Shown one piece after another: positions 1 to 64,000 of a DNA stretch of 64,000 nt. Position 1 is the stretch's first letter; every line of letters begins with the position of its first letter. Location: positions 226,137 to 290,136 of the forward strand of contig NZ_JQFJ01000005.1 in the NCBI RefSeq assembly GCF_000763945.1. The letters are read 5' to 3'. The translations under genes and the position numbers were made by a program. The stretch comes from Sphingopyxis sp. MWB1 (lineage in GTDB: Bacteria; Pseudomonadota; Alphaproteobacteria; Sphingomonadales; Sphingomonadaceae). Under the pieces are notes generated by a model, which did not search any database, had not been told where the DNA came from, and saw only the letters and a list, made by a program, of their open reading frames with translations.

Positions 1-675
1 GCCGACGCGGCGACTCTGTCCCCCATCGCCCTGTTCCTGCAGGCCGACTGGGTGGTAAAGGCCGTGATGATCGGGCTGTTGCTCGCCTCCATCTATGTCT
101 GGGCCGTGATCATCGGCCATGGCCGGGGAGTCGGCAGCTTGATGCGTGCCTCCGAACGGTTCGAACGCGATTTCTGGCGCGCGGGCAATATCGACAAATT
201 TTACGATGAAAATGGCCGCGAGGACCTGCCGAGCGCCAAGGTGCTGGCGGCGGGCATTTCCGAATGGCGCCGCTCGACTGCAGGGAAGCGCGTTGACCGC
301 GAAGGCACGCGCGAACGGCTGGGCATTGCGATGAACAGCGCGCTGGCGGGCGAAGTGGACCGGCTGGCCCAGAAAATCGGCGCGCTTGCCACCATTGGCG
401 CTGTCGCGCCCTTCGTCGGCCTGTTCGGCACCGTCTGGGGCATTATGCGGAGCTTTACGGCCATTGCGGCGGAGAATAACAGCAGCCTCGCTGTCGTCGC
501 GCCGGGCATTGCTGAGGCGCTGTTCGCCACCGCAATCGGCCTGTTCGCCGCCATTCCGGCGGTGATCGCGTACAACAGCTTTTCGCAGCGGCTGAACCGG
601 CTCGAATCGCGCCTCGGCCGCTTTGCAGACGGGCTGCACGCCACCTTCAGCCGCGAACTGGAGGCGGAAGGCTAA
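1..675 (+). CDS. tolQ: TolQ proton-channel subunit of the Tol-Pal system (5' end missing)
   Basis: This is the inner-membrane MotA/TolQ/ExbB-type subunit that, with TolR, uses the proton gradient to drive TolA and keep the outer membrane attached during division. The frame is open from base 1 (ADAATLSPIALFLQADWVVK), so the true start lies upstream; a GTG at 52 is internal. A first membrane helix lies just after the open N-terminus. The conserved pair of helices spans the region with motifs GLFGTVWGIMRSF and ATAIGLFAAIPAVIAYNSF, typical of TolQ. The stop overlaps the tolR start (TAATG), so the two are translationally coupled. The identification is secure from the motifs and from the tolR-tolA-tolB-pal order that follows. 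Confidence 0.95.
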   Translation, partial: ADAATLSPIALFLQADWVVKAVMIGLLLASIYVWAVIIGHGRGVGSLMRASERFERDFWRAGNIDKFYDENGREDLPSAKVLAAGISEWRRSTAGKRVDREGTRERLGIAMNSALAGEVDRLAQKIGALATIGAVAPFVGLFGTVWGIMRSFTAIAAENNSSLAVVAPGIAEALFATAIGLFAAIPAVIAYNSFSQRLNRLESRLGRFADGLHATFSRELEAEG

Positions 676-1145
676 TGGCGATGAGCGGCCCTTCGGGCGG
701 CGCAGGCGGCGGCGTCCGGCGCGGGCGGGGGCACCGCCGCGCGCCCATGTCCGAAATCAACGTCACTCCGCTCGTCGACGTGATGCTGGTTCTGCTGATC
801 ATCTTCATGATCACCGCCCCGCTTCTCTCCTCCGCGGTTCCGGTCAATCTGCCCGAAAGCCGGGCAAAGCCGATGAAACAGGAAGAGCAGGAACCGATTC
901 AGCTCACCATTACCGCCGACGAGACCATCTATATCGGCGAGGAAGCGGTGAACGAGGCCGCGCTGCCCGCGCGCCTCGATGCCATTGCCCAGGCTGACCG
1001 CAACAGCGAGCGCCCGCGCCAGATCATGCTGCGCGCCGACAAGGCCTTGCTGTTTGGGCGCGTCGCCTGGGTGATGGGCGAGCTCAACCGGGCCGGGCTG
1101 ACCCGCATTTCGATGGTCACCACTGGTTCAGACAGCGAGTCATAG
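675..1145 (+). CDS. tolR: TolR, ExbD/TolR family
   Basis: This is the small inner-membrane partner of TolQ, with one membrane helix and a periplasmic domain that binds peptidoglycan. The 156-residue protein opens with a Gly/Arg-rich cytoplasmic tail (residues 1-25). The family signature follows: MSEINVTPLVDVMLVLLIIF, with the proton-accepting Asp in LVDVML, at the start of the only transmembrane segment. The remainder is a periplasmic ExbD-like domain. The start codon overlaps the tolQ stop by one base. tolA begins 10 bases after this gene ends, so it lies in the same operon. Length and motif order are normal for the family. Confidence 0.95.
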   Translation: MAMSGPSGGAGGGVRRGRGHRRAPMSEINVTPLVDVMLVLLIIFMITAPLLSSAVPVNLPESRAKPMKQEEQEPIQLTITADETIYIGEEAVNEAALPARLDAIAQADRNSERPRQIMLRADKALLFGRVAWVMGELNRAGLTRISMVTTGSDSES

Positions 1146-1155
1146 GTCAAAGGCC

Positions 1156-1983
1156 ATGGGAGCGGGACAGAAAACATGGGGCGCGCAAAAAAGCGGCATT
1201 GCCGTCGCCGTCGCGCTGCATGTCGTCATCATCGGCCTGCTATCGGTGCAGTGGACCGCAGGCGAACGGCGTTTTGACAATCCGCCGATGGAGGTCGATC
1301 TGATCGCCGAAACGGCGGCGACCTCGACCGCCCCGGTGATCAGCCAGACCCCGCCGCCGCCGCGCCTTGGCGAAGAATTGTCGCGCGACATTGCGGTGCC
1401 TGAGCCCCTGCCGACGCCGACGCCGCCCGTCCCCGACCCCATTGTCCGGCCCGACCCGGCCCCGGCGCCCAGGCTGACGCCCCGTCCAGCCCCAACTCCA
1501 CCGAAAAAGCAGGCACCACCCGCGCAGAAAAGCCAGCCCAAGGCGACGCCAAAGCCGACGACCACGCCGCGCGCTGCCCGGCCCACGGGGCGGCTCGACG
1601 GCATCGCCGAAGGCCTGTCGCGCAGCGAGACAAAGGACAGCGCGTCCAAGGGCGCGCCCGCGGCCGCGACTGCTGCCGAAGTCCGCCGCTCGATCGACGT
1701 CAGCATCAAGGCAGCGGTCGCGCCCCGCTGGAACAGCTGCCGCGTCAGCGGGGTCGATGTTGATCAGCTCAAGACAGTGGTGAAATTCCGCCTCAACCGT
1801 TCGGGCGGCCTCGCGGGCTTCACCAGCGTCACCACCAGCGGCGAAAATGACAGCAACCGTTTCCAGGTTCAGCGGCATCAGGAGTGCGCCAAACGCGCGG
1901 TCGAACTCGCCGCGCCTTTCGACCTGCCAGCGGATAACTACGACTTCTGGCAAAATTACACGCTCGATTTTCTGAAGAGGTAA
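1156..1983 (+). CDS. tolA: TolA-like envelope-spanning energy transducer
   Basis: TolA connects the TolQR motor to TolB/Pal and the outer membrane. The 275-residue protein has one N-terminal membrane helix (about residues 13-30). A long Pro/Lys/Thr-rich periplasmic stalk follows (residues 60-140, with runs such as PLPTPTPPVPDP and KKQAPPAQKSQPKATPKP). The C-terminal globular domain (about 170-275) resembles the TolA/TonB C-terminus and carries a Cys pair that may form a disulphide. The stalk is rich in proline where enterobacterial TolA has a helical Ala/Lys repeat, as is common in alphaproteobacteria. Position between tolR and tolB settles the name; sequence alone could also suggest a TonB-like protein. 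Confidence 0.87.
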   Translation: MGAGQKTWGAQKSGIAVAVALHVVIIGLLSVQWTAGERRFDNPPMEVDLIAETAATSTAPVISQTPPPPRLGEELSRDIAVPEPLPTPTPPVPDPIVRPDPAPAPRLTPRPAPTPPKKQAPPAQKSQPKATPKPTTTPRAARPTGRLDGIAEGLSRSETKDSASKGAPAAATAAEVRRSIDVSIKAAVAPRWNSCRVSGVDVDQLKTVVKFRLNRSGGLAGFTSVTTSGENDSNRFQVQRHQECAKRAVELAAPFDLPADNYDFWQNYTLDFLKR

Positions 1984-1988
1984 GCGAT

Positions 1989-3350
1989 ATGCTCCGTCCC
2001 ATCACTCTTTCGCTCGCCGTTGCTCTGGCTGCCGCGGCCCCCGTTCTCGGCCAGCAAAGTGCCCCGGCCACCGCCGCCACCACCGAACCACGCGAAACGA
2101 TCGAAGGCACGCTCTCGCAGGATCGCACGGTTATCGCCGTTCCCGCCTTTGCCACGCCGCAGGTGGAAACCGTCGCAGGCCTTCGCACCGACAGCCTGGG
2201 TCGCCAGATTGCCGATGTGATCGCCGCCGACCTCGAACGCAGCGGGCTCTATGCCCCCATCGGCCCCGGCAGCCTGCGCGCGATCAGCATGAGCGAGGTG
2301 ACCGCGCCGCGCTTCGCTGACTGGCGCGCACGCAATGCGGAAAATCTCGTCCATGGTTTTGTGCGGGCAAGCGGCACCGGCGGCCTGATCGTCGGCTGCT
2401 ACCTTTATGACACGGCGCTCGGCAGCGAACTCGTTCGCCAGGGCTATGAGATTCAGCCCGGCGACTGGCGCCGCGCCGCGCATAAATGCGCCGACGCCAT
2501 TTATGCGCGCCTTTCGGGCGAAGCACCCTTCTTCGACAGCCGCGTCGCTTATATCGCTGAAAGCGGCCCCAAGGGAAATCGCATCAAGCGTCTCGCCATC
2601 ATGGATTCAGATGGCGGCAACCACCGCTTCATCACCAATGGCCAGGCGCTGGCGATCAGCCCGCGCTTCTCGCCCGATTACAAGAAGATCGTTTACGTCA
2701 GCTATTTGAACAACCGCGTTCGCGTCTTCATCTATGACATCGACAACGGCACGCAAAAGCTGGTGACCGAAAGCGGCAATGCGACCTTCGCCCCGCGCTG
2801 GTCGCCCGATGGCCGGCAGATTCTTTTCTCTATGGCTGTCGGCGGCAATACCGACATTTATCGCGTCTCGGCCGAGGGCGGCACGCCCGTCCGCCTGACC
2901 ACCGCGCCGGGGATTGACGTTGGCGGCAGCTTTTCGCCCGACGGCAAAAAGATCGTCTTTGAAAGCGATCGTTCGGGCAGTCAGCAGCTTTATGTGATGA
3001 ATGTCGACGGATCCGACCAGCGCCGCATCAGCTTTGGCGGTGGACGCTATGCCACGCCCGAATGGTCGCCGCGCGGCGACTTGATCGCCTTTACCCGCCT
3101 TGGCGGCGGCGAGTTCCGCATCGGTGTGATGACTCCATCGGGCGGCAATATCCGCATGCTCACCAACAGCTGGCAGGACGAAGCGCCGACCTGGTCGCCC
3201 AATGGCCGCGTGATCCAGTTTTTCCGCACCACGCCGGGCCGCGAGGGCAAATCAAGCCTGTGGCAAGTTGACCTGACCGGCGTTAACCTGCGGCGTCTGC
3301 CCACCCCCCAGGACGGCTCGGACCCAAGCTGGGGACCGATCCTGCCGTAA
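1989..3350 (+). CDS. tolB: TolB periplasmic beta-propeller protein
   Basis: TolB is the periplasmic partner of Pal and TolA. The 453-residue protein has a signal peptide (residues 1-21, cleavage after VLGQ), an N-terminal alpha/beta domain, and a six-bladed beta-propeller from about residue 190 on. The blades are marked by repeated WSPDGRQILF-type motifs (FSPDYKKIVY, WSPDGRQILF, FSPDGKKIVF, WSPRGDLIAF, WSPNGRVIQF). The ribosome-binding site AGAGG lies just upstream of the ATG, and tolA ends five bases before it. Length and motif content are normal. It shares the tolQRAB transcript; pal, 111 bases downstream, could have an additional promoter. Confidence 0.96.
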   Translation: MLRPITLSLAVALAAAAPVLGQQSAPATAATTEPRETIEGTLSQDRTVIAVPAFATPQVETVAGLRTDSLGRQIADVIAADLERSGLYAPIGPGSLRAISMSEVTAPRFADWRARNAENLVHGFVRASGTGGLIVGCYLYDTALGSELVRQGYEIQPGDWRRAAHKCADAIYARLSGEAPFFDSRVAYIAESGPKGNRIKRLAIMDSDGGNHRFITNGQALAISPRFSPDYKKIVYVSYLNNRVRVFIYDIDNGTQKLVTESGNATFAPRWSPDGRQILFSMAVGGNTDIYRVSAEGGTPVRLTTAPGIDVGGSFSPDGKKIVFESDRSGSQQLYVMNVDGSDQRRISFGGGRYATPEWSPRGDLIAFTRLGGGEFRIGVMTPSGGNIRMLTNSWQDEAPTWSPNGRVIQFFRTTPGREGKSSLWQVDLTGVNLRRLPTPQDGSDPSWGPILP

Positions 3351-3461
3351 AACACAGGCGAGCAGGCGGAACGAAATCGGGCGGGCTGGATTATTTTGTT
3401 CAACATGGGTTCATCCCGCCGCATCACGAATGACCCTGATATTAACCAAAGGACGGAAGAG

Positions 3462-3974
3462 ATGAGGATAAAGAAAAGCACCGCCACGCTCGCGGCCATC
3501 GCCATGTTCGCCGTGGGGGCCTGCTCCAAAAAGGCGCCCGAAGTACTGCCCCCGCCGCCCGCCGGCACCGATGATGGCAGCGGCGCGGGAACCGGCGCGG
3601 GCGTCATTCCGGGATCGCAGGAAGATTTCGTGGCCAGCGTCGCCGCGGACCGCATCTTCTTCGGCTTTGACCAATATAATGTCGATGCCGAAGATCAGGC
3701 GACACTGCGCAGTCAGGCACAGTGGCTGCAGCGCAATCCCGCCGTCCGCGTCACGCTGGAAGGCCATGCTGACGAGCGCGGCACCCGCGATTACAATATC
3801 GCGCTGGGCGAACGCCGCGCCAATGCCGCGAAAAATTATCTCGCCTCGCTGGGTGTCGACCCGTCGCGCATTCAGGTCATCAGCTATGGCAAGGAACGCC
3901 CGGCGGCGCTCGGTTCGACCGAGGAAGCCTATGCCCAGAACCGCCGCGCGGTGACGGTCATCATCGGCCGCTGA
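3462..3974 (+). CDS. pal: Pal peptidoglycan-associated lipoprotein
   Basis: Pal is an outer-membrane lipoprotein that binds peptidoglycan and TolB. The ATG at 3462 is chosen because it follows a GGACGGAAGAG ribosome-binding site and gives a compact lipoprotein signal peptide ending in the lipobox VGAC (Cys21). An upstream in-frame start at 3396 would bury that signal. The OmpA-like domain occupies about residues 60-170, with the peptidoglycan-binding motif EGHADERGTRDYNIALGERR and the closing NRRAVTVII. A Gly/Pro-rich linker follows the lipidated Cys. The stop abuts the convergent gspO stop with no spacer, and no cpoB/ybgF gene follows as it would in enterobacteria. Confidence 0.95.
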   Translation: MRIKKSTATLAAIAMFAVGACSKKAPEVLPPPPAGTDDGSGAGTGAGVIPGSQEDFVASVAADRIFFGFDQYNVDAEDQATLRSQAQWLQRNPAVRVTLEGHADERGTRDYNIALGERRANAAKNYLASLGVDPSRIQVISYGKERPAALGSTEEAYAQNRRAVTVIIGR

Positions 3975-4766
3975 TCAAAGCCCGGCGACCAGCGGCCAGA
4001 GCGGCAAGCCCGCCCAAGCCGCGACGCATAAAAAGCTTCCAAAGGGGATGCGCCGCATAACCAGCGGCGTGTCCCCTTTTTGCTGGCTCGCCAGCGCCCA
4101 GCCCAGCCCGCACAGGCTGGCGATGAGCAGGATGAAGGGCAATGCCTGCCATCCGGTCCAGGCGCCAATCGCCGCAAACAGCTTGGGATCGCCGCCGCCC
4201 ATCCCCTCGCTTCCGCGCAGGCGGCGGTAGCCCCACGCGACCAGCAGCAGGGACAGGCCGCCCGCCACCGCGCCCATCCAGCGGTCCCATATGCCCAGGT
4301 CGAGCAGCGCGCCGCCCGCGACGAGGCCGATCACCGCAAGCGGCAAGGTCAGCCGGTCCGGCAGCCAGTAATGCCGCGCATCGAGCAGCGCGAGCGGCAG
4401 GAGCAGCCAGCCGAACAAGGCCCAGCTCCACCCGGCAAGTCCTGGCATGATCGCGAGCGCGGCGGCTCCGATCATCGCCGCGCCCAGTTCAACCCTGTCG
4501 TGAAAGGGGTCGATCGCCGCCCCGCAATCGGGGCAGCGCCCGCGCCGCCACCGTGCCGACAGCAGCGGCACAAGATCACGCACGCCTAGACTTCGCCCGC
4601 ACCCGTCGCACGCCGAACGCCCGCCCAGCGACCGCCCGGCAGGCCAGCGCAGCACAAGCGTGGCGGCAAAGCTGCCCCATATCAGCCCCAGCAGCGCCCC
4701 GAAAATCACGCCCCAAGTCCAGGGCAGGGCGTCCAGCGCGCCAAGCACGCTTGCCAGCATGTGCAT
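3975..4766 (-). CDS. gspO: GspO/PilD-type prepilin peptidase (A24 family)
   Basis: This integral-membrane aspartic peptidase cleaves and N-methylates the pseudopilins GspG-K. The 263-residue protein has the expected N-terminal zinc-binding tetracysteine (CxxC at residues 53 and 56, and at 78 and 81). Several hydrophobic helices follow, with the two catalytic Asp motifs LLDARHYWLPD and GMGGGDPKL. It is the last gene of the minus-strand gsp operon and begins one base after gspN ends. Having its own prepilin peptidase inside the cluster makes the secretion system self-contained. An alternative start is Met3. Its 3' end directly abuts pal. Confidence 0.93.
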   Translation of the reverse strand: MHMLASVLGALDALPWTWGVIFGALLGLIWGSFAATLVLRWPAGRSLGGRSACDGCGRSLGVRDLVPLLSARWRRGRCPDCGAAIDPFHDRVELGAAMIGAAALAIMPGLAGWSWALFGWLLLPLALLDARHYWLPDRLTLPLAVIGLVAGGALLDLGIWDRWMGAVAGGLSLLLVAWGYRRLRGSEGMGGGDPKLFAAIGAWTGWQALPFILLIASLCGLGWALASQQKGDTPLVMRRIPFGSFLCVAAWAGLPLWPLVAGL

Positions 4767-4767
4767 G

Positions 4768-5487
4768 TTAGAAACGACCGGTGCTTGTCAGCGCAAAGCC
4801 GCCCGGTCCTGCCTTGAACCCCAGCGCCGCCAGCGCCGCCGCCATCGCCGAATCGCGATTGGCGTCAATGGTCAGCCGCGCGCGATAGGCACCCTTGCCA
4901 TCGAAGGCGAGCGTCAGCTTTTCCATTCCCGAACCGCTCGCCAGTGTCGCCTGCGCGCGGCCCGCCACACAGGCGAGCGGACCCGACAAGCCTTGCGACA
5001 GGTCGAGCCCGGCAATTGGCGCCGCCACCGACAGGCTGATCCGTCCGGCGGCTTCGGCGCATCGCCCTTGAGGATCAAAGCGGATGGTCGCGCCTTCAAA
5101 ACCGATCCGGTCGGCGGGGATCGCTCCCAATCCGCCCATCAGCGTCGCGCTCCCCTCGACATCGGACACGCCGCGCGGGTTGCTCGCATGAAGCCGCCCG
5201 GCAAGCGCGCCGAGCCGCTCGTCAGCGCGCGCAAAATATAGCTCGGTACGGCCAAGGAACAGGGGCAGGGGCGAAAGGCTGGCGCGCACCGTGCCCAAGG
5301 GCAGCGCGCCCAGCCGCGCCTCAACCAATTCGCCCGACCAGACCGACCCGCGCACGGCGCGCGCCGTTACCCCCGCCCGGTCGGCACCCGCCCACTCAAG
5401 CGCCAGCCGCATCGGAAAAGTGGCCGCGACCAGCGCAAGCAGGACCAGCGCCGCCAAAGCGATCAACGGCGGTCGTACGCGCCTCAT
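4768..5487 (-). CDS. gspN: GspN, type II secretion system protein N
   Basis: GspN is a bitopic inner-membrane component of the type II secretion system, often poorly conserved and sometimes dispensable. The 239-residue protein has one N-terminal signal-anchor (LIALAALVLLALVAATFPM), then a periplasmic beta-rich region with GELVEARLGALPLGTVRASL and DVEGSATLMGG, characteristic of the T2SSN family. It overlaps gspM by four bases (ATGA) and sits between gspM and gspO. The identification rests on the weak family signature plus position. Confidence 0.85.
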   Translation of the reverse strand: MRRVRPPLIALAALVLLALVAATFPMRLALEWAGADRAGVTARAVRGSVWSGELVEARLGALPLGTVRASLSPLPLFLGRTELYFARADERLGALAGRLHASNPRGVSDVEGSATLMGGLGAIPADRIGFEGATIRFDPQGRCAEAAGRISLSVAAPIAGLDLSQGLSGPLACVAGRAQATLASGSGMEKLTLAFDGKGAYRARLTIDANRDSAMAAALAALGFKAGPGGFALTSTGRF

Positions 5488-5969
5488 TGTCCTGCCTTCC
5501 GCAACTCGGCGGTAAGGCCGACGGTGCCGTCGGCGCCCGGGGTGATGTTAAGCTGATCGATGATAAAGCCCTGGCTTTCCAATCCCGCCAGCCAGTCGAT
5601 CAGAACCGGCGCCTTGGCGCGCGCAATGGCAATCGCGACGCCCCTCTCGCCACGCCCTTCATTGCGGTCCAGCGTCAGGCCGATTTCTCCCGCCGATTGC
5701 GCCAGATACTGATCAATCGCCAGCGCAGCGCCGCCCGGCGATGCGGACAATGGCGCGGTGGGTTGCGCGAGCAGGCGCAGCTTGGCCGCCACCCGCCCCT
5801 CGCGCTCGACGGCGGCGCGGTGCCCGGCCTGCAAGTCGACAAAGGCGGCGTAGGTCGGGCGCGCCACCGCCCATAGGAGCACGCCCAGCGCCAGAACGCC
5901 CGCAACCCCCATCAGCCAGCGTTCGCGGTTTGAGAGGCCGGCCCACCAATTTTTCATGGCTTCCATCAT
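5484..5969 (-). CDS. gspM: GspM, type II secretion system protein M
   Basis: GspM is an inner-membrane assembly-platform protein that dimerises with GspL. The 161-residue protein shows the family layout. A short cytoplasmic N-terminus carries the WWAGLSNRERWLM motif, followed by one membrane helix (MGVAGVLALGVLLWAVA) and a periplasmic ferredoxin-like domain ending in IDQLNITPGADGTVGLTAELR. ATGA overlaps at both ends with gspL and gspN indicate translational coupling. Length is normal. Confidence 0.9.
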   Translation of the reverse strand: MMEAMKNWWAGLSNRERWLMGVAGVLALGVLLWAVARPTYAAFVDLQAGHRAAVEREGRVAAKLRLLAQPTAPLSASPGGAALAIDQYLAQSAGEIGLTLDRNEGRGERGVAIAIARAKAPVLIDWLAGLESQGFIIDQLNITPGADGTVGLTAELRKAGQ

Positions 5970-7114
5970 GGCACCGCCCGGATCGTTACATTGGCCATTT
6001 GCTGCCCGTCGCTTCCCGCCATCGGCTGCGCGGTGATGCGATAGCCGCGCGCCTGCAGGGCGATCAGCACCGCGTTAATATCCTCGACGCGCGGCGCGGC
6101 GAGCGTGGTCGTCAGCGTCCCGTCGGTGCGGTGCGACAGGTTTTTCAGCGCCACACCCGGCGTATCAGTCATTGCATCATAAAGCGCCGAAGCCGGAACC
6201 GAAAAGGCAAGCGGCCCGCCGCCCGCCGCCGCCAACCGCCGGTCGATTTCGGCTTCGGCGGTGGCGGCATCGGGCGCCGATATGCCCGCTTTCTCAGCCG
6301 CCGCCAGCGTTGCGGCATCGGCGCGGCTTGTGTCGGACGACAGGCGCAGGGCGTAGACGATGGGGATGAGCAGGCTGACGATCAGCAGCGCCAGCAGCAG
6401 CCGCTTGCCGAGCCGGAGCAGCGCCGGGTCGACGCCCCAGCGGCGTTTGGGCTTCCACGCGCCGGATAAAAGATCGACTGGCGGCGTCGCCAGCGACAAC
6501 AGCAGCGTCTCGCGCACTTGTTCGGCATCGAGCGGCGCTATCACCGCTCCCTGCGCCATCAACGCATCAAGCTCCGGGTCCGACGCATAGGCGCGGTCGA
6601 TGCTGCGAATAATTGCCTCACCGCCGCTTTCGGCGGTCCATAGCTGGCCAGGCTCGGGCGGAGGAAGCGTCGCGGCCGCGGGGATGATCGCCGCTGCCGT
6701 CAGCCCCTCGCCCGCCAGCCATTCGGTCCAGCGGGTCATCGCCGCATGGGTCGTGACCGCAACGGGAACCGCCTGCCCATCCGCCGCCGGAAGCCCGGCC
6801 GCAACATGCAGCGCCGCCGGATCGCCAAGGCTGCCCTTCAGCGCGTCGATACGCGCCGCTGCCGCGGCCTGTGCCGGTGCAGCATCGGGATAATGATAAT
6901 AGCGAATGGGGACATCGACCGCGGGTGCGAGCGCGATCAGCCGGTCATCGGTCGGGCGGTCCTCTGCCGGGCGTTCCCAGGCATCGACCCAGCCATCATC
7001 CTGCCCCGAATCAATGACGATCCCATCCTCGACGCGCATCCACGCGGGACGCGCCTTCTCCTCGCTCTCCAGCGCATGAAGCGACGGCAGCCACAGGATC
7101 AACGTGCGGCTCAC
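5966..7114 (-). CDS. gspL: GspL, type II secretion system protein L
   Basis: GspL recruits the GspE ATPase to the inner membrane. I place the start at the GTG at 7114 (VSRTLILWLPSLHALES), one base after the gspK stop; an upstream ATG would overlap gspK by about 70 bases. The resulting 382-residue protein has an actin-like cytoplasmic domain (about residues 1-230), one membrane helix (LLLALLIVSLLIPIVYAL), and a small periplasmic domain ending in NVTIRAVP. The order gspK-gspL-gspM is canonical. Confidence 0.9.
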   Translation of the reverse strand: MSRTLILWLPSLHALESEEKARPAWMRVEDGIVIDSGQDDGWVDAWERPAEDRPTDDRLIALAPAVDVPIRYYHYPDAAPAQAAAAARIDALKGSLGDPAALHVAAGLPAADGQAVPVAVTTHAAMTRWTEWLAGEGLTAAAIIPAAATLPPPEPGQLWTAESGGEAIIRSIDRAYASDPELDALMAQGAVIAPLDAEQVRETLLLSLATPPVDLLSGAWKPKRRWGVDPALLRLGKRLLLALLIVSLLIPIVYALRLSSDTSRADAATLAAAEKAGISAPDAATAEAEIDRRLAAAGGGPLAFSVPASALYDAMTDTPGVALKNLSHRTDGTLTTTLAAPRVEDINAVLIALQARGYRITAQPMAGSDGQQMANVTIRAVP

Positions 7115-7115
7115 C

Positions 7116-8129
7116 CTATTCGTCCTCGCCCCAGTCGCGTCGCACAATCGCCGGATGCGCCTGCCCTGCCACGGGCGCGCCGCCATAGGCGTCGATGAGC
7201 GATTGCGCCGTCAAAAAACCATCCCCCATGCTCACTTTCGTCGTCAGTTCAAGCCAGCGGCTATTCACCCCTGCCTGCTCGGCGGCTTCGCCCGATGGTT
7301 TGCGCCCTTCAAACACCCGCGCCTCCCAGAATCGGACGCTGCTGCCATAGCCGCCTGCGGGACGCGCCGCCAGCGCTGCCCGTGCATCGGCAAGGCTGAG
7401 CTTGCCGGGAAGCAGCATGGCAATCAGCGCGGCCTGTTCGGGTGCCAGCGTGTTAACGTTCAGGCGCGTGGGCTCTGTCACCGGCAGCGCGCATATCCAA
7501 GGTTTCAACTGGGCATAGATTTTCCCGCTCACGCCCCTTACCGCGCGCAGCTCGCTGATGTCGGCCATCGGGCGATTGGCGGGCAGATAGGCGGGGTCCA
7601 TGGCGCGATAGACGCCATCTTCGGCGCCCAGCGGCCCTTCCTTTCCATCGCTGTCGATCCAGTCGGCGGCGGCCCCGGCAATCGCCATCGCCTCGCCCCG
7701 GTCAATTCCGAGCAGGACCATCAATTCGGTAAATTGTCCGATGGCGCTGGCGCGCTGCTGAAATATATCGGGCGCGGTTTCGGCCACCAGGCTGTTGAGG
7801 TTGAAGCAATTATTGGCATCGACCAGCCGCGCCCGCGCCGTCCCGACCGGAAGCGGCAGGGTGAATTCGCGGCCCAGCCAATCGCCCGCAAGCGTCAGCT
7901 TGGCCGGATCGCGCTTCACCAGATCGCCCACCCGGCGCATCGCAATTTCCTCGGCGGCAAAGGCATAGGCGCGGCCCTGATCGACTGTCGCCGCGCTGGC
8001 CGCAATCCGCGTCGCCAGCATCAGCCGGTCGAGCGCCGCCGCCGAAATCACCGCCATCACCGCGACGAGTAACAGAACGCTGAGGAGCGCCGCGCCGCGT
8101 TCCTGCGGCAGGGGGAGCGGGCCGTTCAT
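7116..8129 (-). CDS. gspK: GspK minor pseudopilin
   Basis: GspK forms the pseudopilus tip with GspI and GspJ. The 337-residue protein is long for a pseudopilin, as expected of GspK. It begins with a short leader containing the prepilin site (QERGAALLSVLLLVAVMAVI). Typical GspK motifs follow, including DANNCFNLNSL, DWIDSD with adjacent acidic residues that usually bind calcium, and LNVNTLAPEQAALI. The usual +5 Glu of pseudopilins is absent after the cleavage site, a known trait of GspK. It overlaps gspJ by four bases. Confidence 0.93.
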   Translation of the reverse strand: MNGPLPLPQERGAALLSVLLLVAVMAVISAAALDRLMLATRIAASAATVDQGRAYAFAAEEIAMRRVGDLVKRDPAKLTLAGDWLGREFTLPLPVGTARARLVDANNCFNLNSLVAETAPDIFQQRASAIGQFTELMVLLGIDRGEAMAIAGAAADWIDSDGKEGPLGAEDGVYRAMDPAYLPANRPMADISELRAVRGVSGKIYAQLKPWICALPVTEPTRLNVNTLAPEQAALIAMLLPGKLSLADARAALAARPAGGYGSSVRFWEARVFEGRKPSGEAAEQAGVNSRWLELTTKVSMGDGFLTAQSLIDAYGGAPVAGQAHPAIVRRDWGEDE

Positions 8130-8809
8130 GGTGCCTCCTCCTCTCCATCGGCGCCCGGCGCAGGCGGCGGGGTCGGCGCGACAAGGAACCTCATCACCAG
8201 CGGCGCGCGTCCTTCGCGGGTAAGCCGTACTTCAACCGCGCGCGGCAAACGCCCGCCCGGCTCCGACGTCCAGCTTTCGCCCCAATTGCCAAGATCGTCG
8301 CGATAGCGGACCTGCGCCCCGCTCACCTCGCGCGCAATCGCATCGCCCTCGCCCAGCGCCGCGCCGTCGAGCATCGGCTGCACCGCGCGTCGCCATTCGT
8401 CCCCTACAAGGCGATAGCCGACACGCTCGATATCGGGGCGCGCCCCACCCGTCATCGCGCCTGCCCCGGCGTGCACGAGCGAAAAACCGCTGGCAGACCC
8501 GGCAAAGGCGGGCAACAGCTCGCCCGCCGCTCCCCGCGTCGGGCGCGCCACCGCCTGCGCCAGATCATTGGCCATGACCGCGCGGAGCCGGTTGATCCCG
8601 CCCATCGCCTTCAGCCATTCCTGCACCGCGCCCTGCGTATCGACGCTGCTACGCAGCAGGCCGACGCCCATGGCGGCGATGGCGGCAAAGATTGACAGCG
8701 CCACCAGCATTTCGACCAGAGTGAAGCCGCTCTCGCCCCCGCACACGCCCCCCGATGCTGGCCGGCGTCCCGCCGAAGCGGAAAAGGAACGGCATGGCCC
8801 CGTCCTCAT
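8126..8809 (-). CDS. gspJ: GspJ minor pseudopilin
   Basis: GspJ is a tip pseudopilin that complexes with GspI and GspK. The start at 8809 (MRTGPCRSF) makes an ATGA overlap with the gspI stop; a longer upstream extension merely reads through gspI in another frame. The 227-residue protein has a prepilin peptidase site G/FTLVEMLVALSIFAAI with the conserved Glu at +5, after a leader of about 30 residues. A C-terminal globular domain follows, ending in a Pro/Ala/Glu-rich tail. Neighbours on both sides are pseudopilin genes. Confidence 0.91.
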   Translation of the reverse strand: MRTGPCRSFSASAGRRPASGGVCGGESGFTLVEMLVALSIFAAIAAMGVGLLRSSVDTQGAVQEWLKAMGGINRLRAVMANDLAQAVARPTRGAAGELLPAFAGSASGFSLVHAGAGAMTGGARPDIERVGYRLVGDEWRRAVQPMLDGAALGEGDAIAREVSGAQVRYRDDLGNWGESWTSEPGGRLPRAVEVRLTREGRAPLVMRFLVAPTPPPAPGADGEEEAP

Positions 8810-9198
8810 CGCGCGGGCCGGATGATCGTCAGCGCCGCCTGCCCGCGCCCGCTCACCGGCCGGACGAGCAAATCGACGCGCAGCAAATCGGCATCGGCGG
8901 TGCGCGCGACCTGTTGTTCGATACGCCAGTCGCGGCCCCCGTTGCGGGCCGCATGGCTGCTCGCACCGATCGTCGGCGGGGTCGGATCGGTCCATAGTTC
9001 AACCGCGCGATTCTGCGCCACAATCCCCGCCATGCTGCTTTCGTCAAGATCGCCAGCGGTGCGCACGGCATAGGCATCGAGCCGCACCAGCGTCAGCGCA
9101 GCGATGCTGATGATGCTGAGCGCCACCAGCATTTCAAGCAGGGTAAAGCCGCCCTCCCCGCGCCTCCCCGCGCCCGCCGGCTTCGCTTCATTCGCCAC
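8806..9198 (-). CDS. gspI: GspI minor pseudopilin
   Basis: GspI is a minor pseudopilin that nucleates the pseudopilus tip. The GTG at 9198 (VANEAKPAGAGRRGEGG) is chosen because it lies at the gspH stop and leaves a normal 130-residue protein. The longer upstream open frame is out-of-frame read-through of gspH. The prepilin motif is G/FTLLEMLVALSIISIAAL with Glu at +5. The remainder carries the conserved NRAVELW segment. It overlaps gspH by 11 bases and gspJ by four. Confidence 0.9.
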   Translation of the reverse strand: MANEAKPAGAGRRGEGGFTLLEMLVALSIISIAALTLVRLDAYAVRTAGDLDESSMAGIVAQNRAVELWTDPTPPTIGASSHAARNGGRDWRIEQQVARTADADLLRVDLLVRPVSGRGQAALTIIRPAR

Positions 9199-9676
9199 GG
9201 CTGACCTCGCCCGTTGCCGATACCCGCACCATTGCCCGCGCACCGCTCCCGCGCAGCCACAATGTCTGGGGCGTCGGACTGGTGCCGACACGGTCGAAGA
9301 TAATCCGCGCCGCTGCGCCGCCCTCGCCCGCGGCAAATTGCACCCCGCCGGGCCAGCCATGCTGTTCGAAAGCGCGGCCGGGCAAGGGCTGCCACGCGCC
9401 CTCCACCCGCCGTTCAAAGCCATAGCCCGAAGGCGCAAAATTGACCGCGACGCTGCGCCCTTCGATCACCGCCATGTCGCGCGCCGCCGCCAGCCGCGCC
9501 GCCAGCCGGTCGGCCTCGCTGCGCAGCGTGCGCTCCTCGCCCGGAATGGTCAGCACCACCGCTGTCGCCGCAAGCGCCAGTATCATTAGTACGACCATCA
9601 ATTCGACAAGCGTAAAGCCGTTGGCGCGGCGTGAGGGCAACCGGCCGATTTTAATTGTCGGCGCGGATATCCGCAT
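9188..9676 (-). CDS. gspH: GspH minor pseudopilin
   Basis: GspH is a minor pseudopilin of the type II secretion pseudopilus. The start at 9676 (MRISAPTIKIG) overlaps the gspG 3' end by 26 bases; no later ATG precedes the prepilin site. The 162-residue protein has the cleavage motif G/FTLVELMVVLMILALAAT with Glu at +5. A beta-rich globular domain follows with the usual AARDMAVIEGRSVAV segment. Position between gspG and gspI fits. Confidence 0.9.
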   Translation of the reverse strand: MRISAPTIKIGRLPSRRANGFTLVELMVVLMILALAATAVVLTIPGEERTLRSEADRLAARLAAARDMAVIEGRSVAVNFAPSGYGFERRVEGAWQPLPGRAFEQHGWPGGVQFAAGEGGAAARIIFDRVGTSPTPQTLWLRGSGARAMVRVSATGEVSRGE

Positions 9677-10142
9677 TTTCGTCGGTCCCTCCGGGTGCGC
9701 CGTCCGCCCCCATCGACCACAGGTCGAACGCCTTGCCGTTCGCACCCGGGGCTTGATAATGATAGGGGCGCCCCCACGGATCGGCGGGCAGCTTCTTGAT
9801 ATAACCGCCGCGGCGATAGCGTTCGGGCTGCGGCAGGGCGGGCGGCGGCGTGACGAGCGCGTTCAGCCCATCGGTCGTCGCGGGATAGGTCAGATTGTCG
9901 AGCCGATATTGTTCCAGCGCGGTTTCCAGCGTCGCAATATCGGTCTTCGCTTTGGTAACCATTGCGCGGTCCTGGCTTGGCAGGACATTGATCATCACCA
10001 CGGTCGCGAGAAGGCCGATGATGAAGATCACCACCATCAATTCGGTCAGGGTAAAGCCGCGTTCATCCTTTTTGCGGCGCCGCCGAACAGGGGGCCGGGC
10101 GGGATCGAGCATCAGGCGGAAGAAAAGCTGCATGAGCGACAT
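9651..10142 (-). CDS. gspG: GspG major pseudopilin
   Basis: GspG is the main subunit of the pseudopilus that pushes substrates through the secretin. The 163-residue protein has the prepilin site ERG/FTLTELMVVIFIIGLL with Glu at +5. It also has the diagnostic GspG motifs LDNLTYPATTDGLNAL, GGYIKKLPADPWGRPYHY and LWSMGADGAPGGTDENADI, the last being the calcium-binding loop. The leader is about 28 residues and Arg/Lys-rich. It starts three bases after gspF ends. Met4 is an alternative start. Confidence 0.95.
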   Translation of the reverse strand: MSLMQLFFRLMLDPARPPVRRRRKKDERGFTLTELMVVIFIIGLLATVVMINVLPSQDRAMVTKAKTDIATLETALEQYRLDNLTYPATTDGLNALVTPPPALPQPERYRRGGYIKKLPADPWGRPYHYQAPGANGKAFDLWSMGADGAPGGTDENADIRADN

Positions 10143-10145
10143 TAT

Positions 10146-11363
10146 TCAAAGTCCTGCTAGATTCTGCAACTGAAGGATGGGCAGAAGAATGGCGAGGATG
10201 ATGAGGGCGACGCACGACCCCATAACGACAATTATGACAGGCTCGAGTAAAGCCATGGACGCCGCCGTAAAGCGGTCGAACTCGCGCTCCAGATAATCAG
10301 CGGCGCGTTCCAGCATCACTTCCAGTCGGCCCGCACTTTCGCCGCTCGCGGTCATATAGACGAGCAGCGGCGGAAACACCCCGGCATCGCGCAGCGCCGC
10401 CGACAGGCTGCCACCCGCGCGCACCTGATCGACGATATGCGACGTCGCCCCGGCCAGCGCGGCATTCCGGATCGTCGGCACCGTCAGCCGCAGCCCTTCG
10501 ACCAGCGGCAACCGGCTCGACACCATGGTGGCGAGCGTACGCGCAAAACGCGCGGCATAAAGATCGCGGAGCAAGCGGCCAAGGAGCGGCAGGCGCAGCA
10601 GCCGGGCATCGACGCGCGCCTTGAAGGCGGGACGCCGCATCGCCTGCGTCCACAACAGCACAGCGAGCGCAATCAGCGCCGCGACCAGCCACCACCAGCT
10701 TGCGGCAAAATCCGACAGGGCGATCACCGCGCGCGTCAGCCAGGGAAGCTGTTGGCCCACGTCCGAAAATTGCTCGACGACCCGCGGCACGACAAAGATC
10801 ATCAGCGCGGCGACCACCCCGATGGCAACAATCGCAAGGACGATCGGATAAGCAAGCGCGGCGATCAGCTTGCCGCGCACCTCGGCCTGTCGTTCGAGCA
10901 GGTCGGCGAGGCGCGCGAGAATGACGGTCAGGCTGCCCGTGGTTTCGCCCGCCGAGACCATGGCGCGATAGAGCGGGGGGAAACTCGCCGACTGGCGGCC
11001 CATGGCATCGGCAAGGCGCCGCCCTTCGAGCAGGCCGGCATGAACATCGCCGATCACCGCGCGCGCGGCATCGGCTTCGCTTTGCCGGGTGAGCGTCCGC
11101 AGTGCTTCTTCCAGGGGCGCAACCTCAGCCAGCGTCGCAAGCTGGCGAGTGAAAAGCGCCAGTTGCTTGCTGTTCAACCGCTCCTTGCGAAAGCTGAGCA
11201 GCGAAGGCCCCGATTTCTCCTTTGCCCCCGCCGGTTCAAGCACAAGGATATGAAATTTGCGCCGCAACAGATTGGCGCGCGCAGCCTCATCACCAGACGC
11301 GGACACACGCCCCTTGCGTTCGCGCCCCTGGGGGTCGATCGCAACATAGCGATAGTCAGGCAT
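10146..11363 (-). CDS. gspF: GspF inner-membrane platform protein
   Basis: GspF is the polytopic core of the assembly platform, related to PilC. The start MPDYRYVAIDPQGRERKG at 11363 is chosen to match the conserved family N-terminus; it overlaps gspE by eight bases. The 405-residue protein has two T2SSF cytoplasmic domains (about 65-190 and 270-390, with QLALFTRQLATLAEVAPLEE and FARTLATMVSSRLPLVEGL). Each is followed by hydrophobic helices, three in all, including one at the extreme C-terminus. Confidence 0.94.
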   Translation of the reverse strand: MPDYRYVAIDPQGRERKGRVSASGDEAARANLLRRKFHILVLEPAGAKEKSGPSLLSFRKERLNSKQLALFTRQLATLAEVAPLEEALRTLTRQSEADAARAVIGDVHAGLLEGRRLADAMGRQSASFPPLYRAMVSAGETTGSLTVILARLADLLERQAEVRGKLIAALAYPIVLAIVAIGVVAALMIFVVPRVVEQFSDVGQQLPWLTRAVIALSDFAASWWWLVAALIALAVLLWTQAMRRPAFKARVDARLLRLPLLGRLLRDLYAARFARTLATMVSSRLPLVEGLRLTVPTIRNAALAGATSHIVDQVRAGGSLSAALRDAGVFPPLLVYMTASGESAGRLEVMLERAADYLEREFDRFTAASMALLEPVIIVVMGSCVALIILAILLPILQLQNLAGL

Positions 11364-12852
11364 CGACATCCTCACGGCGCGCGATGCGGATGGCCTCTTC
11401 AGGGGTCGTCAGCCCCTTGGCAACCATTGTACGCGCGGCCGATGACAGGGTGGGCGCTTTCAAAAAGGCATGGCGGGCGATCATCGCCTCGTCACCGCCG
11501 GCGTAGATATAGCGGCGCACGGTCTCATCGACCCTGATCGCCTCGAAAACGCCAATGCGGCCCTTGAAGCCGGTGCCGCCGCACGCCTCGCACCCCTTGG
11601 GCCGCCAGACGACCGTACCGATGTCGAGTCCCAGCACTGCAGCGATGCTGTTATCGGCCTGCACGGGCTCGCGGCAATGCTCGCACAGCTTTCGCACCAG
11701 ACGCTGCGCGATCACCGCGCGCAAGGTGGAGGCGAGCAGGAAGGGTTCAACCTTCAGATCTTTGAGGCGGGTGATCGCGCCGACCGCATCATTAGTGTGC
11801 ACCGTCGAAAGGACGAGGTGGCCGGTGAGCGAGGCCTGCACCGCAATATCGGCGGTTTCGCGATCGCGAATTTCACCGACCATCACCACATCGGGGTCCT
11901 GGCGCAAAATGGCGCGCAGCCCGGCGGCGAAGTCGAGACCGACCTTGCTGTTCACCTGCGTCTGGCCCACGCCATCGACGGCATATTCGACCGGGTCTTC
12001 GACCGTCAAAATATTGCGCTGACCGTCGTTGAGCTGCTTGAGCGCACCATAAAGCGTCGTCGTCTTGCCCGATCCGGTCGGGCCGGTGACGAGGATGATG
12101 CCATTGGGTTCGGCCAGCGCCTCGCGCAAAATCGCATCGGCAGCGCCCGACAGGCCGAGCACGTCGAAATCAATGCCCGCCGCATCCTTGTCGAGAATAC
12201 GCATCACCACGCGCTCGCCCGCCCGGCTGGGAAGGGTGGAAACGCGCACGTCCACCGCCTTGCCCGCCAGGGTCAACGCGATGCGTCCATCCTGCGGCAC
12301 GCGGCGCTCTGCAATATCGAGCCGCGCCATCACCTTGATGCGGCTGACCACCACCGGGGCGACATGGGGCGGCATCCGCAAATGTTCGCGCAGCACGCCA
12401 TCGGCGCGCATCCGCACAACCAGCCCGCTTTCATAAGGCTCGATGTGAATATCGCTGACGCTCTGCCGCACCGCTTCGGCGATGATTGCGTTGATCAGGC
12501 GGATGGCGGGGGCATCATCGGCGCTGTCGAGCAAATCTTCGGCGCTGGGCAGGCTGAGGTCGATGTCGCCGCCGTCGAGCGATCCGGCGAGGCCCGCCGC
12601 CGAAGAATCAACGGCATAATGATCCGAAAGCAACCGGTCGAAATCGGCGGTATTGGCCGTTGCAACGCGCAGCGGCTGCGCCAGATAGCGTTTGACCTCG
12701 ATCAGCACCGCGGGGTCGCTGCCTTCGCGCAGCGTCGCCAGCCAGCCTCCTTCGCCATCGGGGGCGATGACCACGCCATGCTGGCGGGCAAAGCCATAGG
12801 GTATATCGACCGGGGCCGCGGTGGGTGCGCCGGTCGGCATCGTGTCGCTCAC
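11356..12852 (-). CDS. gspE: GspE secretion ATPase
   Basis: GspE is the cytoplasmic hexameric ATPase that powers pseudopilus assembly. The 498-residue protein has an N1E-like domain. It also has the Walker A GPTGSGKTTTLYGAL, Asp and His boxes (ILTVEDPVEY, TGHLVLSTVHTNDA), Walker B (DPDVVMVGEIRDRETAD) and a C-terminal tetracysteine zinc domain (CEHC and CEACGGTG). These are all diagnostic of GspE rather than PilT. It overlaps gspD by four bases. Confidence 0.96.
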   Translation of the reverse strand: MSDTMPTGAPTAAPVDIPYGFARQHGVVIAPDGEGGWLATLREGSDPAVLIEVKRYLAQPLRVATANTADFDRLLSDHYAVDSSAAGLAGSLDGGDIDLSLPSAEDLLDSADDAPAIRLINAIIAEAVRQSVSDIHIEPYESGLVVRMRADGVLREHLRMPPHVAPVVVSRIKVMARLDIAERRVPQDGRIALTLAGKAVDVRVSTLPSRAGERVVMRILDKDAAGIDFDVLGLSGAADAILREALAEPNGIILVTGPTGSGKTTTLYGALKQLNDGQRNILTVEDPVEYAVDGVGQTQVNSKVGLDFAAGLRAILRQDPDVVMVGEIRDRETADIAVQASLTGHLVLSTVHTNDAVGAITRLKDLKVEPFLLASTLRAVIAQRLVRKLCEHCREPVQADNSIAAVLGLDIGTVVWRPKGCEACGGTGFKGRIGVFEAIRVDETVRRYIYAGGDEAMIARHAFLKAPTLSSAARTMVAKGLTTPEEAIRIARREDVDA

Positions 12853-15062
12853 AGCCCCTCTCCCTCCGTCATCGGCGGCGGCGCGCTGGAGATAGGCGGC
12901 GGCACATTGGCAGGCGCAATGGTGCCATCCGGTCGGCGCAAGCGCGGCAGGTCGCCGGGCTCCACCGTCACATCGGCGGCCGTCGGCGTGCTCGGCACCG
13001 GCGGCGTCGTTCCCAGATAATCGCGCACCAGCGTATCGATGGCGGGTTCCTCCAGCGGATTGCGCTCCAGCTGGAAATTGCGGACATAGCCATAGCGACG
13101 CGCGGTCAGCGCGGCATTGTCGGCGCGGTTGCGCAGGATCGTCGGGCGGATGAAGACCATCAAATTGGTCTTGGCCCGCGTGCGCGTGCGCGATTTGAAC
13201 AATTCGCCCAGTACGGGAATATCGCTGAGCAGCGGGATACGCTCGATCGTCCGGCGCTCATCATCGTTGAGCAGCCCGCCAATCGCCAGTATCTCGCCGT
13301 CATCGACCGTTAGCACGGTTTCAAAGGCGCGTTTATTGAGGATCAGGTCGCTGTTACGCGAAGAGACCGGCCCCGCAACGCTCGACACTTCCTGCCGCAG
13401 GAACAGCTTGACCTCGCCCGCGCCATTGACCTGCGGCGTCACCTCCAGCTTGATGCCGACTTCTTCGCGCTGCACAGTGCGAAACGCCTGATCGAAATTG
13501 TCCGACAAAGCCTCGCCGGTGGTGATCGGCACATCCTGCCCGACCAGAAATTTCGCCGCCTGATTGTCGAGCGTGACGATATGCGGGGTGGCGAGCAGAT
13601 TGGATGTGGTGTCGGACTTCACCGCATTGATGATCGCGCCAAAGATCGTATTCTTGCCAAGGTCGCCTGCAAAACCGGCGAAGCCGCCGCTGGCTGACAG
13701 AAGCGAGGCCGCCGCCGCCTGCTGCAAGCTGTCACCCAGCGCGCTGGTCGTCCGGGTGATGATCTTGTCACCATCCTCGGTCGTTTCCTCCTGCGTGAGG
13801 CGGCTTGCGGCATAGGCGCCGCCCAAGGTCAATATATTGGGCTGGGCGTTGCTATAGCTGGTGGCCATGAAGGGAATATTCTTGCCGCCCAGCAGAAATT
13901 GCACCCCCAGTTTTTTCGCCGCATCATCGCCGATTTCGACGACAATCGCCTCGACGAGCACCTGTTCGCGGCGCGCATCGAGCTGGCGGATCAATTCGCC
14001 GAGCATGCGCTGTACATCGCTGTTCGCCGCAACGATGATCGCATTGGCGCCTTCATAGCGGGTGACAATCGCGGGTCCCCGCGTCGCGATACTGCCGCCC
14101 GATCCGCTGACGCTCGTCGGCGTGGTGCTGGTCGCGGCGGGCAATGCTCCGGTGGCTGTGCCCTTTTCGGTCGAGGATGCGGGGGGGAGCCCCGCCTTTT
14201 GCGCCGGGTCGCTGCCGCCGCCGACAAGCTGTTGCAGCGTCGGCAGCAAAGTTTCGGCATTGGCATGTTGCAGCCAATAGACGCGAAGTTCGGTTCCCCC
14301 CGCGGCCTTCTGGTCCAGATCCGCCGCCATCTGGACAAAGCGCGCGACCAGCGCTTGGTCGCCGCGAAGGGCAATGGCGTTGCTGCTGTCGATGGGAACG
14401 ATTGCGACGGGCGCCTGTGCCCCCTCGCCCGCCGCAGGCACCAGCGCCTGAAGCGCTGCGGCAATTTCCCGCGCGCCGGCATTTTTCAGGCTAACGATTC
14501 GGCTCGTCGATGTGTCGCGGTCGATGCTCGACGCGAGCGCGCGAATACGGCGGATATTATCGGCAAAGTCCGCGACGACCAGGCTGTTGGCATTGCGGTT
14601 CGCGGTCAGCGATCCCTGCGGGCTGACCAGCGGACGCAGCGTTTCGACCGCGGCCACCGCGTCGATATGCTTCAGGCGGATAATCTCGGTCACAAACTGA
14701 TTTTGCGCTGCCCGCGCGCTGCCGATCCGGCCCGGCTGCGATGCCGCCCCGTCGATCGGCTGGACGCGATAGCTGCCACTGGGACCTGGGACCGCGACGA
14801 GCCCGTTCGATCGGAGGGTGGCGAGGAAAATCTCGAAATATTCGCTGCGCGACAGCGGACGGTCGGTGACTACCGACACCTTGCCGTTGACGCGCCCGTC
14901 GATGACAAAAGTCCGCCCGGTAATCCGCGCCGCATCCTGGATGAAGGCGCGAATATCGGCATCGCGGACATTCAGCGTATATTGGGCCAAAGCCGGTCCG
15001 GGGGTGGCCGAAACCAGCGCCGCGGCTAGCATCAGGGAAAGTTTGAAGCGCATAAATCTCAT
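12849..15062 (-). CDS. gspD: GspD outer-membrane secretin
   Basis: GspD forms the outer-membrane channel of the type II system. The 737-residue protein has a signal peptide (cleavage near ALAQ), an N0 domain (YTLNVRDADIRAFIQDAARI) and three N1-N3 ring domains. One of these carries a Ser/Thr/Gly-rich insertion near residues 285-325. The secretin barrel domain (about 390-650) has VEAIVVEI, TSNLLATPHIVTLDN and the closing LAIGGLLND. It overlaps gspC by one base and gspE by four. No pilotin gene is evident nearby. Confidence 0.96.
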   Translation of the reverse strand: MRFMRFKLSLMLAAALVSATPGPALAQYTLNVRDADIRAFIQDAARITGRTFVIDGRVNGKVSVVTDRPLSRSEYFEIFLATLRSNGLVAVPGPSGSYRVQPIDGAASQPGRIGSARAAQNQFVTEIIRLKHIDAVAAVETLRPLVSPQGSLTANRNANSLVVADFADNIRRIRALASSIDRDTSTSRIVSLKNAGAREIAAALQALVPAAGEGAQAPVAIVPIDSSNAIALRGDQALVARFVQMAADLDQKAAGGTELRVYWLQHANAETLLPTLQQLVGGGSDPAQKAGLPPASSTEKGTATGALPAATSTTPTSVSGSGGSIATRGPAIVTRYEGANAIIVAANSDVQRMLGELIRQLDARREQVLVEAIVVEIGDDAAKKLGVQFLLGGKNIPFMATSYSNAQPNILTLGGAYAASRLTQEETTEDGDKIITRTTSALGDSLQQAAAASLLSASGGFAGFAGDLGKNTIFGAIINAVKSDTTSNLLATPHIVTLDNQAAKFLVGQDVPITTGEALSDNFDQAFRTVQREEVGIKLEVTPQVNGAGEVKLFLRQEVSSVAGPVSSRNSDLILNKRAFETVLTVDDGEILAIGGLLNDDERRTIERIPLLSDIPVLGELFKSRTRTRAKTNLMVFIRPTILRNRADNAALTARRYGYVRNFQLERNPLEEPAIDTLVRDYLGTTPPVPSTPTAADVTVEPGDLPRLRRPDGTIAPANVPPPISSAPPPMTEGEGL

Positions 15063-15946
15063 TATTTCGAAAGAATGATAGCGACCGGAACGACGCTCGC
15101 GCCGCGCTCAACCTCGAGCGAGAGGCGGGCTCCCGGAACAAATTGATTGGCCAGCGCCGCCGCATCTCCGGCAGAGGCAACCGGACGGCCATTGACACCG
15201 CGAATAACGTCGCCGGGACGCAAACCTGCCGCGCGGAAGGTTGCGCCGTCCCCTTGCGGCTGCACCACCAGCCCGGTCACGCGGCCCTCCTCGCTACGCG
15301 GTGCAAAACCCACCCCGGAACGCAGCGCAGCAGGCGTCAATTCGCCGCCAGCCGCTGCCGCGCTATCGTTCCCCGTGCCCGGTTCCGGCGTTGGCGCTGG
15401 CAGGGATGTTGCCGGGGTTGCAACCGGCGCCTCGCCACTTTGATCGAGAAACAGCGTCTCGCGCACCCCGCCCCGGTCGAGTAGCACATGGTCGAACGCG
15501 ACCCCGACAAGCCGCACCCCCGGTGCCACTTCATCGCCGACCGCATAGCTGTTCTGCACCTCATCCTCGCCCGCGATGATGGCCGACCCGCCCCCGGTCG
15601 CTTCATTCATGTTCACCCCGAACAGGGTAAGGCCAAGGGCGGTGACATTGGCGCTCGCCGGTCCCGAAGGACCGGAGCGAAAAAAGGGGTCGAGCGCTGT
15701 AAAAAGCGCCCGCCGTTCGGAGGGCGATGCGATCTGGGCGGTCGCCGGTTCCCATGCGCCCAGCGGCGAAAGCGGCACGATCAGCGTCCACAGCAGCCGG
15801 ACGGCCTGCCAAGCCAGGAGCAGCGCCAGCACAGCCACGATCAGCATCGGCCAGATATCGCCCAATGGACGTGGGCGCGCACCGCGCAACCACGCAGGAA
15901 GCACGCGCGGCAGCGTTACGGCCATTTTCGGCATCGACATACCCAT
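15062..15946 (-). CDS. gspC: GspC, type II secretion system protein C with PDZ domain
   Basis: GspC links the inner-membrane platform to the secretin and helps select substrates. I choose the ATG at 15946 (MGMSMPKMAVTLPRVLP), preceded by a GGGGCG ribosome-binding site, over a longer frame from 16009 that would run into the promoter region. The 294-residue protein has one membrane helix (LIVAVLALLLAWQAVRLLW). A periplasmic HR domain follows (LTLFGVNMNEATGGGSAIIA). At the C-terminus is a PDZ domain (GLRPGDVIRGVNGRPVAS). It is the first gene of the operon, with PhoB-like repeats about 60-100 bases upstream. Confidence 0.93.
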   Translation of the reverse strand: MGMSMPKMAVTLPRVLPAWLRGARPRPLGDIWPMLIVAVLALLLAWQAVRLLWTLIVPLSPLGAWEPATAQIASPSERRALFTALDPFFRSGPSGPASANVTALGLTLFGVNMNEATGGGSAIIAGEDEVQNSYAVGDEVAPGVRLVGVAFDHVLLDRGGVRETLFLDQSGEAPVATPATSLPAPTPEPGTGNDSAAAAGGELTPAALRSGVGFAPRSEEGRVTGLVVQPQGDGATFRAAGLRPGDVIRGVNGRPVASAGDAAALANQFVPGARLSLEVERGASVVPVAIILSK

Positions 15947-15998
15947 GAAACGCCCCTGTCCCCCAACTGAAACAGCTCTCGCGAATCGAGTAGAGCCG

Positions 15999-16042
15999 GT
16001 CGATGACAATCAGTTGACGTAAAGATTACAGTTTTTTGTCAG
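15999..16042 (-). promoter_or_regulatory. Tandem PhoB-like boxes upstream of the gsp operon
   Basis: Read on the minus strand this stretch is four 11-base units, beginning at 16042, 16031, 16020 and 16009. Their first seven bases are CTGACAA, CTGTAAT, ACGTCAA and TTGTCAT. The first 18 bases match the enterobacterial Pho-box consensus CTGTCATAAAACTGTCAT at 15 positions. The block ends about 53 bases before the chosen gspC start and is oriented with the operon. PhoB control is inferred from this match. Confidence 0.6.
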
Positions 16043-16106
16043 GCGAGCGAGTCCGGGGGGCGACTGTGCAACGGATCGCGGGCGCGCAGGCCAGTTGAGC
16101 GATGGA

Positions 16107-16146
16107 AACGACGGCTCTGCCTTGAAATCAAGCCGGAGCCGTCGTT
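16107..16146 (-). terminator. Hairpin after the TonB-dependent receptor gene
   Basis: A perfect 11-bp inverted repeat (AACGACGGCTC at 16107-16117 and GAGCCGTCGTT at 16136-16146) with an 18-base loop lies 15 bases beyond the receptor stop codon. On the minus strand the stem is followed by only a short T run, so it is a likely but not textbook terminator. It separates the receptor transcript from the gsp promoter. Confidence 0.65.
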
Positions 16147-16160
16147 CCCGATAGCTGCGC

Positions 16161-18857
16161 TTAAAATTTAAGCGAGGCGCTGAGCGAGAAGGTCCGGCCC
16201 AGCTTGTAGCGGTTGAAATAGATGCGATTGTCGCCCGCTTCCTGCACTTCCTTGTAAGTGCGCCCCGTCAGGTTGCGCGCTTCGAACTTCAGTTCGACTT
16301 CCTTGCCGCCAAGCATAAGCCCCTGACGCGCCACGAAATCGAGCTGGATGCCGGGCTTTTCCTTGAGGTCGGGCTGACCCGAGGGACCGCGGCTGGTCAC
16401 GCGCGGGCTGGCATAGGTCAAAAGCAGCGTCTGCTGCGACAGCCGGTCCTGATCTTCCAGCCCGATCTGGACGTTGACCAGATGGTCCGACTGACCCGTC
16501 AGCGGCGCCCCGTCGAAAAAGAAGTTGGACGCGTCATGCTCGACCCCGTTGATCACGGTCTTGTCGCCTTCGCGCACCTGAATTTCCGACTGGGTATAGG
16601 TGTAATTGCCGATCAGGACCATGCGGCGGCTCTGCCAGAAGGGCGCATCCGACAGGCTGTTCATCGGAAAATATTTCTGCAGCTCTATCTCGCCGCCATA
16701 AAGCGTCGCCTTGGGCGCATTGGCAAAGCTGGTGTTGATCGACGAATCCGACACCGACGTATAGGCTTCGATCGGCTTGTCGATCGACTTGTAAAAAGCC
16801 GCCGCCGTCAGCCGCTGGTCGCGGGCGAAATACCATTCATAGCGCGCCTCGGCATTCCACAGTTCGCTGTCGGTCAGCGAACGGTTGCCGCGGAACAGCC
16901 GGTTCGATTCGGGGTCCTGATAGATTTGCTCGATCAACTCACGGAACTGGGGCCGCGCAATCGTCTTGGAGCCGTTGAGGCGCACCTGCATGTCGGGCGC
17001 CGCTTCCCAGGTCAGCGTCACCGCAGGCAGCCAATAATCATTGTTCAAATTGGTCGCGAGGCTGTCCCCAATGCCCGTGCCGAACAGGTCAACCGGCGCC
17101 ACCGTCTGCTTGGCGGTTTCATAGCGGACGCCGGCGTTGATATTGACCGAGGGCATCAGCTCGGCCTGAATCTGCCCATAGCCGGCATGGGTGCGAAGCT
17201 TGGCATCAAAGGCGGCCGAACCATCCTGCGCCGAGGTTTCGATCAGCGTGATATCATAAAGCTGGATCGTTGCGTCGGAGAGGAGATAGTCGGGGCGAAG
17301 CTGCTGCACCGCCAGCGGCAGGTCGGTCGCGCGGAACAGGAAGGAGCGGCGCTCGGATACGCGGTGCGTATCGCTATAGGCATAGCCCACTGTGGCCGAA
17401 ACCCGCGGCGCGACCTCATAGGAAAGATCGGCGCCCCCCGACCAGAGATTTTCGTTCAGGTCTGAAAAGGCGATCGACGCATCACCACGATTGCCGCCAA
17501 GGTCATTGACGAAACGATCGCCGACCGGGTCCTGCTCGGGCGGCAAATTGGTGCGGACATAGGTGAAGCTGCGCTCATAGGGCGCTTCACGCTGCGAATT
17601 GGCATAGGCGCCGCGCAGGTCGAGCTTGAGCGCGTCAAACTGGAATTCGCCGACAAACTGCGTGTTGATCAACTGCCGCTCATACCAGGCAGTGTCCTGT
17701 TTCATAATGTCGCGGTCGGACTGGTTGCGGTCGGTGCCAAGCGCGAGGCGCGCCTGTTTCAGCGTGTCGCGGATATAAAGATTGGTCCAGCGCAGCTTGT
17801 GCTCGCCCATTTCCAGGCCAAAGCCCAACAGGCCGTTCACGACGATACGATTATCGGTGACGACGCGATTATAGCTGGTCTGCGGATCGCCCGAGAGGTC
17901 CTGGTTCAGCGATGTTTGCTGCAGTGTATCGCGCGTGCGCCACTTGTTGCTGATCCCCGCCGTCGCGATGATCCCGAGTTCGCCGCCCGGAAGCTGAATC
18001 GTCGTGCCGCCGGTCAGCCCTGCCGACCAGTTGATCGGAATATGGTTATTCTGCTGCAGCAAGGTGGTTTCGGCATTCACGAGCTGCATCTGGATCGCTT
18101 CCAGATCATCCTGGCTGAAGTCAGCACCTTCGAGGATCGGCTTGCCGCTGTCGAGCGCGGCCTGAAGCAGCGGCGGAATATCGCGCGTGCCATCGTCGAA
18201 ACCGGTCCAGTCGGTATCGCTGCCATAATAGGTATAGCCAAGCTGGTTGGTCGTCTCGCTGTCCCAGCCGATGCCGCCCGACAGGGTGAGGAAGGTTTCG
18301 CGCGGCGTCGCCTTGGTCGTGAGGTTGATCACCCCGCCGCCAAATTCGCCGGGGAAATTCGCCGAATAGCTTTTCTGAACCAACGTCGAGTCGATGACAT
18401 TGGTCGGAAAAATATCGAGCGGCACCACCCGCTTCAGCGGTTCGGGGCTCGGCAGGGGAGAGCCATTGAGCAAAGCCAGCGAATAGCGGTCGCCAAGCCC
18501 GCGAACATAGACAAAGCCGCCGCCGACCACCGACAGGCCGGTGACGCGCTGCAACGATCCGGAAATATCCCCTTCCCCGGTCCGGGCGATATCGGCGGAG
18601 GACAGCACTGACACCACTTCGGGGGTCGCGCGTACGATATTGGGGGTATAACGGCCCGTGACCACGATTTCCTGGTTGGCACCGCCGGGAATGGAGACAT
18701 CGGCCTCCTCATCGGGCGCCGCCTCGTCGGGCGAGGCAGCATCGGCGACCGGATCCGGGCCGGCCGGCGCGGGATCGGCGCTTTGCGCGAGCGTCGCAGG
18801 CGCCACGAGCGCAGAACTGAGGAGGAGCAGGCTGGCAAGGATCGGCCGCTTGGTCAT
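16161..18857 (-). CDS. TonB-dependent outer-membrane receptor
   Basis: This 898-residue protein has a signal peptide (residues 1-25, cleavage after ATLAQ) and an acidic spacer (about 26-58). A plug domain (about 60-190) carries EIVVTGRYTPNIVRATPEVV, FVYVRGLGDRYSLALLNG and FPGEFGGGVINLTTK. The rest is a 22-strand-type barrel ending in an aromatic residue (LKF). No TonB box is obvious beyond the EIVVTG segment. The substrate is unknown. It follows an exported lipoprotein gene by 81 bases in the same direction and probably shares its promoter. The pair sits immediately upstream of the type II secretion operon with the same kind of PhoB-like repeats, so a phosphorus-related ligand is one possibility. 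That is inference from context only. Confidence 0.9.
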   Translation of the reverse strand: MTKRPILASLLLLSSALVAPATLAQSADPAPAGPDPVADAASPDEAAPDEEADVSIPGGANQEIVVTGRYTPNIVRATPEVVSVLSSADIARTGEGDISGSLQRVTGLSVVGGGFVYVRGLGDRYSLALLNGSPLPSPEPLKRVVPLDIFPTNVIDSTLVQKSYSANFPGEFGGGVINLTTKATPRETFLTLSGGIGWDSETTNQLGYTYYGSDTDWTGFDDGTRDIPPLLQAALDSGKPILEGADFSQDDLEAIQMQLVNAETTLLQQNNHIPINWSAGLTGGTTIQLPGGELGIIATAGISNKWRTRDTLQQTSLNQDLSGDPQTSYNRVVTDNRIVVNGLLGFGLEMGEHKLRWTNLYIRDTLKQARLALGTDRNQSDRDIMKQDTAWYERQLINTQFVGEFQFDALKLDLRGAYANSQREAPYERSFTYVRTNLPPEQDPVGDRFVNDLGGNRGDASIAFSDLNENLWSGGADLSYEVAPRVSATVGYAYSDTHRVSERRSFLFRATDLPLAVQQLRPDYLLSDATIQLYDITLIETSAQDGSAAFDAKLRTHAGYGQIQAELMPSVNINAGVRYETAKQTVAPVDLFGTGIGDSLATNLNNDYWLPAVTLTWEAAPDMQVRLNGSKTIARPQFRELIEQIYQDPESNRLFRGNRSLTDSELWNAEARYEWYFARDQRLTAAAFYKSIDKPIEAYTSVSDSSINTSFANAPKATLYGGEIELQKYFPMNSLSDAPFWQSRRMVLIGNYTYTQSEIQVREGDKTVINGVEHDASNFFFDGAPLTGQSDHLVNVQIGLEDQDRLSQQTLLLTYASPRVTSRGPSGQPDLKEKPGIQLDFVARQGLMLGGKEVELKFEARNLTGRTYKEVQEAGDNRIYFNRYKLGRTFSLSASLKF

Positions 18858-18938
18858 GGTGAAAACCCCTGAAAATATGCAAATGAGGGAGCGGGCAGCC
18901 CCACAGGTCCGCCCGCCCCCCGATAGGATCGCCTTCGA

Positions 18939-20507
18939 TCAGCTGACCGGCAGCGCGGTGCAGGAACCGCTGGTGCTGCCAAAGCTGGCGGTGGCCGAAT
19001 TACAGGTCCAACCGGCGTACCAGGTGTCATTGGCGTCGCGGACGGCGCCGACATAGTTGGTGGTGTCGAAGAAGGCGTTCAGCGTCTTCGCATTGAAGGC
19101 GGCGAAGCCCGTCTCGGTCGCGCCGTTGACGAACAAATTGGTCAGGCTGGGCGTGTAGGTTGAACGATTGTTCGTGCCGCCTTCGAAGATCGCCTGAACC
19201 TCGGCATCGCTGACGCCATTGGAACCGCGGAACGGGGTCGCGTTGCACTGCATCGACACCGAGTGGAACTTCGGCGGACCGGCTTCATCGGGACCGGTGG
19301 TCTGCGCCGTCGTGGCGCTGTCGACGCGCAGGCAGCGCGTTCCCGGCGACACGATCAGGCCATTGGCGAAGGTATAATCGGCACCGCCGCGGATACGGAT
19401 GGCCGCGCCGTTGCCGGCAGCCGCGTTGCGCTGGATGAAGGTAAAGTTCGAAATGGTCACATTCTGACGCGGAACGGCATTTTCATTGCCGTCCGAGTCG
19501 ATTTCCATCATCGAATCGCCGATCGCTCCGCCCGCACGCTGCACGGCGATGGCATATTGGATGTTGCCCTTGTAGCCGACGTCGGTGTCAAAGCTGTCAT
19601 CTTCAGCGCCGGTGACGATCATATGCTTGAAGTTCGGACGTCCGCCGAAAACTTCCATGCCATCGTCCGAGCTGTTGTGGATCTGGATATGATGAATTTC
19701 GGTGCCCGAGCCCACGCCCGAGGGAGTCAGGCCCTGCAATTCCTTGTCGGCGCTCAGGACAAAGCCCGAATAGCGGATCTGGACATAGGCCATGCGCCCC
19801 GAATTGTCGCCGGCCTGCGCGCCGCCATAAAGAGCGTTCGACGTGCCTTCGGTATCGCGTTCGCAGGCAACCGTGCCTTCGGCCGCACCGGGGGCAAGGC
19901 AGTCGGTGATGGGCGCGCGGCCCAGCAGGACGACACCGCCCCACAGCTGCGACGTATTGTCATCGGCCGAACCGACGACGTTGCCGCGGCCCGTGAAGAT
20001 GATCGGCTGGGTCGGGGTGCCGACAGCGTCGATCTTGTTGCCGCGATTGACGACAAGGTACGAAACGCCGGTCGAACCGAAAATGATGACGCCCGGGTCG
20101 ATGGTCAGCGTGACATCGGTGTTGGTGCTCGCCGCGCCCTGGTCGGTGCCGACATCGACACGACCGGGAAGCGAATAGATAACGCCGTCCACCTTGGGAA
20201 TGGCGGTCGAGGCCGTGAAGCGCGAGGGGAAAGCACAGTTGCGCCACGTGCCTTCCGGACCGGTGATCGTACCGAGATTCTGCAACTGGGCGGTCGCGGG
20301 ACCAGCAATCGTCGGGCAGTTCGCCGCAGGCGTCACGCCGGTCGGGGTCGGCGTGGGAGTCGGGGTGGGCGTCGGGGTCGGCGTCGGCGCCGGAATGACG
20401 ATCGTGCCTTCGCCCGGCGAAGCCACGCCATCGGCACCGCAGGCTGCAAGAATGGAACAGGCCACGCCACTCAGCATGACCAATCGAACGCGCGCAAAAG
20501 CCGCCAT
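18939..20507 (-). CDS. Putative surface lipoprotein with Pro-Thr linker and beta-helix-like body
   Basis: I do not recognise a named family. The ATG at 20507 follows an ACGGAG ribosome-binding site. The 522-residue product has a lipoprotein signal peptide with lipobox LAAC (Cys23). A Pro-Thr linker of nine PT-type dipeptides follows (about residues 38-58). The large remaining domain is rich in short turns and Asn/Gly (IIFGSTGVSYLVVNRGNK, IHHIQIHNSSDDGMEVFGG, ENAVPRQNVTISNFTFIQ), which resembles a right-handed parallel beta-helix. Several Cys residues lie in the body. It is the first gene of a two-gene unit with the TonB-dependent receptor. A role as a secreted or surface-exposed partner of that receptor, possibly exported by the adjacent type II system, is inferred from context. 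Confidence 0.75.
   Translation of the reverse strand: MAAFARVRLVMLSGVACSILAACGADGVASPGEGTIVIPAPTPTPTPTPTPTPTPTGVTPAANCPTIAGPATAQLQNLGTITGPEGTWRNCAFPSRFTASTAIPKVDGVIYSLPGRVDVGTDQGAASTNTDVTLTIDPGVIIFGSTGVSYLVVNRGNKIDAVGTPTQPIIFTGRGNVVGSADDNTSQLWGGVVLLGRAPITDCLAPGAAEGTVACERDTEGTSNALYGGAQAGDNSGRMAYVQIRYSGFVLSADKELQGLTPSGVGSGTEIHHIQIHNSSDDGMEVFGGRPNFKHMIVTGAEDDSFDTDVGYKGNIQYAIAVQRAGGAIGDSMMEIDSDGNENAVPRQNVTISNFTFIQRNAAAGNGAAIRIRGGADYTFANGLIVSPGTRCLRVDSATTAQTTGPDEAGPPKFHSVSMQCNATPFRGSNGVSDAEVQAIFEGGTNNRSTYTPSLTNLFVNGATETGFAAFNAKTLNAFFDTTNYVGAVRDANDTWYAGWTCNSATASFGSTSGSCTALPVS
20341..20395 (-). repeat. Short in-gene repeat encoding the Pro-Thr linker
   Basis: A run of near-identical six-base units (gtcggg/gtcggc on the plus strand) encodes a string of PT dipeptides inside the lipoprotein gene. 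Such repeats can change length by slippage in steps of two codons without breaking the frame, varying the spacer between the lipid anchor and the folded domain. Confidence 0.8.
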
Positions 20508-20810
20508 GAAAATCTCCGTTCCCGGTGTGCGCCCCGCTGGGCGCTGGTGAAAAATCACCGGCCAGCGAAAGACAGAACCCCACGCCCCCGGTGACGCCGC
20601 CACTAGGCTGATTCGATGACCGTCTGACGCCAGAGCAATGACATTTGCGTGACTCTTAAGAGTCGTTTTTGTGACAAAGGCGGCAGGCTGGGCGGACCCG
20701 AAAGCGCGTCCGAAAAAATATTCGGCACAAGCTTGCTTGCATCGGGTGAAAAGCTTTGCTAGGCGCCCGCACCTACCCGGTGCCGGACCCGTTCGGCCCC
20801 ATCATGATGT
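20508..20810. other. Intergenic region upstream of the lipoprotein-receptor operon
   Basis: This 303-base stretch contains no convincing gene. It holds the probable promoter region of the lipoprotein-receptor operon, including the PhoB-like repeats annotated separately and a perfect 14-base palindrome GACTCTTAAGAGTC (20651-20664). The right end, next to the tRNA gene, shows nothing else recognisable. Confidence 0.6.
20634..20677 (-). promoter_or_regulatory. Tandem PhoB-like boxes upstream of the lipoprotein gene
   Basis: On the minus strand, four 11-base units begin at 20677, 20666, 20655 and 20644, with leading heptamers TTGTCAC, ACGACTC, GAGTCAC and ATGTCAT. The 18-mer from 20655 to 20638 matches the Pho-box consensus at 12 positions; the second unit is degenerate. 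The layout mirrors that upstream of gspC. The block ends about 125 bases before the start codon. Confidence 0.45.
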
Positions 20811-20897
20811 GCGGTCGTGGCGGAACTGGTAGACGCGCAACGTTGAGGTCGTTGTGGCCGAAAGGCCGTGGAAGTTCGAGTCTTCTCGACCGCACCA
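20811..20897 (+). tRNA. tRNA-Leu, anticodon GAG
   Basis: An 87-base gene including the encoded CCA (20895-20897). The acceptor stem GCGGTCG (20811-20817) pairs with CGACCGC (20887-20893), followed by discriminator A. The anticodon arm is CAACG-TTGAGGT-CGTTG with anticodon GAG. A long variable arm (GGCCGAAAGGCC) is typical of type II tRNAs such as Leu. The T arm is GTTCGAGTC-type. The acceptor, anticodon and variable arms all pair well. Confidence 0.97.
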
Positions 20898-21010
20898 TTA
20901 TCCTGAAAATGACGGATGGCTGGCCCGCCTGCTGCGCAGGCAGGCGAGCTGCATCATGTCTACTATTCAGCCGAGATGAGAAGAGCCCTTCAAACGCTGC
21001 GGCGCGCGGC

Positions 21011-22159
21011 TCAGACCTTGATGATCCAGTTTTTCCGGCGCAGCCATTCCATCGCCGCCCAGATCAGCGCCATATATATCAGTATGGGCAGCAGGCTGGC
21101 GATTTCACCGGGCAGCCAAGCAGCCGCCCAATGATAGGGCAGTAGAACCAGGTCCCAACCGACAACCCCTGCCGTGACCATGTGCAGCACATAGGCGGCA
21201 ATGGCGTTAAGGCCAAAGGCCATAGCGATCCGTGCCAGCCAGTGGTGCTCTGCGCCTGCACGGCCGTCCACAAAATGATGAAGCGCCGCGAGCGCCAGGG
21301 TCGTAATTCCGCAGGTGACGAGGACAAAGCTCGACGACCATATGTCCTTGATCACCGGAAACCACAGGCTCCATCCGAGGCCCACGCCCAGCATCGCAGC
21401 CCCGGCCAGCGCCAGCATCCCCGCACTGCCGCCCGCCGGCCGCGCCTTAAGGGCAATGCCGATCAAAACCCCGATCAACCCATGCGCGATAGCGGGCAAG
21501 GTGCCCAGCACCCCCTCGGGATCATAGCCTTGCGGGCCCTTCACATAGATATGATTGCCAGCCCCCAAAAAGACACGATCGACCGACGCGATAAAATTCT
21601 GTCCCCGCGCCCAAATATCGGTGCCCCCTCCGTCGAGCGACGGTGCCAGCGCCAACGGCCAATATAATATAAGAATGGTGAGCGTCAGAATTAGCAGCGC
21701 ACGCGGTCGCAAAAGCAGGAACAGCAAAGCACAAGCCCCATACACCAATCCAATGCGCTGCAACACGCCAAAGAGCCGCCAGTCGCCGGACGTAAAATCC
21801 GCAAACCAGGCAAGGTTGGAGAGAAGAAAGCCAATCAGGATCAGACGTAAACTACGCGTGCCAATCTGCCACGCCACCGGAGCGGTCAAGCCATCTTCGG
21901 CGGCTGGGCGCGCAAGCGCAAAGGGAATGGAAACCCCCACCATCAATAGAAATGCGGGAAAGACCAGATCGGCTATGGTCAGTCCATCCCAGCGGGCGTG
22001 AAGCAGCGGAGGCCAGACATCCGCTTGAACCGAATAGAAGAGCGCCGCAGCCGCATTGACAAGGATCATCCCCATCACCGCGAGGCCCCGCAGCAAATCC
22101 AGCGACGCAAGCCGCGCTCTCGCCGGTTCCTGCATCATGCCCTGCGTTTTTCTGTTCAT
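21011..22159 (-). CDS. NagX-like polytopic membrane acyltransferase (DUF5009 / HGSNAT-like)
   Basis: This multi-pass membrane protein of 382 residues has about ten hydrophobic helices. It resembles the family of bacterial NagX proteins and human heparan-alpha-glucosaminide N-acetyltransferase, marked by ASLDLLRGLAVMGMILVN and DLVFPAFLLMVGVSIPFA. The start at 22159 has a GGAGG ribosome-binding site seven bases upstream. Members are often found in N-acetylglucosamine utilisation clusters, where the biochemical role is not firmly known; acetyl transfer to amino sugars across the membrane is assumed from the human homologue. Here it is the distal gene of the halogenase-GntR group, in a locus that also has a beta-hexosaminidase. 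Confidence 0.8.
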   Translation of the reverse strand: MNRKTQGMMQEPARARLASLDLLRGLAVMGMILVNAAAALFYSVQADVWPPLLHARWDGLTIADLVFPAFLLMVGVSIPFALARPAAEDGLTAPVAWQIGTRSLRLILIGFLLSNLAWFADFTSGDWRLFGVLQRIGLVYGACALLFLLLRPRALLILTLTILILYWPLALAPSLDGGGTDIWARGQNFIASVDRVFLGAGNHIYVKGPQGYDPEGVLGTLPAIAHGLIGVLIGIALKARPAGGSAGMLALAGAAMLGVGLGWSLWFPVIKDIWSSSFVLVTCGITTLALAALHHFVDGRAGAEHHWLARIAMAFGLNAIAAYVLHMVTAGVVGWDLVLLPYHWAAAWLPGEIASLLPILIYMALIWAAMEWLRRKNWIIKV

Positions 22160-22208
22160 GCTCGCCTCCCTCCCCGCAATAAACAGGAGAGAAGGAGAAC
22201 TATCTACC

Positions 22209-22243
22209 AAAAAGATACCAATAATCTCAATTGGTATCTTTTT
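22209..22243. promoter_or_regulatory. Perfect 14-bp inverted repeat between the gntR-type and nagX-like genes
   Basis: AAAAAGATACCAAT (22209-22222) and ATTGGTATCTTTTT (22230-22243) are perfect complements around a seven-base loop. The flanking T tracts on both strands would let it act as a terminator. The arms also contain the half-site ATTGGTAT seen at other promoters of this locus, so it may equally be an operator for the adjacent GntR regulator. Confidence 0.6.
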
Positions 22244-22255
22244 TGATGATTTGCA

Positions 22256-22996
22256 TCATCCCATATTCAGTTCAGCGACCAGATCATATGCGTCGCCGGG
22301 ATAAAAGGTACGGGTAAATTCCACCGGCCTGCCATCGGCTAGAAACCCCCGGCGTTCAATATAAAGCCCCGGCGCCCCAACGCTGGTCGCGAGCGCTTCG
22401 GCCTGCTCAGCATCAAGCGCCACCGCGCGCGAACGCTGGAGGGCACGAACGGGCCGGTGTCCTGCCGCATCCAGCGCAGCATAAAGCGAATGTTCGACGG
22501 CATCGATGGACGCAAGGCAGAAGGAAGCAATCGTGGAATATTCCAGCGCCATCGGCGCCCCATCGGCATAACGAATGCGATGGAAGCGGTATACAGGCGA
22601 GCCGGGTGACAATCCGAGCGATAGCGCCTCTTCGGGGTTAACCGCGCCATGCGCGCGGCTGACCCATTGCGTGGAGGGGTGACGTCCGCGAGACATCATA
22701 TCTTCGGAAAAAGAAGAGAGTTTTGAAAAACTCTTCTCCACTCGCGCACCGCGAACGAAGGTTCCCGTACCGCGACGCCGGGTCAGCAGACCTTCATCGA
22801 CCAGGCCGTCGATGGCCTTGCGTACAGTGATGCGCGACACGTCGAGCTTGTGCGCCAGGTCGCGCTCGGTAGGGATCGCATCCTCGGCCGCGACCCGCCC
22901 CTCGGCGATGGCGTCGCGCAAAAGCTGTTGCAACTGTACATAGAGGGGAGTGGAGCCTTTTTTTTGAAGCGAATGCTCAACACCATGCAGCAGCAA
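22256..22996 (-). CDS. GntR/HutC-family transcriptional regulator, NagR-like
   Basis: A DNA-binding regulator with an N-terminal winged helix (STPLYVQLQQLLRDAIAEG, LDVSRITVRKAIDGLVDEG, TRRRGTGTFV) and a C-terminal UTRA effector domain (about residues 85-245). UTRA domains bind sugar phosphates or related metabolites. The start is uncertain: no suitable ATG exists. I choose the TTG at 22996, which follows a GGAAGG ribosome-binding site; an upstream TTG at 23050 would add 18 residues. It lies 63 bases after the halogenase homologue and upstream of the NagX-like gene. It is the only regulator inside the amino-sugar locus, so it is the likely reader of the ATTGGT(A/C)T sites there. Confidence 0.88.
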   Translation of the reverse strand: MLLHGVEHSLQKKGSTPLYVQLQQLLRDAIAEGRVAAEDAIPTERDLAHKLDVSRITVRKAIDGLVDEGLLTRRRGTGTFVRGARVEKSFSKLSSFSEDMMSRGRHPSTQWVSRAHGAVNPEEALSLGLSPGSPVYRFHRIRYADGAPMALEYSTIASFCLASIDAVEHSLYAALDAAGHRPVRALQRSRAVALDAEQAEALATSVGAPGLYIERRGFLADGRPVEFTRTFYPGDAYDLVAELNMG

Positions 22997-23059
22997 TTTT
23001 TCTTCCTTCCTCCGCGGAGCAGTAGAGATATTGGGTGACCAGGGATGCAATGGCGCCCT

Positions 23060-24583
23060 TCATCGCGTCCGCCCTGCAGCGCGTAATTGTCGTTCGGCTT
23101 CCGCGCTGCTCGCACCCATTTTTACCGTGTCGGCGATGGCTGAGCGCATGCGCGCGAATGTTTCACGTAGCTCCCCTTCGCTGACACGATCCGCAAGCGG
23201 ACTGTAACGCCGCGGCCGCTCATCAAAACCGGCAAGCAAGCTCAACCAGCTTGGCTCCTGAAAACTTTCCCACTCATATCGCACCAATTCACCCTGAGCG
23301 CGCCAGGCGTCGAGCTTCATTTGCAACGTGTCGGGCAAGGTCAAACCTCGCATATAATCCCAAAATGGTTCGCCCATCCGCCGGTTGAGGCAATAATGAA
23401 TCAGCAGGAAATCGCGTATCCGTTCAAATTCCAGTCGCGATTGACGATCATAAACGGCGGCAAGCGCAGGATCGCAGCGGCGATCGGGAAACAAACGCAC
23501 CAACCGTTCAATTCCCGATTGAATGAGCGTGATGCTTGTGGATTCCAGCGGCTCCAGAAACCCTGCCGCGAGACCAATGGCGACAACATTGCCCTGCCAG
23601 AAACGCTCGCGGTGGCCCGGCGTAAAGCGCAATCGCCGAGCCTCGCCGATCGGCACTCCCTTCAATTGGGCCCGTAGCCGCTGCTCGGCCGCATCATCCT
23701 CTATATATTCGGAACAATAGACATAACCATTCCCATCCCGGTGACGCAGTGGGATATGCCATTGCCACCCGGCCTCCCTTGCCGTGGCCGTCGTCAGCGG
23801 CGGCGCCACTCCCCCATTCTCGCTACCGATCGCAATCGCGCGATCACAGGGCAGCCAGCGGCGCCAGTCGACATAGCCGACGCCCATAGCATCGCCAATC
23901 AACAGCCCCCGAAACCCTGAACAATCGATCCATAAATCGCCCACGACACGCTGCCCATTGGCTAGTCGGATCGCCTCCACATGACCATTACCCTTGGACC
24001 GCTCGACGCCCTCGATCCGGCCGTCGATATGCGTCACCCCCTTGGCGAGAGACAGATCGCGCAGCATTGCCGCAAATTTGGACGCGTCAAAATGCAACGC
24101 GAAGTCAAACAAGCCAAGGTCATTGGCCGGTCGCGGATTGGGAACGAGGAAACGCCCCTGCTGGGCCAGCTGGGTGCAGAGACAATAATCGGATAGCGGC
24201 ACGTCATCGCCTGCAGACTGCAGCTTCAGCCAATATTGATGAAAGGGCACACCGCGCGCGGGCACCCCATAAAGGCCAAAGGGGTGAAAGAAATAATGCC
24301 CCTTCTCGGCCCAGTCCTGAAAAGCGATGCCCAGCTTGACCGTGCCTTCGGTCGCGGCGAGCACGTCGGCATCCCTGAGGCCCACCGCCGCCAGAAAATC
24401 GCGGATCGCGGGCACGGTTGCCTCGCCAACCCCGACCGTTCCGATTTCGGAACTGTCGACGACCGTTATTTCAAGGGAAAGGTGGCGCAGATGCTGCGCC
24501 ATATAGGCGGCGGCCATCCATCCGGCCGTTCCGCCCCCGACGATCACCACCCGCCGGATTTGCTGATCCTGGTCGTTCTTCAT
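23060..24583 (-). CDS. Flavin-dependent tryptophan-halogenase family protein
   Basis: A 507-residue FAD protein of the tryptophan-halogenase family. The start at 24583 (MKNDQDQQIRR) is preceded by AGGGGTGG. It has the dinucleotide-binding GGGTAGW (16-22), GVGEATVP (51-58), a Lys at 83 (EGTVKLGIAF) aligned with the catalytic Lys of PrnA, the WxWxIP signature (WQWHIP, 273-278), and LEPLEST (343-349) with the catalytic-type Glu. All the residues expected of an active flavin halogenase are thus present. In sphingomonads and relatives such genes frequently sit beside TonB-dependent receptors in sugar loci, where no halogenated product is known. Its reaction here is therefore uncertain. Confidence 0.87.
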   Translation of the reverse strand: MKNDQDQQIRRVVIVGGGTAGWMAAAYMAQHLRHLSLEITVVDSSEIGTVGVGEATVPAIRDFLAAVGLRDADVLAATEGTVKLGIAFQDWAEKGHYFFHPFGLYGVPARGVPFHQYWLKLQSAGDDVPLSDYCLCTQLAQQGRFLVPNPRPANDLGLFDFALHFDASKFAAMLRDLSLAKGVTHIDGRIEGVERSKGNGHVEAIRLANGQRVVGDLWIDCSGFRGLLIGDAMGVGYVDWRRWLPCDRAIAIGSENGGVAPPLTTATAREAGWQWHIPLRHRDGNGYVYCSEYIEDDAAEQRLRAQLKGVPIGEARRLRFTPGHRERFWQGNVVAIGLAAGFLEPLESTSITLIQSGIERLVRLFPDRRCDPALAAVYDRQSRLEFERIRDFLLIHYCLNRRMGEPFWDYMRGLTLPDTLQMKLDAWRAQGELVRYEWESFQEPSWLSLLAGFDERPRRYSPLADRVSEGELRETFARMRSAIADTVKMGASSAEAERQLRAAGRTR

Positions 24584-24676
24584 CACTTGACCACCCCTTA
24601 CCCCTGCCTTCTCATGCAAGAAAGCTCGCCGCTCGCACAAGGCGAGCGGCGAGTAGGAGAGGTTCGATGAAAATGA

Positions 24677-27600
24677 TCAGAACCGAGCGCGAACACCCGC
24701 TACAAACTGACGCTCGTAAATCTGATCCCAACCGACCTGATCTTTCCAAGTCAAATAATAGCGTTCGGACTCGCCAGTGATGTTGGAGGCCTGACCATAA
24801 AGGGTAATATTGTCGGTCACAGCAAACGAAACAGAGGCATCAAAATAATTGGTCGGACGCTGATAGACCGACAGACCGCGGATTCCGGCCCAATTCTGGC
24901 TATTAAGACGCTTCGAACGATAATTATAAGCGATACGCGCCGAAAATGGCCCATTTTCATACCAGAGGGCAGCGTTTACCTGATGCTTGGAGTTGTCTTG
25001 GAATGGCTGCTTCTTGCCAGCAAGATCCACAGCTCCCGTATCGCCCAGCGAAAGCGTATAGTTCGCATCGACGCCAAAGCCGCCGAGGAAACCATCCACG
25101 CCATAATCGGTCAGCGCCTGACGAGCCGAAGCCTCAAAACCCTTGAGCGAGCCTCCTGATCCTTGGACAATTGTAGTTACGGGTAGCGCCGGATTTCGAA
25201 CGACCCCGTCATTGTCAGGGATGTCATTTCGCAGGATGGTCGAGTTAAGAATGAAGTTTTCCACCTCAAGATAGAACGCACCCACCGCTAGCATGCTCGA
25301 AGGCCCAGTATAGAGCTCGAGACTGGCCTCCACGTTGCTCGACCGCCAAGGCTTTAGGTCCGGGTTACCGCCCTGATTGGCCGATTCGGCGCGAAAGATC
25401 GGTGGGCTGACCGAGTTGTCGATCGCATAGCCGATCCGGAGTCCGCCACCCCACTGGATGAAATCCAGCAGCGTCATCGTCTTCGCATAGGAAGCTCGAA
25501 GCTTCAGCTTGTCATTCAAATCGAAGGCGACATTGAGCGCTGGCAAGAAATCCGTGAACTCCCGGTTAAAGTATACATCGCCCGCATCCACGCCGGAAAC
25601 GCCATAGGGCTGTCCGTCGCCCAGAATGTTCTGAAGAACACGGAATTTGGTATTCACGACACGCACGCCGCCATTGGCACGGAACGGGAGACCAAAAACC
25701 TCACCCTCCCCATTTGCCTGCACATAGCCCGAAATCTGGCGCAGGTTCATTTCAAAAGAATCCGCCGGATTTATGTTGTTGATGTTGCCCGGATAGAATT
25801 TATTCTGGATCGCTTCGGCATCATCCAGTTCGCGTGGATCGATAGCCCAAATGTCCGGTAAGCCCGCAGCGTTGAGCTTATATGGCTTCATTTTCCCGCC
25901 AAAAATCGCATCGGTGCCGTCGCGTACCAAACCGGCGGTATACGGATCCCCGTTTGCGTCACGGACCGAACAGGCCGCGCTACCCATATTGACGTCAAAT
26001 GATTTCCATTTGACCAAACATCCGCCAGCGGGATTCGAGGGATGATCGGTATTCCCCGCATAAAGGGGCGATACACGCTCGAACGTAAACTGTTCGACCG
26101 CACGTTCACTATAGCGGGCGCCTGCGCTGATCCCGATACCGCTATCCGATTCCCACTCAACGTCACCGCGAAGGGCCCAAATATCACCATCGCGGTGATC
26201 ATTCCCTTCGGAAGAAACAGCCTTCAACGCATAGGTGCTCAGATCCTTCACCTGATCAAGAAAAGCGGTAGGGAATTTAAAAGCAAGTTTGCCGCTGGAG
26301 TAATCAACTGTCGCTTTTTGGCTGTAAATGCGATAGCCGTCCGGATTGAAGGCGCGATCACCTCCCAAGCTGTCAGGGTAGTTTCCGACTCCATTATACG
26401 CCCATTGGCTGCCGTCAGTCAGGTTGAACTGCAGATAGGACTGGTCCATTTTCCGGCTGGCTTTACCATAAATACCGCGCAGCGTGGCTCTCAACCCTTC
26501 GCCATTGTCATAATCGAGCTGAAGATTGTAATTTTGCGATTCCGATTTAGTCCGGAACGTTTCCGAATAGCTGTCAGCATTCGGCATATCATATTCATAA
26601 GTTTGGACCGTATGAACGTCATGTTGACGCCCGCCGATGACTGGGCTTTTCGCGCCAGTATCGCGGAACTTGGTCGGCAAAAACGGCGTCTGCATCCAGC
26701 CAACATTCTGGAACAAAAAACCTGCCGTGCGGTCATATTGCGTCTGACGAGTATAAAATGCATCGGCGGTCAGCTTAAGCGAATCGCTTAATTCGAATTG
26801 CAGCGAGACATTGCCGCCCAAACGATCACGCGAGGTAATGCGATCCCACACTGCGTTCGATTGCGGCGCAATAAATGCATCATTCGCATCGCCATCGCCA
26901 TTTACGTCAAAACCGATAATATTGCCGCCGCCATCGCGAATCGCCGTGCCTCGGCTAACGCCGCCATTGCCCACCGCAAAGTCGCCTTGCGAGCCCTCAG
27001 CCTGCTCCTTGGGGCTCAAAGCTTCCCGACGCAACGAGACACCATAGCTTTGAATACCGCGATAGCTGTTCGAAAGATCTACCGTGCTATAGGCGACAGA
27101 CGCCAAAATGCCGAAGCGGCCAGAATTATAGGCTACAAGCCCGTTGAAAGCGGGATTCCACTCCTTGGTCTTGTCGCCATATTGCGCCTCAGCCGCTGCC
27201 GAAACGGTAAGGCCCGACGGCAGATCAAACGGACGCCGGGTCAGCAGATCCACTGTTCCCGAAAGGCCACTTTGCTGCAGCGAAGCGGTCGGCGATTTAT
27301 AGACTGTCGCCCCGGCGAACAACTGCGAAGGAATGTCTGTAAAATTGGGCTGAACGGTTGTGACCGAGTTCGCCCCCAAAAACTCTTCCCCATTCAGCAG
27401 GGTTGTCACCTGAGGAAGGCCGCGAATATTGATCCGCCCACCTTCACCCGCTTCACGGCGAATCTGGATGCCGGGGATACGCTGAAGCGAATCCGAAATG
27501 GTGCGGTCGGGCAGCTTGCCGATATCTTCGGCGCTGATGGCATCGACGACGCTGTCGGCCTGACGCTTTACATCAATGGCGCGCGTTTGTGATGCCCGGA

Positions 27601-27751
27601 TTCCCGTTACAATGATTTCGTCCATGGGTGCAGTAGTGGCAGCCGTCACCTCCGCCCCTTCTTGCGCGAAAGCCGCGCCCGGAATGGAAAGCGCTATGAC
27701 CGACGCGGCGGTCAAAAGCGTCATGCGTGCACGGTCCCTGTGAATTGACAT
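24677..27751 (-). CDS. TonB-dependent receptor of the Xanthomonas/Caulobacter sugar-uptake type
   Basis: A 1024-residue outer-membrane receptor. The start at 27751 (MSIHRDRARMTLLTAAS) follows GAGAAGG and gives a clear signal peptide cleaved near AAFAQ. The plug domain has EIIVTGIRASQTRAIDVKR, ISAEDIGKLPDRTISDSLQR and INIRGLPQVTTLLNG, the hallmark of the TonB-Xanth-Caul subfamily often used for carbohydrates. The barrel ends in ...GVRARF. Base composition looks lower in GC than the genes on either side. Its gene leads a unit with the halogenase homologue and has a palindrome about 120 bases upstream. Uptake of chito-oligosaccharides or a related amino sugar is inferred from the neighbouring GH20 enzyme. 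Confidence 0.91.
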   Translation of the reverse strand: MSIHRDRARMTLLTAASVIALSIPGAAFAQEGAEVTAATTAPMDEIIVTGIRASQTRAIDVKRQADSVVDAISAEDIGKLPDRTISDSLQRIPGIQIRREAGEGGRINIRGLPQVTTLLNGEEFLGANSVTTVQPNFTDIPSQLFAGATVYKSPTASLQQSGLSGTVDLLTRRPFDLPSGLTVSAAAEAQYGDKTKEWNPAFNGLVAYNSGRFGILASVAYSTVDLSNSYRGIQSYGVSLRREALSPKEQAEGSQGDFAVGNGGVSRGTAIRDGGGNIIGFDVNGDGDANDAFIAPQSNAVWDRITSRDRLGGNVSLQFELSDSLKLTADAFYTRQTQYDRTAGFLFQNVGWMQTPFLPTKFRDTGAKSPVIGGRQHDVHTVQTYEYDMPNADSYSETFRTKSESQNYNLQLDYDNGEGLRATLRGIYGKASRKMDQSYLQFNLTDGSQWAYNGVGNYPDSLGGDRAFNPDGYRIYSQKATVDYSSGKLAFKFPTAFLDQVKDLSTYALKAVSSEGNDHRDGDIWALRGDVEWESDSGIGISAGARYSERAVEQFTFERVSPLYAGNTDHPSNPAGGCLVKWKSFDVNMGSAACSVRDANGDPYTAGLVRDGTDAIFGGKMKPYKLNAAGLPDIWAIDPRELDDAEAIQNKFYPGNINNINPADSFEMNLRQISGYVQANGEGEVFGLPFRANGGVRVVNTKFRVLQNILGDGQPYGVSGVDAGDVYFNREFTDFLPALNVAFDLNDKLKLRASYAKTMTLLDFIQWGGGLRIGYAIDNSVSPPIFRAESANQGGNPDLKPWRSSNVEASLELYTGPSSMLAVGAFYLEVENFILNSTILRNDIPDNDGVVRNPALPVTTIVQGSGGSLKGFEASARQALTDYGVDGFLGGFGVDANYTLSLGDTGAVDLAGKKQPFQDNSKHQVNAALWYENGPFSARIAYNYRSKRLNSQNWAGIRGLSVYQRPTNYFDASVSFAVTDNITLYGQASNITGESERYYLTWKDQVGWDQIYERQFVAGVRARF

Positions 27752-27871
27752 ATCCTTCTCCCTGTATGCCTGCGCTTCAAAGCGCTTGATTGCCCCCGTC
27801 GGCGGCGCGCGCGCCATCATGCCGACTTCGGATTCGATTTAATACATAAATATGACCAATAATCAAATTAT

Positions 27872-27892
27872 AATAATACCTGTGGTATTATT
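27872..27892. promoter_or_regulatory. Palindrome upstream of the sugar-type TonB-dependent receptor
   Basis: AATAATACC (27872-27880) and GGTATTATT (27884-27892) form a perfect 9-bp inverted repeat around TGT, in an AT-rich promoter region about 120 bases upstream of the receptor start. A further half-site, GACCAAT, lies at 27854-27860. The shared GGTAT core with the repeat at 22209-22243 suggests binding by the same GntR regulator. Confidence 0.5.
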
Positions 27893-27976
27893 GCATCGGC
27901 GCTCGATCGCCATGCGACCGGCGTTGGCATTCATGTTTCTTTCCTCCTATTTTTGAATTGCTTGGTGCGCTCTGAA

Positions 27977-28903
27977 TCATCTGGAACCGCCATATTCACG
28001 GCCCGGAACAGCGGTCCGAAAGTGCTCGATCGCACCGCGGTCCTGTAAAGTTACATAAACACTGCGCCCATCCGGTCCGCCAAAGGCAATATTGGTCGGG
28101 TCCTTGCCCCATGTCGGGATTCGGCGAATTTCGCGGCCATCCGGCGCCAGTACGGCGACATGGCCCGCACCATAGCGGGCGACATATAAATTCCCCGCGC
28201 GGTCGCAGCGCATACCGTCCAGTCCATGATCGGCAAAGCTGGCAAAGAGGCGCTTGTTGCTCGCGCGCCCTTCGGCATCGAGATCATAGAGCCAGATACG
28301 CCGCTGAACGCTTTCGCCGACATAGAGGCGGCGCCCGTCAGGGCTGAGCTCTATGCCGTTGGTTGTGCCCATGTTATTTTCGATCAGTTTAACCTGGCCA
28401 TCGCGATCAATGCGCCACAATTGGCCGCTTTCGCTCGCCCAATCGGGGTCGCTTGCGTAGAATATGCCGCTGGGCGCGCGGGCGATATCATTGGGCTGAT
28501 GGGCATGTGGCAGGGAGGCAAAGACAGTTGCCTGCCCCTCGCTGTCGATCCGCAGCAATTGGTGCCCCTTGTAATCGGCGACGATCATCGCCCCGTCGCC
28601 GTCAAAGCGAATGCCATTGCCGATGCTGCCGGGCGGAAGATCGGTAAAAAGGCTGGCGCGCCCCGTTCCGTCCCCGGCGGGAACAACGCGGCCGATCGTT
28701 CCCTCACGCCCAAAATTGACGACATAGAGCGCGCCGTCGGGCCCGGTGGCCGGCCCCTCGATCCCCGCCGTGAACACGCCGTCGCCGACATAATCGCGCG
28801 CCTGGAACAAGGGCGCGCCCGCGGGCAGCGAAGCGCAAGCGGGGAACAACATGATCGCAGTTGCCCCCGCTGCGAAAGAAAGGAGTTTCTGTTTCACAGC
28901 CAT
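27977..28903 (-). CDS. SMP-30/gluconolactonase-family protein, exported
   Basis: A 308-residue six-bladed beta-propeller of the SMP-30/Gnl/LRE family, whose enzymes hydrolyse sugar lactones such as glucono-1,5-lactone. The start at 28903 overlaps the permease gene by ten bases and gives a hydrophobic signal (LLSFAAGATAIMLFPACAS). That signal may be a lipoprotein signal (Cys at FPAC, a weak lipobox) or an ordinary cleaved one. Propeller motifs include GIEGPATGPDGALYVVNFG, PNDIARAPSG and LDGMRCDRAGNLYVARYG, with the Glu, Asn and Asp that usually bind the metal. It is the last gene of the GH20-permease-lactonase unit. Periplasmic opening of an aldonolactone before import is the simplest role. 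Confidence 0.85.
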   Translation of the reverse strand: MAVKQKLLSFAAGATAIMLFPACASLPAGAPLFQARDYVGDGVFTAGIEGPATGPDGALYVVNFGREGTIGRVVPAGDGTGRASLFTDLPPGSIGNGIRFDGDGAMIVADYKGHQLLRIDSEGQATVFASLPHAHQPNDIARAPSGIFYASDPDWASESGQLWRIDRDGQVKLIENNMGTTNGIELSPDGRRLYVGESVQRRIWLYDLDAEGRASNKRLFASFADHGLDGMRCDRAGNLYVARYGAGHVAVLAPDGREIRRIPTWGKDPTNIAFGGPDGRSVYVTLQDRGAIEHFRTAVPGREYGGSR

Positions 28904-30255
28904 AGCGCCAGCAGGAGGGTGAACAGCAGCGCCACGATGGAGATGATCGTCTCGCACACCGTCCAGGTCTTGAAAGTTTGCGGCACCGTCATGCCGAAAT
29001 AGGTCTTCACCAGCCAAAAGCCTCCGTCATTGACATGCGACAGGATGAGCGAGCCCGCCCCGGTCGCGAGCACCAGAAGTTCGGGCGAAATATCGCTTCC
29101 CGCTGCGACCGGGGCGACGATCCCTGCAGCGGTGGCCATGGCGACCGTCGCCGATCCGGTCGCGATCCGCATCATCGCCGCCACCAGCCAGGCGAGAAGC
29201 AGCAGCGGCACGTCAACGCGCTGTGCCATGCCAACCACCGCATCAGAAATTCCGGCTTCCATCAGGATGCGCCCGAAACCCGCGCCCGCGCCGACGATCA
29301 AGGTAATCAGCGCGGTGGGTGCGAGACATTGTTCCAGAAAGCGCCCGATGGTTTCCCGATCATAGCCTCGCGCGCTGCCAAAGGTGAGAAAGGCCAGCAA
29401 CAACCCCGCGAGCAGCGCCGTGACCGGATGGCCCATCATGCGAATAAAATCATTTGTCGCGCTGTCTGCGGGTGCGAAAAGATCGGCCCAGCTGCCAAGG
29501 AGCATCAGCAAGACCGGTAGCAGGATGGTGAACAATGTGATGCCGAAACCGGGAAGCTCCCGCGTATCAGTCGCCGCGCCCGGGCCATTGCCGCCATCGG
29601 TCAGCGCCTCGGCCATCGCATTTGGACCTTCGATCGTCACATAGCGATCAATCAGGCTCGCAAAAAGCGGCCCGGCAATTGCCGCGGTCGGGATGCCGAC
29701 GATCAGCGCATAGAGAACGGTACGTCCAATATCCGCCTGATATGCCCCCACCGCGAGCAAGGCAGCGGGATGCGGCGGGACCAGGCCATGCACCACCGAA
29801 AGGCCCGCGACCATGGGCAGGCCGACCTTGATGATCGACGTGCCCGTCCGCATGGCGACGGTGAAGACGAGCGGGATCAGCAGGACAAAGCCCACTTCGA
29901 AAAAGACGGGCAAGCCCACGACCAGCGCCGCGACCATCATCGCCCAGTGCACGCGCTGCGGCCCGAACCAGCCGATCAGCGTCTGCGCGATCCGCTCCGC
30001 GCCGCCCGATTCGGCCATCAGCTTGCCGAGCATCGTGCCCAGCCCGACGACCAGCGCGATATGGCCCAGCGACCCGCCGACCCCCTCTTCATAAATGGCG
30101 AGGAGCCGGTCGAGCGGCAAACCGGCCGCCGCGCCGAGCAGCAGCGAGGTGATCAGCAGCGCCAGAAAGGGATTGAGCTTCCACCGCGCAATCAGAAATA
30201 CCAGCCCGATGACGGCAGCCAGCCCCATCAGAACAAGAATAGCCTCTCCGCTCAT
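28894..30255 (-). CDS. GntP-family gluconate/sugar-acid:H+ symporter
   Basis: A 453-residue polytopic permease of the gluconate:proton symporter family with about 12-14 helices. Motifs include GLVFLIARWKLNPFLALLITSLLLGAAAGLP (split across helices 1 and 2), GLGTMLGKLMAESGGAERIAQTL, VVHGLVPPHPAALLAVGAY and SHVNDGGFWLVKTYFGM, all family-diagnostic. It is preceded by a GGGGGGAGG ribosome-binding site and lies 28 bases after the beta-hexosaminidase. The substrate is a sugar acid. Given the hexosaminidase and the lack of glucose-acid genes, an amino-sugar acid such as N-acetylglucosaminate is plausible but inferred. Confidence 0.9.
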   Translation of the reverse strand: MSGEAILVLMGLAAVIGLVFLIARWKLNPFLALLITSLLLGAAAGLPLDRLLAIYEEGVGGSLGHIALVVGLGTMLGKLMAESGGAERIAQTLIGWFGPQRVHWAMMVAALVVGLPVFFEVGFVLLIPLVFTVAMRTGTSIIKVGLPMVAGLSVVHGLVPPHPAALLAVGAYQADIGRTVLYALIVGIPTAAIAGPLFASLIDRYVTIEGPNAMAEALTDGGNGPGAATDTRELPGFGITLFTILLPVLLMLLGSWADLFAPADSATNDFIRMMGHPVTALLAGLLLAFLTFGSARGYDRETIGRFLEQCLAPTALITLIVGAGAGFGRILMEAGISDAVVGMAQRVDVPLLLLAWLVAAMMRIATGSATVAMATAAGIVAPVAAGSDISPELLVLATGAGSLILSHVNDGGFWLVKTYFGMTVPQTFKTWTVCETIISIVALLFTLLLALWL

Positions 30256-30283
30256 CGCCTCGCCTCCCCCCTTGACCCCAAGC

Positions 30284-32566
30284 TCACTCGGCCTTCAACT
30301 GGACCGATTTGATCGCCCACAGAGGGTCGGGACCATCGCCGGTGAAGGTGAAGCAAAGGTCGGCCTTGCCCTTCCGCGGGGCGACCGGAACGGTCAGGCG
30401 CGTCACCGCCGGGCTGGTCACCTGCGCGAGCGGCACCCAGCCGATGCGTTCGCCCTCGCAGCCGCCAGCACGGATTTCCAGTTCGCCTTCGGGCGTAGCA
30501 GGCGCGCTACGCGGCGTGACATTGCGCCCGTTGCTCAGCTGGAAATTGAAGGGAACCTGCCCCACTTCGACGTCGATCGCCGCGACCTTGTCCATCGGCG
30601 CGGCCTCGAACAGCCAGCAGGGGCTGAGGATGTTGACGAGGAAGTCGGCGCGCGGCCCCTCGGCGGGTGCATCGTCGATCAGCGCCAGCGGCAGGCCCTG
30701 GCTGCATTGCTTGAGCTCGCGATCATCGCGGCGCAGCACATTGACCCGGTCATAGCTTCTATCGAGCGCGCCCGGCAGAGCGGTGCCGCCGCGAAAGGCC
30801 GCCGCGCGCAACCGCGCCGGCAGCTTGAGCGTCAGCGGCTGCGAATAAAGCTGCGCCTTCGGCCCCGGTGCGCTGCCATCGGTCGTATAGCGTATCTCCG
30901 CAGGCACCTGCACCGACAGGTCGAGCGTTACCTGCCTCTCCGCTTGCGACGCGATACGCGCAACCGGGGTGAAAGCACTTTTGGCAGGGTCAAAGCCCAT
31001 GGCTTTCATGCGATCCACTTGCGGCACCAGCCGGTCGACAAAGCCAGCGAAATCGTCACCCGCGCCGCGCCACGCCACCTCGGCGAGCGCCGAGAGGCGC
31101 GGGAAAATCATATAGGATGCCCGCGCATCGTCGCGGGCATGTTCGCTGAACAGGGTCGCTTCCAGCCCGATGATATGCCGCTGCTGCTCCGGGGTCAGCG
31201 AATCGGGAAGCGGATCGAAATTATAGATATCTTCCAAGGTGATCAGCCGCCCGCGCCCCGGCCCTTCGCCCGCCTCGACGCCCTGCCGATGATCAAGGTA
31301 AAGGTCGGGCGAGGGCGCCAAAATCGCATCATGCCCGGCATGGGCGGCGATGATCGCGCCCTCCACCCCGCGCCACGACATGACCGTCGCATTGGGGGCG
31401 AGCTTGCCTTCGGCAATTTCGTCCCACCCCACAAGCTTGCGCCCGCGCTTGGCCAGCATCGCCTCGACGCGCCGCATGAACCAGGGTTGGACTTCCTCCA
31501 TTTTGGCCAGTCCCAATTCGCGCATTCGCTCCTGCACGCGCGGCGAATTGGCCCATTGCTCGGTAATCACCTCGTCACCGCCCACATGGATATAGGGTGA
31601 CGGAAAGAGTGCGACCGTTTCGGCGATTACATCGTCGATAAAGGAAAAGCTGCTTGCCTCGATATTGAAGACCCAGGGATAGACCCCCCAATCAGCATGA
31701 ACATCATCGGGAATGGGAACCCCGGTGCCGAGCTCGGGATAGGCGCGAAGCGCCGCCAGCGCGTGACCCGGCAATTCCAGTTCGGGAACGACGGTGATGT
31801 TGCGTGCAGCCGCATAGGCGACAATGTCGCGAATCTCTTCCTTGCTGTAGTGGCCGCCATAGGGCGGCAGAGGCGGCGCACCGGGCGCGGTGGCGGGAAG
31901 GCGCCATCCCCCCACTTCGGTCAGCTTTGGATATTTGTCGATCGGCAGGCGCCAGCCCTGATCATCGACCAGATGCCAGTGGAAGATATTGAGCTTGTGC
32001 GCGGCCATCGCGTCGATCAGCCGCTTGATGAAATCCACCGACTGCATATGCCGCGCGCTGTCGAGCATGAAGCCGCGCCAAGCAAAGCGCGGCGCATCCT
32101 CGATCGACACGGCGGGAACGACCGCCGCGCTCGCCGACGCCAATTGCCACAGCGTTACAGCGCCATGAAACAGGCCGGCATCGTCGCTCGCCCTGATCGT
32201 GGCACCGCGCGGCGTTGTGACCAGGCGATAGCCTTCGGCAGGCAGCCCAGCGACCCGTTCGAACCGCACCGTCACCGCCGGGTCTTTGCCCGCCGCCCGC
32301 TGGCCCAGCTTGTCCCGCAGCCAATTCACCGCTTTTTGCAGGCCCACATCGTCGGACGCCGCCACGATGGCGACACCGTCAGAAAGGCGGAACCCGCCCT
32401 CTGACGGTGTCGCGGAGACAGGCTTAGGCAGGAGAGGCAGAGCGCTGGCCCGCTGCTCCGCCCCCACCGGAATAGCCGACGCCATCGCCAGCATGCCGGC
32501 GAGAAGGCCCGCGGCGATTCGTCCCCGCCTTGCAGGCCTGAACCTGCAATTGCCCGTCTTTTTCAT
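30284..32566 (-). CDS. GH20 beta-N-acetylhexosaminidase, exported
   Basis: A 760-residue glycoside hydrolase that removes terminal beta-linked GlcNAc or GalNAc. It has a signal peptide (cleavage near PVGAEQ) and a GH20b domain (about 45-165). The GH20 catalytic barrel (about 165-500) includes FAWRGFMLDSARHM, NIFHWHLVDDQGWRLPI, and the catalytic Asp-Glu pair in IHVGGDEVITEQW. A C-terminal beta-sandwich region with FN3/chitobiase-like sequences follows. It acts in the periplasm or outside the cell. It is the first gene of the unit with the permease and lactonase, and is divergent from the enolase-superfamily operon, with a 205-base regulatory gap between them. Confidence 0.94.
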   Translation of the reverse strand: MKKTGNCRFRPARRGRIAAGLLAGMLAMASAIPVGAEQRASALPLLPKPVSATPSEGGFRLSDGVAIVAASDDVGLQKAVNWLRDKLGQRAAGKDPAVTVRFERVAGLPAEGYRLVTTPRGATIRASDDAGLFHGAVTLWQLASASAAVVPAVSIEDAPRFAWRGFMLDSARHMQSVDFIKRLIDAMAAHKLNIFHWHLVDDQGWRLPIDKYPKLTEVGGWRLPATAPGAPPLPPYGGHYSKEEIRDIVAYAAARNITVVPELELPGHALAALRAYPELGTGVPIPDDVHADWGVYPWVFNIEASSFSFIDDVIAETVALFPSPYIHVGGDEVITEQWANSPRVQERMRELGLAKMEEVQPWFMRRVEAMLAKRGRKLVGWDEIAEGKLAPNATVMSWRGVEGAIIAAHAGHDAILAPSPDLYLDHRQGVEAGEGPGRGRLITLEDIYNFDPLPDSLTPEQQRHIIGLEATLFSEHARDDARASYMIFPRLSALAEVAWRGAGDDFAGFVDRLVPQVDRMKAMGFDPAKSAFTPVARIASQAERQVTLDLSVQVPAEIRYTTDGSAPGPKAQLYSQPLTLKLPARLRAAAFRGGTALPGALDRSYDRVNVLRRDDRELKQCSQGLPLALIDDAPAEGPRADFLVNILSPCWLFEAAPMDKVAAIDVEVGQVPFNFQLSNGRNVTPRSAPATPEGELEIRAGGCEGERIGWVPLAQVTSPAVTRLTVPVAPRKGKADLCFTFTGDGPDPLWAIKSVQLKAE

Positions 32567-32585
32567 TACTCCCCATCTCCCGATA

Positions 32586-32718
32586 AGACCAATTTTCCAA
32601 TGGTTCTAATTTCGATATTTTCACCAAGCTCGCATAAAAGGTGGTTTTGCGTCAACATGTTTATAAAATGCGCAATTATTGGTCTCTTTGCACTGGCGCA
32701 TTGGTCTAAATTGGTTAT
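32586..32718. promoter_or_regulatory. Divergent promoter with repeated ATTGGTCT-type half-sites
   Basis: The gap between the GH20 gene (-) and the enolase-superfamily operon (+) is AT-rich. It contains AGACCAAT (32586-32593) facing AATGGTTCT (32599-32607), which make an imperfect palindrome. It also contains ATTGGTCT at 32679-32686 and 32701-32708 and ATTGGTTA at 32711-32718, spaced 22 and 10 bases, about two turns and one turn of the helix. These resemble half-sites of NagR/DasR-type GntR regulators. Confidence 0.5.
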
Positions 32719-32771
32719 GATACACCAAGGCTCCGGCTCAGCCGGGCGAGAAAGGGAGAGGCAGAGAGGCC

Positions 32772-33944
32772 ATGGCGACCATATCGCGCGGAAGCGCGGG
32801 CATCGGCGACGCACCGATCATCACCAAATTTGAATTTCACGAAGTTGTGGTTCCGGCGAAGCCCGGCATCGTCAATTCCGAATCGCTGGCCAAGCCGCTG
32901 CACATGCTTCCTGTCGGCGGCAAGGCGGCGTGGAGCGTCCAGTTCGACGCCTTGCCCAAGCTGGTCGTGAAAATGACACTGGCCAATGGCGTGGTCGCGC
33001 TCGGCGAATTTTACCGCGACCATGAATGGGCGCGGATCGAGGCCATTTCGGGCGAATTGCTCGGCACCGATATTTCCGCCCTGTCGCTGCAGCAATTACC
33101 GCTGCCGCTGGTGCGCGAATTTGACGGGTTCGAACTCGCGCTGTGGGACGGGTGGGCCAAGACGCTGGGCGTGCCGCTTTACAAGCTGCTCGGCGGGCGG
33201 GTGCGCGACGCGGTCTTATGCCATGCCTGGTCGAGCCATCGCACGCTCGACGAAATCGGCCCGTGGGTGCGCGCCTATCAGGACCAGGGCTATCGGGCGA
33301 TCAAGCTGAAGGCCGATCTGGAAGATGATGTCGTCGGCCTGTGCGAACAGATTGCCGCCCATGCGCCGGGAATGAAGGTGGTGTTCGACCCCAATCAGCG
33401 CTGGGAAAATATGGCGTCGGCCAAGATCCGCGTGCGCGGGCTGGAACAGGTGGGCAATGTGCAGTTGCTCGAAGATCCCATCCCCAAATGGATGATCCCC
33501 GACTATGCCGATCTCTGCCGCTTTTCGTCCATTCCCATCACCCAGCATATTGCCTTGCCCTATATTTATCAGGGGCAGCGGGTGCATGATATCATTGCAC
33601 TGATCCAGCAGCGCGCCGCCGATGGTTTCAACTTCAACGCGGGGCTTGCCAAATTCGCGCAGCTCAATGCCATTGCCGAGGCGGCCAATCTTTACTGCTT
33701 CCACGGCTCCGAAATCGACCTTGGCATTTTGGAGGCCATGTATGTGCACCAGTCGATCGCGGCGAAAAGCTGTGTCTGGTCGAGCGACATTTTCGGCCGC
33801 CTGATCCGCGAGCATGACCTGCTCAAGACCCCGCTGCGCTTCGAGCCGCCCTATGCCTTTGTTCCTGAAGGGCCGGGGTTGGGGGTCGAGCTCGATCCCG
33901 CAGCGCTTGAACGCTATTCCATCCGCCACGAGGTTTTCGCATGA
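32772..33944 (+). CDS. Enolase-superfamily (mandelate racemase-like) enzyme with altered active site
   Basis: A 390-residue two-domain protein of the mandelate racemase/muconate lactonizing type: capping domain about 15-135 and TIM-barrel after it (LYKLLGGRVRDAVLCHAW). The KxK base (K178, K180), Asp206 (FDPNQRW) and Glu234 (LLEDPIP) are in place, as are His311 and Glu314 (FHGSE). At the third metal-ligand position, usually Glu, the sequence reads ITQHIA (258-259). The Asp usually paired with the His base is replaced by Asn (FNFNAG, about 287-289). The chemistry is thus not that of a standard acid-sugar dehydratase. It is first of three ATGA-coupled genes with ridA and a creatininase homologue. 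A dehydratase or racemase acting on an amino-sugar acid is a guess. Confidence 0.85.
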   Translation: MATISRGSAGIGDAPIITKFEFHEVVVPAKPGIVNSESLAKPLHMLPVGGKAAWSVQFDALPKLVVKMTLANGVVALGEFYRDHEWARIEAISGELLGTDISALSLQQLPLPLVREFDGFELALWDGWAKTLGVPLYKLLGGRVRDAVLCHAWSSHRTLDEIGPWVRAYQDQGYRAIKLKADLEDDVVGLCEQIAAHAPGMKVVFDPNQRWENMASAKIRVRGLEQVGNVQLLEDPIPKWMIPDYADLCRFSSIPITQHIALPYIYQGQRVHDIIALIQQRAADGFNFNAGLAKFAQLNAIAEAANLYCFHGSEIDLGILEAMYVHQSIAAKSCVWSSDIFGRLIREHDLLKTPLRFEPPYAFVPEGPGLGVELDPAALERYSIRHEVFA

Positions 33945-34336
33945 CCGCATCCCGCCCCATCCAGCCCGTCGCCTCCGAACAACATGTCACGGCCGGACCC
34001 TATTCGCCCGTGCTGCGGATCAGCCGCGATGCCGATATCATCGTCATTTCGGGCCAGGCCCCGCTCGATCTGCAGGGGCAGGTGATCGGCGATACGATTG
34101 AGGAGCAGGCGCGCGTCACGCTGGAAAATTGTCGCAAGCAGCTTGCCGCCGCGGGCGCCAGTTTTTCGGACGTGTTCAAGGTCAATGTCTATATGACCGA
34201 CCTGGCCGACTGGCCGCGCTTCAACAACGTCTATCGCGAGATCATGCCCCAGCCCTTCCCCACGCGCACCGCCATCGGCTGCGCGCTGCTCGACGGTTTT
34301 CAGGTCGAAATTGAAATGTGGGCGGTGCTCGCATGA
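33941..34336 (+). CDS. RidA-family enamine/imine deaminase
   Basis: A 131-residue protein of the RidA/YjgF/UK114 family, which hydrolyses reactive enamines and imines made by dehydratases. Visible motifs are GPYSPVLRIS, IIVISGQAPLDLQG, QARVTLENCRKQLAAAGASFSDVFKVNVYMTD (in parts) and FPTRTAIGCALLDGFQVEIEMWAV. Canonical RidA has an Arg near the C-terminal part (here PTRTAIG) that contacts the carboxylate. It overlaps the genes on both sides by four bases (ATGA), so its product is made in step with the enolase-superfamily enzyme. That suggests it clears an imine formed by its neighbour. Confidence 0.9.
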   Translation: MTASRPIQPVASEQHVTAGPYSPVLRISRDADIIVISGQAPLDLQGQVIGDTIEEQARVTLENCRKQLAAAGASFSDVFKVNVYMTDLADWPRFNNVYREIMPQPFPTRTAIGCALLDGFQVEIEMWAVLA

Positions 34337-35106
34337 AGTGGGAGGCGCTGACCAGCCCGATGCTGGGCGCGCTCGACCGCGACACGCCGGTCATCCTCAA
34401 CATCGGGGCGATTGAACAGCATGGGCCGCATCTGCCGCTCGCCACCGATGCGCTGATCGGACGCCATTTCACCGACCGGATCGATGCCGAAATGGGCGAG
34501 GAGGTGCTGATCCTGCCGCAGATTGCGGTTTGTTGCTCGCGCCATCATATGGCTTTTGCCGGCACGCTGACCGTCAGGCACGAAACCTTCCTTGCCTATC
34601 TGACCGATCTGCTCGCTGCGGTGGTCGCCCATGGGTTTCGCAAGATCATCCTGTTCAACAGCCATGGCGGCAATCTGGCGATCGGACAGGTGGCGCTTGA
34701 ATCCTTTGGCAATGATTTTCCCGAGATCGACATCTTCCTCCTCACCTGGTGGCGCATCGCCGCCGAGGAGCTGGCGAAGATTCAGGAAAGCAGCTTTGGC
34801 GGCGTCGGCCATGCCTGCGAATTTGAAACCTCGCTGGTCCAGATGATCGCGCCCGAGCTTGTACGGATCGACAAGGCGGTCGACCAGCTTCCCGTTCATG
34901 ATTTCCATTGGGCCGCCGCCGACCTGCTCCACGGCGGGCGCGCCGCGCATCATCGCAATATGCATCAGCTTAGCGCCGGAACCGGCGTGTCGGGCTGCCC
35001 CTCGCTCGCTTCGCCGGAGAAAGGACGCGCCATTTCGGACGCGGTCACGCGCGTTGCGGTTTCGATGCTGCGCGACATTCGGGCTGGAGGATCTGTCGCC
35101 CCCTAA
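34333..35106 (+). CDS. Creatininase-family metal-dependent amidohydrolase
   Basis: A 257-residue member of the creatininase family (creatinine amidohydrolase and formamide/amide hydrolases). The start ATG at 34333 overlaps the ridA stop. Metal-binding motifs are intact: GAIEQHGPHLPLATDAL (Glu, His and Asp ligands), LFNSHGGNLAIGQ and GHACEFETSLVQMI with the Glu ligand. Creatinine is an unlikely substrate here. In an operon with an enolase-superfamily enzyme and RidA, next to a GH20 enzyme and a sugar-acid permease, removal of an N-acyl group from an amino-sugar acid is an attractive but untested role. It ends ten bases before the convergent XRE regulator. Confidence 0.87.
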   Translation: MKWEALTSPMLGALDRDTPVILNIGAIEQHGPHLPLATDALIGRHFTDRIDAEMGEEVLILPQIAVCCSRHHMAFAGTLTVRHETFLAYLTDLLAAVVAHGFRKIILFNSHGGNLAIGQVALESFGNDFPEIDIFLLTWWRIAAEELAKIQESSFGGVGHACEFETSLVQMIAPELVRIDKAVDQLPVHDFHWAAADLLHGGRAAHHRNMHQLSAGTGVSGCPSLASPEKGRAISDAVTRVAVSMLRDIRAGGSVAP

Positions 35107-35116
35107 GGCGTAATCG

Positions 35117-36016
35117 TTACCGCAACATAATGCGTCCCATCGGCGCCGCCCGTTCGCGGGCGTCGCTCCCTTCCTCTCGTTCGCTTCCTCGCTGGGGGGC
35201 GTCGCCTGCGGCAGTGGGCTGCGTCTGCATAAGGTGGCGAGTGGCCTCGTCCGCAGGAAACCATAATTCGGTTCGCAGCGAGGTCAGCGTTACATCCTGA
35301 GGCAGGGCGAAAACGCTCTGCACGGTCAGGAAGCGCATCTCGCCCCAGCAGGTGTCGAAAATCAGGTTGAGATAGGGTCCCGACTGGCGGCGCGCACCTC
35401 CTTCGGGGCGCCGCCCGAAACGCTGATGGAGCGAGGCTTCATAGGCATCGACCCGCGGCTTGAGCGCAGGGCGCACCCATTGCTCGTCACGTAGCTGATC
35501 GAGCAGTGCGCCCCCGGCGCCCCAGGGATCGCGCATCCGCGAAAGCAATCCCCCCTTATGGGTTACCGCTGCGATCATGTCGAAACCTTGCAGCCCATCA
35601 TAATGGTGGATCCTATAGTCGGGCAGCAATTGCATGATCAGCCAGTGGCTCGCCCTGTTGCCCAGGTGCGCAATCCAGTCGGCATCGAAAACCAGCCCCG
35701 CAAAAGGTTCATGCATGTCGAGCATCGTCTGGAGCGCCGCCATCGTCTCGGCAAGGCCGCCATTGTCGACAGTTACACCGCCGACGAGCGGCGTATAACC
35801 TGCCCGGTGCAGCGCCGCATTGCACAGCGAGGGCGGCGCCTCCGTCTCGGACGCCCAGTTTTCGATCAGGCCGCGGCTTGGCCGGGCGCGCCCGCTTTCA
35901 ACAAAGCTGACATGGCGCTGCGACACGTTCAGCCGCAACGCCAGCTCGAGCTGCGATATGCGCGAAGATTCCCGCAGCGACTTCAACAATTGACCGACAT
36001 GATCGCGCGTCATCAC
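35117..36016 (-). CDS. XRE-family regulator with MmyB-like ligand domain
   Basis: A 299-residue transcription factor with an N-terminal helix-turn-helix (about 7-60: LKSLRESSRISQLELALRL, VSQRHVSFVESGRARPSRG). A C-terminal domain of the MmyB type (about 100-265, with VFDADWIAHLGNRAS and YLNLIFDTCWGEMRFL) is thought to bind a small hydrophobic ligand. The last 35 residues are charged and of low complexity. The gene is divergent from the M1 aminopeptidase across an AT-rich gap with two inverted repeats, which it may bind. Confidence 0.85.
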   Translation of the reverse strand: MMTRDHVGQLLKSLRESSRISQLELALRLNVSQRHVSFVESGRARPSRGLIENWASETEAPPSLCNAALHRAGYTPLVGGVTVDNGGLAETMAALQTMLDMHEPFAGLVFDADWIAHLGNRASHWLIMQLLPDYRIHHYDGLQGFDMIAAVTHKGGLLSRMRDPWGAGGALLDQLRDEQWVRPALKPRVDAYEASLHQRFGRRPEGGARRQSGPYLNLIFDTCWGEMRFLTVQSVFALPQDVTLTSLRTELWFPADEATRHLMQTQPTAAGDAPQRGSEREEGSDARERAAPMGRIMLR

Positions 36017-36057
36017 TCACCTACATCGCCCGAAAAGACATGATGATTTGGCTTCAC

Positions 36058-36113
36058 GGTAATGAAATTAATTACTTCAAATATATCATTACCTATTTCA
36101 ACCTTATTGAAAT
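36058..36113. promoter_or_regulatory. Inverted repeats in the XRE / aminopeptidase divergent gap
   Basis: GGTAATGA (36058-36065) and TCATTACC (36086-36093) are perfect complements 20 bases apart. Just downstream, ATTTCAA and TTGAAAT (36095-36113) form a perfect 7-bp inverted repeat around five bases. The stretch is far more AT-rich than the surrounding DNA. It lies about 45-100 bases upstream of the XRE gene start and upstream of the aminopeptidase start, so these are candidate operators. Confidence 0.45.
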
Positions 36114-36232
36114 TCAATAACAACTCATGTCATCCAGCGCAATTCTTGCAAGAAAAGCCTTATCTCCTCGTTCTCCCCTCGCCTCCCTCTGCCATGTTGC
36201 AGTTTGCGCGCGCGAGGCTTAGGCCTTGGTCC

Positions 36233-38113
36233 ATGCGTATCTTCCTTGCCGCGCTGATGATGAGCAGCGCCCTTACCGCCCCTTTCGCTCCTGCCGCCGC
36301 TGAAACGGCGGCGCCCGCGCCGATATTGACCAGCGCCGATGCCAAGGATGCCTGGACCCATGCCGAACCGGAAAAGGCGCGCGTCACCCATGTCGCGCTC
36401 GACCTTGACGTCGATTTTGCCGCGCAGCGGCTGAGCGGCACGGCGGCGCTCGACCTGCTGACCGCGCCGGATGCAAAGCAGGTCATTCTCGATGTCGACG
36501 GGATCGAGGTCGCATCGGTCACCGATGATCGGGGCCGCGCCCTTCCCTTCACCATCGGCCCGCGCGATGCCGAGCTGGGGTCGGCGATGACGGTCACGCT
36601 GAATGGCGCGCGCCATATCCGCATCACCTATACAAGCGCGCCAGGCGCCGATGCGCTGCAATGGCTGCCGCCTGAAATGACCGCGGGCAAGACCAAGCCC
36701 TATCTTTTCAGCCAGGGTCAGGCGATCCTCAACCGGAGCTGGATCCCGACGCAGGACAGCCCCGGCATTCGCCAGACATGGGAGGCCGCGCTGACCGTTC
36801 CCGGCGATATGGTCGCGGTAATGAGCGGCGAAAAGCTGAGCGGCGACAAGGGCGAAAAATTGTCCGACGGACGCCGCCGCTTCCGCTTTCGCATGGACAA
36901 GCCGGTTCCGCCCTATCTGATCGCCTTTGCCGTCGGCGACCTGAAATTCCGCTCGCTCGGGCCGCGCTCGGGCGTGTGGAGTGAGGCGGCGATGCTCGAC
37001 AAGGCGGCTTATGAATTTGCCGATGTCGAAAAGATGATCGACGCTGCGACCGCGCTTTATGGTCCCTATCGCTGGGGCCGTTATGACATGCTCGTCCTGC
37101 CGCCCGCCTTTCCTTATGGCGGGATGGAAAATCCGATGCTGACCTTTTTGACGCCGACGCTGATCACCGGCGACCGGTCGAACACCGATGTCGTCGCGCA
37201 TGAACTGGCGCATAGCTGGTCGGGCAATCTCGTCACCAACGCCACCTGGTCGGACGGCTGGCTGAACGAGGGTTTCACCACCTATTTTGAAAACCGGATC
37301 ATGGAGGCGCTCTACGGCAAGGAACGCGCGGCCATGTACAGTGACCTCGACTGGGACAATATGATCCGCGCGATCGAACAGGCGGGCGGGCTAACCGCCG
37401 CGTCCACCCGATTGCACGGCAACCCCGGCGAAGGCGTTCTCGATTATACCAAGGGATCCTATTTCCTTCGTACCATCGAAAATCTGGTCGGGCGCGACCG
37501 CTGGGACGCCTATCTCAAATCCTATTTCGACCGTCATGCGTTCCAGCCGCAGACGACGGCGGGATTCCTGGCCGATTTGCGCGAAAATCTGCTGAAGGGC
37601 GACGCGCCGCTCGAACTCAGCCTGCAACTCGACCGCTGGTCCTATGCCGCGGGATTGCCCGACAATGCGGTGCGCGTTGAAAGCACCACGCTCGCCGCCA
37701 TCGACGAGAAGCTGGCCGCGTTCAATTCGGGCGGCCCGGCGAGCGCGGTCGACACCAAGGGGTGGAGCACCCAGCAATGGCTGCGTTTCCTGAACGGGAT
37801 CAGCCGCGAGCAAAGCCCCGCGCGGCTGAAAGAGCTGGATGAAACGCTGGGCCTCTCAAAATCGAACAATGCCTATGTGCGTTCGGCCTGGCTCGAACTG
37901 GCCATTGCCAATCGCTATGAGCCCGCGCTGCCCGCGCTGCGGGATTTTGCGTCGTCCGTGGGGCGGGGTCTGCTGATCTATCCGCTTTATCGCGGGCTCA
38001 AGCAGCAGGGCGAATGGGGCGAAAGCGTCGCAGCCGACCTGTTTGCCCAAGCCGAGGCCACCTATCACCCGTCGGTCGCAAGCGGGATCAAGAAGATCTT
38101 GCAGGGCAATTAG
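36233..38113 (+). CDS. M1-family zinc aminopeptidase, exported
   Basis: A metallopeptidase of the M1 family, close to the leukotriene A4 hydrolase branch. I choose the ATG at 36233, which gives a signal peptide (MRIFLAALMMSSALTAPFAP, cleaved near AAAETA); in-frame starts further upstream (36062, 36194) would add a non-signal tail. In this 626-residue form the N-terminal beta-sandwich is followed by the substrate-binding GGMENPML and the zinc site HELAHSW with the third ligand Glu in WLNEGFTTYFE. A C-terminal helical domain of LTA4 hydrolase type follows. It probably works in the periplasm on peptides. The gene is divergent from the XRE regulator. Confidence 0.88.
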   Translation: MRIFLAALMMSSALTAPFAPAAAETAAPAPILTSADAKDAWTHAEPEKARVTHVALDLDVDFAAQRLSGTAALDLLTAPDAKQVILDVDGIEVASVTDDRGRALPFTIGPRDAELGSAMTVTLNGARHIRITYTSAPGADALQWLPPEMTAGKTKPYLFSQGQAILNRSWIPTQDSPGIRQTWEAALTVPGDMVAVMSGEKLSGDKGEKLSDGRRRFRFRMDKPVPPYLIAFAVGDLKFRSLGPRSGVWSEAAMLDKAAYEFADVEKMIDAATALYGPYRWGRYDMLVLPPAFPYGGMENPMLTFLTPTLITGDRSNTDVVAHELAHSWSGNLVTNATWSDGWLNEGFTTYFENRIMEALYGKERAAMYSDLDWDNMIRAIEQAGGLTAASTRLHGNPGEGVLDYTKGSYFLRTIENLVGRDRWDAYLKSYFDRHAFQPQTTAGFLADLRENLLKGDAPLELSLQLDRWSYAAGLPDNAVRVESTTLAAIDEKLAAFNSGGPASAVDTKGWSTQQWLRFLNGISREQSPARLKELDETLGLSKSNNAYVRSAWLELAIANRYEPALPALRDFASSVGRGLLIYPLYRGLKQQGEWGESVAADLFAQAEATYHPSVASGIKKILQGN

Positions 38114-38159
38114 CGACGGGGGCATTGACCGCGCGGCGCCGTTGGTCCAGCCATAGGTC

Positions 38160-38789
38160 ATGAACAATGGGGAGGGAAAAGTCGCGCTCGCAAGCCGGGC
38201 GCCGCAACGCATCGACGGCCGCCGCGAGCGCAGCCGGTCGAGCCATCGGCGCATCGTCAAGGCGATGATGGAATTGATGACCGCAGGCGACCTGATGCCC
38301 AGCGCGGCGCGCGTTGCCGAAGAGGCTGGCCTGGGGCTTCGCACCGTGTTTCGCCATTTCGACGATATGGACGCGCTCTATGCGGAGATCAGCGACACCG
38401 TTGCCGACCGCGTCCTGCCGATTGCCGCCGCCCCTTTTGCCGGGGCCGACTGGCGCGCCAATATGCGCGACCTGACCGAACGGCGCGCGCGCATTTTCGA
38501 AACCATGCTGCCCTTTCGCCTCGCGGCCAATATCAAGCGCTATCAGTCGCCCTTTCTGATGGGCCAATATGAACAGGTGATCGCGGCCGAACGCGACCGG
38601 GTGCTGCATTTGCTGCCCCCCGCCATTTTGGCGGAGCGCATGACTGCCGAGGCGCTGTGCGCCACCCTGTCCTTTCAGAATTGGCGGGCGCTGCGCCATG
38701 ATCAGGGGCTGGAGGCGGATATGGCAAGCCAAGTGGTCGCGCATATGGTCGAAACGCTGATGGGCACGCTGCCGCCGCATATCGAATGA
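38160..38789 (+). CDS. TetR-family transcriptional regulator
   Basis: A 209-residue regulator with a basic N-terminal extension (residues 1-28) and a TetR helix-turn-helix (RIVKAMMELM, AARVAEEAGLGLRTVFRHFDD). An all-helical C-terminal ligand domain follows. The stop overlaps the start of the formylglycine-generating enzyme gene by four bases, so the two are translated together. That makes control of the sulfatase-maturation gene likely. No clear operator is seen in the 46-base gap upstream. Confidence 0.87.
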   Translation: MNNGEGKVALASRAPQRIDGRRERSRSSHRRIVKAMMELMTAGDLMPSAARVAEEAGLGLRTVFRHFDDMDALYAEISDTVADRVLPIAAAPFAGADWRANMRDLTERRARIFETMLPFRLAANIKRYQSPFLMGQYEQVIAAERDRVLHLLPPAILAERMTAEALCATLSFQNWRALRHDQGLEADMASQVVAHMVETLMGTLPPHIE

Positions 38790-39742
38790 CGGGACAGCGC
38801 GCCGTCCTCCTGCTGCTCTGCGCGGTCCTTGCGGGCTGTAGCGGCGAAAAGCCGGAAATGTCCGACGCGCCCGCTGTGAAGGAAGAAGCGGCGCGCGCCG
38901 CCTGCCCCGCCATGCCCGAACGCGATTATGTCTGGATAGAAGGCGGACGCTTTGACCTGGGCGCCGATCCGCAACTTCCCGAAGAAGGACCGCCGCGCGC
39001 GGTCGAGGTGGCGGGCTTCTGGATGGCGACGCATGAAGTAACGAACGGCGAATTTGCCGCCTTTGTGCGCGCGACCGGTTATCGCACCGTCGCCGAGCGC
39101 AAGCCGCCGCCGCTGCCCGGTGCGCCGCCCGACATGCTTGTTCCCGGCGGCGCCGTCTTTGCCGCGCCGACCGATGGCAATCCCAATTGGTGGCGCTGGG
39201 TCGTCGGCGCGCAGTGGCGCCATCCGGCCGGACCCGACACGCATATCAAGGGCCGCGAGCGCGACCCTGTCGTCCAGATCGCGCTGGAGGATGCGCGCGC
39301 CTATGCGCGCTGGGCGGGCAAGCAATTGCCCAGCGAGGCGCAGTGGGAATGGGCCGCACGCGCCGGCGGCGCCGACCCCGATCAACCCGTCGGCGCCGAT
39401 GGAAAGCCGCGCGCCAACTATTATCAGGGCGTTTTCCCTGTCCGCGACCTGGGCACCGACGGCTTTGTCGGCCGCGCGCCCGTTGCCTGCTTTCCCGCCG
39501 ACCGCAAGGGCGTGCACGATCTGATCGGCAATGTGTGGGAATGGACCGAAAGCGAAGCCGGAAAGGACAGCAATGTCATCAAGGGCGGCAGCTTTCTATG
39601 CGCGGCCAATTATTGCGCCCGCTACCGCCCCGCCGCGCGCCAGTTTCAGGAGCGCAGCCTAGGCACCGATCACATCGGCTTTCGCCTGATCGACACGGCG
39701 CGCCCGCCGCCGCCGGACCAGAAACCAGATTCCGGCGGATAA
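38786..39742 (+). CDS. Formylglycine-generating enzyme (SUMF1 type), lipoprotein
   Basis: This enzyme oxidises the active-site Cys of type I sulfatases to formylglycine. The 318-residue protein starts with a lipoprotein signal ending in LAGC (Cys18), so it probably works in the periplasm on a membrane anchor. The FGE fold is marked by WMATHEVTNGEFAAFV, AYARWAGKQLPSEAQWEWAARAGG, LIGNVWEWT and GTDHIGFRL. The two redox Cys of aerobic FGE are present, Cys272 and Cys277 (KGGSFLCAANYCARYR), with the normal spacing. The last 84 bases overlap the convergent sulfatase gene, whose product carries the CxPxR target motif and is the probable client. Confidence 0.93.
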   Translation: MTGQRAVLLLLCAVLAGCSGEKPEMSDAPAVKEEAARAACPAMPERDYVWIEGGRFDLGADPQLPEEGPPRAVEVAGFWMATHEVTNGEFAAFVRATGYRTVAERKPPPLPGAPPDMLVPGGAVFAAPTDGNPNWWRWVVGAQWRHPAGPDTHIKGRERDPVVQIALEDARAYARWAGKQLPSEAQWEWAARAGGADPDQPVGADGKPRANYYQGVFPVRDLGTDGFVGRAPVACFPADRKGVHDLIGNVWEWTESEAGKDSNVIKGGSFLCAANYCARYRPAARQFQERSLGTDHIGFRLIDTARPPPPDQKPDSGG

Positions 39743-41527
39743 TATGGCCAATGTTCCGCCGCCGAACAGCGCGAGCCGGATCATCATTTTCCGCCCCCGC
39801 TGTTCATAGGCATAAAGCTGGATCTGCTTGTCGGCGGTATAGCCGGGCGGCATCTCCAGCACGCCATTTTCTGCGGCATAGGCGCGGTAATCGGCCATCA
39901 TCGCAGCAAAACGCTCCGGCATCGCCTTGGCGAGATCGCGCGTCTCGCCGGGATCGGCGCGCAGATCATAAAGCCGCCACTGGCCATCGCCCGTCGGCGG
40001 CAAATTCCGCACCAGCTTGTAGCCGCCGCGAAACAGCGCCGCATTGCCCGACAATTCATACCCCAGCGGTGTATCGCCATAAACATCCTGCGCCTGTCCA
40101 CCCAGCAGGGGAACGAGGCTGCGTCCCGTCACCGGCTCGACCGCCTTGCCCTGCCAGCGTCCGTCATGCAGGGGCACCGCCGCCAGTTCGGCGAGGGTGG
40201 GCAATATGTCGGTGACATAGGCAAAGCCGTCGCTGACCCCCCCGGCGCGGATATGCGGGCTGCCGGGCCAGGCGATGATCAGCGGCACGCGCAATCCGCC
40301 TTCGGTGGCGCTGAACTTATATCCCGACAGGGGCGACGCCGCCGCGCTGGCCCAGCTTGCGCCGATATTGCTGAAACTGTTGCGCCGCCCGATGTTGGCG
40401 ATGGACGTGTCATAGCGCAGGTTCAGAAATAAACGGCCGCGCAAGGTGGCATAGGGATTGGTCGGTTCGGGGCCATTGTCCGACAGGAAAACGAAGATCG
40501 TATTGTCATAATCCCCGCTGCGTTTCAGATGCGCGACCAGCCGTCCGACCTCGCGGTCCATCGCGGTCGCCATGCCGGCATAGGCCTGCATCACCCGGAT
40601 GGCGGCGGCGCGCTCCTTTGCCTCCAGCACTTTCCAGTCGCGCGTTGTGTTCATCCGGACCATCGGCACGCCCGCCGGGATGATACCGAGCTGCGCCGCC
40701 CGCTCGGCCCGCGCGGCGCGCAAGGCCGTCCAGCCTTCACGATACATGGCGGCGTAGCGCGCAATGTCGCTGTCGGGCGCCTGCACCGGAATATGATTGG
40801 CGAGGAAATTGATCGACGCCAGAAAGGGTTTTCCGCTCGCCCGCCCGGCGTCGATATACTCGATCGCCTTTTCGACCACGAAGCGGGAGGAATAATAGTC
40901 GGGCGGCAAAGTCGCGGGCCGCCCATCCTCGGTCCAATGCGCCTTGTCATACATCAGGTCGATAGGGCGCTCTTCGAAATTATCGGCGCCCGAATCGGCA
41001 AGGCTGAAGGCGCGGTCATAGCCGCGCGCCTCGGGAAGGCGCGTCGCATCGCTGCCCAAATGCCATTTTCCGGTAAGATAGGTGCGATAGCCCGCCGCCT
41101 TCACAATCTGGGCGATGGTCACCACCCGGTGATTCATCACCGTGTCATATCCGGGCTTGCCGCGATGCGCGTCGGGGATGGTTTCGGGCATATTGCCCAG
41201 CCCGGCGCGGTGATTCATCACCCCCGTCTGCAACATGGCGCGCGTCGGCGAGCAGGACCCTGCGACATGGAAATTGGAAAAGCGCATCCCGGCGCGGGCG
41301 AGCGCATCGATATGCGGCGTCGCAAATTCGGCGCCAAAGGCCCCGACATCGGTAAAGCCCCAGTCATCGGCGACCAGCAGCACGATATTGGGCGGCGCGG
41401 ATGGTGGCTTCTGCGGTGCGGCAAGCGCGGCGAAGGGCTGAAAAAGCAGCAGCGCCGATGCCGACGCGAGCCAAAAGGAGCGCGCCTTCCCTTGCTTTCG
41501 AAACCGCTTTTCATCGCCCTGGTCCAT
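39659..41527 (-). CDS. Type I arylsulfatase-family sulfatase, periplasmic with C-terminal anchor
   Basis: A 622-residue sulfatase that hydrolyses sulfate esters. It has a signal peptide (about residues 17-36, AALAAP) and a metal site DDWGFTDVG. The formylglycine signature Cys92-Ser-Pro-Thr-Arg96 (GSCSPTRAMLQTG) is followed by TGKWHLG and FVFLSDNGPEPTNPY. A C-terminal membrane helix (LALFGGGTLAILSAGIWFLV) is followed by RRRRARR, so the enzyme is probably held at the inner membrane facing the periplasm. The natural substrate cannot be read from sequence. Its tail overlaps the convergent FGE gene by 84 bases, and its start faces the hydratase gene across 64 bases. Confidence 0.93.
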   Translation of the reverse strand: MDQGDEKRFRKQGKARSFWLASASALLLFQPFAALAAPQKPPSAPPNIVLLVADDWGFTDVGAFGAEFATPHIDALARAGMRFSNFHVAGSCSPTRAMLQTGVMNHRAGLGNMPETIPDAHRGKPGYDTVMNHRVVTIAQIVKAAGYRTYLTGKWHLGSDATRLPEARGYDRAFSLADSGADNFEERPIDLMYDKAHWTEDGRPATLPPDYYSSRFVVEKAIEYIDAGRASGKPFLASINFLANHIPVQAPDSDIARYAAMYREGWTALRAARAERAAQLGIIPAGVPMVRMNTTRDWKVLEAKERAAAIRVMQAYAGMATAMDREVGRLVAHLKRSGDYDNTIFVFLSDNGPEPTNPYATLRGRLFLNLRYDTSIANIGRRNSFSNIGASWASAAASPLSGYKFSATEGGLRVPLIIAWPGSPHIRAGGVSDGFAYVTDILPTLAELAAVPLHDGRWQGKAVEPVTGRSLVPLLGGQAQDVYGDTPLGYELSGNAALFRGGYKLVRNLPPTGDGQWRLYDLRADPGETRDLAKAMPERFAAMMADYRAYAAENGVLEMPPGYTADKQIQLYAYEQRGRKMMIRLALFGGGTLAILSAGIWFLVRRRRARRVDQAKADVIGA

Positions 41528-41591
41528 GGCTCTCGCTCCACTTCAATATTTTGACACTAGCTATGCCATAATATTCCAAAGGAGCAAGGCG

Positions 41592-42491
41592 ATGCTTGGC
41601 AAAGCGGGTGCGACCTGCTTTGTCAGCGCCATGACCAGCACGCCATGGCCCCATTGGATCGGACGATCGAGCGAGGCAGAGGATCAATTGACCCCCGCCC
41701 TGCTCGCCCGTTTCGCCGCAACGCTCGACAATAAAGTCTCCGGCGATCTGGCGCCGCAGGCTATCCATTGGTGTCTCTGCCTGCCCGATGCGCCGACCGC
41801 GACCTTGGGAGAGGATGGCCATCCGCAGCGCCGCGACAGCAAGGATGGCCTGCTCCCTCCCGTCCCCCTGCCCCGGCGCATGTGGGCGGCAAGCGACGTG
41901 CGCTTTCACGCGCCCTTGGCCATTGGCGCCGCGATTCGCCGCCGCTCGACGCTTGCGAAGCTCAGCGAAAAGGCGGGAAGCAGCGGCCCGCTTCTCTTTG
42001 CCGAGATTGCGCATGAGACTTTCGCCGATGATAAATTGGCGGTGAGCGAACAACAGACGATTGTTTTTCGCGAAGCCGCAGCGGCGCCGGAGCGCACCGC
42101 TGCTCCGCCTGACACTGTTGCGGACGAAGTAACACCCGACCTGTCGGGCTGGGACTGGCAGCGCCGCCTCGTCCCGTCCGAAGCGATGCTGTTTCGCTAT
42201 TCGGCGCTGACTTTCAACAGCCACCGCATCCACTATGACCATCCCTATGCCACCGGAGTGGAGGGCTATCGCGGGCTGGTTGTCCATGGCCCGCTCATCG
42301 CGACGCTGCTCCTCGATCTCGCGCAGCGCGAGCTTGGGCTGAATGCGCTTCGCCATTTTGCGATGCGCGCCAAGGCGCCTGCCTTTGCCGGAGACGCGCT
42401 CTATCTCGTCGGGCGCGCCGCAACAGAGGGATGGGAATTGGCGGCGCTGGGAGAGGATGGCCGGACGCTTATGAGCGCAACCGCCGCGTAA
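41592..42491 (+). CDS. MaoC-like / FAS1-type hydratase domain protein
   Basis: A 299-residue double-hotdog protein of the MaoC/mesaconyl-C4-CoA hydratase type, which hydrates or dehydrates acyl-CoA thioesters. The start at 41592 follows AAAGGAG with good spacing. The N-terminal hotdog (about 20-130, including RRMWAASDVRFHAPL) is degenerate. The C-terminal one carries the hydratase motif FNSHRIHYDHPYA, followed by GYRGLVVHGPLIATLLLDL. The natural acyl-CoA is unknown. It is divergent from the sulfatase and precedes an aldehyde dehydrogenase by about 97 bases, so the three may be functionally linked. Confidence 0.82.
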   Translation: MLGKAGATCFVSAMTSTPWPHWIGRSSEAEDQLTPALLARFAATLDNKVSGDLAPQAIHWCLCLPDAPTATLGEDGHPQRRDSKDGLLPPVPLPRRMWAASDVRFHAPLAIGAAIRRRSTLAKLSEKAGSSGPLLFAEIAHETFADDKLAVSEQQTIVFREAAAAPERTAAPPDTVADEVTPDLSGWDWQRRLVPSEAMLFRYSALTFNSHRIHYDHPYATGVEGYRGLVVHGPLIATLLLDLAQRELGLNALRHFAMRAKAPAFAGDALYLVGRAATEGWELAALGEDGRTLMSATAA

Positions 42492-42588
42492 CCGGACGCA
42501 GCAAAGACAGCGTCACGCTTGATTCATTCGCCGCCGCCATTAGGTAGCAATGTGATACGGAAAATTCACCGCCGACGGGAGACAGATT

Positions 42589-44025
42589 ATGAGCGACACC
42601 GAAACCCACCTCAAACAACATTATATCGGCGGCAAATGGGTCGACAGCCAGGGCGGCAAGCTCCACGACGTCATCAACCCCGCGACCGAGGAAGCAGCCT
42701 CGACCGTCGTCCTTGGCACTGCGGCCGATGTCGATGCCGCCGTCGCGGCAGCGCAGGAAGCCTATAAAAGCTATTCGCAGACCAGCCGCGAGGAACGGCT
42801 CGCGCTGATGAACCGCATTGTCGAGGAATATAAGAAGCGCGGGCCCGATCTTGCCAAATCGATGGCGAGCGAAATGGGCGCGCCGGTCAGCTTTGCCGGG
42901 ACGGCGCAGGTCGGCGCGGGCATTGGCGGCTTCCTTGGCACCATGGCGGCGCTCAAGGATTTTACCTTCACCGAGCAGATGGGGAAGAACAAGGTCGTTT
43001 ACGAACCCATTGGCGTGGTCGGCATGATCACTCCGTGGAACTGGCCGCTTAACCAGATTGCGCTGAAAGTCGCTCCTGCACTCGCCGCCGGGAACACGAT
43101 GGTCCTTAAACCGTCGGAGGAATGCCCCGGCAATGCGGTAATCTTTGCCGAGATCCTTGAAGCTGCAGGCGTCCCGGCGGGCGTGTTCAATCTGGTGCAG
43201 GGCGATGGCCCGACGGTCGGCAATGCGATCAGCGCGCATCCCGGCATCGACATGGTCAGCTTCACCGGATCGACCCGCGCGGGCATTCTCGTCGCCAAGG
43301 CGGCGGCCGATACGGTCAAGCGCGTCCATCAGGAACTGGGCGGCAAATCGCCCAATCTCGTCCTGCCCGATGCCGATTTCGAACAGGTGCTGCCGCCCAC
43401 GGTGCAGGGCGTGCTCGCCAATACGGGGCAAAGCTGCATCGCGCCGACCCGCATCCTCGTCCCCCGCGACCGCAAGGGGGAAGCTGTGGGCATCATCAAG
43501 GCGATATTCGACGGCGTGGAGGTCGGCGACCCGATGCAGGAAGGCGCGCATCTTGGCCCCGTCGTCAACAAGGCGCAGTTCGACAAGATTCAGGGGCTGA
43601 TCCAGTCGGCCATCGACGAAGGCGCAACGCTGGAAACCGGCGGCACCGGCCTGCCCGCCAATGTCAATCGCGGCTATTATATCAAGCCCACCGTCTTTTC
43701 CGGCGTTACCCGCGACATGCGGATTGCGAAGGAGGAGGTGTTCGGCCCCGTCGCGACCTTGATAGAATATGGCGACCTCGACGAAGCGATCGAAATTGCC
43801 AATGACACCGAATATGGCCTGTCGGCGGTCATTTCGGGCGATCCGGCCAAGGCCGCCGATGTCGCGCCCAAGCTGCGCGCGGGCATGGTTGGCGTCAACA
43901 ATTGGGGGCCCGCCCCCGGCGCCCCCTTTGGCGGTTACAAGCAATCGGGCAATGGCCGCGAGGGCGGATTGTTCGGCCTCAAGGACTTTATGGAGGTCAA
44001 GGCGATCAGCGGCCTTCCGGCCTGA
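42589..44025 (+). CDS. NAD(P)-dependent aldehyde dehydrogenase
   Basis: A 478-residue member of the aldehyde dehydrogenase superfamily, oxidising an aldehyde to an acid. The motifs are intact: GVVGMITPWNWPLNQIALKVAPALAAGNT (read in parts), the cofactor site FTGSTRAGI, the catalytic Glu in HQELGGKSPNLVL, the nucleophilic Cys in NTGQSCIAPTRI, and EEVFGPVATLI. The C-terminal PFGGYKQSGNGREGG is typical. Substrate specificity is not evident. The gene has its own upstream gap and ends in a strong terminator, so it may be monocistronic. Confidence 0.93.
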   Translation: MSDTETHLKQHYIGGKWVDSQGGKLHDVINPATEEAASTVVLGTAADVDAAVAAAQEAYKSYSQTSREERLALMNRIVEEYKKRGPDLAKSMASEMGAPVSFAGTAQVGAGIGGFLGTMAALKDFTFTEQMGKNKVVYEPIGVVGMITPWNWPLNQIALKVAPALAAGNTMVLKPSEECPGNAVIFAEILEAAGVPAGVFNLVQGDGPTVGNAISAHPGIDMVSFTGSTRAGILVAKAAADTVKRVHQELGGKSPNLVLPDADFEQVLPPTVQGVLANTGQSCIAPTRILVPRDRKGEAVGIIKAIFDGVEVGDPMQEGAHLGPVVNKAQFDKIQGLIQSAIDEGATLETGGTGLPANVNRGYYIKPTVFSGVTRDMRIAKEEVFGPVATLIEYGDLDEAIEIANDTEYGLSAVISGDPAKAADVAPKLRAGMVGVNNWGPAPGAPFGGYKQSGNGREGGLFGLKDFMEVKAISGLPA

Positions 44026-44066
44026 TCGGTCCCGCCGCCCAAATATGGGCACCGAATGACGCACGG

Positions 44067-44092
44067 CCCCTCCCGCTTTCGGGAGGGGTTTT
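44067..44092 (+). terminator. Rho-independent terminator after the aldehyde dehydrogenase gene
   Basis: A perfect 9-bp stem CCCCTCCCG (44067-44075) and CGGGAGGGG (44080-44088) with loop CTTT is followed by TTTTGCTTT. It sits 41 bases after the stop codon. It also shows that argJ begins downstream of it. Confidence 0.93.
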
Positions 44093-44124
44093 GCTTTGCA
44101 CGCAGAGCGATTATGCGGGGCGCC

Positions 44125-45351
44125 ATGATGACGCGCTCGCCTCTGGCCCCCGCCGCCTTTCCCGCCCTGCCTGCAATTGCCGGTGTGACCTGCCGCGTCG
44201 CGCGCGCGCATTATAAAGAATGGGACCGCTGCGACCTCAGCTATGTCGAGCTTGCCCCCGGCACCAGCGTCGCGGGCGTATTCACGCGCAATATCTGTTG
44301 CTCATCCGAAGTTGAACTGGGCCGGGAGCAGGTCAAGGGAGGCGCAGGCCGCGCGCTGATCGTCAATGCCGGCAACAGCAACGCCTTCACCGGATATCGC
44401 GGGCGCGAGGCGGTCGAACAGATCATGGCGCAAGTCGCGGAGCATCTGGGCTGCGCGGCGGATGAGGTGTTCGTCAGCTCAACCGGCGTAATCGGCGTTC
44501 CGCTTCCCAAGGACAAGGCGCGCGCGGGCGTCGCGGCAGCCCTGACGGCTGAGCCCTGTTCATGGGAGGATTTCGCGAACGCCATCGGCACCACCGACAC
44601 TTTTGCCAAGGGCGCGCACGCCAGCGCCATCGTCGGCGGGACGACCGTCCAGATCGCCGGGGTGATCAAGGGGTCGGGGATGATCGCGCCCGACATGGCA
44701 ACCATGCTCGGCTATATCTTCACCGACGCCGATGTTGCGCCAGCGCTGCTGCAGGACATGCTGACGCGCGCCACCGGCGAAAGCTTCAACGCCATCACGG
44801 TGGACAGCGACACATCGACCAGCGACACGGTGCTGCTCTTTGCCACCGGGGCTGCCGATCACCCGCGCCTTACCGATTGGGACGATGCGGGGGCCGATGC
44901 CCTTTATGCCGCCATCCGGCAGGTCGCGCTGGAGCTTGCCCAGCTCGTCGTGCGCGACGGCGAAGGCGCGACAAAATTCATCGAAGTGCAGGTTGACGGG
45001 GCGGTCAGCGACGAAAGCGCAAAGCGCGTCGCGCTCGCCATCGCCAATTCACCGCTGGTCAAAACCGCCGTCGCGGGCGAAGACGCCAATTGGGGCCGGG
45101 TGGTGATGGCAGTGGGCAAGGCCGGAGAGCCTGCCGACCGCGACCGGCTCGCCATCCGTTTCGGCGACCATATGGTCGCGAAGGATGGCTTGCCGATCGA
45201 GGGCTATGACGAAGCGCCGGTCGCCGATCATCTGAAAGGCCAGAATATCCGCATCGGCGTCGATCTGGGCTTGGGCGAAGGCCGCGCAACCGTTTGGACC
45301 TGCGACCTCACCCACGGCTATATCAGCATCAACGCCGATTATCGAAGCTGA
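44125..45351 (+). CDS. argJ: ArgJ bifunctional ornithine acetyltransferase / N-acetylglutamate synthase
   Basis: This is an arginine-biosynthesis enzyme that transfers acetyl from N-acetylornithine to glutamate. The start is set downstream of the terminator at 44067-44092; 44125 ([17 protein letters not shown]) fits best, with ATG at 44113 as an alternative. The 408-residue precursor has the autocleavage motif [17 protein letters not shown], where the Thr becomes the nucleophile of the beta chain. The C-terminal [17 protein letters not shown] is the usual ArgJ end, so the gene is complete. Its last 303 bases run antisense to an open frame that continues the trxA gene. Confidence 0.93.
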
Positions 45352-45642
45352 ACAACCCGTCGCCCCCGCCCCGACCTTGGTCTCAACAGCCTCACCATTT
45401 TTGAACAAAATCATCGTGGGAATGCCGCGCACGCCATATTTGCCGGGCGCATCGGGATGATCGTCGATGTTGAGCTTGGCAATCACCACCTTGCCGTCAA
45501 GCTCATCCGAAATTTCTTCGAGCGCGGGGCCGATCATCTTGCACGGACCGCACCATTCGGCCCAGAAATCGACCAGTACCGGGGTGTCGCTGTCGAGGAC
45601 GTCGGCCTGAAAGCTGGCGTCGCTGATTGCCTTGGTAGCCAT
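45049..45642 (-). CDS. trxA: Thioredoxin with a missing C-terminal helix; frame continues antisense to argJ
   Basis: A thioredoxin, reducing disulphides in the cytoplasm. The start at 45642 has AGGAG upstream. Residues 1-92 are standard: [11 protein letters not shown] (active site CGPC at 31-34), KLNIDDHPD, and the cis-Pro segment [14 protein letters not shown]. After KVGA (about residue 92) the family's last helix, some 15 residues, is absent. The frame instead runs on for about 105 residues through the argJ antisense strand ([11 protein letters not shown]...) to a stop at 45049. The join falls in a G-rich tract, so a deletion, a frameshift or a sequence error are all possible; a one-base change there would end the protein at about 102-104 residues. 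Expect a damaged or redefined C-terminus. Confidence 0.75.
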
Positions 45643-45673
45643 AATATACTCCTGAAACTATCTTGAACCCTAG

Positions 45674-48600
45674 CTAGGGGGTTGCCCCGCCCGGCTCAAG
45701 GCCCTGGCGCCCAATTTCCCCTTGGCTCACCGCAAGCCGCGCTTGGAGGGCGGGACGGTGCGGCGCCAGCCCCTCGTTGCTCAGCATGATCAGCCGCGGC
45801 CCCGCCGTATAGAGCAGGCCCGCACGCACCCTATGCCCCGGAAAAATCACCGCCAGCGCATCGCGATAGGCCGCCATCTGCCGCAAATAGGCGGGGGCGA
45901 CGTCCCCGGCATCGCGGGGCACATGGCGCCCCGTCTTGTAATCGATAACGGTCACGGCATCGGCGGTAACGTGCAGCCGGTCGGCGATGCCCGACACGAC
46001 CGCGCCGCCCTCCACCACCGCCGACAGCGGGACTTCGGCCAGACTGTCCGGCCCGAAAAGCGCCGCATGGGCGGGGTCGTCCAGCACCGCCAGCACCTCG
46101 TCCGCCATCGCCGCGCGAGCTGCCGCATCAATATCGCCCGCCTGTGCCGCCAGCCAGCGCAGCGCGGCCTCGCGGCGCCCTTCAGCGGCCACGGGCGGCA
46201 GACGTTCGAACAGCGAATGAAGCAGCAGCCCGCGCCGCACGGCTTCGCCGCGCGCACTGCCCTGCGGCGGCGTCGCCACATCATCCTCGCCCAGCGCCGA
46301 TGGCGCGAGCGGACGCGGCGGGCGCGCTTCTTCGGGCGCGGCACGATGCGCCCAATCGGGCAAAGCGGGCAACGGCGGCGTCTTGTGCCCCTTTTTCCTT
46401 GCCGCGGCCCATTTGCCGGGATTGACCCGGTGCACCCGGCGCTGTCCCCAGTGCGGACCAGCCTCTTCCCATTCGGCGCCCATATCCGCGAGCAAATGTT
46501 CCGCCGCGCTATGCCAGCTTTGCTCGGGCACGCTCAAATCGGCCTTTTTGGTCACGCCTGCGACCACCAATATTTCCTCGGCGCGCGTCAGCGCGACATA
46601 GAAAAGTCGCCAATGCTCCTCTTCCGCTGCCTCCGCCGCCGCCTGATAGGCCTTGGCGAGCGCGCCCTGCCGCTCTTCGGCAGGCAAGGCAAAGACGGGC
46701 AATTTCTCCCATCCCGCGACATCGACGCTGAAGGGCCGGTGGCCGATCCCCGGATCGTCGGTTGCGTCCGCCAATATGACGATCGGCGCCTGCAGGCCTT
46801 TCGAGCCATGCACCGTCATCACCCGCACCACATCGCTGCGCGCTTCGGTCTGGCGCTTGATGTCGGCGGCGCTCGCCTCTACCTGGGTCAAAAAGCCGAG
46901 CAGCGAGACCGTCTCGCGCTGTTCAAAGGCCAGCGCCTGATTGAGCAATTCGTCAATCGGATCGCGCGCTTCGCGGCCCAGCCGGGCGTAAAGCTTGCGC
47001 CGCCCGTCGATTGGCCCTGACAGGATCGTTTCCAGAAAGCGAAACGGCGTGGTGAAATCCGCCATGGCGAGCATCTGCCGCAGCGCCGCCATGCTCTCCG
47101 CAGGAATATCGGCTTCGCTGGCGCGCAGATGCTCCCATATCGCGGCGCGTCCCCGCTTGTGGACGCGCGCAAAAAGCTCGTCCTGCGTCCAGCCGATCAG
47201 GGGCGACACCAGCAGGGCGGCGAGATTGAGATCGTCGAGCGGCTGCACGGCAAAGCGCATCGCCGCGATCAGATCCTGCACCCCCAGCGGCTGCGTCAGC
47301 GCGAAACGATCGACCCCCGCGACGGGCACATGCAGCGCCTGTAACCGCGCGACGATCCGCGCCGCCAGATCGCGGCGCCGCCGCACCAGGATCATCACGT
47401 CGCCGGGCGCCACGGGCCGCCCGTCGCGGCCATGCGCGATCCAGTCCTGCACCTCATCGGCGATGGCGCGGGCGAGCCGCATGCTCGCGGGGTCGGATGC
47501 CGGCGCACTTCCTCCTTCGCCGCCCTCTTCACCCCCCTCGCCGCTGCCGTCGCCGGCTTCTTCGGCAAGGGCATCGAGCGCTTTTCCGACCGGCAGCGGA
47601 CGCCACAGCTCGACCTGTCCCGCCTGCCCCTTGCGGAAGGGATGATGGGGCGGCTCGCGCCCTTCCAACCCCATCCGTTCCGCGCCGCCCGCCGCCAGCC
47701 AGGCATCGGCAAGGTCGAGCACCGCCGGGGTCGAGCGATAGTTGGAGAGCAGATTGACCGCGCGAAACGCCTGCCCTGCCCGTTCCCCCAAGCCCTCGAA
47801 CAGCGCGCGCGCCGCGGCAAAGGCGCGCGGCTCGGTCCCCTGAAAGCCGAAAATCGCCTGTTTGCGGTCACCCACGGTGAACAGGGTGCGCACCCGTTCG
47901 CTATCCTCCGGGCTGGCGGCGAAAAATTCTTCGGCCAGCGACAGGATGATGCCCCATTGGCGCATATTGGTGTCCTGCGCCTCATCGACCAATATATGGT
48001 CGGTGCGCTGATCGAGCTTGAAACGCACCCATTCGCCAAAGCTGCTGACACGCAGCAGCGCGCCCGCAAGCGTGATCAGATCGTCGAAATCGGCCAGCCC
48101 CTGTTCGCGCTTCGCCAGCGCATAGGCTTCTGCAAAGCGGCTTCCCAATGTCCACGCCTGCGCCAGATCGTCGGCGACGCGCATCGCCGTCGCCGTGCCT
48201 TTCAGCGTCTGCGCTGCTGCGACGATCCGCACCGCATGGTCTAGGCAATCTTGCATCTTGCCCTTCTCGCCCGCGAAATCAGCACGCATTTCGCCCTTGC
48301 CGGTCAGGAAGCAGCCGAGCAGATCGTCCAGCATCGGGGCGCGGGCGCGGGCATCGCCCCCCAGCCACGCCGCCATCATGTCAGCGCAGGCCAGCCCCGT
48401 TTTTGTCCCCCAATTGGCGCCGCTCGTCGCCACCGCGGCAATATCAGCCTCGGCGATGGCGCCCGCCGCCAATTGCTCCTCGACCCAAAGGTCGACATCG
48501 TCTGCGGTGGGAAGATTAAGGGCCGCGCGCAAATCATGGCGACGCGGCGGCAAGCCCGCTGCCGGGCCGCCGAAAACCGATGCACAGCTCGACAGGAAGG

Positions 48601-49186
48601 AAATCGCCGCATCGGGCCCCAGCCGCCGCGACAGCATCGCCGCCGCCGCTCGCCATTGCGCCGCGTCCCTGTCGGCGTCAACCAATTGGGCGAGGACGGC
48701 GCGCTGCAGCGCCGCCGCCTCATCCTCCTCAATCGCGCGAAAGCCGGGAAGCAGCTTTGCCTCCAGCGGAAAACTCGCGAGCAAGGTCTGGCAAAAGGCA
48801 TGGATGGTCTGAACCCGGATGGCGCCGCCGGGGCTGTCGATCACCGTGGCAAACAGCGCGCGCGCCCGCGCCATCAGCCCCGGCATTTGCCAGTCGAGGC
48901 CCAGCGCATGAAGGTCGAGCCGCAAATGGCTATCTTCCATCCGCACCCAGGCGGCGAGCCGTTCGTGGATGCGGTGCGCCATTTCGGCGGCCCCCGCCTT
49001 GGTAAAGGTGATGCACAAAATCGCCTCGGGCGACACGCCGCTCAGCATCAGGCGCAGCACCCGCGCCGACAGCACTTGCGTCTTGCCCGTTCCTGCCGAA
49101 GCGCCCAGCCACACGTGGCGCACGGGATCGGCGGCAGCGCCCTGATGCGGATCGAGCGCGGCGAGGGTGTTGGCCGTGCCCATCAT
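45674..49186 (-). CDS. addA: AddA helicase-nuclease, double-strand break repair
   Basis: This is the large subunit of AddAB, which processes broken ends for homologous recombination. The start ATG at 49186 overlaps the addB stop. The 1170-residue protein has Walker A WLGASAGTGKTQVL and CITFTKAGAAEMAHRI. UvrD-like helicase motifs follow (DHILVDEAQDTN, FTVGDRKQAIFGFQG, NYRSTPAVL, VMTVHGSKGLQAPIVIL and LFYVALTRAEE). A C-terminal RecB-type nuclease carries VIDYKTGRHVP. All main motifs are intact. It lies between addB and trxA in one minus-strand run. Confidence 0.95.
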   Translation of the reverse strand: MMGTANTLAALDPHQGAAADPVRHVWLGASAGTGKTQVLSARVLRLMLSGVSPEAILCITFTKAGAAEMAHRIHERLAAWVRMEDSHLRLDLHALGLDWQMPGLMARARALFATVIDSPGGAIRVQTIHAFCQTLLASFPLEAKLLPGFRAIEEDEAAALQRAVLAQLVDADRDAAQWRAAAAMLSRRLGPDAAISFLSSCASVFGGPAAGLPPRRHDLRAALNLPTADDVDLWVEEQLAAGAIAEADIAAVATSGANWGTKTGLACADMMAAWLGGDARARAPMLDDLLGCFLTGKGEMRADFAGEKGKMQDCLDHAVRIVAAAQTLKGTATAMRVADDLAQAWTLGSRFAEAYALAKREQGLADFDDLITLAGALLRVSSFGEWVRFKLDQRTDHILVDEAQDTNMRQWGIILSLAEEFFAASPEDSERVRTLFTVGDRKQAIFGFQGTEPRAFAAARALFEGLGERAGQAFRAVNLLSNYRSTPAVLDLADAWLAAGGAERMGLEGREPPHHPFRKGQAGQVELWRPLPVGKALDALAEEAGDGSGEGGEEGGEGGSAPASDPASMRLARAIADEVQDWIAHGRDGRPVAPGDVMILVRRRRDLAARIVARLQALHVPVAGVDRFALTQPLGVQDLIAAMRFAVQPLDDLNLAALLVSPLIGWTQDELFARVHKRGRAAIWEHLRASEADIPAESMAALRQMLAMADFTTPFRFLETILSGPIDGRRKLYARLGREARDPIDELLNQALAFEQRETVSLLGFLTQVEASAADIKRQTEARSDVVRVMTVHGSKGLQAPIVILADATDDPGIGHRPFSVDVAGWEKLPVFALPAEERQGALAKAYQAAAEAAEEEHWRLFYVALTRAEEILVVAGVTKKADLSVPEQSWHSAAEHLLADMGAEWEEAGPHWGQRRVHRVNPGKWAAARKKGHKTPPLPALPDWAHRAAPEEARPPRPLAPSALGEDDVATPPQGSARGEAVRRGLLLHSLFERLPPVAAEGRREAALRWLAAQAGDIDAAARAAMADEVLAVLDDPAHAALFGPDSLAEVPLSAVVEGGAVVSGIADRLHVTADAVTVIDYKTGRHVPRDAGDVAPAYLRQMAAYRDALAVIFPGHRVRAGLLYTAGPRLIMLSNEGLAPHRPALQARLAVSQGEIGRQGLEPGGATP

Positions 49187-52173
49187 TCGCTCTCCCCGCG
49201 CCCGAACCATTCGTCGCGGCGCATCAACTGGTCATAATCGCCATAGCCTTTCAGCTCTCCCGGCGCGAAGGGCGCATCGCCGAACAGATAATGGGCCGCC
49301 AGTTCCGACAGCGCATCGGCAGCATGGTTGATCGCCTCTTCGGCACTTTTTAGTCCGCTTCGCGAACCATATGTGTTCGAAATCTTGCCAGCCCCTCCGG
49401 CGCGCCGGTCGGGACGCAGGCTCCAATATTCCAGCGCGCTGACCGGGGCCGCCGCAACATCCTTCATTCCGCCGCGCTCGGCGATCAGGCCGAGCAGCCC
49501 CAATTGATTGTCGATCTTGTCAAACGCCGCCTTGGCGCTGGGCGCACCGCCCGTTTTATAATCGACAATGGCAAGACTGCCATTGTCGAGCCGGTCGACC
49601 CGGTCGGCCTTGCCGTGCAAGGTCACGCCGTCGATCACCGCTTCCCCCTTCACTTCGGGATCAACGGGCGTCCGCCCCTCTGCCGCCCAAAGCTGCTGGG
49701 CGGCCCAGCGCAGCGCCGGCTCCATGCGCGGCAGCCAGAAGGCGCGGGCAATGGCATCGAGCGCAGGATCGCGGCGCAGCGCATCGAGCGCGGCCTCGAA
49801 CCCCTCGCGCGTGGCGCCCGCACGCACCCATTGTTCGAACAACAGATGCACGCGCGTCCCCCGCCAGCGCGGGTCGGGCGCAGCGCTCAGCCGGTCGAGG
49901 GGCGAAAGGCCCAATATCTGGTTCGCGTAAAAGGCAAAGGGATCGCGTGCCAGCCGGTCCACGGCGGTCACGCTGATACGGCGCGGGCGCACCTCGGCGG
50001 GCGGACGCGGCGCCGGGCGTCCCACGGGCGCGGCATCGCCGGGGGGAAGATCGAGCGCGGCGGCAAGCCGGGTCAGCGGCACGCCTCCCGGCGCAGGCTC
50101 GGGCAATTCGCCCGCCAGCGCGGCGAGGCGCAGCCAGAAGCGCGAGGCGACCGCGGGGTCGCCGCCGCTGCGTTCGGCGCGGGTCACGACAATTTCGCCA
50201 GCCCCCAGCGCACCGGCAAAATCATGCGCCGCCATCCCCTGCTGCCGTTCGGGCGCAGGCAGGCCGAGCAGGCGGCGAATACCGGGCGCCAGCCAGGGGT
50301 CGGGCTGCGTCGCGGCGGGCCAGCGCCCTTCGTCGAGTCCGCCCAAAATCATCAGATCGGCGCGCTGCAACCGCGCCTCCAGCAAACCCCAGATGAACAG
50401 GCGCGGATGCCCGCCAAAGGGGGGACGCACGCTCGCCTGCCCCAAAAGCTGGTCCAGCATCGCGGGGAAATCGGCGGGATCGACCAGCGCCGGGCCATCA
50501 GTCTTGGCAAGGCTCCATTGATCGAAAAGGTCGGCGAGCATCCGGCCCGCCGGTCCGGCCCAGACAGCATCGCCCGCAAGCCAATCCAGCGCCGCCTGCA
50601 CCGCGGCGAGCAGATCGGCAGGCGGAACCGGCCCGCTTGCGAAGGCCGCCAGCGCGCTTTCGAGCGCCGCGCTCACCTCGCTCCACCACGACTGTAATTG
50701 CACCGCCAGCCCGTGGCGGCGCGCCTCCTTGTCCGCTGCCCGCTCCGCGATACGCGCGCTCACTCCGGCCCAGCCCGGCTCCAGCCCCGGCTCGCGCAGC
50801 ATCAGGTCCAGCCGCCGCAGTTGATCGAGCCACGCCGTCCGCCCCTCGCCCTTGCGCACCAGCGGATGGGCGAGCAGGGCGACGAGCGCCACCGGGTCAA
50901 AATCCGCCGCCAGCTTGGCAAGCAGCAACAGCAAGGCGCCGGGCGGCGTGCGCGAGAGGGGTTGGCCCGCGCTGTCATCGACGCCAATGCCCCAGCGGGT
51001 AAGCGCCGCTGCAACCCGTTCGGCCAATCCGCGATCGGGCGTGACAAGGGCGGCGGTGCGCCCCGGCATCTCAATCGCCTCGCGCATCAAAAGGGCGATG
51101 CCCTGCGCTTCCTGCCCGTCATCGGGAAAAACCGCGCCACTTATCCCCGCCGTCGCCGCCGACAAGTCTCCCGCCGTCTGCCACTGGGCGCTATAATCGG
51201 CGGGCGCGAAGAGCAGCGAGACAAAGGGGCTGCGGTCTTCCGGCCCGTCAAAGGGCGAAGCCGCGTCCCATGGGGCCACTTCCTCGCGGCGTACCCCCAT
51301 GCGGTCGAGCAGCAATTTCAGATGATATTGCGGATGGGTTTCGAGCGGCCGCGTGCGCCATCCGGCCTCGCCTTCCTCCGGCGGAGCGGTGGGGCCAAGC
51401 GCCTCCCACTCGCCCTCGCTCATGCTCTGGTCGAGCCCGGGCAGAACGACCGCCCCGTCGGGCCGATCCGCGACAACGCGCAGCAGGCGCGCAATGGCAG
51501 GCGCTGCGGTCGTCACCCCGGCGGCGATGGTGAAGCGCGCGGGCGGCGCCGCCCGCCACGCCGCCGCCACCCGGCCGAGCATCTGGTTGCGCCGTGCCGC
51601 GCGGTCGATACTTCCCGTGCTGGCCAGCGCTTCGGGCCAATGATCGACCAGCAAGCGCAGCCGCGCGAGCGAGGCCTGCCAATGATCGGCAAAGGCGCCG
51701 AGATCGAGGTCGGTGAGCGCGCGCACCGTTACCTCCTCATAATGGAGCTGGTCGATGACACGCGCGAGGCCGTCCGCAAGCTGAAAAGCCGCTGCTCCCT
51801 TGATCGGTGCCTCACCTTCGGGCGTATGCGCCTCTATCAGGCGCGCGAGCAGCAAGCGGCGGCGCAGCGGCTCGATGGCCGGTGGCAGGGGATCGGCGTC
51901 AATCGCATCGAGCGCGAGACCGATATTCTCATCCAGATCGGCATCGCCGATCACCGCAAGCCGGGGCATGAGCAGCCCCTTGCCGCCCGCGCGCACAAAA
52001 GCCGCCTGCACGGCGCTGCGCGCGCGATTGCTGGGCAGCAATATCAGGCCGTGCGCGAGGTCCAGCGGCGTGCCTCCCCAGCGCGCCATCACCCCCGCGA
52101 CCAGCGCATCGGCAAAGGCGCGGTGAATGGGAATGGAAAACAGGGTGGGCTTTATGGATTCGGGCTGCGTCAT
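49183..52173 (-). CDS. addB: AddB, second subunit of the AddAB helicase-nuclease
   Basis: AddB is the partner of AddA in double-strand break repair. The 996-residue protein starts at 52173 (MTQPESIKPTLFSIPIHR), where a longer upstream frame gives only a spurious tail. The N-terminal part is of the alphaproteobacterial AddB type (FADALVAG, LILLPSNRARSAVQAAF). The middle carries inactivated helicase folds (LFIWGLLEARLQRADLMILGGLDEGRWP in parts). A C-terminal nuclease has LAIVDYKTGGAPS. The start codon lies at the edge of a dispersed-repeat fragment and lacks an obvious ribosome-binding site. It overlaps addA by four bases. Confidence 0.94.
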   Translation of the reverse strand: MTQPESIKPTLFSIPIHRAFADALVAGVMARWGGTPLDLAHGLILLPSNRARSAVQAAFVRAGGKGLLMPRLAVIGDADLDENIGLALDAIDADPLPPAIEPLRRRLLLARLIEAHTPEGEAPIKGAAAFQLADGLARVIDQLHYEEVTVRALTDLDLGAFADHWQASLARLRLLVDHWPEALASTGSIDRAARRNQMLGRVAAAWRAAPPARFTIAAGVTTAAPAIARLLRVVADRPDGAVVLPGLDQSMSEGEWEALGPTAPPEEGEAGWRTRPLETHPQYHLKLLLDRMGVRREEVAPWDAASPFDGPEDRSPFVSLLFAPADYSAQWQTAGDLSAATAGISGAVFPDDGQEAQGIALLMREAIEMPGRTAALVTPDRGLAERVAAALTRWGIGVDDSAGQPLSRTPPGALLLLLAKLAADFDPVALVALLAHPLVRKGEGRTAWLDQLRRLDLMLREPGLEPGWAGVSARIAERAADKEARRHGLAVQLQSWWSEVSAALESALAAFASGPVPPADLLAAVQAALDWLAGDAVWAGPAGRMLADLFDQWSLAKTDGPALVDPADFPAMLDQLLGQASVRPPFGGHPRLFIWGLLEARLQRADLMILGGLDEGRWPAATQPDPWLAPGIRRLLGLPAPERQQGMAAHDFAGALGAGEIVVTRAERSGGDPAVASRFWLRLAALAGELPEPAPGGVPLTRLAAALDLPPGDAAPVGRPAPRPPAEVRPRRISVTAVDRLARDPFAFYANQILGLSPLDRLSAAPDPRWRGTRVHLLFEQWVRAGATREGFEAALDALRRDPALDAIARAFWLPRMEPALRWAAQQLWAAEGRTPVDPEVKGEAVIDGVTLHGKADRVDRLDNGSLAIVDYKTGGAPSAKAAFDKIDNQLGLLGLIAERGGMKDVAAAPVSALEYWSLRPDRRAGGAGKISNTYGSRSGLKSAEEAINHAADALSELAAHYLFGDAPFAPGELKGYGDYDQLMRRDEWFGRGESE

Positions 52174-52198
52174 GGCGAATGCAGCGAAGCAATCTGCC
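52169..52198 (-). repeat. Dispersed-repeat fragment at the addB start codon
   Basis: On the minus strand this reads GCAGATTGCTTCGC, then TGCATTCGCCATGACG. That resembles the widespread intergenic element ending in CGCAATGACG. The addB ATG is part of it. A second copy is near the window end (63914-63954). The copies differ in their middle. Confidence 0.5.
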
Positions 52199-52231
52199 AC
52201 CAGTTAAGCAAGTGCTGGATTGCGCGTCCCG

Positions 52232-52951
52232 TCAAACGCTCGATAGCGCAGCCTCGGTCGGCGGGATGCTCGCGGGCGTGCCGACGTCGAACCATTGGCC
52301 AAGGTGCGACAGTCCGTACAGCCGCCCCGCCGCAATCGCGCGGTCCCACAGGATGTTGGTCGAAAAAGGCCCCTCGGGCGCATCGTCGAGCAGGCGCGGC
52401 GAAATCAGTTGGACGCCGGTATAGACAAAGGGGGCAACGCGGCCCGGCTTGCGCCGCGACAGGCGCCCCGCCGCATCCATGTGAAAATCGCCCATGCCGC
52501 GATGCCCGGTCGCGCTCGCCTGACGAATAACAAGCAGCAGCGCGTCCATTTTCTCGCCATCCCAGTGGCGCGCCAGGTGGAGCAAGCTGTCCTGCGGCCC
52601 ATCGGTCCAGATATTGTCGCTATTGACGATCAATATGGGGTCGCCGGTCAGCAAGGGGCGCGCCTTGACCATTCCGCCTCCGGTTTCGAGTAGCTGGGCG
52701 CGTTCGTCCGAAATCGCGATATCAAAGGGACGCTTCTGCGCCGCCAGATGAGCCTCCAGCGCATCGGCGAGATAATGGACATTGACGACGACATGCGGGA
52801 TGCCCGCCGCTGCAATCCGGTCGAGGCTATGGTCGATCAGCGGTTTACCCGCGACCCGCACCAGGGGCTTGGGCCGCGTCGCGGTCAAGGGGCGCATTCT
52901 TTTGCCCAGCCCCGCGGCCATCACCATCGCGCTTTCGATCTTCGCCGTCAT
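52232..52951 (-). CDS. murU: MurU-type nucleotidyltransferase (N-acetylmuramate-1-phosphate uridylyltransferase)
   Basis: A 239-residue sugar nucleotidyltransferase with the activating motif MVMAAGLGKRMRPLTATRPKPLV and PLIDHSLDRI. Metal-site sequences are ILIVNSDNIW and WFDVGTP. Placed four bases after amgK, it most likely makes UDP-MurNAc from MurNAc-1-phosphate in the fosfomycin-independent cell-wall recycling route. Without the neighbour it could be read as a general mannose/glucose-1-phosphate nucleotidyltransferase; the amgK partnership decides it. Confidence 0.9.
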   Translation of the reverse strand: MTAKIESAMVMAAGLGKRMRPLTATRPKPLVRVAGKPLIDHSLDRIAAAGIPHVVVNVHYLADALEAHLAAQKRPFDIAISDERAQLLETGGGMVKARPLLTGDPILIVNSDNIWTDGPQDSLLHLARHWDGEKMDALLLVIRQASATGHRGMGDFHMDAAGRLSRRKPGRVAPFVYTGVQLISPRLLDDAPEGPFSTNILWDRAIAAGRLYGLSHLGQWFDVGTPASIPPTEAALSSV

Positions 52952-52955
52952 GGGG

Positions 52956-53936
52956 TCAGTCGCTCCACGCCGCCGCGCGCTTTTCGGCCGGAATATTGGC
53001 GTCGAACCAGGCGCGCACCGGCGCCAGCCCCGGCTGCATCAGATCGCGTTCGAGCAGCCCCCACATGCGCGGCTGATACTGGCGATAACCCGCCTTGCCA
53101 TCGCGTTTCCACAAACGGACAAAGACGCCCAATATGCGTGTATTGCGCTGCGCGGCGAGCGCCCAATAGGCGGTACGAAACGCCTCGCCCATTCCCGATT
53201 TGTCGATATAGCGTTCCAGCATTTGGGCCTCCACCGCGGGGCTCACATCGCGGCGCGCATCCTCCAGCACCGAGGCGAGGTCATAGGCGGGGTGGCCGAC
53301 GAGCGCGTCCTGAAAATCGAGCAGGCCATAGCGGGCGATGCCTTCGCGACCCGCCAGCAGCATGATATTTTCAGCATGATAATCGCGCAGCACCGTAACG
53401 CGCGGCAGCCCGTCGACATCGACGGGCTTCAGCACCTCTTCCCAGGCCGCAAAAAAACCCGCCTCATCAACCTTCAGGTCAAAGGCGGGGCAATACCAAT
53501 CGGTGAACAAGGACACTTCGCCCAGCCATTGCTCCAGGCTGTGGACGCGCAGGCCGTCCATCGCGGGCTGTCCATGCAGATGCAGCAGCAGGTCCGTAAT
53601 CCCGGCATAATAGTCGGACTCGGCCTGCGGGGTCGCATCCAGCGTTTCGCGCAGGCGGACATCGCCGAAATCCTCGATCAGCAGCAACCCCCGATCGAGA
53701 TCGCGCGCCAATATGGTGGGGGCGGTCAGCCCGCGCGCCAGCAACCATTCGGCCACAGCGACGAAGGGGCGCGGATCCTCATGCGGCGGGGGCGCATCCA
53801 TCAGCACCGCCTGCCGCCCTTCGCCAATCACGCGAAAATAGCGGCGAAAAGACGCATCCCCCGCAAGCGGGACTATCCGGGCATCGCCCCATCCATGCGC
53901 GGCAAGAAAATCGGGCGCATCACTGGGCGGAATCAT
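52956..53936 (-). CDS. amgK: AmgK, anomeric MurNAc/GlcNAc kinase
   Basis: A kinase of the aminoglycoside-phosphotransferase fold that phosphorylates MurNAc at C1 for peptidoglycan recycling. The start at 53936 (MIPPSDAPDFLAAHGWG) makes an ATGA overlap with tsaE; an earlier in-frame ATG is less likely. In the 326-residue protein are the nucleotide loop GDASFRRYFRV, LLIEDFGDVRL, the catalytic loop VLRDYHAENIMLL and the metal-binding LLDFQDALVGHPAYDLAS. It works with murU, directly downstream. Confidence 0.93.
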   Translation of the reverse strand: MIPPSDAPDFLAAHGWGDARIVPLAGDASFRRYFRVIGEGRQAVLMDAPPPHEDPRPFVAVAEWLLARGLTAPTILARDLDRGLLLIEDFGDVRLRETLDATPQAESDYYAGITDLLLHLHGQPAMDGLRVHSLEQWLGEVSLFTDWYCPAFDLKVDEAGFFAAWEEVLKPVDVDGLPRVTVLRDYHAENIMLLAGREGIARYGLLDFQDALVGHPAYDLASVLEDARRDVSPAVEAQMLERYIDKSGMGEAFRTAYWALAAQRNTRILGVFVRLWKRDGKAGYRQYQPRMWGLLERDLMQPGLAPVRAWFDANIPAEKRAAAWSD

Positions 53937-54382
53937 CGTAAGGGCCATCGAGCCTCCCAAGCGGCAGGGACTTGCGCTGTCAAGATACGGCGCTCGCCTG
54001 TGCCCTCAATTCCTATCCACAAAGCCCCGGGCCAACCCGCTTCACCCAGGCGTTCGGGCCATTCGATCAGCAGCGCGCCATCGTAGAGATATTCATCGAG
54101 CCCCAATTCAATGAGCTCGTCCGCATCCTCGATCCGGTAGAGATCAACATGGGCGATGGGCAGGTCGACTTCGGGCGGCGCATAGGGCTGGACAATGGCA
54201 AAGGTCGGGCTGGGCGCCTCACCCGCCAGCCCCCGCGCCTTGAGCATCGCGCGCGCCAGCGTCGTCTTGCCCGCACCCAAATCACCCGACAGCGCGACCA
54301 CGTCGCCCGCACGCAGCGCCGCACCCAGCGCCGCCCCAATCGCCTCGGCCTCGTTCAGATCATAGGCGCGCTGAGCCTTCAT
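53933..54382 (-). CDS. tsaE: TsaE, tRNA t6A-modification ATPase
   Basis: A small P-loop ATPase needed, with TsaB, TsaC and TsaD, for the threonylcarbamoyl-adenosine modification of tRNAs. The start at 54382 (MKAQRAYDLNEAEAIG) is 13 bases after divL ends; a longer frame from 54514 only reads through divL. The 149-residue protein has Walker A LSGDLGAGKTTLARAML and SPTFAIVQPY, then HVDLYRIEDADELIELGLDEYL and LIEWPERLG. All are TsaE hallmarks. Confidence 0.94.
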   Translation of the reverse strand: MKAQRAYDLNEAEAIGAALGAALRAGDVVALSGDLGAGKTTLARAMLKARGLAGEAPSPTFAIVQPYAPPEVDLPIAHVDLYRIEDADELIELGLDEYLYDGALLIEWPERLGEAGWPGALWIGIEGTGERRILTAQVPAAWEARWPLR

Positions 54383-54395
54383 CGCGATCCGCCCT

Positions 54396-56765
54396 TCATG
54401 CCCCTTCGCCGCGCGGCAGGCGAATGCGTACCAGCGTTCCCTGTCCCTTTTCGGTGAGCACCTCCATCGTGCCGCCATGGGCGGTGACAAGCTGCCGCGA
54501 CAGCGCAAGGCCAATTCCGCCCGCCGTGGTCCCTGCTTGCTGGCCTTGCGTCACGGCCGCCACCGTATCGGGTAAGCCGGGGCCATTGTCGGACACGATA
54601 ATCTCGACGCCTTCGTCGATCGCGGCGGCGTGTAGCAGGACGCGCGCGCTGCCCCGCCGCACCGGGGCCGTATAGCGGATGCCATTGTCGATCAGCCCCG
54701 CGAACAGGCGGCCAAGGCGTGCGGGATCGCCCATCACTGTGCCAAGATCCGCCGCCAGTTCGCCCACCAGTTCGACCTTTTCCGCCGCCGCAAACGGGCG
54801 GGCATCGTCGAGCGCCTTGGCCAACAGCGGCGCAAGCGCAACGGGGGCACGGTCAATAGCCAGCGTCCCGGCCTCGCCCTGCGCCAAGTCTAGCACATTG
54901 TCGATCTGCCGCCCCAGCACCCCGACCGATTCCATAATCGCATCGACATAGCTTTGCTGCTGCTCCGCCAGCTTCCCGGCATAGCCCGACTGCAGCATCT
55001 CGGCGAACCCGCCGATGGACGTCAACGGCGTACGCAATTCATAACTCATGCGCGACAGAAAGGCCGTCTTCACCTTGTCCGCCGCTTCCAGCGCCTCGTT
55101 GCGCTCGCGCAGCGCACCCTCGACCTTTCGGCTCGCGCTCACGTCGAGCATGATCAGCAGCGCGTTGCCATCGGGCAGCGGAATGGCGGCAAAGTCGAAA
55201 TAACGGCCATCGGCAAAACGTATCTCGCCTGCCCGCTGGGTGCGCTCCAGCGTCGCGGCGCGCACGACTTCCTGCACAATGCTGATCTGCTGCGGCTTGG
55301 CAAGCCGGTCCGCGAGGCCGCTCATCAGCGCATCGACGCGCGGATGCGCGGCCAATGTCGGCTCGCTGACATTCCACAGTCGGCGAAAACGCTGGTTCCA
55401 CAGATGCAGGCGCCCATCGGGGGCGAATACCGCAATCGCTTCGAACAAATTGTCGAAGGTCGCGGTCCGGACCCGCAGCAAAGTGTCGCGTGCGCCGGCA
55501 AGCTGCACCTGTTCGGTGCGATCCTCGGCGATCAGCAACAGGCCGCCATCGGGGGTTGGCTGGGCGACGACGCGCAAATGGGTTCCATCGCGCAGGAGCC
55601 ACTCTTCCTCGCTCGCCTCGGCGCGCGCAAACCATCCGACATGCGCCTGCCGCCATTCGGGAAAGTCGCGGACCTCCGGCGTGCGCCCTTCGTCGCGCCA
55701 GCGGTCGAGCAGCCGCGCAAAGGGCGGCGCTTCGGCAATTTCCTCGCTATCGAGGTGGAAAAGGCGGCGAAACGGCTGGTTGGCGAAAACCAGGCCCTGA
55801 TCGGCGCCAAATTGTGCTACCGCTGCCGACAGACGGTCGAGCAGGTCGCGCTGCGCCTCGACAAAGCGGCGATGCGCGCCCCTTTCGCTCTCCAGCTCCT
55901 GAATGTCGATGGCATAGCCCGCGACGCCGATGCTTTGCCCCCCCTCGGGCGTCAGGGGCACATCGACGACCCGCATGATGCGCCGTTCGCCCTCGATGGT
56001 CACGGGTATGGTGCGGGTGCGCGCCGCGCCCGCGCTTCGCGCCTGTTCGGCGGCTTCGGATGCGCTCACCCCCGCCACCGGTTCGCACAGTTCGATTCCG
56101 TCGTCGATCACCGCAGCCGCGCTCGTCGCTTCGACCGCGCGGACGTAGGCGCTGTTCACCAGCGCAAGCTGCAACGCTGTGTCGCGAAACCACATGGGAA
56201 AGGGTGCCGCCTCGATCAGCCCGGACAGGGCTTCAAACGCCGCCATCGCATCATCGCGTTCGCGCCGTGTGTCGGCCAGCGCGCGCTGGCCATCGGTCGC
56301 ATCGCTGACCCACAGAAGCACACTGCCCGGCCCGCCGACGGCATGCGGCGCGGCATTGCCCTGAAAAATGATCGCGCGGTCGCTTCCTTGCGGGCACAGA
56401 GTCAAAACAAAGGGTTTGGCGCCGCGCTGGGCGGCGATGATCGCCTGGCGCAGCGCTTCATGCCCTGCGGCATCCAGCCCGGCATCGACACCGCGCAGTT
56501 CATCAAAGCTGCGAATGCCGCCTTCGATCCCCAGCCAGCGCGCCAGCCGATCGCTCGCTTCCAGCCGCCAGTCGCCGCGTATGATCACCGGCAATTGAGG
56601 GGACGCGCTCACCAGCGCCGCCAATCGTTCGCTTTGCGCGCTGACAAAGGCGGATCGCCGCTGCATCGCTATGCCGCGCACCACAGCCCACAGGCCCAGG
56701 ACGAGCCAGAAAGCCGCGAACAGCCCGAGCGCAAACGGCAGATGAGCGGAAAGCGAAGCGCTCAT
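54396..56765 (-). CDS. divL: DivL-type PAS sensor kinase with Tyr in place of the H-box His
   Basis: A 789-residue membrane signalling protein. It has one N-terminal helix (ALGLFAAFWLVLGLWAVV), several PAS domains (about 50-560), and a HisKA dimerisation domain (FLSRMSYELRTPLTSIGGF). In that domain the phospho-accepting His is replaced by Tyr575 (codon TAT). The ATPase domain keeps the N box (LIDNGIRYTAP), G1 (VSDNGPGLPDT) and G2 (GGIGLALSRQL). The Tyr substitution, PAS-rich architecture and tsaE neighbour match DivL of Caulobacter, which controls the CckA-CtrA cell-cycle pathway through protein contact, not His phosphorylation. Whether a tyrosine phosphorylation occurs is debated in that system. 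An active-site mutation of an ordinary kinase is the alternative. Confidence 0.9.
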   Translation of the reverse strand: MSASLSAHLPFALGLFAAFWLVLGLWAVVRGIAMQRRSAFVSAQSERLAALVSASPQLPVIIRGDWRLEASDRLARWLGIEGGIRSFDELRGVDAGLDAAGHEALRQAIIAAQRGAKPFVLTLCPQGSDRAIIFQGNAAPHAVGGPGSVLLWVSDATDGQRALADTRRERDDAMAAFEALSGLIEAAPFPMWFRDTALQLALVNSAYVRAVEATSAAAVIDDGIELCEPVAGVSASEAAEQARSAGAARTRTIPVTIEGERRIMRVVDVPLTPEGGQSIGVAGYAIDIQELESERGAHRRFVEAQRDLLDRLSAAVAQFGADQGLVFANQPFRRLFHLDSEEIAEAPPFARLLDRWRDEGRTPEVRDFPEWRQAHVGWFARAEASEEEWLLRDGTHLRVVAQPTPDGGLLLIAEDRTEQVQLAGARDTLLRVRTATFDNLFEAIAVFAPDGRLHLWNQRFRRLWNVSEPTLAAHPRVDALMSGLADRLAKPQQISIVQEVVRAATLERTQRAGEIRFADGRYFDFAAIPLPDGNALLIMLDVSASRKVEGALRERNEALEAADKVKTAFLSRMSYELRTPLTSIGGFAEMLQSGYAGKLAEQQQSYVDAIMESVGVLGRQIDNVLDLAQGEAGTLAIDRAPVALAPLLAKALDDARPFAAAEKVELVGELAADLGTVMGDPARLGRLFAGLIDNGIRYTAPVRRGSARVLLHAAAIDEGVEIIVSDNGPGLPDTVAAVTQGQQAGTTAGGIGLALSRQLVTAHGGTMEVLTEKGQGTLVRIRLPRGEGA

Positions 56766-56930
56766 TCCGCAAAATATCCTGATCTATGAAAGGCAGGCCC
56801 GGCGTGCATAGCCGATTGCCCTACCGGCGATGCAAAAATGTTGCAATCGCGTGTCGGGCCGGACCGGCGCATAGGCCGCCCTGCCTGGCGCGAAAGCTTG
56901 CGATGGGCGGCAAAGCCCGCGCCCAAGACG

Positions 56931-56967
56931 CCGCCAGAAAACACGCTCCACGCGCGTTTTCCGGCGG
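56931..56967 (-). terminator. Hairpin after ahcY
   Basis: CCGCCAGAAAACACG (56931-56945) and CGCGTTTTCCGGCGG (56953-56967) pair over 15 positions with two G-U type mismatches and a seven-base loop. It lies ten bases after the ahcY stop on the minus strand. There is no T-rich tail, so termination by this hairpin alone is only moderately likely. Confidence 0.55.
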
Positions 56968-56977
56968 AAACCCGCTA

Positions 56978-58384
56978 TCAATAGCGATAATGATCGGGCT
57001 TGAACGGTCCTTCGACCGGCACGCCGATATAATCGGCCTGCTTTTGCGTCAGCTTGGACAGTTTCACGCCCAGCTTTTCCAGATGCAGCGCCGCCACCTT
57101 TTCGTCGAGATGCTTGGGCAGGACATAGACGTCATTCTTATACTGATCGCCCTTGGTGAACAGCTCGATCTGGGCCAGCACCTGATTGGTAAAGCTCGAC
57201 GACATGACGAAGCTAGGATGCCCCGTCGCGCAGCCCAGATTGACGAGGCGCCCCTTGGCGAGAACGATGATCTGCTTGCCATCGGGGAATTCCACCAGAT
57301 CGGTGCCCGGCTTCACTTCGGTCCATTTATAATTGGCAAGGCCAGCAATCTGGATTTCGCTGTCGAAATGGCCAATGTTGCACACAATGCTCATCGGCTT
57401 CATCGCGGCCATATGCTCGGCAGTGATCACATCGGCATTGCCGGTCGCGGTGCAGAAAATATCAGCCCGCTTGACCGCTTCCTCCATGGTGACGACTTCA
57501 AAGCCTTCCATCGCCGCCTGCAGCGCGCAGATCGGATCGACTTCGGTGACGAGTACGCGCGCGCCGCCGTTGCGAAGCGACTGGGCCGACCCTTTGCCGA
57601 CATCGCCAAAGCCCGCAACGCAGGCGACCTTGCCCGCCAGCATCACGTCGGTCGCGCGGCGGATCGCGTCAACCAGGCTTTCCTTGCAGCCATAAAGATT
57701 GTCGAATTTCGACTTGGTCACGCTGTCGTTGACGTTGATCGCGGGGAAAGGCAGTTCGCCCTTCTTGGCGATTTCATACAGGCGATGGACGCCCGTGGTG
57801 GTTTCCTCCGACACGCCCTTCAGCGCCTTGACCGTCTTGGTCAGATAGCCGGGGTTTGCGGCGACAAAGGCTTTCAGCGCGCGCTGGAATTCGACTTCTT
57901 CTTCATTTTCCGGCGCGGGCAATTCAGCGCCCGCTTCGATCTTCGCGCCCCACAGCGCGAACATGGTGGCATCGCCGCCATCGTCGAGGATGATGTTGGC
58001 GGTGGTATCGCCCCAGTCGAAAATGCGGCCGACATAGTCCCAATAATCGGCAAGGCTTTCGCCCTTCACCGCAAAGACCGGAATATTCTGCGCGGCAATG
58101 GCCGCGGCGGCGTGATCCTGGGTCGAAAAGATGTTGCAGGTGGCCCAGCGCACGTCGGCGCCCAGCGCCACCAGCGTTTCGATCAGCACGGCGGTCTGGA
58201 TCGTCATATGCAGCGACCCGGTGATGCGCGCGCCCTTCAGCGGCTGCGACGCGCCATATTCCTCGCGCAGCGCCATCAGGCCGGGCATTTCAGTTTCGGC
58301 AATGGCAATTTCCTTGCGACCGAAATCGGCCAGATTGATGTCGGCGATGACATAGTCGCGGGTGTCGGCGGCGGTTGTGGCCAC
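56978..58384 (-). CDS. ahcY: AhcY, S-adenosylhomocysteine hydrolase
   Basis: This enzyme splits S-adenosylhomocysteine into adenosine and homocysteine, keeping the methylation cycle running. The 468-residue protein is full length. It has the NAD-binding [14 protein letters not shown], the substrate-site motifs [35 protein letters not shown] and [18 protein letters not shown], and the C-terminal KPDHYRY that completes the neighbouring subunit's cofactor site. The start is preceded by AGGAG. A terminator-like hairpin follows. No riboswitch that I can recognise is present in the leader. Confidence 0.97.
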
Positions 58385-58843
58385 GGATAATCTCCTGTTG
58401 GGCGGGTTGACCGCAGGCGAGCGGCCACGAAATTATGTTACGCGCCCTAATCGAAAGAGCCCGCGCGTTCAAATATAAACTTTTCTTTATGTCATGAAAA
58501 GGGGGCGGTCCGGCCCACCCGTTTCCTGCCCCGTACAGGGATCAGCCGAGGGTCTTTCGGTGCGACATCCCCTTACCCGAATCGGCGATTCGGCAGCCGA
58601 ATCGGCATGCCCCGCGGCACGTGACGCCCAAAAAAATTTTCACCGCCGCCGATTATGACAGGAGCCGCCCGATTTATGTGACAGCAGCCAATTTGCCCCA
58701 AGATTCTGAAAAACAATCCTTATAATGCGGCTTGCGATAAGAATAATCGTTATTTGTGACATCAATGTTACAACCCCCCGAAAATATTGACTTTTTTGTC
58801 CCTGCACCGGAAAATCAAGCCAAGTTTTCTGGGAGATAAGGAT
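58385..58843. other. Non-coding gap between ahcY and the exported TPR gene
   Basis: This 459-base stretch contains no gene that I can support. It holds divergent promoters. The half near ahcY is GC-rich and includes CCGAATCGGCGATTCGG (58577-58593), a 7-bp inverted repeat around three bases, with CCGAATCGGC repeated at 58597-58606. The half near the TPR gene is AT-rich with a TATAAT hexamer (58721-58726) and the operator-like sites annotated separately. Confidence 0.7.
58736..58772 (+). promoter_or_regulatory. Fur-box-like sequence and adjacent inverted repeat
   Basis: GATAAGAATAATCGTTATT (58736-58754) matches the E. coli Fur consensus at 15 of 19 positions and starts ten bases after TATAAT. 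It touches TGTGACATCAATGTTACA (58755-58772), an inverted repeat matching at seven of eight arm positions. Together they cover the likely transcription start of the exported TPR gene. Confidence 0.4.
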
Positions 58844-59242
58844 ATGAAAAAAATTCTCTTGCCGCTGGCCGCTATGGCTTTTGCGACCCCTGCCGCCGCG
58901 CAATCGATCGTCGTGGTGACAGCGCCGCACAATGAAACAGCGCAGCTTCCCGTGGCTTATGCCGAATTGAAGGCGGGACAAAATCGCGCCGCCCTTGCCA
59001 AGCTCACCGGCGACAGCGGGATCGATGCGCGCGACCCGTCGCGCCTCATCAATCTTGGCACCGCTTATGCCCGGCTGGGTCGCACCGCCGATGCCGCCGC
59101 CGCTTATGAAGCCGCCGCGACCAGCCCGATCCGCTACGACCTCGAACTCGCCAATGGCGATTATATGGACTCGCGCTGGGCGGCGCGCACCGCGCTTGCC
59201 AATTTGTCCGCGGGGCGCCCGCAACTCGCACTCGCACAATAA
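58844..59242 (+). CDS. Small exported TPR-like protein of unknown function
   Basis: A 132-residue protein with a signal peptide (MKKILLPLAAMAFATPAAAQ, cleaved after the Gln or just before). The start at 58844 follows GGGAGATAAGG; a frame from 58787 adds 19 non-signal residues. The mature part looks like two tetratricopeptide-type helices (DPSRLINLGTAYARLGRTADAAAAYEAAA and the LELANGDYMDSRWAARTALANL stretch, seen in parts). No catalytic motif is visible. Possible Fur-like control suggests a link to iron or stress, by inference. Confidence 0.75.
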   Translation: MKKILLPLAAMAFATPAAAQSIVVVTAPHNETAQLPVAYAELKAGQNRAALAKLTGDSGIDARDPSRLINLGTAYARLGRTADAAAAYEAAATSPIRYDLELANGDYMDSRWAARTALANLSAGRPQLALAQ

Positions 59243-59252
59243 GCGCGGCGGA

Positions 59253-59816
59253 TTAGGCTTCACCGCCTTCGGTGGTTAACAGGCGGGCGTCCACTCCCGC
59301 TTCTGCAAACGCCGCCTGCCAGCGCTCGGCGGGCGGCGTTTCGAACAACAGGGCATCGCTGCCCGGCGTGACATGCCAGCCGTGGCGGACCATTTCTTCC
59401 TCCAGCTGTCCGGGCGACCATCCGGCATAGCCCAGCGCCACCAGCCATTTTGACGGACCGCGCCCTTCGCCGATGGCGCGCAAAATATCGTGCGAACTCG
59501 ACACCATCCAGCGATCGGCAATCTGCGCTGCGCCCTCGCCGCCCCAATCGAGGCTGTGAAGAACAAAGCCGCGGGTGGGTTCGACCGGCCCACCCAGAAA
59601 AACCGGCTGGTCAAGCGGGTCTTCGTGCACAATTTCCAGCTGGTCGAGCACAGCGCCCACGGTCATGCCGTCGATGGGGTCATCCACGGCGATCCCCATC
59701 GCGCCTTCCTCATCGTGGCTGATCATCGCAATCACCGAATGCTCAAAGCGGGGGTCGCCAATACCCGGAAGCGCGAGCAGTAACTGGCCGGTGAACCAGG
59801 TCGGGTTCGTTTCCAT
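59253..59816 (-). CDS. YqgE/AlgH family protein
   Basis: A 187-residue protein of the UPF0301/AlgH family. The start at 59816 (METNPTWFTGQLLLALPGI) is chosen because it gives the conserved N-terminus and a normal length. Family motifs are GDPRFEHSVIAMISHDEEGAMGI, VFLGGPVEPTRGFVLHS and LVALGYAGWSPGQLEEE. The biochemical role is not settled in the family; some members influence regulation of exopolysaccharide genes. It is convergent with the exported TPR gene. Confidence 0.93.
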   Translation of the reverse strand: METNPTWFTGQLLLALPGIGDPRFEHSVIAMISHDEEGAMGIAVDDPIDGMTVGAVLDQLEIVHEDPLDQPVFLGGPVEPTRGFVLHSLDWGGEGAAQIADRWMVSSSHDILRAIGEGRGPSKWLVALGYAGWSPGQLEEEMVRHGWHVTPGSDALLFETPPAERWQAAFAEAGVDARLLTTEGGEA

Positions 59817-59904
59817 CGCCCTATCATGGACGCCCGCGCCCGCAGGGTCCAGTGGCTTGCCCGAAAACAATCGCTTGACTGGCGCAGTTCGCCCGATGCC
59901 GCAC

Positions 59905-61128
59905 TCAGGTCGCGGCGTGGGCGCGCATCCATTTTTCGACGACAGGCGCAATCTGGTCGCGCCATTTGCGCCCGTTGAAAATGCCATAATGGCCGACACT
60001 CTTCGCAAGCAGATATTTCTTTTTGGCGTCGGGAAGATCGGTGGCGAGCGTCAACGCGGCCTTGGTCTGCCCGATCCCCGAAATATCGTCGCGCTCGCCC
60101 TCGATGGCGAGCAGGGCAATATCCCTGATCGCGCCAACATCGACTCTTTCCCCGCGATGCATCATTTCGCCCTTGGGCAGCAGATGGCGCTGGAACACCA
60201 CATCGACCGTTTCCAGATAAAATTCGGCGGTCATGTCGCACACGGCGCGATATTCGTCGTAAAATTCCTTGGTCTTGTCCGCGCTTTCGCCGTCGCCATC
60301 GACCAGATGCCTGAACATCTCCCAATGGCTCATCAGATGGTTGCCCAGGTTCATCGACATAAAACCGGCAAGCTGCAAAAAGCCCGGATAGACGCGCCGC
60401 CCCGCGCCCGGATACCAGGCCGGCACCGTCGCGATGACATTTTCCTCAAACCAGGCATAGGGGCGCGTGGTGGCATGCTGGTTGACCGCCGTGGGCGCCT
60501 CGCGCGTGTCGATCGGCCCGCCCATCATCGTCAGCGTTCGCGGGCGGCAATCATGCTTTTGCGCGGCCATCACCGCGGCGGCAGCAAGGCTCGGCACAGA
60601 GGGCTGGCACACCGCGAGCATATGGGCGCCGGGGCCGATATGCTCCAGCCAGCCGATCAGATAGTCGATATAATCATCGAGGTCGAAATGCCCCGCGTCC
60701 AGCGGCACATTGCGCGCATCGCGCCAGTCGGTGATCCACACATCATGGCCGGGCAGCATCCGCTCGACCGTCCCGCGCAACAAGGTCGCATAATGGCCCG
60801 ACATGGGCGCGACGATCAGCAGCTTGGGCGCGTCCTTCGCCCCGTCATGCACAAAATGCTTGAGCTGGCCAAAGGGCTTGCGTGCCTCGATCCGTTCGGT
60901 CACCGGCAGCGTCTGACCATCGACCACCACATCGCACAGTCCGAATTCGGGCTTGCCGCGCGGCGCGGCGGCATGGGCAAAAACTTCGAGCGCCGAGGCG
61001 AACAGCGGGCTGGCGCCGAAATAGCCCAGCGGATTGGCCGGATGCTGCATCGCCTGCGCCCCCGCCGTGGCAAGCGCGCTTGCCCCTGCGAGCCAGCTGC
61101 GCTGCATGTCAAAGGCGTGGTAAAGCAT
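59905..61128 (-). CDS. phaZ: Intracellular polyhydroxyalkanoate depolymerase
   Basis: A 407-residue alpha/beta hydrolase of the intracellular PHA depolymerase family, mobilising storage polyester granules. The start MLYHAFDMQRSWLAGASAL at 61128 gives the conserved family N-terminus, with ribosome-binding GGAACG nearby. The nucleophile elbow is HMLAVCQPSVPSLAAAA, with Cys in place of Ser, which is normal for this intracellular family. Other motifs are APMSGHYATLLRGTVE and VWITDWRDARNVPL. The C-terminal His is in LAKSVGHYGIFNG. It is divergent from the ABC exporter. Confidence 0.92.
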   Translation of the reverse strand: MLYHAFDMQRSWLAGASALATAGAQAMQHPANPLGYFGASPLFASALEVFAHAAAPRGKPEFGLCDVVVDGQTLPVTERIEARKPFGQLKHFVHDGAKDAPKLLIVAPMSGHYATLLRGTVERMLPGHDVWITDWRDARNVPLDAGHFDLDDYIDYLIGWLEHIGPGAHMLAVCQPSVPSLAAAAVMAAQKHDCRPRTLTMMGGPIDTREAPTAVNQHATTRPYAWFEENVIATVPAWYPGAGRRVYPGFLQLAGFMSMNLGNHLMSHWEMFRHLVDGDGESADKTKEFYDEYRAVCDMTAEFYLETVDVVFQRHLLPKGEMMHRGERVDVGAIRDIALLAIEGERDDISGIGQTKAALTLATDLPDAKKKYLLAKSVGHYGIFNGRKWRDQIAPVVEKWMRAHAAT

Positions 61129-61225
61129 ATATCGTTCCTTGCATGGCGCGGGCGCTCTGACGGCGCCTTGGCCTTGCCCGCAGTCTAGCCGATGACTTTC
61201 ATTGTGCAACGCATCATTTTACTTC

Positions 61226-61245
61226 CCCTTCACCATGTTGAAGGG
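61226..61245. promoter_or_regulatory. Inverted repeat in the phaZ / ABC-exporter divergent gap
   Basis: CCCTTCA (61226-61232) and TGAAGGG (61239-61245) are perfect complements around CCATGT. The 173-base gap separates two divergent genes, so this may be an operator or a leader hairpin for either; nothing else distinguishes the two. Confidence 0.35.
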
Positions 61246-61301
61246 AGCCGGACATTTTGGATCGTTGAGCCGCGCTTCCACCGCTGCTAGGGCGATGCAC
61301 G

Positions 61302-63131
61302 ATGGCAACCACCCCCGACCAGCCCGCTCCCGCCGCTGCGCCGCCCTTGGCGGCTACGACGAATGATGTGGCCCCGGCGCGCCGCAAACTCGGCAGCCTC
61401 CGGATGATCTGGCGCTATGCCAGCCGCTATCCGCTGCAATTGCTCGTCGCCGCCATCGCGCTTGGCGTCGCCGCGCTCGCGACGCTCGCCATTCCCTATC
61501 AGTTCAAGGAAATGATCGACTCGGGCTTTATCGCCCGGGGCGGCGATGTGGCCCCGCATTTCCGGCTCTTTTACGCCATCGTCCTCATCCTCGCCGTGGC
61601 GACGGCGCTGCGCTTCTATTTCGTCAGCTGGCTGGGCGAGCGCACGGTGGCTGATATCCGCCAGGCGGTGCAGCAGAATCTCCTTCGCCTTGCGCCCGGC
61701 TTCTTCGAGGAAAACCGCCCCTCCGAAATCGCCTCGCGCATGACGTCGGACACGGCGATCATCGAACAGGTCGTCGGCACCACCGTCTCGGTCGCCTTGC
61801 GCAATCTGGTGATCGGCATCGGCGGGATCATCTATCTCTTCACCCTGTCGCCCAAGCTGACCGGCGGGATCCTGCTCGGCATTCCGCTCATCATCATGCC
61901 GATCGTGCTGCTCGGGCGCCGCCTGCAAAATGTTTCGCGATCGAGCCAGGACCGCGTCGCCGATATCGGCGCCACCACTGCGGAGCAGTTGGGCGCAATG
62001 AAAATCGTTCAGGCCTTTGGGCAGGAAGCCCGCGAGGCTGGACGCTTCACGACCGCGGTCGAGGCCAATTTCGCCACCGCCAAGCGCCGCATCCGCCTGC
62101 GCGCCACGATCACCGCCGTGGTGATCGGCCTGCTCTTCGGCGCGATCACCACGCTGCTCTGGTATGGGGCCGAGGGCGTAGCGGCGGGCACGATCACCGG
62201 CGGCACCATCGCCGCTTTCGTCCTCACCGGCGGCCTCGTTGCGGGCGCCTTTGGCGCGCTTACCGAAGTCTATGGCGACTTGCTGCGCGCCGCCGGCTCC
62301 GCCGAACGGCTCAGCGAATTGCTCAGCGTCGAAGCCGCCATCGCGCCGCCCGCCAACCCGCGCGCCCTTCCTGAACCGCCGCAAGGAACGCTCGCCTTTG
62401 AAGGCGTGGAATTTCGCTATCCCACCCGTCCCGACGCCCCCGCGCTTCATGATTTCACCCTGCGGATCGCGCCGCGTGAAACGGTTGCCATCGTCGGTCC
62501 GTCGGGCGCAGGAAAATCGACGCTGTTTCAGCTCGCCGAACGTTTCTACGATCCGCAGCAGGGGCGCATCCTCCTCGACGGCGTCCCATTGACCGAAGCC
62601 GATCCGGCCGCAATCCGCGCGCGTATTGCGCTGGTCCCCCAGGAAATGGTGATCTTCGCCGCCACCGCGCGCGACAATCTGCGCTATGGCAATTGGGACG
62701 CAACCGACGATCAGCTTTGGGAGGCCGCACGGGCCGCCAATGCGGAGGATTTTCTGCGCCAGCTTCCCGAAGGCCTCGATACCTATATGGGTGAAGGCGG
62801 CGCGCGCTTGTCGGGCGGTCAGCGCCAGCGCATCGCCATTGCCCGCGCGCTGCTCCGCCAGGCGCCGCTGCTACTGCTCGACGAGGCCACCTCCGCGCTC
62901 GACGCCGAGTCCGAAAGGCTGGTGCAGGATGCGCTCGATGCCTTGATGCACGATCGGACCACCATCGTCATCGCCCACCGCCTCGCCACCGTCCGCGCCG
63001 CCGACCGCATCATTGTGATGGATGAGGGCCGCATCGTCGAAGAAGGGCGTCATGAGGACTTGGTTCGCGCCGAGGGCCTCTATGCCCGGCTCGCGCGTCT
63101 GCAATTTCAGGATAGCAGCGTCTCCGGCTGA
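61302..63131 (+). CDS. MsbA-like ABC exporter, fused permease and ATPase
   Basis: A 609-residue half-transporter that would work as a homodimer in the inner membrane. The N-terminal permease domain has six helices (about residues 45-325). It is followed by an ATPase with Walker A GPSGAGKSTLF, Q loop VPQEMVIFA, signature LSGGQRQRIAIARAL and Walker B LLLLDEATSALD, and the H-loop IAHRL. It belongs to the lipid/drug exporter class. The cargo is not evident. The 26-residue Pro/Ala-rich N-terminus is cytoplasmic. Confidence 0.93.
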   Translation: MATTPDQPAPAAAPPLAATTNDVAPARRKLGSLRMIWRYASRYPLQLLVAAIALGVAALATLAIPYQFKEMIDSGFIARGGDVAPHFRLFYAIVLILAVATALRFYFVSWLGERTVADIRQAVQQNLLRLAPGFFEENRPSEIASRMTSDTAIIEQVVGTTVSVALRNLVIGIGGIIYLFTLSPKLTGGILLGIPLIIMPIVLLGRRLQNVSRSSQDRVADIGATTAEQLGAMKIVQAFGQEAREAGRFTTAVEANFATAKRRIRLRATITAVVIGLLFGAITTLLWYGAEGVAAGTITGGTIAAFVLTGGLVAGAFGALTEVYGDLLRAAGSAERLSELLSVEAAIAPPANPRALPEPPQGTLAFEGVEFRYPTRPDAPALHDFTLRIAPRETVAIVGPSGAGKSTLFQLAERFYDPQQGRILLDGVPLTEADPAAIRARIALVPQEMVIFAATARDNLRYGNWDATDDQLWEAARAANAEDFLRQLPEGLDTYMGEGGARLSGGQRQRIAIARALLRQAPLLLLDEATSALDAESERLVQDALDALMHDRTTIVIAHRLATVRAADRIIVMDEGRIVEEGRHEDLVRAEGLYARLARLQFQDSSVSG

Positions 63132-63178
63132 ACTTTCAGAAGAATTGCGCCGTTACTCTGCCGTCAAAGGAATCTGCG

Positions 63179-63715
63179 ATGCTTTATGACCAAACCATCC
63201 CCGGCTATCATCAGGCGCTCACCGCCCTTTCGGGTGAGCTCGACAAGGCGTTGGACTGGGCGAAGGAACAGGGTCGAACGGAATCAGACTTGCTCGCCGC
63301 GCGTCTTGCGCCCGACATGGCGTCGTTCGCCACCCAGATCCGCTTCACCTGCATTCAGGCAGTCCAGCCTGCCGCGACACTGGGCGGTCAGACCCCGCCG
63401 TCCTTCGCCGATGATGCCGTCGATGTGGCAGGGCTACAGGTCCAGATTGCCAAGGCCATCGCCTTTATCGACGACATCGACCCCACCGCCTTTGGTAACG
63501 ACACCGAGCGTCAGGTCAGCCTCACGCTGGCTACCGGCATGGTCTTCGACTTGCCCGCCGCCATCTATGTCCGCGACTGGGCACACCCCCAATTTTATTT
63601 CCACCGCGTCACCGCCTATGCGATCCTGCGCCATCTCGGCGTCCCGCTCGGCAAGGCCGACTATGTCGCTTATATGATGCAGTATCTTCGCCCCGGCACC
63701 GCCCCCACTGCCTGA
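63179..63715 (+). CDS. DUF1993 family protein
   Basis: A 178-residue cytoplasmic protein of the DUF1993 family, predicted to be a four-helix bundle. Conserved parts are MLYDQTIPGYHQALTALSG, LAPDMASFATQIRFTCIQA and HPQFYFHRVTAYAILRHLG. Function is unknown in the family. It is 47 bases downstream of the ABC exporter and probably co-transcribed with it. Confidence 0.88.
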   Translation: MLYDQTIPGYHQALTALSGELDKALDWAKEQGRTESDLLAARLAPDMASFATQIRFTCIQAVQPAATLGGQTPPSFADDAVDVAGLQVQIAKAIAFIDDIDPTAFGNDTERQVSLTLATGMVFDLPAAIYVRDWAHPQFYFHRVTAYAILRHLGVPLGKADYVAYMMQYLRPGTAPTA

Positions 63716-64000
63716 CGTCCGCTAACACGCCCCGGCGCCCCGCCACCACTTTCTCCCTCCTCCTTCCGGACTTGATCCGAACCCAGGGAGGGTCAAAGCA
63801 GGCGCCAAGAAGGACAGCGGCACGCACCCCTGTTCCGCGGAAGCCCATCCGTGAGTTTCGCGTCCTTTCGTCACCGGGACCTGTTCCGTCTTATACTCAT
63901 CGCGTCCGCAGGCTGTCATTGCGAGCGCGGCAACGCCGGGCGAAGCAATCTCCCGTCAGCGCCTGGCACGAGATAGCCGGTGACACCCTCGCCTCTGGCG
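63716..64000. other. Non-coding end of window
   Basis: No open frame here shows a recognisable product or a good start site. The stretch contains a dispersed-repeat fragment (63914-63954) and short pyrimidine-rich runs. Whatever gene follows starts beyond the window. Confidence 0.6.
63914..63954 (+). repeat. Second copy of the dispersed-repeat fragment
   Basis: The sequence begins TGTCATTGCGAGCG and ends CGAAGCAATCTCCC. It shares the outer parts of the addB-start copy and of the common intergenic elements with CATTGCGAGCG...GAAGCAATC. The middle is expanded by about a dozen bases. Confidence 0.55.

What the first reader, a model, noticed from the sequence alone, without database searches (positions are those of the whole stretch)
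21011..35106. Possible oxidative, non-phosphorylating amino-sugar pathway
The locus has a GH20 hexosaminidase, lactonase, sugar-acid permease, enolase-superfamily enzyme, RidA and creatininase-type amidohydrolase, with a NagX-like protein and a GntR regulator, but no nagA, nagB or GlcNAc kinase. A consistent route is: GlcNAc oxidised to its lactone, then N-acetylglucosaminate (SMP-30), import (GntP), N-deacetylation (creatininase homologue), dehydration (enolase-superfamily), imine hydrolysis to 2-keto-3-deoxygluconate plus ammonia (RidA). From memory, an oxidative chitin route through this acid is described in marine Pseudoalteromonas; the enzyme families here may differ. The oxidase and KDG-handling enzymes are not in the window.
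Basis: inference. Interest (0 to 1): 0.75.

Follow-up and report, generated by a model that had tools for sequence, protein, structure and literature searches.

The report
Enolase-RidA-creatininase amino-sugar-acid gene module
Three enzyme genes that travel together in a few distantly related bacteria look like an unrecognised way of turning an oxidised amino sugar into a common sugar-acid intermediate, but no enzyme activity has been shown.

Summary
His 'no nagA, nagB or GlcNAc kinase' holds for the window only: another contig of the genome carries NagA, a NagB-II-like protein, GlcNAc PTS genes, a GH20 and a GntR 68% identical to the window's. So this is an added route, not a replacement. What stands up is a three-gene core: enolase-superfamily protein (ENO), Rid protein, creatininase homologue (CRE). 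I found 10 loci with this ENO; one is cut off by its contig end; in the other 9, CRE and a Rid-family gene lie close by on the same strand. They span Alphaproteobacteria and the actinobacterium Embleya. The transporter differs by lineage: GntP, TRAP, Opp-type ABC or CUT1-type ABC. In Embleya a KDG-kinase-like gene overlaps the end of CRE; in Pseudokordiimonas the core lies in a hexuronate cluster with a KdgK-like kinase. This supports 2-keto-3-deoxygluconate (KDG) as product. All 10 ENO lack the third acidic metal ligand and have His there. Most likely the module degrades N-acetylglucosaminate or a close relative, with enzymes unlike those of the known ong pathway. Substrate, product and step order are inferred.

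The parts
21011..22210 (-). NagX-like membrane protein (HGSNAT_cat/DUF5009)
   Evidence: NCBIfam NagX 133 bits, below its cut-off of 480; no homologue in the 9 other locus stretches searched by tblastn, nor in L021
22256..23050 (-). GntR/UTRA regulator, 68% identical over 244 aa to the GntR in the genome's nag cluster
23060..24640 (-). tryptophan-halogenase-family flavoprotein
   Evidence: PF04820 E 4.4e-171
24677..27820 (-). TonB-dependent receptor
   Evidence: TIGR01782 561 bits, above cut-off
27977..28903 (-). SMP-30/gluconolactonase-like, probable lipoprotein (lipobox read by eye); start placed by me at an inner ATG, the ORF extends to 29017
   Evidence: 69% homologue in L013
28894..30255 (-). 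GntP-family sugar-acid permease
   Evidence: TIGR00791 467 bits, above cut-off; about 76% identical homologues in L013 and L014
30284..32566 (-). GH20 hexosaminidase with signal-like N-terminus (by eye) and GGDE motif
   Evidence: 60-62% homologues beside the core in L013, L014
32567..32771 (.). divergent gap with three ATTGGTMT half-sites (32586-32593 -, 32678-32685 +, 32700-32707 +)
   Evidence: motif chosen after inspection
22211..22255 (.). gap before NagX with two inverted ATTGGTAT half-sites (22215-22222 -, 22230-22237 +)
   Evidence: motif chosen after inspection
32772..33944 (+). ENO: enolase-superfamily (MR_MLE_C) protein; K178-x-K180, D206, N208, E234, H259, H311
33941..34336 (+). 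RidA-family imine/enamine deaminase homologue
34333..35106 (+). CRE: creatininase-family metal amidohydrolase homologue; start placed by me at the inner ATG shared with homologues (ORF opens at 34318)

Best explanation
The right half of the locus (GH20-GntP-SMP-30 diverging from ENO-RidA-CRE) is a catabolic module for a 2-acylamino aldonic acid, most likely N-acetyl-D-glucosaminate (GlcNAc1A). In the periplasm GH20 frees GlcNAc1A (or its lactone) from C1-oxidised chito-oligosaccharides and the SMP-30 protein opens the lactone. GntP imports the acid. In the cytoplasm ENO abstracts the proton at C2 and eliminates the 3-hydroxyl, CRE hydrolyses the amide, and RidA hydrolyses the resulting enamine/imine to 2-keto-3-deoxygluconate (KDG) and ammonia. 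KDG is then phosphorylated and cleaved by KDPG aldolase. My preferred order is dehydration before deacetylation, because some enolase-superfamily relatives act on N-acylated amino acids (N-acylamino acid racemases). The left half (NagX-like, GntR, halogenase-like protein, TonB receptor) is a GlcNAc-type uptake and regulation set related to the genome's separate nag/PTS cluster. Shown: gene content, conservation of the core, accompanying transporters and kinases, conserved residues. Inferred: substrate, product, order, cell compartments, regulation. The 0.45 is for this acid class going to KDG by these three enzymes in either order, so it overlaps with the first rival.
For: ENO, CRE and a Rid gene occur together in 9 of 9 assessable loci of 10 (L018 ends inside ENO). 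Two Rid subfamilies fill the place: RidA between ENO and CRE in 5 loci (window, L013, L014, L017, L021); in 4 loci (L015, L016, L019, L020) a YjgF_endoribonc protein downstream on the same strand, 25% to the window RidA without a significant E-value (Pfam run on L015 and L019, the L016 and L020 copies are 79% identical to L015's). Importers: GntP in 3, TRAP in 1, Opp-type ABC in 4, CUT1-type ABC in 1 (in each Rhizobiales locus one component was scanned, the rest read by eye). GH20 beside the core in 3 of 9, a weak GH20 in L017. KDG as product: KDG-kinase-like PfkB gene overlapping CRE in Embleya; KdgK-like kinase and ManD, UxaC, a UxuB-like protein, KduI and KduD near the core in Pseudokordiimonas. 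KDPG aldolase in 9 of 9 genomes or records. The OngC PLP family is absent from 3 of 9, this genome included. RpiR regulators, as in ong, in 5 of 9 loci. In ong a RidA is essential though its role is unknown (PMC9537276, passages).
Against: No activity data. The Rhizobiales and Embleya stretches have no homologue of the window GH20, so the amino-sugar link rests on the sphingomonad loci and, weakly, Pseudokordiimonas. This genome has no LPMO10 or GH18 match, so oxidised chitin would have to come from other organisms; no oxidase was identified. Of nine genomes or records, LPMO10 is in Embleya only and GH18 in Embleya and G676 only. CRE's nearest named models are creatininase, MftE and IolN, which I recall as not deacetylating sugars; all score below cut-off. 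ENO lacks the third acidic ligand and the strand-6 Lys, so dehydratase chemistry is not assured. PF14031 proteins do exist elsewhere in 6 of 9, and this genome has an Amidohydro_3 protein (G000:C1:115826) resembling PRK09061 below cut-off, which I recall as D-glutamate deacylases, so another deacetylase is possible. E. coli KdgK finds only weak matches here (best E 2.2e-7); of the three proteins two score best on KDG-kinase-related models and one does not, all below cut-off. SMP-30 is in only 2 of the 3 GntP-type loci.
Confidence: 0.45

Rival explanations
1. One reading: CRE deacetylates GlcNAc1A to glucosaminate first, then ENO dehydrates glucosaminate and RidA hydrolyses the imine to KDG.
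For: Same order as ong (OngB deacetylase, then OngC; PMC9537276 passages). CRE keeps E33, H35, D44 and H116 in 13 of 13 aligned sequences, fitting a metal amidohydrolase.
Against: A free alpha-amine is, by general chemistry, a poor substrate for metal-assisted alpha-proton abstraction; ENO's PDB sequence relatives include N-acylamino acid racemases. Gene order does not decide.
Confidence: 0.25
2. Same chemistry, different substrate: another acylamino sugar acid (N-acetylgalactosaminate, an N-acyl hexosaminuronate) or an N-acyl amino-sugar conjugate taken up by the Opp-type transporter in Rhizobiales.
For: Transporter class differs by lineage. The Pseudokordiimonas core sits in a hexuronate cluster. 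KDG and KDGal kinases are not separable here. BKACE genes lie near 2 Rhizobiales loci; the upstream flanks of the other two were too short to tell.
Against: GH20 and GntP beside the core in 3 of 9 loci, and the GntR related to that of the nag cluster, point to a GlcNAc-derived acid in the window.
Confidence: 0.3
3. Ordinary GlcNAc/chito-oligosaccharide uptake locus: GH20, TonB receptor, NagX and GntR feed GlcNAc to the nag/PTS set on contig C4; the divergent ENO-RidA-CRE operon only happens to lie beside it.
For: nag/PTS cluster with a 68% identical GntR; ATTGGTMT half-sites upstream of both sets (post hoc).
Against: GH20, GntP and the core stay together in Sphingomonas deserti and Sphingopyxis LC81 without homologues of NagX, GntR or the halogenase in the stretch; GntP and SMP-30 are not needed for GlcNAc via PTS.
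Confidence: 0.15
4. Rid is generic detoxification, and ENO plus CRE act on a non-amino sugar acid or lactam.
For: Rid proteins are widespread (general knowledge); CRE-family members hydrolyse diverse bonds (IolN, MftE models hit below cut-off).
Against: A Rid gene in 9 of 9 assessable loci, of two different subfamilies.
Confidence: 0.12

Closest known systems
ong cluster, oxidative chitin utilisation in Pseudoalteromonas (PMC9537276, passages seen)
   Same: GH20, importer, TonB receptors, RidA, removal of acetate and ammonia from a C1-oxidised amino sugar to give KDG (here inferred), RpiR regulator (in 5 of 9 loci here, not in the window)
   Different: ong uses a D-aminoacylase-type deacetylase (OngB), a PLP fold-type III deaminase (OngC), an SSS importer and a clustered KdgK; here a creatininase homologue, an enolase-superfamily protein and GntP, and no PF14031 match in this genome
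D-glucosaminate utilisation through the Dga proteins (PMC9529869, passages seen)
   Same: amino aldonic acid broken down through an enamine/imine to a KDG-type acid, then aldolase
   Different: Dga imports and phosphorylates by a PTS and acts on the 6-phosphate with a PLP ammonia-lyase; the core here has no PTS or PLP gene
Canonical NagA/NagB GlcNAc pathway
   Same: present in this genome on contig C4 with a related GntR
   Different: phosphorylated intermediates, no lactone or acid stage, different enzymes
Enolase-superfamily acid-sugar dehydratases (ManD, GalD)
   Same: MR_MLE_C domain, KxK motif, first two metal ligands, a conserved His near the end (equivalence to the superfamily's catalytic His recalled)
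   Different: all NCBIfam models hit score below cut-off; third acidic ligand replaced by His259, and a four-residue deletion near strand 6

Membership tests
ong oxidative chitin pathway | OngC-type PLP deaminase (PF14031) | tested here: not met
ong oxidative chitin pathway | OngB-type D-aminoacylase deacetylase in the cluster | tested here: not met
   none among the ten locus proteins; Amidohydro_3 proteins exist elsewhere in the genome
ong oxidative chitin pathway | RidA gene and GH20 in the cluster | tested here: met
ong oxidative chitin pathway | growth on or conversion of GlcNAc1A | not testable with these tools
   needs enzyme assay or culture
Creatininase (TIGR04448) | model score above cut-off | tested here: not met
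   98.7 bits against 235
Creatininase superfamily (PF02633) | Pfam score above cut-off and E/H/D/H metal residues | tested here: met
   207.7 bits against 31.3; E33, H35, D44, H116 invariant in 13 of 13; the 26 Foldseek matches at E <= 0.001 are creatininase-family chains
Enolase superfamily, MR/MLE-like | KxK on strand 2 and first two metal ligands (D, E) | tested here: met
   K178, K180, D206, E234 invariant
Enolase superfamily, MR/MLE-like | third acidic metal ligand (D or E after strand 5) | tested here: not met
   H259 in 10 of 10 core ENO, I or V at 260 (aligned to D and E of solved relatives); sequence alignment only, the AF2 model was too poor
Rid family | Ribonuc_L-PSP domain | tested here: met
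   PF01042 95.7 bits
NagX (NF046061) | equivalog cut-off | tested here: not met
   133 bits against 480

The most novel reading that the evidence does not exclude
A PLP-free amino-sugar-acid pathway: an enolase-superfamily enzyme with a histidine in place of the third metal ligand dehydrates N-acetylglucosaminate while the acetyl group is still on; the creatininase homologue is an enamidase; and a Rid protein is an obligate pathway enzyme that finishes the reaction to KDG, recruited at least twice from different Rid subfamilies.
Probability: 0.3. Interest if true: 0.75.

Novelty: new variant of a known kind. Interest (0 to 1): 0.6.

Why it matters
It would give a second, non-homologous enzyme set for oxidised amino sugars, found in Alphaproteobacteria and at least one actinobacterium. 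It could explain why a RidA with no assigned role is essential in the ong pathway. It would also add an enolase-superfamily active site with an unusual metal-ligand set, testable with three small soluble proteins.

Tried and rejected
Rejected: 'no GlcNAc pathway in the organism'. Rejected as part of the module: NagX, GntR, halogenase-like protein (no homologue in L013 or L014 stretches). Tried: AF2 model of ENO with a 9-row alignment, mean pLDDT 51, not used; AF2 model of CRE, mean pLDDT 72. Two amidohydrolases near the nag cluster (L005) look like histidine-utilisation enzymes by eye and were dropped. Operator search: ATTGGTMT occurs 8 times in the window against 1.3 expected, 5 of them in two locus gaps; 3 in L040 against 0.51, 2 of them in gaps; joint test over five gaps 7 seen against 0.07. 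The motif was picked after reading those gaps, so this is post hoc; the gap before the TonB receptor had none, and inverted repeats in the L013 and L014 gaps gave nothing clear.

Left out of core counts: haloarchaeal loci with a creatininase homologue (34-36% identical to CRE). Two of the three records also carry a mandelate-racemase protein (26% to ENO) with Glu near the third ligand position. Roseomonas CRE has no ENO or Rid gene annotated nearby and lies among transposases. Of 172 plasmid records matching CRE I read the surroundings of five besides Embleya: Roseomonas, one Rhizobium (no ENO or Rid gene annotated) and three haloarchaea; the PLSDB gene tables are incomplete.

Literature: searches gave no paper joining enolase-superfamily, Rid and creatininase genes; only asked for such combinations, one search listed 30 of 236 papers, and the held library lacks most subscription journals.

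Distribution: 2 of 296 genomes of the order at E<=1e-60, 1 of 385 of the class at 1e-40, 1 of 398 of the phylum at 1e-60 with a profile; each includes the window's own genome. The contig scan used two short peptide patterns, so its 8 loci are a lower bound; L017 is the same locus as L011 from G067 and was counted once.


Full report
What is in the window. Ten ORFs of 21011-35106 were recovered and placed in families. On the minus strand, in transcription order: GH20, GntP permease, SMP-30 lactonase-like, TonB-dependent receptor, tryptophan-halogenase-family flavoprotein, GntR/UTRA regulator, NagX-like membrane protein. Diverging on the plus strand: an enolase-superfamily protein (ENO), RidA and a creatininase homologue (CRE), with overlapping ends. 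GH20 and SMP-30 have export-type N-termini (by eye) and GH20 keeps the GGDE motif. I saw no signal in ENO, RidA or CRE; no signal predictor was run.

The nag claim. The window is G000:C5:226137-290136 of a 3.12 Mb, 5-contig genome. The nagA model finds one gene above its cut-off in that genome (292.4 bits, cut-off 225.65), at C4:60249-61370. Around it lie a GH20, a GntR, a NagB-II-like protein (332.8 bits, below the cut-off of 430), a PTS EIIA-HPr-EI fusion, and a GlcNAc-specific EIIBC (621.9 bits, cut-off 553.2). The C4 GntR is 68% identical to the window's over 244 aa. So GlcNAc can be handled by the usual phosphorylated route, and the window locus is an additional route. I did not search the genome with a nagB or kinase family.

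The conserved core. A pair alignment of ENO from the window and from genome G067 was used for one scan of the GTDB genome contigs: 8 loci, from Sphingomonas deserti, Sphingopyxis sp. LC81, Aquamicrobium, Chelatococcus, Pseudokordiimonas caeni (the same locus as G067), a Methylobacteriaceae MAG, Aurantimonas and a Mesorhizobium MAG. A plasmid search added Embleya. With the window that is 10 ENO loci. One (L018) ends inside ENO; in the other 9, CRE is the next gene or the next but one, and a Rid-family gene is present on the same strand. In 5 loci RidA lies between ENO and CRE. In the 4 Rhizobiales loci (order names recalled) a different Rid subfamily follows the transporter genes. In Pseudokordiimonas and Embleya the RidA frame has an extra N-terminal stretch of about 160 residues without a Pfam hit. 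The module is rare: 2 of 296 genomes in the order, 1 of 385 in the class, 1 of 398 in the phylum, the window's own genome included each time; the 15 other genomes of its genus listed have none.

What surrounds the core elsewhere. Importers: GntP in window, L013, L014; TRAP in L017 (DctP and DctM); Opp-type ABC in L015, L016, L019, L020 (SBP_bac_5 in L019 and L020, permeases in L015 and L016; the rest by eye); CUT1-type SBP_bac_1 ABC in Embleya. GH20 at 60-62% identity lies beside the core in L013 and L014, a weak GH20 in L017. RpiR regulators were confirmed by Pfam in L013, L014, L015, L016 and L020, 5 of 9 loci. The ong cluster also encodes an RpiR regulator (PMC9537276).

Why KDG. In Embleya a PfkB kinase starts within the last codons of CRE; its best NCBIfam model is KDG/KDGal kinase, 189 bits, below the 400 cut-off. 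In Pseudokordiimonas the core lies within about 12 kb of KduI, KduD (359.2 bits, cut-off 338.85), a mannitol-dehydrogenase-family UxuB-like protein, UxaC, ManD (741.9 bits, cut-off 550) and a KdgK-like kinase (202.5 bits, cut-off 400). KDPG aldolase is in 9 of 9 genomes or records. In this genome three PfkB proteins are weak matches to E. coli KdgK. Two score best on KDG-kinase-related models, one of them beside KduD (408.4 bits, cut-off 338.85); the third does not.

Active sites. ENO keeps K178, K180, D206, N208, E234 and H311 but has H259 and I or V at 260 in 10 of 10, where solved relatives have D or E; the strand-6 Lys is missing with a four-residue deletion there. CRE keeps E33, H35, D44 and H116; the creatininase Glu of the NGHYEN motif corresponds to G118 (that it is E122, a metal ligand, is recalled). 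Structure prediction of ENO failed.

How it most likely works, and how sure. I put 0.45 on a GlcNAc1A-type acid being taken to KDG by ENO, CRE and Rid in either order, with dehydration first as my preferred order (a chemical argument from N-acylamino acid racemases, not a result). The main rivals are another acylamino sugar acid as substrate, and a chance neighbour of a GlcNAc uptake locus. LPMO10 and GH18 were not found in this genome (other chitinase families not searched), so oxidised material would be scavenged.

Relation to known systems. It works like the ong pathway but lacks that system's defining enzymes, so I do not file it there. The ong paper says the role of its essential RidA is still unknown (passage). 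The Dga pathway (PMC9529869, passages) is phosphorylated and PLP-based. Seven searches of the held library gave no paper joining these three families (limits in Tried and rejected).

Noticed in passing
window 38786-39742 and 39659-41527: Formylglycine-generating-enzyme homologue overlapping end to end with a sulfatase on the other strand, a few kb from the GlcNAc-type locus; possibly for a sulfated amino sugar.
   Followed up: partly
L017:11138-12004 and L021:11137-12024: RidA frames with an extra N-terminal stretch of about 160 residues and no Pfam hit there, in an alphaproteobacterium and an actinobacterium.
   Followed up: partly
L016:5339-6211 and L019:6320-7255: BKACE (beta-keto acid cleavage enzyme) genes near two Rhizobiales core loci.
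   Followed up: no
L023/L025, L026, L027: Haloarchaeal plasmid loci with creatininase homologues: two with a mandelate-racemase protein, an M81 metallopeptidase and an ABC transporter (one of these with a RidA, the other with a PIG-L deacetylase), a third with a Rid gene.
   Followed up: partly
L021:8509-9327 and 9324-9998: An SDR (by eye) and an RraA-like protein in the Embleya operon, upstream of ENO.
   Followed up: no
window 23060-24640: Tryptophan-halogenase-family flavoprotein between a GntR and a TonB receptor; role in sugar uptake unexplained.
   Followed up: no
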